A stretch of DNA of 28,710 bases from a virus, in IMG/VR virus record IMGVR_UViG_3300032235_000807, positions 1-28,710 of that record; one strand, given 5' to 3'. Every line of letters begins with the position of its first letter. Position 1 is the first letter of the stretch. Under the pieces are notes generated by a model that searched no databases, was not told where the DNA came from, and saw nothing but the letters and a program-made list of their open reading frames with translations. Of this stretch, positions 1 through 28,710 are shown piece by piece. The position numbers and the translations under genes are program-made.

Positions 1-269
1 CCTGAAGTTCTTACAACTTTAAGAACGCCACCATAAGACAAGAATGATGATGCACTCATCCAATATTCATATTGTGCATCTTTTGAACTTGGTTTGCCGA
101 ATACATTAATTAATTCTTGCTCCGTAGCAATATCTACTGGGTCATCAACAGGTCCTATTGCAAATGGCCCTGCAATTGCTCCAATATTATCAAGTACATT
201 GTCAGCTCTTCCTACAGTTAAGTCAACCTCTCTGACAAGTACGCCTGGAGATAATTGAGGAGTCGCCAT
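1..269 (-). CDS. gp18: Tail sheath protein gp18, N-terminal fragment (cut by window edge)
   Basis: The first 89 codons of a contractile tail sheath subunit; the rest lies beyond the left edge. Translation of the minus strand begins MATPQLSPGVLVREVDLT and continues through a segment containing AIAGPFAIGPVDDPV and ELINVFGKP. This is the conserved N-terminus of T4-like sheath proteins, which polymerise around the tail tube and contract at infection. The ATG at 269 is preceded by AGGGAG with 6 nt spacing, the clearest ribosome binding site in the window, which fixes the start. The gene follows gp17, as in T4. A weak hairpin and a late-promoter-like octamer lie in the gap upstream, so the sheath, needed in many copies per virion, may have its own transcript. 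What is seen is the sequence match and the ribosome site; strong separate expression is inferred. Confidence 0.93.
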   Translation of the reverse strand, partial: MATPQLSPGVLVREVDLTVGRADNVLDNIGAIAGPFAIGPVDDPVDIATEQELINVFGKPSSKDAQYEYWMSASSFLSYGGVLKVVRTS

Positions 270-275
270 ATTTTT

Positions 276-281
276 CTCCCT
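276..281 (-). promoter_or_regulatory. Strong Shine-Dalgarno of gp18
   Basis: Minus-strand AGGGAG lies 6 nt before the gp18 ATG. Most other genes here have weak or no recognisable Shine-Dalgarno (gp17, gp13, the 73-residue gene and the 1497-residue gene show none), so this one stands out. It fits the high copy number of the sheath. Confidence 0.7.
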
Positions 282-304
282 AAAAAATCAGTTTCTCTAA
301 AAAA

Positions 305-312
305 TATTTATG
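305..312 (-). promoter_or_regulatory. Candidate T4-type late promoter (CATAAATA) of gp18
   Basis: The minus strand carries CATAAATA in the gp17-gp18 gap, 35 nt before the gp18 ATG. This fits the NATAAATA/TATAAATA late promoter of T4-like phages, read by host polymerase with gp55/gp33/gp45. It leaves a 5' leader of about 30 nt holding the AGGGAG site. In DNA this AT-rich the octamer occurs by chance, so the support is its placement in the largest gap, just after a terminator-like hairpin. Confidence 0.5.
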
Positions 313-339
313 AAAAACTTTATTTACATGCAAGTAAAG
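313..339 (-). terminator. Weak terminator-like hairpin after gp17
   Basis: Just after the gp17 stop codon the minus strand reads CTTTACTT, loop GCATGT, AAATAAAG, then five T. The stem is 8 positions with one C/A mismatch and only one G-C pair, so it is weak. Its place between the gp17 stop and the candidate gp18 promoter is what a terminator would occupy. It could be chance in AT-rich DNA. Confidence 0.3.
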
Positions 340-340
340 C

Positions 341-1990
341 TTAAAAATTATATTCCCACATATAAGACATGTCTCCATATTCATCTGTAAACCATCTTGT
401 ACCCTGGTCGTCAACGAAATTATCAGACTCAGTTCCATCCACAATAAATCCAAATGGTGCCATATCTTGTTCTAGTTGATTCTGTTGTTCCTCATATAAT
501 TTCTTACGGACATCATTGTCCGTCATTTCTTTAAAATAATCTTGTACTATTAACCATGCAAATATTACAAGACACATTGCTAAGTCATCATTACATCCTT
601 CTTCAGCTTCAAATGAATTATATTTCTGGACAAATGTGGTTAATTCTGATATAATATCATAGTCACTGACTAATAGCTTTTCTTCTTCTATAATTGCCTT
701 CAAATTTAAGCAGCCAACTTTCTTGACTGTTTTTGACATTTTAACTCCCATTTGAGTTTTTTTGCCAGAAAACCCTTGCCCAACAATCTGTCCAGCCCTA
801 CCACGCATAGAACACATTAAAACATTAGGATATTCCAAATCGTAATGTAATGCAGCAGCCACCTGATCCCCTACATCATTCACTTCACACAGCACATAGG
901 CGCTGTTGTAAGCCTTTCCAGCGTCTTTTATGACATATGGGAACATCATAGGTTTTATTTCATTATTTCTATACTTTGCCACAACTGTATATGGAAAAGT
1001 AGTTATATCAAATACTATAAATGCAGAATAATCAATCTCTACTCCTCTTGCGACATCAACACTAATTACATATTGATGGTCCTCTATTGGATCATTATAT
1101 ACATCAAGTCCTGCATTTGATGTCTTTGGTCTGTCTTGAACTAAAGTTGCTAACTTTGCACCAGATATTAATGTATCTACTGAACCAAGAAATTCACATT
1201 CAAATTCCTGTCTCCACTGACTCTCACTTGTGTTGGCGATTGTAGTTCTCTTGAATTCCTCATCTCTTCCTGGAACATCAGTCCAAAATACTTCAATTGG
1301 AACATATTCATTTTTACTCTTCTTTGCGTCATCCCACAATTTATAAAAGTGATTAAGTCCCTTAGGAGTAGAGACCACAATAACTTTTGATGATTTACCA
1401 GAAGTGATTGTAGGATATACTGAACTAAAGAATGAGTCGGCAACTTGATTTGGAACGAAAGCAAATTCGTCCAAAAAGATAATGTTATATGTACTACCTC
1501 TAACAGATGATGCTGAAGTTGATGCTGCAAATATTTTAGAACCGTTTTCTAATTCTAATGATCCTTTATTCCAAGAACATATTCCCTGTTGGAGCCATCT
1601 AGGGAGATTTTCATATCCAGTTTGCAAACGACCAAGTAGATCTCTTGCTGTCTGCGCTTTGTTTGCAAGAATTGCAATGTTTACATTATCATTAAAAATT
1701 GCATAATGTAGTAGATAAGATACTACGGTCGTTGATTTTCCAGACTGTCTCGGAAGTTTGCAAATATTAAATCTATTTTTATGGAAAGAACTTAACATTC
1801 TTTCCTGGAATGGATACATCTCAAATGGTTGCAATCCATGATCCAAAGTAACAATTTGTATATAATTATTTGCAAAATATACTGGATCTTGGGCACATTT
1901 TGCAAATTCAACAATTTGTTCTTCTGTGAATTCAATTTGGGTATTTGCTTTTTTTAGGAGCGGGTTACCAAGATAATGTTCTTCAGCCAT
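341..1990 (-). CDS. gp17: Terminase large subunit gp17 (packaging ATPase and nuclease)
   Basis: The DNA packaging motor: it cuts concatemeric DNA and pumps it through the portal into the prohead. At 549 residues it is somewhat shorter than T4 gp17 (610). The ATPase half has a Walker A-type loop PRQSGKST (residues 80-87), a Walker B IIFLDE (170-175) with catalytic Glu175, and the coupling motif VVSTPKG (205-211). The RNase H-like nuclease half shows the expected acidic residues: Asp312 in ISVDVARG, Glu369 in LCEVNDVG and an Asp pair in GCNDDLAM (468-469). The N-terminal EEHYLGNPLLKKANT is of the type seen in marine T4-like phages and supports the ATG at 1990, although no Shine-Dalgarno is visible. 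It lies 17 nt after the 536-residue gene, which separates it from gp16. The motor looks intact, with no missing catalytic residue. Confidence 0.97.
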   Translation of the reverse strand: MAEEHYLGNPLLKKANTQIEFTEEQIVEFAKCAQDPVYFANNYIQIVTLDHGLQPFEMYPFQERMLSSFHKNRFNICKLPRQSGKSTTVVSYLLHYAIFNDNVNIAILANKAQTARDLLGRLQTGYENLPRWLQQGICSWNKGSLELENGSKIFAASTSASSVRGSTYNIIFLDEFAFVPNQVADSFFSSVYPTITSGKSSKVIVVSTPKGLNHFYKLWDDAKKSKNEYVPIEVFWTDVPGRDEEFKRTTIANTSESQWRQEFECEFLGSVDTLISGAKLATLVQDRPKTSNAGLDVYNDPIEDHQYVISVDVARGVEIDYSAFIVFDITTFPYTVVAKYRNNEIKPMMFPYVIKDAGKAYNSAYVLCEVNDVGDQVAAALHYDLEYPNVLMCSMRGRAGQIVGQGFSGKKTQMGVKMSKTVKKVGCLNLKAIIEEEKLLVSDYDIISELTTFVQKYNSFEAEEGCNDDLAMCLVIFAWLIVQDYFKEMTDNDVRKKLYEEQQNQLEQDMAPFGFIVDGTESDNFVDDQGTRWFTDEYGDMSYMWEYNF

Positions 1991-2007
1991 AAAAAATTAA
2001 TATAAAT

Positions 2008-3618
2008 TTACCATTTAACTTTGTTTGCCCAATATGCGGCGCTCATTTTTCCTTTTTTAATATTTTTTTTGTGTCTTTTTTTGAATCTGTCTCTACGATC
2101 TGCATATTCTTTAGATTCACCCTCTTTTTTTGGGGAGCCTTTCACTCCTAGTTGACCAAAACGAATCAATTTTTCTTTTCCATCTTCACATGCCTTTACT
2201 ACATGTGATTTACCAGTTTCTCCTGATCCATGTGGCTCAGACTTTGGCTTATTGCAAGCCATTTCAGACTTTTTTGATTCTATTATTTCAACCCCCTCTC
2301 CTATTGTACCGTTATTTAAAAGATAGTTTTTTGATTTTTTATCTGGTACTTGGATAATAGGAAGATTTTGTTGTATTCTACTTGGATTATATGTAATAAC
2401 TTTACAATTTGGATAAACTTTATTTGCTTCATCTGTTATTTCTTTTCTATTAGGCATTCTTATTTGTGGGAAGAACATTTGAATATTATAATATTTTGCT
2501 CTCCACATTAAAGTAACAGAAAAGTTATGTCCATATTGAGTGGGAATTGTTGTTTCTGATAATTCAGTAGAAGTTCCAGTTTTAGATAGCTCTTTCTTTT
2601 TTGCATTAGCTAATTCAATTTGAGCTTTATCTACTTTTTGTTGCGCATTTAACACTTGAGTAGATACATTTTCTTCTACTTCAACACATGATCCCTTTTC
2701 AAATTTTTCTGTTCCCTTTTTTCTTTTATATCCATCCCAACAAGGATCGCTCTTTTTGGATTTTTTTGCTTCCTTGATCAATGGATCTGCAGTAATCAGA
2801 TCAATAAATTCATAAGAAGCATTACCAAACATGTCTCTTACTATCTTACTTTCTTTTTGAGTCTCTACTTTTTTTAACTTTGTATAGTAATCTGGTACTT
2901 CATCTAAATGTTGAAGTGCAGTAATTCTTGCAGCAGTCTTGTCTGAAGTATGTTCTCCTTCTACTTTAATTCCCATCTTTAATTGGGCATTTATCTTGTC
3001 TAAAGAAACTCCATGTTTTTTTGCAATTTCTTGGGGTGACTTATATGCCTGAACTGGACCTTTTGGGTCCTTTTCTTCATGCATGGATGAACAATCTTTG
3101 TATCCATGCTCAGGGCACTTTTTTCCTTTTTTTGTTTTATTGCATCCACAACCCATTTCGGATAATATTTTATCTACTAAAGAAATCTCTTCATTTCTTG
3201 GTGGCAAGTGCTTATATTTGGGAACAGCTTTAACGCCAGTTCCTCCTTTTTTTATTGCTACATTTTTTGCAGCTTCGCCTTCTCCTCCAGTCCCAGGTCT
3301 ATCTATTCTTTTGGTTATTTTATTTTGTGTTGTTGCATCTTTATGTTTTTTTGGATCAATTTCAAATGATTTCTTTTCGTTTTCATTTAATTCTTCATCA
3401 CTTTGAAGATATTCTGCTGCAGTATCAATATAATCAGCTGCTCTGGTAATTTTAGATTGTACCCAAGCAGGTAATTGGGTATCACTACTCTTGATTGCCT
3501 TTCTCAAGTTCTTTACAGCTCTTTCGATTGAATCTAGTTCAATCCCTGCCATGTAACCTTCATCATCTTTCTTTTTACCACTGGCAATTTCTTTATGATC
3601 TTCTTGTATTTTTTTCAT
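2008..3618 (-). CDS. Mosaic 536-residue protein between the terminase genes; DUF5661-like segment and C-terminal RFG...YWANKVKW domain
   Basis: Function unknown. It reads as a string of short modules. Residues 20-72 form a helical segment (GYMAGIELDSIERAVKNL, then LPAWVQSKITRAADYID) that I recall from proteins of marine T4-like phages. Residues 157-176 are Cys/His-rich (CGC, KKCPEHG, DC) and might bind metal. Residues 193-252 resemble DUF5661 (MGIKVEGEHT, then LQHLDEVPDYYTKL). A CWDGYK motif sits near 293. Residues 369-412 hold a small domain (MWRAKYYNIQMFFPQIRMP). Residues 484-536 end in RFGQLG, FKKRHKKNIKKGKMSAAYW and VKW, like the basic tail module of many phage head-associated proteins. 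Linkers are Lys-rich and low in complexity. T4 has nothing between genes 16 and 17. The place suggests a packaging or internal virion role, but that is inference. The ATG at 3618 has no clear Shine-Dalgarno; Met23 is an alternative start. Confidence 0.75.
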   Translation of the reverse strand: MKKIQEDHKEIASGKKKDDEGYMAGIELDSIERAVKNLRKAIKSSDTQLPAWVQSKITRAADYIDTAAEYLQSDEELNENEKKSFEIDPKKHKDATTQNKITKRIDRPGTGGEGEAAKNVAIKKGGTGVKAVPKYKHLPPRNEEISLVDKILSEMGCGCNKTKKGKKCPEHGYKDCSSMHEEKDPKGPVQAYKSPQEIAKKHGVSLDKINAQLKMGIKVEGEHTSDKTAARITALQHLDEVPDYYTKLKKVETQKESKIVRDMFGNASYEFIDLITADPLIKEAKKSKKSDPCWDGYKRKKGTEKFEKGSCVEVEENVSTQVLNAQQKVDKAQIELANAKKKELSKTGTSTELSETTIPTQYGHNFSVTLMWRAKYYNIQMFFPQIRMPNRKEITDEANKVYPNCKVITYNPSRIQQNLPIIQVPDKKSKNYLLNNGTIGEGVEIIESKKSEMACNKPKSEPHGSGETGKSHVVKACEDGKEKLIRFGQLGVKGSPKKEGESKEYADRRDRFKKRHKKNIKKGKMSAAYWANKVKW

Positions 3619-3644
3619 TTCTACTGCAGTTTAATCATTTATTT

Positions 3645-4103
3645 TTATTTATCTTCATCGATGTCTTTTAGTTTATTTTTGAGCAGTTTTGATAAGTCAG
3701 CTGTTGATCCGACAAAGAGCGCATTAGTTACATTAGTTGGACCTTTCTGTTGCTTAACTTCATCTAACGCCTTTATTTTTTTCTGAAGATCAATAAGTTT
3801 GTCAGTTGCATCAGAGACATTTTTTATTAATTGGCCAACAACTTCATATGCCCTAGGTGCATCAGTTTCCTGTGCCAATTCTAGAACATTATTAATTGCT
3901 TCCTGTCCCTTTTCTATGATAGAATATAAATTGCCACGAGTATACTCGTAATCTTTTTTTATATCATCAATTGCAGATTTTTCTGGTTTTGCTACCTCTA
4001 TCTCAGGAATAATTTCGGTTACCTCAGCAGAAACTTGTATTTCTTTTTCTTGTTCGATATTAAACTCTTTATTCAGCTTATCGAATTTTTTAGTCATTCT
4101 CAT
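3645..4103 (-). CDS. gp16: Terminase small subunit gp16
   Basis: The small terminase recognises viral DNA and regulates gp17. The length (152 residues) is close to T4 gp16 (164). The core at 51-115 (DYEYTRGNLYSIIEKGQEAI, then APRAYEVVGQLIKN and LIDLQKKIKALDEV) aligns by eye with the T4 helical oligomerisation core, where T4 has DSPRHMEVFATLM. The tail NALFVGSTADLSKLL (128-142) matches the T4 NATVFMGSPTELM segment. The N-terminus is acidic and variable. The ATG at 4103 has AGG 5 nt upstream; a second in-frame ATG at 4097 would give MTKKFDKL and cannot be excluded. It lies 9 nt after gp15 and is parted from gp17 by the mosaic gene. Confidence 0.9.
   Translation of the reverse strand: MRMTKKFDKLNKEFNIEQEKEIQVSAEVTEIIPEIEVAKPEKSAIDDIKKDYEYTRGNLYSIIEKGQEAINNVLELAQETDAPRAYEVVGQLIKNVSDATDKLIDLQKKIKALDEVKQQKGPTNVTNALFVGSTADLSKLLKNKLKDIDEDK
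3646..3653 (-). promoter_or_regulatory. Candidate late promoter (GATAAATA) over the gp16 stop
   Basis: Minus-strand GATAAATA overlaps the last codons and stop of gp16 (GAT AAA TAA) and lies 28 nt before the ATG of the 536-residue gene. It fits NATAAATA and the spacing is reasonable, but the sequence is also fixed by coding (Asp-Lys-stop), so chance is likely. Confidence 0.25.
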
Positions 4104-4112
4104 AGTAACCTA

Positions 4113-5117
4113 TCAATCTAAAGAACCAGTGAACCCAAAATCATCACCAGGTTCAATTAATAAATTATCTGCAGGAGTAATAAGTTTGACTTCTGATCCA
4201 GATATATGATCTAATATTGTAGTTGAATCTTGTCCTCTTCTTACACTTAAAACATTGCCACTAATAGATTCGACATATATTTCTTCTTTGTTTATATCTA
4301 AGAAAGATCCAATTGTTATTCCAGCTGAATTTGCAACTTCAATTAAAGTGTCAACTTTACTTATATCCTTAGTTACTGTGGTTGTTGTAGTTCCAGAATA
4401 ACTTTGAATTGCTTTAGGTTCTACACTGTATATGACTTCTCTTCTTGCCAAACCAGATGGATCTCCAGCAGCAAACCCAATAGAAACTTTTTTGATAATT
4501 TCCGAAGATATAGAATTTGAAGATACTGGGCCAAATAGGAAAGTTTTAGCAGTAAATTTCAAAGTATATATTAGTGCTCTTCTTTCTGTGTAATCGCCCT
4601 CATAATTATCAGTCATTGAGATGTTATCTAAAACAATTTGAACATCTCTTTTTTCTCCTATTTCTTTCACTAAATCTACAGTTAAATTATAGTTTGGCTG
4701 AAAATAGGGAAGAATCTGCTCAATGATCTGAAGCATATCCTCATTTAATTTCGTGAAAATACTTAACTCAAAATTTAAATTATATGGTACAGGCATGTAT
4801 GCCTTTCTTATTTCATTATTATTCGCGTCTTTTGTTAGAAATGTTTGAGTTGTCGTCAACTTTCTTGTAGTATCATAAGACATTCCAATCAGTTCAAATG
4901 ACATTCTGGGTAATGTGATTTGAATTGGCTTATTTAAATCTGGGACTTGCTGAACTCTAGCTAAAAACTTTTGAGTTGGAGAGTATGCCAGTGGAACTTT
5001 TAATGTGGAAACAACATTATTGTCATTATTTTTATGCTTTATTGTTATTCCATTAAAAAGTGTACCAAATGAAACTACAGTTTTTCTTATAATCTCGTGA
5101 TAAAAATATTCAAACAT
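4113..5117 (-). CDS. gp15: Tail completion and sheath stabiliser gp15
   Basis: Homologue of T4 gp15, which caps the tail tube and sheath and makes the tail side of the head-tail joint. MFEYFYHEIIRKTVVSFGTL parallels the T4 MFGYFYNSSFRR start. FELSIFTKLNEDM with IIEQILPYFQPNYN (117-144) is nearly the T4 IVEQILPYFQPHFN motif. KRDVQIVLDNISMTD and the following ERRALIYTLKF also match. It is 334 residues against 272 in T4. The extra length is a C-terminal module at about 252-313 (GITIGSFLDINKEEIYVES, then GNVLSVRRGQDSTT and DHISG), a type seen again in other proteins here. The ATG at 5117 has AAAGG about 11 nt upstream. It follows the second-longest gap in the window. The identification is firm; the role of the added module is unknown. 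Confidence 0.93.
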   Translation of the reverse strand: MFEYFYHEIIRKTVVSFGTLFNGITIKHKNNDNNVVSTLKVPLAYSPTQKFLARVQQVPDLNKPIQITLPRMSFELIGMSYDTTRKLTTTQTFLTKDANNNEIRKAYMPVPYNLNFELSIFTKLNEDMLQIIEQILPYFQPNYNLTVDLVKEIGEKRDVQIVLDNISMTDNYEGDYTERRALIYTLKFTAKTFLFGPVSSNSISSEIIKKVSIGFAAGDPSGLARREVIYSVEPKAIQSYSGTTTTTVTKDISKVDTLIEVANSAGITIGSFLDINKEEIYVESISGNVLSVRRGQDSTTILDHISGSEVKLITPADNLLIEPGDDFGFTGSLD

Positions 5118-5157
5118 TGTCAGTAAACCTTTATAATATACTATTTAACAATTTATA

Positions 5158-5165
5158 TATTTATT
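5158..5165 (-). promoter_or_regulatory. Candidate late promoter (AATAAATA) of gp15
   Basis: Minus-strand AATAAATA spans the end of gp14 (stop TAA at 5166-5164) and the start of the 46-nt gap before gp15; an overlapping TATAAATT lies at 5157-5150. The ATG is about 40 nt downstream, a normal late-promoter distance. The motif is low in information, so this is only a candidate. Confidence 0.35.
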
Positions 5166-6537
5166 ATGGTGTTCCGAATGGATTTGATTCACTAAAGTCT
5201 ACAATTTGATCCGCCTCTGTTTGAATTTCTTTATTTTGAGCAAAAGTATCCTCAATATTATCGATAGTAATTTTTCTTATTTGATATGTTGCGCTGGATG
5301 CAGTCCCAACTATCGTTTCTCCTGGTTTAAAGTCACCGGTAATATGTGAAAGTTCTAGTTTATTGGTAAGTTTATTCCAAGATTTCACTCTTGCCGTATT
5401 TGCAGTAATAGAACCAATTACAGTTTCATTGTATTGATATGTGCCAAACCCAACCATATATGGACTTGACAATTGGACTTGAGGTGGTTCACTATATCCA
5501 ATTCCTGTGGTAGTAACTCCAATTCTAACTACAACTCCATTTTCTACAATTGCTCTTGCTTGAGCAGGTACGGTACATATACCAATAAATTGAACGACTG
5601 GGGGATCAGAATAACCAGATCCACCATTTGTTATTGTAACTACTCCGACTATACCATTGCCTATTGAGGCAACAGCAGTAGCACCATCTCCTCCACCACC
5701 ATAAAAACCAACGCTAGGTGGAACTGTGTATCCATAACCAGGATTTGAAATTTCCACGGCTTGTACTCTTAGTAAAGTAGCATCAGGTTCACATAAATCT
5801 ACTATACCACCAATCATAGACGCAATACCAATTGCAGTTTGACCAGAAATTGGAGGAGCTATTTTAACTTGAGGGGCTAATTTATAACCATCTCCTCTAT
5901 TTGTTACCTGTATGAATGTCACGCCACCATTGACTATTGATGCAATAGCTGTGGCAGATACGCCAGACCCGACCATATCGTAAGTCTGAATGTATCCCTG
6001 TTTTTCTACATTATCATCTATAAATTCTATTCCAGTATCTATCAACTCATCTTCATATCTGAATAGCTCACACCTTAGAGTGTAAACATATGTTTTTTGT
6101 AATTGGTAAAATGGAGCTTCATGCTCAACGAATTTAATTTCAAATAACCTATCTCCCAGTGGAAAATAGATCAAATCTCCTTCTTTTGGCCTAGTATGCA
6201 ACTCTATAGAAGGAAGATCTTCGAGTAAAGGCGAGATATAATTATCATACCTTTCTTTTGATATAATTAAGGTCAAATCTGTATATGGCTGCACACCAAA
6301 TTTAGTCAATAATGTTCCAGCTCCTTCATATCCATCGTAGGTATCAACATAAGCTTCAATTGGATATGCATTATTAAATTCTGATTCTATTACTTCTCTA
6401 ATTACTGTTTTTTTAGTTAAGTATGTTCTAGGTAAATAATAAATTTCTACACCATAAATCTTCAACTGTTCATTAATTAAATCTTGAATTAAATTTTGTT
6501 CGGATTTAGATCCTTGTAAAAAGAATGGATTTAACAT
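5164..6537 (-). CDS. gp14: Neck protein gp14, enlarged by GGxGY repeats
   Basis: Homologue of T4 gp14, which with gp13 forms the head-side neck and closes the filled capsid. Conserved parts are [14 protein letters not shown] (30-43), [19 protein letters not shown] (65-83), [20 protein letters not shown] (119-138) and APFYQLQ (141-147), all aligning with T4 ([47 protein letters not shown]). The C-terminal [12 protein letters not shown] recalls T4 SFESSPFDNDF. Between these ends sits an insertion that takes the length from 256 (T4) to 457. It contains four copies of a GYxxxPxV repeat (GY at 217, 269, 308 and 347, spacing 52, 39 and 39) and then a segment with [11 protein letters not shown] and FKPGETIVG. 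The start is 3 nt after the gp13 stop with only GGA as a weak ribosome site, so coupling to gp13 translation is likely. Confidence 0.92.
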   Translation of the reverse strand: [457 protein letters not shown]

Positions 6538-6540
6538 AAA

Positions 6541-7356
6541 TTATCCAATAAGATCTAAAGGTGGAAGCTCGTATGTACTAGACATTCTTTCCATAATTAT
6601 ATCTATTTCTCTTTGTGCGTCATCATATATTGGTCTACCATCCAATTCTACTCCACCAGGTAGTTTAACTCCTCTAAATTTAATTAAATTTTGGCCCCAC
6701 TGTCTTTTAATTAAAGCAGTTAAGTATTGTTTCAAGAAAGAATCGTTCCAAACTTTAGTTGATTCCGCTGGATTTAGTGCTCTATAGCAATCCATAACTA
6801 ATGTTTGTCCAACTGTTAGACTTGACCAATCGATATCTAGATATAATTTGTCTTCTCTTTTATTAAATCGTATTTGCTTTTGTGTGGTCAATAACCAATT
6901 TAAATCTTCAAGATAAGTTTTTACCATTGAATATGTCAATAACTCGGTTGACCCCCAGTAGTATATGTCATTTAAAAATAGTTGATATTTTATACTAAAC
7001 ATCCCACTCGAAATACTATTAGATCCCTCGAATTGAAATATTTTATTTACTCCAATGACATATGAGGGTATTTGCAAATAATTTGCAGTTTCTTCGTATT
7101 CATATGTTTTATTTCCAGTTACTGTAGTTATGCCAACTCCAGATTTTCCTCTTCCTCTGTCAATATCTTCTTGTGTTATCTGATATTTCAAAAAAACTGG
7201 AGATACGCCATCAAAATGACGCTCCTGGAAAAACTGAACTGCATCATCTACCAAATCTTCTATCTGTTCTTGTGCTACATTTACTTCTAATACAGGAGCA
7301 CCCAATTTTCTTAAACAATAGTCAATTAATTCTTGTCTAGTAGATGGTTGTGCCAT
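6541..7356 (-). CDS. gp13: Neck protein gp13
   Basis: Homologue of T4 gp13, the partner of gp14 in sealing the head before tail joining. The N-terminal TRQELIDYCLRKLGAPV (6-22), then EVNV and AVQFFQERHFDG (39-50), is almost identical to T4 (TREELIDYCLRRLGAPVIEINV; QFFQERHYDG). The C-terminal LKQYLTALIKRQWGQNL, LPGGVELDGRPIYDDAQREI and the YELPPLDLIG ending also match. The length is 271 residues against 309 in T4, with no repeat insertion, unlike gp14. The ATG lies 1 nt after the stop of the 54-residue gene (TAA-A-ATG) with no visible Shine-Dalgarno, which points to translational coupling. Confidence 0.95.
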   Translation of the reverse strand: MAQPSTRQELIDYCLRKLGAPVLEVNVAQEQIEDLVDDAVQFFQERHFDGVSPVFLKYQITQEDIDRGRGKSGVGITTVTGNKTYEYEETANYLQIPSYVIGVNKIFQFEGSNSISSGMFSIKYQLFLNDIYYWGSTELLTYSMVKTYLEDLNWLLTTQKQIRFNKREDKLYLDIDWSSLTVGQTLVMDCYRALNPAESTKVWNDSFLKQYLTALIKRQWGQNLIKFRGVKLPGGVELDGRPIYDDAQREIDIIMERMSSTYELPPLDLIG

Positions 7357-7357
7357 T

Positions 7358-7522
7358 TTAAAATTTTGAAACTACTTCTTGTTGTTTTAAATATAATTTT
7401 ATATAAGATTTTGCAAAAGTCTTCAGTGTATCAATATCTTCTATACTATCTATGTCTCTAGATAATTTTTCATATTCAAACATTTTGTTTAGATCTTCTA
7501 GAATAATTTTTTCAGGATCCAT
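7358..7522 (-). CDS. Small 54-residue protein upstream of gp13
   Basis: Reading the minus strand from the ATG at 7522 gives MDPEKIILEDLNKMFEYEKL, then a stretch with DIDTLKTFAKSYIKLYLKQQ, ending VVSKF and TAA at 7360-7358. It is acidic at the front, basic toward the end, and predicted all-helical with no membrane segment or signal peptide. It overlaps the end of the preceding 73-residue gene by 11 nt in another frame and ends 1 nt before gp13, so it fits the operon exactly. I recall similar small proteins (FEYEKLSR..ID; LYLKQQEV) at this place in marine T4-like phages, but no function is known to me. The ribosome site is weak (GGA about 12 nt upstream), consistent with coupling. Confidence 0.8.
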   Translation of the reverse strand: MDPEKIILEDLNKMFEYEKLSRDIDSIEDIDTLKTFAKSYIKLYLKQQEVVSKF

Positions 7523-7733
7523 TTTTAATATCCAAAAGTAATTTTTTTATAGTTTCTAAGTCACTCTTCATGTCATTCACATCAGATTCAATTTTACTTA
7601 TTCTATCTTCTCCCCTTTCCTTAGATTCTTTTATTTTTTTGTAATTATTATACTCGAGTGAATTCACATTTAAAATTGCATTAGTCTCTACATCTCGAAC
7701 TAAGTTTGGGTTGCCTTTAACTTTGTAGTACAT
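7512..7733 (-). CDS. Small 73-residue coiled-coil protein
   Basis: Function unknown. The N-terminal MYYKVKGNPNLVRDVETNAI (1-20) and following LNVNSLEYNNYKK are of a type conserved in small proteins beside gp13 of marine T4-like phages. Residues 37-70 (ERGEDRISKIESDVNDMKSD, then ETIKKLLLDIK) show a heptad pattern and should form a coiled coil, so the product probably oligomerises or binds a helical partner. It begins 1 nt after the stop of the 819-residue gene (TAA-A-ATG) and overlaps the start of the 54-residue gene, so it is translated with its neighbours. A small virion or assembly protein is plausible by position only. Confidence 0.8.
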   Translation of the reverse strand: MYYKVKGNPNLVRDVETNAILNVNSLEYNNYKKIKESKERGEDRISKIESDVNDMKSDLETIKKLLLDIKNGS

Positions 7734-7734
7734 T

Positions 7735-10194
7735 TTATTCTAATGCAATAATACGGAGATCTTTGATTCTTGGTGGGAATGTTTGGTTGGTAGATGTACC
7801 GACTATTTTAATGCTAAATGTTCTAAATGGACCAACGGCCTCAGCGGTAAACTGATAGTCTACAAAAGGAGTATTTGGACCATCAGCAACTAAAACATCA
7901 GTTTTAAATAATTTAGTATCAGCTGAACCGTCATTTTTTGACACATCTACTGTAATTCCATTATTAAGATTTAAATATCCTGGGAAAGGAAAATAATTCA
8001 ACCCTAAATCATCAGAATTAGACGCACAATATAATACTCTAATGTCACTGTAAATGTTTATGTAAGCAGATAATATAACTTTTATTGATTGTGCTGAATT
8101 TTCCAATCTAATTGGCTTAGTGGCATATACGAATGAAGATGGATCACCAGAAAGGGTAGAAACTCTATCATCTTCAGCAAAATTTAATATTTTATTGTCT
8201 ATTCTATTTGATGTTAAGATAACAGAAGATCTTTCTATCGCTGAAATAACAGGAGACAATCTAGAATCTTGTGATTGAATAGTTATATTCAGATTCAATG
8301 ATTTATTTCCAGGTAAAGAGGTTAGTTTTGATAATTCATTTAATGTCGAAGAAACTATTCTATTAGAATTCAAATAATTTGATGTATTTAATACTACATC
8401 TTCGAATCCCTGATCTACAAATGGAATCTCGTTTCCATCTATACTTTTTCCACTTACCGTCCTAATGGATGATTTAATTTCAGTCTTAGGTGGAGATAAG
8501 ACTTCCATATTTGGTGTGATTATACTATACTGTATATTTTTAGTTGCAGTAATATTTGATCCACCAGAATTTTTTGTTTCCCTGCAATATAAAGGACTAA
8601 TGGAAGTTCTATCCTTTCCATTTGAATTCATTAAAATTCTTAAAGTATAATAGTCTAACCCTATTGGGTCGGAAACTGTAGCATCAGATAATTGGTGAGT
8701 TTTGTTTATTCTTCTTAGTGATATCCCATTCAATTCATATTTGTAAACTTGTGATCCCAATTCATAATTCATGGGTTTGGTTCCATCCACTCCCCTCGTA
8801 ATTCCTTTTAATACATTACCAGATATTTCGTTATATGATATTATTTCATTTTCTATTAAAATGTAGCCTAAATTATCAGATGAAACAACAATACCTTCAA
8901 AAGTAGAAAAATTAGTAGCATCTTCAACGGTTATGTTAGTTGTTGAATCTGATTGGTATTGCTCATTGAAAAGTATGGTTGGATTTATATCAGATATTGC
9001 ATTTGAAATTCTAACTATGTCTACCCCAGAATGCATCCCATGATTAAAATGATTGACTTTTATGTGTTTTCCATCGTTTAATTCGATTGCTGGGGACGAT
9101 AAAGTCACATCTGATCCATTTCCATTTAAATCAAGTGTAGTACCAGAACTATTGGTATATCTAATAGTTTTCCCCACTCCTGTTTCAAAATTTCCTTGTA
9201 CTTGATCTATAATTAGTTCATTGTACGCGGAAATATTAGAAACAGATAATTTTATGTTTCTTCCTAGTTTGTTTATGCCAGGAGGATCAATTGTTAAAAC
9301 ATCACCAATTTTATAGCCATAACCTCCATTTGAAATAGTCGCTCCAGATGAAACTACTACACCACCAGATATGGTTAAATTTGCAGTAGCATCTCTGCCT
9401 GTTCCAGTTAAACTAATCAAAGGAATACTTGAATAATATCCATTTTCATATGAATCTCCATCATCAATTATTCCTAAATTTCCAAATGCTGATCCACCAT
9501 ATCCAACTAAATTACCTGTGGCATTAGTTATTCTTTGTGATATTGTGTTACCAAAAACTAGTCCAGCATCAGAAACAGTTTTTGATAGTCCAACTCTAAT
9601 TTTTTTGGAGTTAAATTGCAAAGCATCATTTAATAAATTAGATATATTTTGACCGGCATCTAAATCTGAATTATAAAAATTGATAGTTCCTTGGTCTGCA
9701 ATATTAAATTCAGCTCTTCGTAGAGTGTATTTTAAATCATCATATTGATTTGCAGTCCAAGTTGACCCACTTTGTGATAAAAATAAAGAACCAGAGTCTG
9801 GTTGTTTTGCTACAAAAATTTCTCTAGAATTATTACTATTATAACTTGAAGAATCCAACTCCCCCAATCTAGATACCCAAATTTTATATTCAGAAGAATT
9901 CGATATTACTACTATAGCATGATAAGTGTCCCCAGAAAGATATACCGGAGATGGAAAAGTAAATGTTGTAGCTACAGTAGAATCGGAAGAAATATTAACA
10001 TCATTAGAATATAATGTGACTTCACTATATGGATATACAGTTGTATCTGGGATACCAAGTTTCATTGGCCTCAACTGCACTGTCACGGATTCTGTTGGAT
10101 CTTTTGAATAAAAATACAAATCAACAGATGTGGCAAATATTCCAGTTGATGGAACTATATAAAAAGATTGAGCAAGAGGACTTTTGACTTCCAT
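7735..10194 (-). CDS. T4-like marine phage structural protein with N-terminal PLAQSF domain (819 residues)
   Basis: A virion protein probably of the baseplate or tail fibre region; its exact role is unknown. The N-terminal SPLAQSFYIVPSTGIFATSV, then SVTVQLRPMKLGIPDT and TFTFPSPVYLSG, is the 'DPLAQTF' domain I recall from cyanophage structural proteins. The C-terminal third also matches that family: IQYSIITPNMEVLSPP, IRTVSGKSIDGNEIPFVDQG, SLPGNKSLNL, SDIRVLYC and the ending PPRIKDLRIIALE. Between them lie a GGYGYKIGDVLTIDPP repeat (about 290) and an RG..GT module (ITRGVDGTKP, about 469). The ATG at 10194 has AAGG 8 nt upstream and an in-frame TAA directly before it, so the start is fixed. It lies 20 nt after the DUF4815-type gene; in relatives these two parts may occur in one polypeptide. 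Confidence 0.85.
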   Translation of the reverse strand: MEVKSPLAQSFYIVPSTGIFATSVDLYFYSKDPTESVTVQLRPMKLGIPDTTVYPYSEVTLYSNDVNISSDSTVATTFTFPSPVYLSGDTYHAIVVISNSSEYKIWVSRLGELDSSSYNSNNSREIFVAKQPDSGSLFLSQSGSTWTANQYDDLKYTLRRAEFNIADQGTINFYNSDLDAGQNISNLLNDALQFNSKKIRVGLSKTVSDAGLVFGNTISQRITNATGNLVGYGGSAFGNLGIIDDGDSYENGYYSSIPLISLTGTGRDATANLTISGGVVVSSGATISNGGYGYKIGDVLTIDPPGINKLGRNIKLSVSNISAYNELIIDQVQGNFETGVGKTIRYTNSSGTTLDLNGNGSDVTLSSPAIELNDGKHIKVNHFNHGMHSGVDIVRISNAISDINPTILFNEQYQSDSTTNITVEDATNFSTFEGIVVSSDNLGYILIENEIISYNEISGNVLKGITRGVDGTKPMNYELGSQVYKYELNGISLRRINKTHQLSDATVSDPIGLDYYTLRILMNSNGKDRTSISPLYCRETKNSGGSNITATKNIQYSIITPNMEVLSPPKTEIKSSIRTVSGKSIDGNEIPFVDQGFEDVVLNTSNYLNSNRIVSSTLNELSKLTSLPGNKSLNLNITIQSQDSRLSPVISAIERSSVILTSNRIDNKILNFAEDDRVSTLSGDPSSFVYATKPIRLENSAQSIKVILSAYINIYSDIRVLYCASNSDDLGLNYFPFPGYLNLNNGITVDVSKNDGSADTKLFKTDVLVADGPNTPFVDYQFTAEAVGPFRTFSIKIVGTSTNQTFPPRIKDLRIIALE

Positions 10195-10211
10195 TTATAT
10201 GACCTTTTTTC

Positions 10212-10219
10212 TATTTATT
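10212..10219 (-). promoter_or_regulatory. Candidate late promoter (AATAAATA) over the stop of the DUF4815-type gene
   Basis: Minus-strand AATAAATA includes the TAA stop of the 1867-residue gene and lies 18 nt before the ATG of the 819-residue gene. The fit to NATAAATA is good, but the leader would be very short (about 10 nt, with AAGG near its 5' end), which argues against a real promoter. Confidence 0.2.
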
Positions 10220-13200
10220 TTTTCTTTGCAGGTTTAGATGTAGAGGAGGCTTTAGGTGGGTTAGAGGGCGTAGGAGGAGGTGGTGGAGGCGATTTAGGTA
10301 ATACTTTAGAATTTGCAGATCCAGGACCTGGAACATAATTGGTCGCTCCAGCAGATTGGAGTTTTTTCAATATCCTGTCCCCATCATTTTGAGATAAATT
10401 GCCACTTGCGAGAGGATCTACATTCTTTACATTTAATCTATTAGCAACTTGTTCCACTGTTTTTACATTTGATCCAGGATGTAATTCCAAGTATGCTTGT
10501 ACTAGTCTATTTTGAGCTGCCTTAGCATAGACTGCACCTCCGCCATTAACTGACACTATTCTTGGTGCAGTTGGAGTTGATTGTGCAATTGGAGTTGATT
10601 GTGCAGTTGGAGTTGATTGTGGCGTGACACTAACAGGTTTTGGTGATGGTATATTATTCGAATAATATGGTGTAGATGCTACTGGATTATATGTTGGTAT
10701 TTCTGGATTATTTGGTGGTGGCTCACTAGGAACTTCAGGTGCAACTCTTGGTTTGCTTGTTGATAAAATATTTTCTTGTTTTTGATTCAAGAACCCTTGA
10801 GAATAGAACTTCTCTTCAGCTGAACAAAATACGATTCCAGGTACTAAAGAATTTGCAGAGCTGTTTGTAAGCTTGAATACTTTTTCTCCTGCGGTGAATC
10901 TTTTCTCATTTGATTTATTTGGTATCCTAAAAGATCCAATAAGAGATCCAACTTCATCAGTAATTAATCTTATGTTTTTAACTATTGCTATTGCACCACT
11001 AGTCATTCCTACTAGTCTCATTCCAACATGTATTTTACCAAAAAACTCAGAAATACCAGAGTATGATAAAGAATATGTGTCAACATTTAAAATTGTTGAG
11101 TTAGTAGAATATGAACTCGGTAAAACTTGAGATCTGTCATAAGGATTTGCATTATATATTTTTGTTGGTGAGTCATATGGTCCTACTTTGTGATTTGGCG
11201 TACATAGCCTAAATCTTATTGAATTGCGAGCTAATCCTTTTCTATTTGTTGAAAAATTATCTAAAGTCCTAAATGTATCATTGTTGATATTAGTTGAAAT
11301 TCCAACTGAATATCTTTTTATACTAGCTAAATCTTGAATTGGAATATTTACATCATCGAATCTATCCTTCAACAATGGAACATTTTGGCTTTTATTAGAT
11401 ATCCAAGAATTATAAGCTTGTAGTGTTCTACCAGTCACAACTTCACTTGCTTGGAATGTCCCACTTACCATTTCAATTTCAATTAATTTTGGCACGATGT
11501 TGCTATTTACATCTACATTATCAAAAAATGCATACATTCTAGTAAATGGTTTTAGTCTTTCCGCTTTAAATTCAATATTTCTAGATCTCATGTATGGGAT
11601 AACATCATTTGATACTACCGATTCACCAATAGATGTTTCGGGTAGAGATATTGTTGAGTTTGAATTAGTAACTGTTCTGATATTACTTGTAGTATTACTG
11701 GATATGTATGCTATTCCTGTTGTTTTTTTGTATTTGTGTGGATACTGGGAGTATATTGGATAAGATGAATATGGAGAGTACGCAAATGAATCCCTATAAT
11801 TCCAATACTTAGACCAACCCCTCCAAACAATGGGTAAAAATCCAGTATCTTCACTGTCTTCTGTCACTTCTACTTGTGTTTGGGATTCAGTTATATCACC
11901 ATCTAGTTCTATTTTATTTGGTTTTAATTTTTGTTGGCTTACCCATGTGTCAGATGATGGGTTCAATATTATACTTCCAGGATTTTCCGATGTACTATAT
12001 GAAGTTACATCTACAACCCTAGTAGAATAGGGTTGAGTATTTTCTACAACTTCAATATAATCTAGTGTTACCACATTTCCAGTTTTTTTGATATTTGTAG
12101 AAATGAAATCATTAGAATAATTTACATCAACGGCATTATTTTTATCTAATATTATACTAGATTGACCTATTATTAAATCGCAATTTGTGGTGTAGTGGCT
12201 TGGCCTTAAGATATTGTTTGAAATATCAATAGAATTTTTGACTATAGTGTCTTTTTGTTGATATACTGTAGTTGTAAAATTATCAACAAAAAATCCAGAT
12301 TTAAATCTTGGATTGCCATTATTATCCAATACATTTAATTCTGCCGTTTCCTTCTCCAGTAAAGAAAGAGTAGTATAATACTCTAGATTTTCAATTCTAT
12401 TTTCAAGTTTGCCAATATCTGACATTGTATAACGCTTATACTCTTTTTTCTCTATTGATATCGAATCAACAGAGAATGTATATGCCGGAACAAAAACACT
12501 TGCTAATTCTATAGAATCGTCTAGATCAAGAGGTGGTTGGGGAACTTCGGCTGGGTCTCCAGTTCTAACCTGGAATAATCCATTTTTGGATAATAGAATT
12601 TTATCTATTCTTGGTAGATAGAAAGAATATGAACAAGAAATAGATTCATCCGATGCTAAAATGTACTTGGATGAATTATTATAAGAACTGGAAAAATCTC
12701 TAGAATCAAACTCAAAAGGAGATTTTTTATTTTCCGCAACAATATACGAAGAAACTTTTGGCCTTATATCTATTAAATCGCTATTTCTTATGTTGTTTAC
12801 ACTTGGTATTTGCGAATAGTTAAAAGCTTGATATGAATTTACTGTAGTTATATCACCAACATCTGAATTTGAATATGATGAAGCACCAAAATAAATTTTT
12901 ATTTTTCTTATTGGCTCATTATACTGAGATTTTCGTATAATTCTAGAGTAATCATATATCGTACTTCTTTGGCCATCATCTAAAATATAATTTGAAAGTA
13001 TATCTTTATCGCCATCAGAGACAGAATTTACTATAGCTTCTACTGATGTAGTTTGAAATAATACTGATTCGCCATTTACGAATGTATTGTCGTTCAAATA
13101 TGTAAAACCTATTGTATTAGAATTTATTTTTTCTACACAAATAGCTATAGCATTACTAACCTGTCCTATAAAAGTTTCTCCTAAAACCAGATCATTTGTA

Positions 13201-15818
13201 CTAGAAGAAGCTCCACTTAAATTACTTAAAATAATTCTTGGACAATTTGGATCCAAATTTAGATTTGAACTATCAGATTGTTCAAATATTCCATATATTA
13301 AATTTACATCAGATTGTAGTAAACAAATCTCATCATCTTCCACTCTTGTTCCATAAGGATAATTACCATATGTAAGTCCATTATTTAAAGTTGTTTCTCC
13401 TATTCCAGATCCAACTAATCTTGATTTATCTACTACTATTGATTTTACTATGGAATTATCTTTTTTCTTTTCCTTTACATTATTTTTATTGAGAGTAGCT
13501 ATTAATTTTGCTGACCCACTAGAGGTGGTTAAACCATTAAATTTTATTGTTGTACCACCAGAAGAATTATAAACAGATACATCAAACATATCACTGGTCA
13601 ATTTCTGTGTAATGCCAGTTTCTGTGACTAATACATATCTTTCTTCGTCAAAAGGTAAGAATTTTTCATCTACATCTGCTGTAATATTTCCAGTAGAATT
13701 TGATGTGATAGTAACATCAAATTGCTTTCTGATAATCAAAACAGAGTTAGACAAATCTACATTACTTATATTTTCTTTTGGTAATTTAGTATATAAATTA
13801 TTGTCAACTGAAAGTATCGATTTAGTAGCCAATAATTTAAAATCAGATACAGAAATGTTAGAATTCGGAAGTCCACCATCACAAACTCCAGTTACACTTG
13901 TAATCCCAGATAAAGTCAGAGTAGTGGCAGTTACAGAAGTTACCTTGGAATATGTTGGATATAATTTTCCTTGTTCAGTATAAGATACTAAGTCTCCTAC
14001 ATTTATTACACCAGAAAATTGAGGAATATTAGAAGATACAGTTGATAACCCAGCAAACTGAGGTGATATATCAACAATCCCAAAATTAATTTTTTGAGTT
14101 TTTATTATATCTCCAGTAAAAGTTCCAGCAACGCCAACTAAACCATAAACAGATTTTACATCATCTAAAGTATAGTTCCTAATAGAAGTTGAAATTCTAG
14201 TTTTATCATCTTCTATGTCATTAAATATTAGTTTTTCGCCATTTATAAATGTTCCATTGATATTATAAGCAGTCAATATACCGGAATTAGATGCTGCAAA
14301 CTTTAAGAATGCCGTTGCTCCACTTGACTTCCCTTTAATGTAAGCAGGAACATTTAGAGTTAGGTTCTCATTAACTTGAATTTCAGAATATGTCTGTATG
14401 TCGTATAGGCATACATCCCATTCGTTAGCATCTGGTACTAATGTATTGTAAGATCCAGATTCCAATGAAAAATCATATACTCTTGCTAAACCTATTTCTT
14501 TACCAGTTATTTGACCAGAAATAGTGCCAACTCTGTCATTTCTCAAACTTATAGTATCAGTTGAAAATCCTATTTTAGGTGAACCAAATACTCTATTTAA
14601 AGAAAATGTTGATGCAGTATTATATACTATATTTTGATTCTCTATTCTTTTAGTGGATCTAGCTTTTTCGAAGTCTAAAAATATAGGAGATAAAGTTTCT
14701 ATCTCATAACCTTTTACATACGCCTTCAATGGTGAAATCTGATATGTCCCAAGATTTTCAGTAGGAACATTCCCACTAAAAGTTATTTGATTTGGATTAT
14801 ATATTCCTTCATTTCCTAAGAAATTATCTAAAGTTTCTTTTGTAACTATTGTTGGAGACTTTACATAGTAATCTCCAGATTCATCATATGTTCTTCTTGC
14901 TAGTTCTTTGCCAAGTTCATTTAATCTTGGATCTTGTTTTATTGATCTTACTATTCCGTCTCTGACTTCCAATAATTGAACAAAACTTTCTGGTATATCT
15001 TCATCTAAAGCGACCTTTGATAATATTAAAGATAGTCCAAATCTATCAGCTCCAGGAGCAGCATAATTTAAAAATCCATTTGCGTTATCATTTAAAGATT
15101 CGTCACTTTCTGATGTAATAATATCTTCTACTACCGTAAATCCTATTTTATAGCTAGGATTATTCTGATATTGGTCTAGTATAATATATTGTGGTGTATT
15201 TTTGACAAAATACCCTCGAACATAATATACCCCAGACTCAACTGAAACTTGGGATCCTACTGAATTACATTGGCTATCTATTGTTGTTGCAAATGCTTCA
15301 TTTGCTTGTAATTTCAAGATTGTATCTGGGTCTACAGATAGATATGCAGTTATATCTTCCTCTATTAAAATATTTTCACTATCTGAAAATCCTCTGTATT
15401 CTGATGTGGCATAATCAGAATCAAGATAAGTTACATAAATTGTAACATTATTTCTAATTGAAACTGTACTACTTATTACTGATAATATCCTTGCTCTAAC
15501 ACCACTAATTTGCCCTCGTACAGTTTTACCAATAAGACTCTCAATATATTCGAATACATCGATTCCATTGAAATTATTCTTTAACTCTACTGCATAATAT
15601 CTATCATTATATGTTATGGAGCCTGGAATTACTGGACTTCCTTCTTGAAATGCCCATTTTCCAAATTGTTCAACTTGATTTTGAAGTATCGATTGTATTA
15701 CATTTAATTCTCTTGCTTGTATGGGATAACCAGGCTTAAACAAAACCTTATGATAAATGTTGTCTGGATTAAAGTCATCAAAATATGGATAGACATTTAA
15801 GTTAGTTTTTTGTGGCAT
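10215..15818 (-). CDS. DUF4815-type structural protein with proline-rich C-terminal extension (1867 residues)
   Basis: A very large virion protein occupying the position of T4 genes 9-12. The N-terminus (TNLNVYPYFDDFNP, LFKPGYPIQARELNVIQSIL, WAFQEGSPVIPG) is the DUF4815 signature of T4-like cyanophage structural proteins. A predicted coiled coil lies at about 1135-1160 (IGKLENRIENLEYYTTLSLL). VIPYMRSRNIEFKAERLKPF (about 1400) and FTAGEKVFKLTNSS with EEKFYSQGF (about 1640-1670) are further family marks. A repeated SGAxAxV...GExV module occurs near 108, 497, 890 and 1600. After about 1680 the protein changes to Pro/Ser/Thr-rich linker with three QSTPxA repeats, a helical island (AAQNRLVQAYLELHPG, about 1765-1820), a run of six prolines (about 1843) and a basic end, KPAKKK. 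TAGG precedes the ATG. Baseplate or fibre attachment is likely; the function of the tail is unknown. Confidence 0.85.
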   Translation of the reverse strand: MPQKTNLNVYPYFDDFNPDNIYHKVLFKPGYPIQARELNVIQSILQNQVEQFGKWAFQEGSPVIPGSITYNDRYYAVELKNNFNGIDVFEYIESLIGKTVRGQISGVRARILSVISSTVSIRNNVTIYVTYLDSDYATSEYRGFSDSENILIEEDITAYLSVDPDTILKLQANEAFATTIDSQCNSVGSQVSVESGVYYVRGYFVKNTPQYIILDQYQNNPSYKIGFTVVEDIITSESDESLNDNANGFLNYAAPGADRFGLSLILSKVALDEDIPESFVQLLEVRDGIVRSIKQDPRLNELGKELARRTYDESGDYYVKSPTIVTKETLDNFLGNEGIYNPNQITFSGNVPTENLGTYQISPLKAYVKGYEIETLSPIFLDFEKARSTKRIENQNIVYNTASTFSLNRVFGSPKIGFSTDTISLRNDRVGTISGQITGKEIGLARVYDFSLESGSYNTLVPDANEWDVCLYDIQTYSEIQVNENLTLNVPAYIKGKSSGATAFLKFAASNSGILTAYNINGTFINGEKLIFNDIEDDKTRISTSIRNYTLDDVKSVYGLVGVAGTFTGDIIKTQKINFGIVDISPQFAGLSTVSSNIPQFSGVINVGDLVSYTEQGKLYPTYSKVTSVTATTLTLSGITSVTGVCDGGLPNSNISVSDFKLLATKSILSVDNNLYTKLPKENISNVDLSNSVLIIRKQFDVTITSNSTGNITADVDEKFLPFDEERYVLVTETGITQKLTSDMFDVSVYNSSGGTTIKFNGLTTSSGSAKLIATLNKNNVKEKKKDNSIVKSIVVDKSRLVGSGIGETTLNNGLTYGNYPYGTRVEDDEICLLQSDVNLIYGIFEQSDSSNLNLDPNCPRIILSNLSGASSSTNDLVLGETFIGQVSNAIAICVEKINSNTIGFTYLNDNTFVNGESVLFQTTSVEAIVNSVSDGDKDILSNYILDDGQRSTIYDYSRIIRKSQYNEPIRKIKIYFGASSYSNSDVGDITTVNSYQAFNYSQIPSVNNIRNSDLIDIRPKVSSYIVAENKKSPFEFDSRDFSSSYNNSSKYILASDESISCSYSFYLPRIDKILLSKNGLFQVRTGDPAEVPQPPLDLDDSIELASVFVPAYTFSVDSISIEKKEYKRYTMSDIGKLENRIENLEYYTTLSLLEKETAELNVLDNNGNPRFKSGFFVDNFTTTVYQQKDTIVKNSIDISNNILRPSHYTTNCDLIIGQSSIILDKNNAVDVNYSNDFISTNIKKTGNVVTLDYIEVVENTQPYSTRVVDVTSYSTSENPGSIILNPSSDTWVSQQKLKPNKIELDGDITESQTQVEVTEDSEDTGFLPIVWRGWSKYWNYRDSFAYSPYSSYPIYSQYPHKYKKTTGIAYISSNTTSNIRTVTNSNSTISLPETSIGESVVSNDVIPYMRSRNIEFKAERLKPFTRMYAFFDNVDVNSNIVPKLIEIEMVSGTFQASEVVTGRTLQAYNSWISNKSQNVPLLKDRFDDVNIPIQDLASIKRYSVGISTNINNDTFRTLDNFSTNRKGLARNSIRFRLCTPNHKVGPYDSPTKIYNANPYDRSQVLPSSYSTNSTILNVDTYSLSYSGISEFFGKIHVGMRLVGMTSGAIAIVKNIRLITDEVGSLIGSFRIPNKSNEKRFTAGEKVFKLTNSSANSLVPGIVFCSAEEKFYSQGFLNQKQENILSTSKPRVAPEVPSEPPPNNPEIPTYNPVASTPYYSNNIPSPKPVSVTPQSTPTAQSTPIAQSTPTAPRIVSVNGGGAVYAKAAQNRLVQAYLELHPGSNVKTVEQVANRLNVKNVDPLASGNLSQNDGDRILKKLQSAGATNYVPGPGSANSKVLPKSPPPPPPTPSNPPKASSTSKPAKKK
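10567..10620 (-). repeat. Three tandem 18-bp repeats in the DUF4815-type gene
   Basis: Three adjacent 18-bp units (plus strand gcagttggagttgattgt, the middle unit with one substitution, gcaattgg) encode QSTPTA-QSTPIA-QSTPTA in the proline-rich linker. The near-perfect DNA identity points to recent slippage, so linker length probably varies between relatives. Confidence 0.9.
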
Positions 15819-15833
15819 GGTTAACCTAACGAA

Positions 15834-17417
15834 TTAAAATTGTAAAATTACCTTGACATCTTCTTTTTGATTTGGAGACCTTGTGATGGAAGGTCTATTA
15901 TCAACATAAATTATATCTCCAGAATTTCGTTTTACTTCTGGAGCTGATACACCAGAAGTAAATTTTTGTCCTAAATTATAAGTAACATTATTTATTACTG
16001 TTGTTATTCCTGTATATGCTGAATCAATTTTTAATGTTAAATCAAATCCAGTAATATCCAAAGATCCACCATCCAAAACACTAGAAGTAAATTCAATTTT
16101 TTTATTTCCGTATAAAGGAGAATTATATGTCTTTCTAGTTCTATTTTCATTATATTCGCCATTTAAATTGAATCCATATAATGACCTATCTTGCCAATAT
16201 TTTAGGATTCCAGTTCTGTTGTCATATGAAATCACTCGCCCAACAGCAGTTATTCCTACTCCAATAGTTTGTGTTATAACTGAATCCGCATCAATAGAAA
16301 TATTTTGGTAGTCTTCTACTGAATTTTTTCCTACCAACTTTAATGCAGACGCAGCACTAACTCTCTCTTTAGTCAATACTGTATCTGAATCAAAATTTAA
16401 TGGATTATTTACAATCCCAATTCTAGCTATTTGGTTTCCAGTTATAAAATCTGGATTTGTCTGATCATTTTCAAATCTAGAATAAATTAAAACATTGTAA
16501 GCACCTAGTTCATTGTAAATGTCGTATCCATGACCTCCTTTTGGTGGAATAATGACATCAAACTTCGGTAAAATTGCATTAGAAGGAAATGAAATAGAAG
16601 ATAAATCTACTGTACCATATGTGTAACCGGTTCCACCTTTTACAACAAAAACAGAAGTTATTCTCTCATCATTTCCAACAACTATACTTATTTCCGCTCC
16701 AGTTCCATCACCAAGAATAGGTATATTTGAATATACTTTTGGTGAACCCAAATTTTGCCCAAAATTTGTAATCGTTACTACTTTGATTTGTCCACTAGAA
16801 GAAGCATTTAACCTAATTGATTCATAATCAGTTGATGTTTCCCAATCAGATGGCACAGGAATAAAATTTATGGAATCAAATTTTATAATATCTTCAATTT
16901 TTAAAGTATACAAATATTTCCATGTATATCCATCTTCTGTTGATCTTGGTTCCAAATCTATAAATGTAGGTTCAATTAAAGATGGAATTCCTTCAAAATT
17001 ATTATCGGGAGAAGCACCATTGTTTAAACAGACATAAACTTTATAATCTTTAGTTAAAACATAATAATTTGCTTTGTATAGACTAGTTTTTTGAGAAGGT
17101 TTAGCTAAATTATTCCTAGTAATGTCATGTCTATACATGTCATAAGTTGTCCCAGACTCCCATACAATTTTACTTATGACATTTTTGATGTCACTATCTG
17201 GATTTATTTTTTTTAAAGAAATTATAGTATCCCAGTAATCATTTTGATCATCAAAAGAATCTTTTGGTGGAGGAGAATTGACATCCCAATTTGCATCATA
17301 CTCATTTGCATTTGGCAAACCAACAAATGTGTATAGATTAGAATCTCCAGATTTTATGGAGCTTATAAAATTTTTTGAATTTAAAATTCTAATTTGATCA
17401 GTTATAATTGCTGACAT
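15834..17417 (-). CDS. gp8: Baseplate wedge protein gp8
   Basis: Homologue of T4 gp8, a component of the six baseplate wedges. DGYTWKYLYTLK (162-173) parallels T4 DGYVWEYLFEIP, and the C-terminal GDIIYVDNRPSITRSPNQKE (500-519) with VKVILQF parallels T4 GEMIYMENRPPI and INILFTF. The N-terminal ITDQIRILNSKNFI and ALPKF-type middle (PPKGGHGYDIYNELGAYNVL, 291-310; ITGNQIARIGIVNNP, 325-339) are typical of cyanophage gp8. It has 527 residues against 334 in T4. Part of the excess is a repeat-like insertion at about 208-275 (GDGTGAEISIV, then VFVVKGGTGYTYGTVDLSS) of the same kind as in gp14. The ATG at 17417 follows the 1497-residue gene by 21 nt and has only a weak ribosome site. It is the anchor that assigns the right half of the window to the baseplate. 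Confidence 0.92.
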   Translation of the reverse strand: MSAIITDQIRILNSKNFISSIKSGDSNLYTFVGLPNANEYDANWDVNSPPPKDSFDDQNDYWDTIISLKKINPDSDIKNVISKIVWESGTTYDMYRHDITRNNLAKPSQKTSLYKANYYVLTKDYKVYVCLNNGASPDNNFEGIPSLIEPTFIDLEPRSTEDGYTWKYLYTLKIEDIIKFDSINFIPVPSDWETSTDYESIRLNASSSGQIKVVTITNFGQNLGSPKVYSNIPILGDGTGAEISIVVGNDERITSVFVVKGGTGYTYGTVDLSSISFPSNAILPKFDVIIPPKGGHGYDIYNELGAYNVLIYSRFENDQTNPDFITGNQIARIGIVNNPLNFDSDTVLTKERVSAASALKLVGKNSVEDYQNISIDADSVITQTIGVGITAVGRVISYDNRTGILKYWQDRSLYGFNLNGEYNENRTRKTYNSPLYGNKKIEFTSSVLDGGSLDITGFDLTLKIDSAYTGITTVINNVTYNLGQKFTSGVSAPEVKRNSGDIIYVDNRPSITRSPNQKEDVKVILQF

Positions 17418-17435
17418 TTACTTAGTTTTTAGTAT

Positions 17436-17443
17436 TATTTATG
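17436..17443 (-). promoter_or_regulatory. Candidate late promoter (CATAAATA) of gp8
   Basis: Minus-strand CATAAATA is the same octamer as before gp18. It contains the TAA stop of the 1497-residue gene and lies 18 nt before the gp8 ATG, leaving a leader of about 12 nt. The match is good, but the short leader and AT-rich context keep this tentative. Confidence 0.3.
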
Positions 17444-20400
17444 TCGAATAGTTAAAATACTTTAATGGTGCTTTTCTTCTTACTAATGGAGTGGTATTTA
17501 ACCCTATTACACCATTGTCAGTCGTTAAAGTAAATTCTTTTGGATTAACTCTTCTATTTAGTTCAAAATCAATCAATCCCCAATTATAATTTCCATAATA
17601 GTTACTGAATCCCAATCCAGATAATCCATTGTAATTTTCAACGCTGACTACAACCTTAGCTACATCAGTGAGACCTATTCCATATGCGGATGTCTGCGCG
17701 ATAGACACAGATATAACTTCATATACATTATCAATAGAAGTTGTTCCAATTCCAATTATATTTCCACTACTAGTTAAAGAATTTAGTTTATTTCCAATAT
17801 TACTATTATTAATTTCAAAGAAATATCCAGGTTTTATTTCACTGGTTGTTATTTGGGGATCTAAAGTTCTAAGATATGAATTTGCTGGAACTAATAAATC
17901 TAAAACTAGACCAGTTTGAGCTACGCCAACAATTGAAGTAAATGCAATTCCACTAATTATTCCAAAATCACCTGTATAATTTACTCCAGATATAGTTTCC
18001 ACTTTAGGTGTAGGTGGCTCAATTGCAACTAGTGGCGGATTCAAATCTGTGTATCCAGAACCAACTCCTACTATATTAAATGAAATTATTTTTTTATTAG
18101 ATATATTTGAAGTTATAATTGCGGTAGATCCAACTCCAACCGGATTTTGTATATAAACTTTAGGTGAAGTGTAATAACCGTCCCCAGAATTTACAAGATT
18201 CACAGAGCTAATTTCTCCATTATTATTTACAGTCACTGTAGCAGATGCTGATACTAAATTATCCTGGGAAATTATTTCCACTGTTTTACTTAACTGAGAA
18301 TTATTATTTTCCTTGTCATTTTCAAAGAAAGTCTTTACATTTTGAACAAATAATTGAGTTGAACCTATGCCAACACTTCTTATTAACCCAGTAGAAGGGA
18401 ATATTAGTGGTTCATATATTGGTCTATCTTTTGTAACTATTGATCCATCTATAAAAATATCATCTTTTTGTCTTGTCCAAGTTAATGGTCTAAGTAATTG
18501 GGAATCGCCATAAATTCCTTTTCCTTTATATAAGTTTGTTTTTGCTACATCTACAGTTGGAATCTCTTGTACTAATCTAGAATCTTGTTGGTACGCATAG
18601 TTTTCACTATCGAGTTTAACTACATCTCCTACTTTTATTGTCTCTAATATATCGACATCAATTACATCTATTCCTTCTGTGCCTCTATAGAATATTATTT
18701 TAAACTTATCTGTATTTCCATTTGGATATCTCTTTAAAGGTTCAGATAATGTAATTGTACTTCCACCATTAAATACATAACCAATACCAGGCTCTTGTAA
18801 GATATCATTTACAAAAACTAACAATGTAGATTGTATATCTATATTAGATCCAGGTTTTGCAACAACTGCAAATCGATTACCTTGATACATCAAAGGGAAT
18901 GTTCTTTTTCTATTATTAATTAAATATGAAACATCATCCAATAATCTTAAGCTTCCAATAGACCAACCTGAAAATGAATCATTAAAAACTTGAGTCACAT
19001 AGATTAAAAATGGACTGAAGCCTGGTGTAGTCGGTATACCAATATTTCCTTGTATTGGTAATGTTAATACATCATTTATATTATATTTGTACCCAAAGTT
19101 TTTAATTTTAAAGTCAATTACACTAGAACCTTGACCAACAACAATATCAATAGTAGCTTCTGTTCCAATTCCTGTGCCATTCGAATAAACTAAAGGTATA
19201 TCAGAATACGATAGTGGCTCATCAAAAATTACAAGGGGCAATTCATATTCTTTTATATTCACATCTGTATCAATTGGAATAATTGATGCTGCTGCATTTG
19301 CAGCGGATATAAACACGCAAGTGTCGGCAACTGAAACTATGGGAACATTATCAAATATTGAATTTATTTGAATTATAGGATTTACTCTAGGTACTTTGGA
19401 TGTATTAACTAATGGTATTATAGTAGATCCAATTGATATCTGTTCACTAGTTGTCGTAGAATATACAAATGGGTATGCAGTATATCCAATTCCAGGATTT
19501 GTTATTGAAACGCCAACTATATTTCCATTAGATATTGTAGCAGTTCCAACGAATTCAACATTCGCTGAGGTGGAGCTAAAAGTTTGAACCCCAACTTTTA
19601 CTAGTTGATAATTCTGTCTATATCCAGATCCACTATTTCCAATACTTATACTTTGTATTGTCCCAGCAATAGAAACTGACGCAGTTCCACCAGCACAAAC
19701 TAACGGCTGATATCCAAGACCAGAACTTGACCCAATTGAAAGTATCACCCCTCCTCTTGGTATATCAAAAAGATTTGGATCATAAGTCATTGTTGTGGCA
19801 GTTCCAGTAAATTCTAGTTCTGTACTTGAACCTAGTTCATTGATTATAAAATCGTCATTTGGAATTTGTAAAATATTATTAATTAAGACAATTGAATTAT
19901 TGTTAGAAACATCTGTTAAAGCTACACCAGATTGTGTCAACTCAAACACATTTTCAGTAGAATTAAACTGATATGATAAATCATCAAACAAATAATTTTT
20001 ATTATATGTGTCTTCTAATACTAATGGATTTGCTGATCTTATAAATGTTCTTCCTTGAAATCTAGATTTAGCTAAAGTCAGAAGAGATGTGGATTGCGAA
20101 TCTTTAAATTCATCTTCTTCTGGAAATGGACCATATGGTGCATCAGAAAAGTGAATGACATTGTTTATAATGTTATAATTTCCTTTTAATTTTGTTACTG
20201 TATTACCAGAATAATGCGAAGATATTCCAGTTCCAAGCCAAGGTCTTACTACACCAACATTTCCTGTACTTCCAACTCCAACAGACTCAATTTTCATAAT
20301 CTCATTATTAACTTTAATGATATCTCCACTGAAAAATGAAGTAATACCGGAAAAAACTAAAGTTAAATCACTTAAATTTACATCTTGGATTAAGCTAGAT

Positions 20401-21932
20401 GTTATTGAAGTTGAAACAATTGGAGATTGTATAATGTTGTCTATTGCAATTATGGCCTTAGAATTTTGATCAGTTGCGGTAATATAATGTAAAGTATCTA
20501 CACCTAAAGAGGTAAAATCAAATAATTTTGGGGGGACACTTAAAGCATCATTTGGACTTGAACATAATCCTATTCTAGCATTATCAAACTTATATACATA
20601 TGCTTCAAATGGGAGTTTATCTGTAACTCCAATTCCAGAAATCGAAGTTGCTGCTATACCTATCGATTTTACAGTTGAAGTCTTGTTAAATTGTTGGGAT
20701 CTATATGAAACTTTTTCTCCGGTCACAAAAAAATGATTTGGTAAATATAATAAATCTTGTTGTAAATTTACATTAAAAGGATCACTAGCGTCAAATGCTC
20801 TCTCAAATATTGGTAAATCCTTGTAAGTTAAATTAAAATTAGTTCTATTATTATTTTCATCATTAGTTCCTACTTTACTAACTGAAGTTACAATTTGTGA
20901 ATTTTTTAAATCGATTACAGATGGGAATTCCGAAAACTGAGTAAAGCCTAATGATTGTTGAAATACTAAAACTTCAGTTTCAATATTTGGTAGAGGAGTA
21001 AAGAACACCTCAAATTTACCAGATGTGTTTATCTCAAAATCACCTAAATTTACATCAGAAACTACTCTTCCATATAATACTCCATATGATTCTGTTAAGT
21101 TATTTAATGTATATAATTCAGAAAAATCGACTCTATTGTTGGTCAGATCAGTTACTTGGATTAAGTAATAAGCAGATTGATAATCTAAAGAATGCGTCAT
21201 TATAGTAGTCAATACTGGACTACTGCTAGCTGGAATTATTACTTTATTACTAGAAAGATTTGCGTATCTTAATTGCTGTTCTCCTTGCGCTGAATAATCA
21301 GTTTTAGCTAAAGATACTGATACTGTATTACAAGTGTACTCTTTGTTAATATTAAAAGGGAAAAAATCTACCTTAATACTTTCTCCATCTTTATAGCAGT
21401 TATATGTCCCAATACCAGACGCTGGATCCACATTTATATTCAATCTACCATATTCGGTGCTGTATATATTTCCATTTTTGTCCGAAGCTATATTAATTTC
21501 ATTAAATTCAAATTCATCATCTGCACTGGTTATTTCAACTACTACTTTCGATGAGCTAAATTTTTCTGGTAAAGCTAATATAGTTCCCGACGAACCGATA
21601 GAAATTGTAGTATTTGATGATCCAATACTAACACTGTCACTAACTATGATACTAGAAGACGACTGAATGAACTTTTTGGTGTCATAATATACATATCCAT
21701 ATGAATAGTCGTTTATTTTTCCATCAGTTGGAAAAAACTCTAAAATGGCCTGATCGGAAATAATACTTATAGAATAATTTCCAATATCTAAACCACTGTA
21801 AAGTTTTGCATAGTCATTTTCAATTACAACAGAGCCATCATTTATTAGGGTTAAAACTGAAGACTGCACAATTTGGCTGTCTATGTCGTTTTGAACAGTT
21901 AAAAATACTTTTAGTGCTCTTGTTTTTGCCAT
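17439..21932 (-). CDS. Large virion structural protein, 1497 residues (baseplate/tail periphery)
   Basis: I recognise this as a type of giant structural protein from T4-like cyanophages, without a proven function. It sits directly before gp8, roughly where T4 has gp7, but I see no convincing similarity to T4 gp7. Visible parts: an N-terminal domain (MAKTRALKVFLTVQNDIDSQ); an HFFVTGEKVSYRSQ module (about 396) followed by IGLCSSPNDAL; an RPWLGTGISSHYSG module (about 563); GGxGY-type repeats near 768, 812, 1245 and 1291; and a domain at about 1030-1085 with LLVFVNDILQEPGIGYVFNG and then FKIIFYRGTEG, preceded near 690 by a shorter copy (IVLINNILQIPN). The C-terminus (WGLIDF, LVRRKAPLKYFNYST) is a recurrent ending in this family. 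No signal peptide or membrane helix is seen. It starts 4 nt after the upstream stop with no Shine-Dalgarno, which suggests coupling. Confidence 0.82.
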   Translation of the reverse strand: MAKTRALKVFLTVQNDIDSQIVQSSVLTLINDGSVVIENDYAKLYSGLDIGNYSISIISDQAILEFFPTDGKINDYSYGYVYYDTKKFIQSSSSIIVSDSVSIGSSNTTISIGSSGTILALPEKFSSSKVVVEITSADDEFEFNEINIASDKNGNIYSTEYGRLNINVDPASGIGTYNCYKDGESIKVDFFPFNINKEYTCNTVSVSLAKTDYSAQGEQQLRYANLSSNKVIIPASSSPVLTTIMTHSLDYQSAYYLIQVTDLTNNRVDFSELYTLNNLTESYGVLYGRVVSDVNLGDFEINTSGKFEVFFTPLPNIETEVLVFQQSLGFTQFSEFPSVIDLKNSQIVTSVSKVGTNDENNNRTNFNLTYKDLPIFERAFDASDPFNVNLQQDLLYLPNHFFVTGEKVSYRSQQFNKTSTVKSIGIAATSISGIGVTDKLPFEAYVYKFDNARIGLCSSPNDALSVPPKLFDFTSLGVDTLHYITATDQNSKAIIAIDNIIQSPIVSTSITSSLIQDVNLSDLTLVFSGITSFFSGDIIKVNNEIMKIESVGVGSTGNVGVVRPWLGTGISSHYSGNTVTKLKGNYNIINNVIHFSDAPYGPFPEEDEFKDSQSTSLLTLAKSRFQGRTFIRSANPLVLEDTYNKNYLFDDLSYQFNSTENVFELTQSGVALTDVSNNNSIVLINNILQIPNDDFIINELGSSTELEFTGTATTMTYDPNLFDIPRGGVILSIGSSSGLGYQPLVCAGGTASVSIAGTIQSISIGNSGSGYRQNYQLVKVGVQTFSSTSANVEFVGTATISNGNIVGVSITNPGIGYTAYPFVYSTTTSEQISIGSTIIPLVNTSKVPRVNPIIQINSIFDNVPIVSVADTCVFISAANAAASIIPIDTDVNIKEYELPLVIFDEPLSYSDIPLVYSNGTGIGTEATIDIVVGQGSSVIDFKIKNFGYKYNINDVLTLPIQGNIGIPTTPGFSPFLIYVTQVFNDSFSGWSIGSLRLLDDVSYLINNRKRTFPLMYQGNRFAVVAKPGSNIDIQSTLLVFVNDILQEPGIGYVFNGGSTITLSEPLKRYPNGNTDKFKIIFYRGTEGIDVIDVDILETIKVGDVVKLDSENYAYQQDSRLVQEIPTVDVAKTNLYKGKGIYGDSQLLRPLTWTRQKDDIFIDGSIVTKDRPIYEPLIFPSTGLIRSVGIGSTQLFVQNVKTFFENDKENNNSQLSKTVEIISQDNLVSASATVTVNNNGEISSVNLVNSGDGYYTSPKVYIQNPVGVGSTAIITSNISNKKIISFNIVGVGSGYTDLNPPLVAIEPPTPKVETISGVNYTGDFGIISGIAFTSIVGVAQTGLVLDLLVPANSYLRTLDPQITTSEIKPGYFFEINNSNIGNKLNSLTSSGNIIGIGTTSIDNVYEVISVSIAQTSAYGIGLTDVAKVVVSVENYNGLSGLGFSNYYGNYNWGLIDFELNRRVNPKEFTLTTDNGVIGLNTTPLVRRKAPLKYFNYST

Positions 21933-21936
21933 TTTA

Positions 21937-24900
21937 TTAAATATCGATTGCTGTTACTAAAGTTGACTTTCGGTTTGTATTGAATTCTCCACTTATGTCA
22001 TCAATTACTAGAACTCTATTTCCCACAGACTGCGAATAGTCCTGCAGGATAGTAGAATTTAGTGTAATTTCATCTGTAGCAGTTTGTGAATTGAGGATAA
22101 ATACATTTTCTTCAGACGCTAAATCAAAGTCATATGTAGTTTCTAGGTCTATAATGGTATTTAGATCCGATACTCCAGTGAAATTTCCAAAATTTTGATC
22201 AGTGGACATGCCAACTTTTTCAGGTGTTTCGGACTCAACGGATAGGTCACCAAATTTTTTGAATCCAGAAGTATGATTTAGTGAGTTGACTGTGCCTTCC
22301 CATTTATCAATTGATACTCTAGATTTTATAGAATATGAAAAATATTGGTAATAATCATTATCATGAACTCTTTGGCTATTAACATTTAAAAATCCAGTTT
22401 GAGTTTTCCAACCTTTACTTCCGATTGAATAGTAATCAATTTCATAAAATCCATGTAAATCTAGTATTTCTTGTATTTTACCCAAAGAACCGCTACTTTT
22501 ACCGATTAATATTGAATTTGAATCAAATTTTTGTGTTGTTTGTATTTTAATGTAGTTAGTTTTTGGATTCCAGTTATTCACTATTCCAACGGACCCATTA
22601 GATTCTACCTTTTCCCCAACAATATATGAATTTTTCTTGATTTTAACATCAAAAGTCGGCATATTTTTGACTGGAACTATACTCCCTTTAGAGGTCTCTG
22701 AATCAAATGTTCCAACTTCAACTCCACCAATGACATCACCAATATAATATGTAATGTATGCTTTATCGTCATCAATTGCCGTGCTAATTCCAACTACATT
22801 AAATGTTGAATAATTATAATCACTAGAATTATATCCTTTGTATATTACTCCATCTGTAATAAAATCTGGACTAGATTGTATTATTGTAGTATCTTCAACA
22901 AAAACTTTGTCATTCAAATCAACTGGGAATGTATCTGGGTTTGTGAAATTATAATTTAATGTTGCTGTAACTCTTTTTAAAATGGGATCATATGTTATTG
23001 AATTGATTCCTATTCCATTTGAATTATTTGTGGAGACTATCTTAGGTTCAGTATCATTGAACCCACTTGAATTTTGAATTATTTGGACATCCCCAGTCAA
23101 GTGATTAAAATCAAGAATAACATCTTGTATTTGATTTGTTACTGAGTCTAAAACTATCAAAGTTGGAGAATAATTATAAAATTTACCTTTAAATGTAGTT
23201 TTTATTTGATCGATGGCAGAAAAAGGTTCTATTCTAAGAACTTTAGGTAAGTCCAAGCAAGGTTTAATTGTTGGATCAATAGAATATCCATATCCTATGT
23301 CATCTAACTTTGTTGATTTTATTCTCCCAATGTGGCTACTTATTGGATATAGTACGGCATCTAGTCCATTTTGACTAGTTATAGACGATATTCCTGGTAT
23401 TTTAGTATAATAATTTCCACCTGAAACCAATTTTATTGAATTTATTGGCCCAAAGGCAGTCTTGGAATTAGTATTATACTTAAGAGATGAATTACTTGAA
23501 GTATAATTTGAAATTTCTGGTAATTCCTTAATCTGATAACTAAATGTACTTGATGATAAAACTGTTATTTTATTATTTCCACTATATTTACTTTCAACTA
23601 TAGAGATTTTGTTGAACTCTATTTTATTACCTTCAGCGACTAATTCTTTCTTTATTTGGGGTAAATCGGAATTAGAAGATGGAATTAAATTGTAATATAA
23701 TGTGTTTGGTGTACTATCTGTTATTTGTAATTCAACCCTTGCATCTAAATTTAATCCAATATTACCAAATTTAAATACATTTGAAATGTCATTTGAATCT
23801 TTGTAATATTCTTTGTTGAATTTTTCATCATAGTATAAATTAAAATCAAATGCTGACTTTAGTTCTAATCCATTATTATATGCTAAAGAAGGATGTGATA
23901 AATCAAATATTATTTTTTGATTTCTAGTCGCTTCGATTTTTGCATTTATCTCGTAAAAATAGCCAGAACAAGATGATGTAAAATCAATATTAGTGTAATT
24001 CAGGTAATTGTAAATTGAATTGGAAAGTTGGAATTTATCTTTATCTATTAAAATAACAAAATAAATTTGATTGTCAATTAATTCTGGAGAAATAGTTTCA
24101 GAAATGTATAACAATTCTTGGCCATTGCTATAACCATGATTAGTGATTGTAAATACATTATCTAAAATATCAATACTAGAGAAGTATTTTTTATTAAATA
24201 TTAATCTTCTATTGTAATCATTGTATTCTATTTTTATCGTAGTTGATATTCCAGACTTGACCTCAATGTCAACTAAGTCATTAGACACTAATCCATGAGT
24301 AGAAGAAGTAGAAACTACCACCGAATTTTTATTGGCAGTTAATTTTATGACATTTGTATAATTAGTCCTAAAACTATGGTTTACTCCTAATCCCAAATCA
24401 GTTACATATAGGAACGAAGTTGTTGTTCCTACACCAACATAATTATTATCTGTTCCTATTGCTACTTTATTACTAGATATTCCTATAAAATTATCAGATA
24501 ATTTTATAGAATATAGAGGATTGGATGTGTTTAAATTGAATATACTAGAACCATTAGAAACTACAATAGGATTTCCACCATTTGTGGAATATACTAAAGG
24601 TGTATTGGTATCTAAATTGTGATTTGGAAAATATAAATTCCCAGGTGGAATGAAAAGATTAGTTTTTCCAGTACCAACATAATCTACTTGGACTGTTGAT
24701 CCAGAAGTTGTACCAAATCCAACTACTTTTGTTGGGTCAAAATAAAATTCTCGGTTTATTTTTTGTGGAACATATTCTTCATTTAAATCAAAAGTAAATT
24801 TTCTAGTAAGTTCAGTTAATTTTAAATTTTTTAAATGTGAAGTTCCAGAAGGAGATCTTAATACTTTTATTTTAGATCTTTCTTTATCAACTTGTAATAT

Positions 24901-27900
24901 TTTAACAGTTTCATTTTCTATTTGATAATAATCATTTTCAAATATAAATGGAAATTCTAGATTGCCATAAACTTGGAATTCAGTGACTATACCTGTTGTT
25001 GTAGAGTCATTTACATCTGAGGTAAGAATAAGTATATGAGAACTAACTCCCACTTGGACGAGTGAATTCAATTGTAAGTTATAGTTACTAATTAAGTTCA
25101 GGTAATCAAATTTCTTTAATTGATGTGGACTAGTACAGATTCCTATAAATTGATTAGATTTATATAATTCAATGTCAGATATTGAATACAAATTATTTTG
25201 TATTGATTGTACTGATTTCCCAATAACGGAATCTACTATGGCACTTACATCAAAACCGTTAGTTTCGGAATTATCAAAATTTATTACATCACCAACATTA
25301 TAATAGTTACCAGAAGTGATTATACCAATGGAATCTAAACGAGAATATTGTATAGAAGTTATTTTTGAATTTTGGTTTGAATCTTTTGCTGGGTTCAATA
25401 AAAAGTCATAACTTGAATTTTTTCCAGTTAATGCATAATAATAGGTATTTCTTATTAATTTATTTTTAGTGTAATCGAAAGTATTTTGATTTATATCAGA
25501 ATTAAAATTATCTAATATCTTTTTAGATTTAAATTTATTGCCTATAAAATATGGAAATTCTGGAACAAAATCATTATCACTTGAAATTGTAGTAAAATAT
25601 GCATATACTCCATTTGGATATTCGGGTGTAACACAATATCTTCCATTGAATTCGTCCAAATCTCCATTAGAAGTAAACTCATAATCTTCTATAAATGTAC
25701 CATAAGGGAATATTATTCTGTCCTCAATTTTTTCTGGGGGTCTATTTTCAGACACTACAGTGGAATATCCAGATTTAATTTTTTTGACCTGTCCAGGTAA
25801 GTATGGATTTTCGTATCCATACGGTCCATATATTGGATTTCCATCATATGCCCAACCAATTATTGGGGAATGATATTTAATAGTTGATACGCTATTTTCG
25901 TAATCTGGTCTTCTTACAATATTTCCGTTATCATCTAAGAATGTCGAATATATTTTCTTTCGTAATTCATATGGGCAATATAGATGGCAATATTTAAGAG
26001 CATTTGCAGTATTTGAATATAATGTTCCATCGTCATTTGATTTCAACTGAGTTGAATTTAATATTCTACTAGTTAAGTTCAAATTCCATGATTTTATTTT
26101 GGCATTAAATGCCGCTCCTGAACCTAGATTGATTATGTCAATGATAGTATTTTTTTGATCATATCCAGATCCACCACTTACTACTATTACTTTTTTAATA
26201 GAACCATTTTCTAACACAGGTGTCAAAATACACCCACTGCCAGTTCCTCTCACTGCCAACTGAGGGAGAGAATAATAATCTGAGCCACCATTTAAAACAT
26301 AAACATCTATTACTTTGCCATTTAATACATTTACTATAAGTTGAGCATTTTTTCCAGACTTTAGGATAAAATTTGGTTGCTTTTCATAATTTAATATTTC
26401 TGAACTTCCATACCCAACTCCACCTTCTTCAATATAAACATTTGAAATTTCCCCCCTAAAAATAGGAGATAAAATTGGAGCAAACAGTTCTTTTGAATAA
26501 GATGATATTCCAGTTCTTGCTGAAACTTGTATTGATATTGGTTCATGTTGGAATATATGTGTTCCAATTCCAGAACTTTTTAAATTTACATATTGATTTG
26601 TATTATAATAGAAATCTTTCGATGTAGATCCGATTCCTACATATGATAATTTAAATGAATCATCGTTTACTTTTGTCACATAATACTTAGATTGATTCAA
26701 ACCTTCTGCAGGCGTACCTAAACAATTATAGTTGACAATATCGCCAGTAGAATAACCATGATTTTTTGCTAAAATTATATCATTGTAAGTGTTTATGCCA
26801 ACTGGTAGAATTGGCACATAATTGTTTTTGTATCCTCCACCAGAATTCAATATAGTTACTGATGCTATTTTTCTCTTTTCTTGCTTTGATGATAGCTTAT
26901 GTGTACCATCACCAAATGAAGTCAAATTAATTTCAATTCCATTTAAAGCATCAGTTTTATTTTTATGTAATTTTATTTTCAGGTCATCTTGAACAGTTAC
27001 AAAATAACTTGATAGGGTTGATATTCCACCTACTGATGTGTTTCCATTTGTATCGTATATTACTTCCTCGTAGTCCCTAAATTTATGATAAGTGGAAAAT
27101 GAAATGGTATTTTCTACTAAATTTACAAAGTTCAATATAGGGTTAAAATCAACTTCGTGTTTAAATGAAATTAAATTAGCTTTTGTTTCTACATTTGTGC
27201 CATTGCCACCAATAATTTTTATTGTGGGCTCATCTAGAATATCAAATCCACCATCTACAACATTAACTTCTTCTATTCTTCCAGTAACCTCAACATGGGC
27301 TTTACATATTCTAGTAGTGGTATTTTCTGGAGATACCTCTAAACTGGGAAGATTTATTACATCGTATGAATTTCCAGGTGATGTTATCTCTATTTTTTCT
27401 ATTGGTCCATAATAAACAAAATCATCTGACTTGTAATTTAATATTTCTACTCCATTCACTAAAATTCCAGTAGTTCCAAATGTCGTTTCTTCGAATTCTA
27501 GGGGAGTTTCTGGTAAAGTTAATTTTTTGATGGAGTTTGAGTTTGTTAATATTTTCTTAGAATTTTCGTATACAAAATTACTTTTATATAATTTTGCTGT
27601 TATCTGAGAAGTTATTTTTTCCCATTGATTTAAATTATAAGTATAATACCAAATTTCAATATTATTAAAATCATCAAATAATATTACAAACTCATTTGTT
27701 TGTAGGAAATAGCTTCCAGCTAATAATTGAACTTTTTGTTCATATGTATATGATACTTCATTTAAATTATTAGACGAATATAATCGATTGTACTTTATGG
27801 AATTATACCTATTAAAGTAAATATTTGATCTACTTTTATATAACTTTATTTTTCTATCAGATATTGATTCAACATAATAAATTTGGTTTTCAAACAAACC

Positions 27901-28710
27901 ATCATAAATGTTTAAATTGATAGTTCTCCCATCATTTAATGTATATTCTGAAAAATTTTGTATATAAAATACAGAATCTCCATTTTTAAAGTCATGAACT
28001 TGAGATGTATTCAATTCAAATTCTTGATTATTAATTTCGCATGAAATACCATTTTTTGAATCTTCTAGTGATTGGAAAAGGCCAAAAAAGTTTATGGAAA
28101 AATCCTTATCTTCTATGTTTGAACTAACATAATCTGGGATTCCCTGTGATGTGATGTATACATCATTAAATCTGTCAACATATACATTTTGTACATTATT
28201 GACAATTAATTCACCGTTTATATTTTCATACTTTTTAATCGCTTTTCTTATTTGATATATTTTACTTATTTGATATGGATTGACCACAAAGATTGAATTC
28301 GCATCCTGTGATACTCCCACTACATCGAAAATTTCTGTCCTAATGTCTTGAATGGTAGTATCAAAGAATTCAACATAAACCTGATCTAATGGATTTATTA
28401 AATTTTTATCGTGAGTGTAAATTCGAATTTGATTTGCGCCAACAGATTCGAATTTAGATACTAGATAAGTATTTGGTGTTTCGGTTATCCACTTACTGTA
28501 TCTAACACCATCGTATACTTTACCTAATGTATTAAAACTTATTATATCGCCTTTTTCATAATACTTGTTATTTTCTGGTAATTCTAGATCTTTAATTACA
28601 CCAAGTATTCTAACTCTTATTTCCTCTTCATTTAAGATAGAGTAAGCATATACATTTAGATTTATATCTTCTCGCAAAGATATTTCTTCTGTTATGCCAC
28701 TACATCCTAC
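21937..28710 (-). CDS. Giant YHYH-domain virion protein, 5' end outside the window
   Basis: An open frame runs from the right edge to TAA at 21939-21937, giving at least 2257 residues. No ATG starts it: the first in-frame start-like codon is a TTG at 28677, while codons before it (VGCSGITEEIS) look like normal coding, so the true start lies off the window. Numbering from the edge, residues about 915-1060 match the YHYH domain: IGWAYDGNPIYGPYGYENPY, YGTFIEDYEF, GDLDEFNGRYCVTPEYPNGV, FPYFIG. Around it are many short repeats: HGFxTGDxVxY-type modules near 241, 542, 652, 1474 and 1522, and GGxGY-type repeats near 624, 766, 811, 849, 1764 and 1809. It is probably a baseplate or host-facing tail protein, from its position before gp8 and its similarity in style to cyanophage structural proteins. 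A gp7-like role by position is possible but not shown by sequence. Confidence 0.85.
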   Translation of the reverse strand, partial: VGCSGITEEISLREDINLNVYAYSILNEEEIRVRILGVIKDLELPENNKYYEKGDIISFNTLGKVYDGVRYSKWITETPNTYLVSKFESVGANQIRIYTHDKNLINPLDQVYVEFFDTTIQDIRTEIFDVVGVSQDANSIFVVNPYQISKIYQIRKAIKKYENINGELIVNNVQNVYVDRFNDVYITSQGIPDYVSSNIEDKDFSINFFGLFQSLEDSKNGISCEINNQEFELNTSQVHDFKNGDSVFYIQNFSEYTLNDGRTINLNIYDGLFENQIYYVESISDRKIKLYKSRSNIYFNRYNSIKYNRLYSSNNLNEVSYTYEQKVQLLAGSYFLQTNEFVILFDDFNNIEIWYYTYNLNQWEKITSQITAKLYKSNFVYENSKKILTNSNSIKKLTLPETPLEFEETTFGTTGILVNGVEILNYKSDDFVYYGPIEKIEITSPGNSYDVINLPSLEVSPENTTTRICKAHVEVTGRIEEVNVVDGGFDILDEPTIKIIGGNGTNVETKANLISFKHEVDFNPILNFVNLVENTISFSTYHKFRDYEEVIYDTNGNTSVGGISTLSSYFVTVQDDLKIKLHKNKTDALNGIEINLTSFGDGTHKLSSKQEKRKIASVTILNSGGGYKNNYVPILPVGINTYNDIILAKNHGYSTGDIVNYNCLGTPAEGLNQSKYYVTKVNDDSFKLSYVGIGSTSKDFYYNTNQYVNLKSSGIGTHIFQHEPISIQVSARTGISSYSKELFAPILSPIFRGEISNVYIEEGGVGYGSSEILNYEKQPNFILKSGKNAQLIVNVLNGKVIDVYVLNGGSDYYSLPQLAVRGTGSGCILTPVLENGSIKKVIVVSGGSGYDQKNTIIDIINLGSGAAFNAKIKSWNLNLTSRILNSTQLKSNDDGTLYSNTANALKYCHLYCPYELRKKIYSTFLDDNGNIVRRPDYENSVSTIKYHSPIIGWAYDGNPIYGPYGYENPYLPGQVKKIKSGYSTVVSENRPPEKIEDRIIFPYGTFIEDYEFTSNGDLDEFNGRYCVTPEYPNGVYAYFTTISSDNDFVPEFPYFIGNKFKSKKILDNFNSDINQNTFDYTKNKLIRNTYYYALTGKNSSYDFLLNPAKDSNQNSKITSIQYSRLDSIGIITSGNYYNVGDVINFDNSETNGFDVSAIVDSVIGKSVQSIQNNLYSISDIELYKSNQFIGICTSPHQLKKFDYLNLISNYNLQLNSLVQVGVSSHILILTSDVNDSTTTGIVTEFQVYGNLEFPFIFENDYYQIENETVKILQVDKERSKIKVLRSPSGTSHLKNLKLTELTRKFTFDLNEEYVPQKINREFYFDPTKVVGFGTTSGSTVQVDYVGTGKTNLFIPPGNLYFPNHNLDTNTPLVYSTNGGNPIVVSNGSSIFNLNTSNPLYSIKLSDNFIGISSNKVAIGTDNNYVGVGTTTSFLYVTDLGLGVNHSFRTNYTNVIKLTANKNSVVVSTSSTHGLVSNDLVDIEVKSGISTTIKIEYNDYNRRLIFNKKYFSSIDILDNVFTITNHGYSNGQELLYISETISPELIDNQIYFVILIDKDKFQLSNSIYNYLNYTNIDFTSSCSGYFYEINAKIEATRNQKIIFDLSHPSLAYNNGLELKSAFDFNLYYDEKFNKEYYKDSNDISNVFKFGNIGLNLDARVELQITDSTPNTLYYNLIPSSNSDLPQIKKELVAEGNKIEFNKISIVESKYSGNNKITVLSSSTFSYQIKELPEISNYTSSNSSLKYNTNSKTAFGPINSIKLVSGGNYYTKIPGISSITSQNGLDAVLYPISSHIGRIKSTKLDDIGYGYSIDPTIKPCLDLPKVLRIEPFSAIDQIKTTFKGKFYNYSPTLIVLDSVTNQIQDVILDFNHLTGDVQIIQNSSGFNDTEPKIVSTNNSNGIGINSITYDPILKRVTATLNYNFTNPDTFPVDLNDKVFVEDTTIIQSSPDFITDGVIYKGYNSSDYNYSTFNVVGISTAIDDDKAYITYYIGDVIGGVEVGTFDSETSKGSIVPVKNMPTFDVKIKKNSYIVGEKVESNGSVGIVNNWNPKTNYIKIQTTQKFDSNSILIGKSSGSLGKIQEILDLHGFYEIDYYSIGSKGWKTQTGFLNVNSQRVHDNDYYQYFSYSIKSRVSIDKWEGTVNSLNHTSGFKKFGDLSVESETPEKVGMSTDQNFGNFTGVSDLNTIIDLETTYDFDLASEENVFILNSQTATDEITLNSTILQDYSQSVGNRVLVIDDISGEFNTNRKSTLVTAIDI

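Follow-up and report, generated by a model that had tools for sequence, protein, structure and literature searches.

The giant baseplate-wedge protein of a cyanomyophage-like phage carries a derived YHYH domain: probable loss of the predicted metal site and apparent division by insertions

RESULTS

Gene content of the window

The window, by which we mean the whole stretch of viral DNA analysed here, is a 28.7 kb fragment (28,710 nucleotides, 31% GC). Its large terminase is 72–75% identical to those of Synechococcus phages (best 12 matches) and its gp8 shows 54–56% identity, mostly with Synechococcus phages (best 12 matches). By its gene content and these matches, the window derives from a cyanomyophage-like T4-type phage. 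The ORF of principal concern probably occupies the gp7/VrlC position (Table 1), with a match to phrog_2885 and with gp8 downstream; its 5′ end is possibly cut by the window edge (the frame is open to 28710, giving 2257 aa), and the N-terminal end of the protein may lie beyond the window. Relatives of this giant protein match PF23786 weakly (3.1e-4 and 0.014, below the cut-off). Downstream of the giant gene are gp8 and phrog_358, along with genes for neck, sheath stabiliser, terminase and sheath.

The C-terminal part of the phrog_2885 family is found in a separate downstream ORF, and at the split point (window 21932–21937) the stop and the next ATG are four bases apart. This junction (..TAIDI and stop, then ATGGCAAAAACAAGAGC) is identical in two other loci (L291 and L296) and similar in a third (L298); because it recurs in this way, the split of the gene looks genuine in one lineage. 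Past the matching point the frame is open in 79 of 111 phage loci and meets a stop in 8 of 111, and in the same comparison 24 of the 111 end less than 1380 residues beyond the DG motif. As a separate observation, phrog_358 (2056 positions) is also split between two adjacent ORFs, 7735–10194 corresponding to profile positions 1422–2054 and 10215–15818 to positions 1–1411. Between both terminase genes lies an ORF of 536 aa (window 2008–3618) that matches only PHROGs of unknown function.

Table 1. Coordinates of the features discussed (window positions unless a locus is named)
Feature	Coordinates	Strand	Basis
gp8 baseplate wedge	15834..17417	(-)	PF09215 E 1.7e-9; phrog_438
Downstream ORF with C-terminal part of phrog_2885 family (split gene)	17439..21932	(-)	phrog_2885 positions 3542-4176
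Giant baseplate-wedge protein ORF (gp7/VrlC position), 2246 aa	21937..28677	(-)	phrog_2885 'baseplate wedge subunit', 1607.8 bits
C-terminal piece of YHYH domain, residues 895-1075	25453..25995	(-)	PF14240 83 bits; bacterial-subgroup HMM 120.5 bits (residues 932-1075); hhalign E 1.4e-49
Terminal motif YAYF, residues 1025-1028	25594..25605	(-)	sequence; phage alignment
YCHLYCP, residues 896-902, counterpart of bacterial YHYHxxP; both outer His replaced	25972..25992	(-)	alignment anchored on P and xLR
Insertion 2, ~430 aa, between middle and C-terminal piece	25996..27288	(-)	residues 480-860 against bacterial profile: hhalign E 0.62
Second predicted beta barrel in insertion 2, residues 617-712	26542..26829	(-)	phi92 endosialidase 4hiz Z 7.6, rmsd 2.4, 73 aligned, 26% identity
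Predicted small beta barrel in insertion 2, residues 505-599	26881..27165	(-)	VIA-align Z 9.3, rmsd 2.0, 76 aligned (ubiquitin E1 barrel, 9qgg); K1F endosialidase 1v0e Z 6.1
Middle piece, residues 375-463, with GILVNGVEILNYKS, counterpart of bacterial GxIGxxxNGV stretch	27289..27555	(-)	profile 91-176, 10.6 bits; hhalign prob 91.5, E 8.5e-7, 41 columns
Insertion 1, ~185 aa, between first and middle piece	27556..28110	(-)	residues 215-330 against bacterial profile: hhalign E 0.29
First piece, residues 157-189, LIVNNVQNVYVDRFNDVYITSQGIPDYVSSNIE, counterpart of anVQkVxYSa.VYI...GIPsY; weakest	28111..28209	(-)	profile 55-86, 1.4 bits; hhalign prob 9.8, E 0.0032, 33 columns
Small YHYH protein, phrog_2576, annotated hypothetical	L312:1402-3165; L317:1001-2722		between giant structural gene and gp9

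Assignment of the domain

A sequence-only reading of this DNA had placed a YHYH domain, related to those of bacterial secreted proteins, within a phage structural protein, and the Pfam profile upholds both the domain, which lies in the baseplate-wedge protein, and the family tie. PF14240 matches residues 932–1032 of the giant protein with E 2.8e-23 and 83.3 bits, far above the curated cut-off of 25, and a search of the whole 28.7 kb fragment returned one place only (86 bits, 25582–25887, minus strand). The minus-strand frame contains the letters that had been quoted, YHSPIIGWAYDGNPIYG at 25825–25875, YAYF, and FPYFIG at 25540–25557. The giant-protein copy is a member of the YHYH family, and 463 of 50,697 phage records match it. 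A chance match for the region was also considered, and is ruled out by the PF14240 E-value and by shuffles.

The Pfam match covers profile positions 89–183 of 193, and this is the sole single stretch; it does not continue over most of the profile (~1–193). The first half of the domain is matched instead as distant colinear pieces, with a bacterial-subgroup profile in place of Pfam's. The bounds first proposed for the domain, 25500–25980, consequently hold for its C-terminal part, but not as the limits of the whole, the first-half pieces lying further upstream (Table 1). In a quick tree of 153 rows, 41 phage giant rows cluster together (support 91) beside a Bacteroidota/Verrucomicrobia-type bacterial subgroup (support 71, which is weak), for which we infer the 'Verrucomicrobia-type' label; two continuous phage copies are placed elsewhere in this tree, on long branches.

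Terminal and upstream motifs

The bacterial counts come from PF14240 searches of four phyla, from which the best 30, 30, 30 and 20 matches were taken and 90 of 105 frames with a domain match were counted (L180–L279). Two further bacterial samples were six genomes picked via a motif-biased scan (16 of 20 frames counted, L166–L179) and that scan together with two plasmids (89 of 92 frames counted, L082–L165). For the phage giants, 116 of 118 proteins were counted, 100 of them distinct; alignment A2 holds the window and 56 of 60 non-redundant loci, and alignment A3 holds 53 of 70 regions.

The terminal motif YAYF had been taken as a His-to-Phe loss particular to this copy, which is refuted by the aligned phage copies, where the site holds Ala in 81/81 and Phe in 80/81, and by the bacterial subgroup nearest the phages (Bacteroidota, Verrucomicrobia-type), which likewise reads YAYF. 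Among the 90 counted bacterial copies (matches listed, four phyla) the terminal site varies, with YAYF in 16, YHYH in about 15, YHYV in 11, YGYY in nine, YAYY in seven and rarer types besides; the value for YHYH is approximate because, of 20 rows found by pattern, at least five (L215, L217, L234, L251 and L254) are mis-anchored or cut. Terminal YHYH is the state of one other bacterial subfamily, whose copies also hold the upstream motif, so that the expectation of a terminal YH-type motif is correct for that subfamily but not as a near-universal feature of the family, the near-universal motif lying upstream. The result that the sequence-only reading had named as counting against it, Phe being normal in phage and bacterial copies alike, is thereby half borne out: it is so for the phages and the nearest bacterial subgroup, and not for most other bacteria. 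Since YAYF is found in that subgroup and in nearly all phage copies, the terminal Phe represents a subfamily state and not a change in the window copy.

The near-universal motif (H...YHYH) sits upstream of the DGxPIYG block in bacteria. Its HxH is kept in 88 of the 90 counted bacterial copies (phylum searches, matches listed), the two rows without it (L215 and L217) being among the mis-anchored ones, and in 89/89 copies of the scan that was picked partly by a YHY pattern and joined with two plasmid copies; moreover, AH(V)QP.G.YHYH is invariant in the 53-sequence alignment A3, which is drawn from the motif-biased scan. In contrast, none of the 116 counted phage giants has HxH in the 80 residues that precede the DG motif. 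The window reads YCHLYCPYELR at the upstream site, outside the Pfam-matched part, and its relatives read YAHL/YTHL-type sequences. The register follows from the Pro and the Leu-Arg after the motif, from hhalign and from the named cyanophages, in which it is clear (GGEYAHLSNPQRLRYVLGDN opposite the bacterial YHYHAQPIALRYQLGDH of L248); on the 81-copy phage alignment it was set by eye, because MAFFT had placed the bacterial pair of that alignment in the wrong register. The two AlphaFold models agree in having a strand ahead of the same Pro and a helix right after it (residues 125–127 and 132–138 in the bacterial model, 765–769 and 774–779 in the phage model). The DG(N/F)PIYG and NGR...TPE.P.G.Y.Y core is retained in the giant-protein copy, which, since the upstream H...YHYH motif is absent, is best called a derived homologue inside the PF14240 family, as opposed to a canonical YHYH domain. 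L280, a viral copy that is continuous, is also without HxH, and therefore loss of the histidines and splitting are not strictly coupled.

For the YHYH domains of jumbo phages, PMC7824862 predicts a hydrolase function and a Zn site made up of three His and one Asp. The upstream histidines of the bacterial copies most likely form the predicted Zn site, and we infer that the His triad of that prediction corresponds to the upstream H...YHYH residues. Set against this prediction, the giant copy has kept the DG Asp and has lost the upstream histidines. Because H...YHYH is replaced by YCHLYCP, or by YAHL/YTHL-type sequences in relatives, the predicted metal site is probably lost in the giant-protein copy. 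The loss of metal binding raised as a possibility in the sequence-only reading is therefore now a probable one, but the cause argued for it is displaced, given that the missing histidines are the upstream ones.

Division into colinear pieces

Matched with the bacterial-subgroup profile (22 proteins, 379 positions), the window protein contains three pieces that are colinear with it, the C-terminal one covering profile positions 211–369. Of 2000 shuffles of the first 900 residues, 1343 produced a match of some kind and none reached the 10.6 bits of the middle piece (best 5.9); among ten other ORFs of the window, nine gave some match to the profile, the best at 0.2 bits.

The upstream piece is recurrent in phage giants. 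Among 105 such proteins with at least 750 residues upstream (near-identical contigs included), it scores above 0 bits in 100 and above 5 bits in 89, and is absent in five (L022, L067, L070, L072 and L298); the best of the shuffled controls reached 3.6 bits. Its end lies 500–545 residues before the DG motif in 81 of the 100, the others ranging from 314 to 894. In P-HM2, S-SZBM1, S-RIM12, ACG-2014d and metaG-MbCM1, pieces 1 and 2 form one match of 45–51 bits, with some 240–330 further residues between the joined pieces and the next one; all five named cyanophage giants in which the region is present show this, S-SSM2 being cut there. We suggest from these alignments that the pieces may fold together as one YHYH domain over residues 157–1075, and that the domain would be opened by a single insertion in the named cyanophages but twice in the lineage of the window.

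A Foldseek search of viral models gave A0A482IHF7_1 with TMq 0.69 over 461 columns for a query of 259 residues (rmsd 16.4), which, as a comparison of models, suggests the match expected of an inserted domain. The same search gave I3UL96_3 (a 1480-residue stretch) with TMq 0.79 over 278 columns; this protein looks continuous, and therefore not every large viral protein with the YHYH fold need be split. A further interrupted YHYH copy was observed in the 'gp7 baseplate wedge initiator' of metaG-MbCM1 (L316:26429-29386), in which a long stretch separates the DGYPIYG block from the terminal one; ahead of this copy stands a YYYCANHRYMSG motif that we take to be cupredoxin-like.

Insertions and structural models

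The AlphaFold model of a bacterial YHYH domain has pLDDT 91.1 and pTM 0.89; that of phage residues 130–1090 has pLDDT 81.0 and pTM 0.74, and has the same strand–helix order round the motif. No solved structure of the YHYH fold was matched by sequence (0 matches) or by fold search (none at E <= 0.001, and none at Z >= 2 among 186 chains), an absence that does not prove a new fold. From the model of residues 130–1090 two small beta barrels can be read within insertion 2, and their likeness to endosialidase barrels is a modest one (VIA Z 6.1–7.6, on a predicted model). A relation of insertion 2 to endosialidases by sequence was tried and gave no PDB match. PF12195 matches the giant protein at E 0.15 over residues 1126–1156, outside the insertion, and no endosialidase catalytic domain was matched in the giant protein (Pfam, E 1).

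A small YHYH protein and bacterial architectures

Cyanophages ACG-2014d (AIX19095.1) and S-RIM14 (AOO13851.1) encode a small YHYH protein with a continuous domain, in which GGH...NG.YHYH is intact and YAYF stands at the end; the gp9 beside its gene is annotated as baseplate wedge tail fiber connector. In its C-terminal part, the ACG-2014d protein gives a weak match to an extracellular PHA depolymerase model (6e-6, 25.9 bits, below the 150-bit cut-off), and a GxSxG turn with possible Asp and His can be picked out by eye in both proteins; phmmer found no match for the hydrolase part in the PDB. A single place covers at least 80% of the small protein in 63 of 453 phage records with a match, 48 of the 63 at 99% identity or above.

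In ten long bacterial YHYH frames that were scanned, the partners were sulfatase (L176 and L212), arylsulfotransferase (L235), a metallo-beta-lactamase-type domain (L180), PEBP (L232), a type IX secretion tail (L196), Calx-beta (L187) and Ig domains (L245), and two frames held nothing else; the bacterial YHYH protein of L190 has a type IX tail too. Judged by these partners, such architectures would fit secreted proteins, some with polymer-modifying partners. The fusions to sulfatase, metallo-beta-lactamase-type and arylsulfotransferase domains are in themselves a hint of secreted polymer chemistry.

DISCUSSION

The analyses presented here place a YHYH domain in the baseplate-wedge protein of a marine T4-like phage. 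We favour, at somewhat better than even confidence, an explanation in which this copy is a derived YHYH domain, devoid of its metal, split by two insertions and likely a non-catalytic part of the wedge. One bacterial-type domain would have been opened by the two insertions and spread over residues 157–1075 and, being without the upstream histidines, would serve as a non-catalytic structural or scaffold core of the baseplate wedge. The inserted beta modules, that is, the two predicted endosialidase-like barrels, may project from this core, possibly toward host glycans, and any enzymatic YHYH role would belong to the small protein with its histidines intact. Endosialidase barrels bind glycans. 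The giant copy is most likely a non-catalytic scaffold or receptor-contact domain, and a contact with the host surface is a possible role.

That the YHYH domain itself acts as an adhesin, binding carbohydrates or a receptor, is an idea compatible with the explanation favoured here, but we hold it to be rather doubtful. It would agree with the listing of YHYH as such a module for pelagimyophages in PMC7029224, with the sulfatase and arylsulfotransferase partners among the ten long bacterial frames and with the barrels predicted in insertion 2, whereas, of the 67 invariant columns in A2, 39 fall at or after window residue 906, and such strong conservation of the C-terminal core suits a structural role better than a receptor-binding face, which would be expected to change fast. 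Considerably less probable is a truncated half-domain, in which only residues ~895–1075 are YHYH-derived and the upstream matches reflect a general resemblance among beta strands; the Pfam coverage in the window (profile positions 89–183 only) and the low upstream scores there (1.4 and 10.6 bits) point in this direction, but the upstream piece recurs with comparable spacing in 100 of 105 proteins, none of the 525 shuffled controls scores above 5 bits, and the joined matches of the named cyanophages speak against chance resemblance. Least probable of all, and quite unlikely, is a metal-dependent hydrolase with a site rewired to the remaining histidines and the DG Asp, for although His is conserved in Y-x-H (79/81) and HSPIIG (81/81) of the phage copies, the Asp is invariant in the 57 sequences of A2 and PMC7824862 predicts a Zn hydrolase for jumbo phage YHYH domains, both HxH histidines have given way to other residues in the phage giants counted, no His stands in the stretch aligned ahead of the motif in named cyanophages (FNNQYGGEYAHLS), and the His of Y-x-H replaces the middle bacterial residue (Tyr, or His in YHHH) and not an outer His, and is itself gone in some divergent giants (L281–L283: YVICGYS, YSVCGYS).

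Returning to the derived, non-catalytic wedge domain, we raise tentatively, and with less than even confidence, a broader picture in which marine T4-like phages captured a secreted bacterial enzyme-type domain into the baseplate, where it lost its metal site and became a scaffold via insertion of glycan-binding-like barrels (a pseudoenzyme over ~920 residues), while some cyanophages also kept an intact-His YHYH–alpha/beta hydrolase copy by the baseplate genes, so that a dead/alive paralogue pair would stand at the tail tip. The occurrence of YHYH domains in such baseplates is already published (PMC7824862, PMC7029224). In a limited check of the open-access literature we found no report of the missing histidines in giant copies, the splitting of the domain or the dead/alive pairing, nor did we find in that literature an experiment that addresses what any YHYH domain does.

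Marine phage baseplates often contain YHYH domains, for which membership in a new class of tail-associated metal hydrolases has been proposed, a proposal that fits the small YHYH–hydrolase proteins better than the giant-protein copies, and the Pfam match, moreover, spans only half of the YHYH domain. The enzyme idea thereby becomes testable on the right protein, in a fold without a solved structure in the searches made here.

Comparison with known systems

The T4 gp7/VrlC wedge proteins of cyano- and pelagimyophages have phrog_2885 ('baseplate wedge subunit') in common with the window protein; the homologous gene comes after gp6 in P-HM2 and ACG-2014d, and several records label it gp7, baseplate wedge initiator or VrlC, although this likeness is drawn from phrog_2885 and gene position, with an N-terminal end that is possibly beyond the window. 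The barrels predicted in insertion 2 align to the beta-barrel domains of the phi92 and K1F phage endosialidases, a likeness of predicted structure only, and the window protein differs from these enzymes in having no matched catalytic domain (Pfam, E 1).

With the bacterial YAYF subgroup (Bacteroidota/Verrucomicrobia-type) the giant copy shares HSPLIG.A.DG.PIYG.YGY and LDE.NGRFC.TPE.P.GTYAYF.TI...PY, as well as the NVQxVxY..VYI..G.P.Y and G.IG...NGV pieces, whose order is kept. The bacterial domain is uninterrupted and carries GH...YHYH or YHHH, whereas the giant copy of the phage has no such histidines and apparently two insertions. Finally, the small phrog_2576 protein resembles the giant copy in belonging to the YHYH family, in its terminal YAYF and in having a gene that adjoins the giant structural gene, but, unlike it, is continuous, keeps its histidines intact and is fused to an alpha/beta-hydrolase-like domain.
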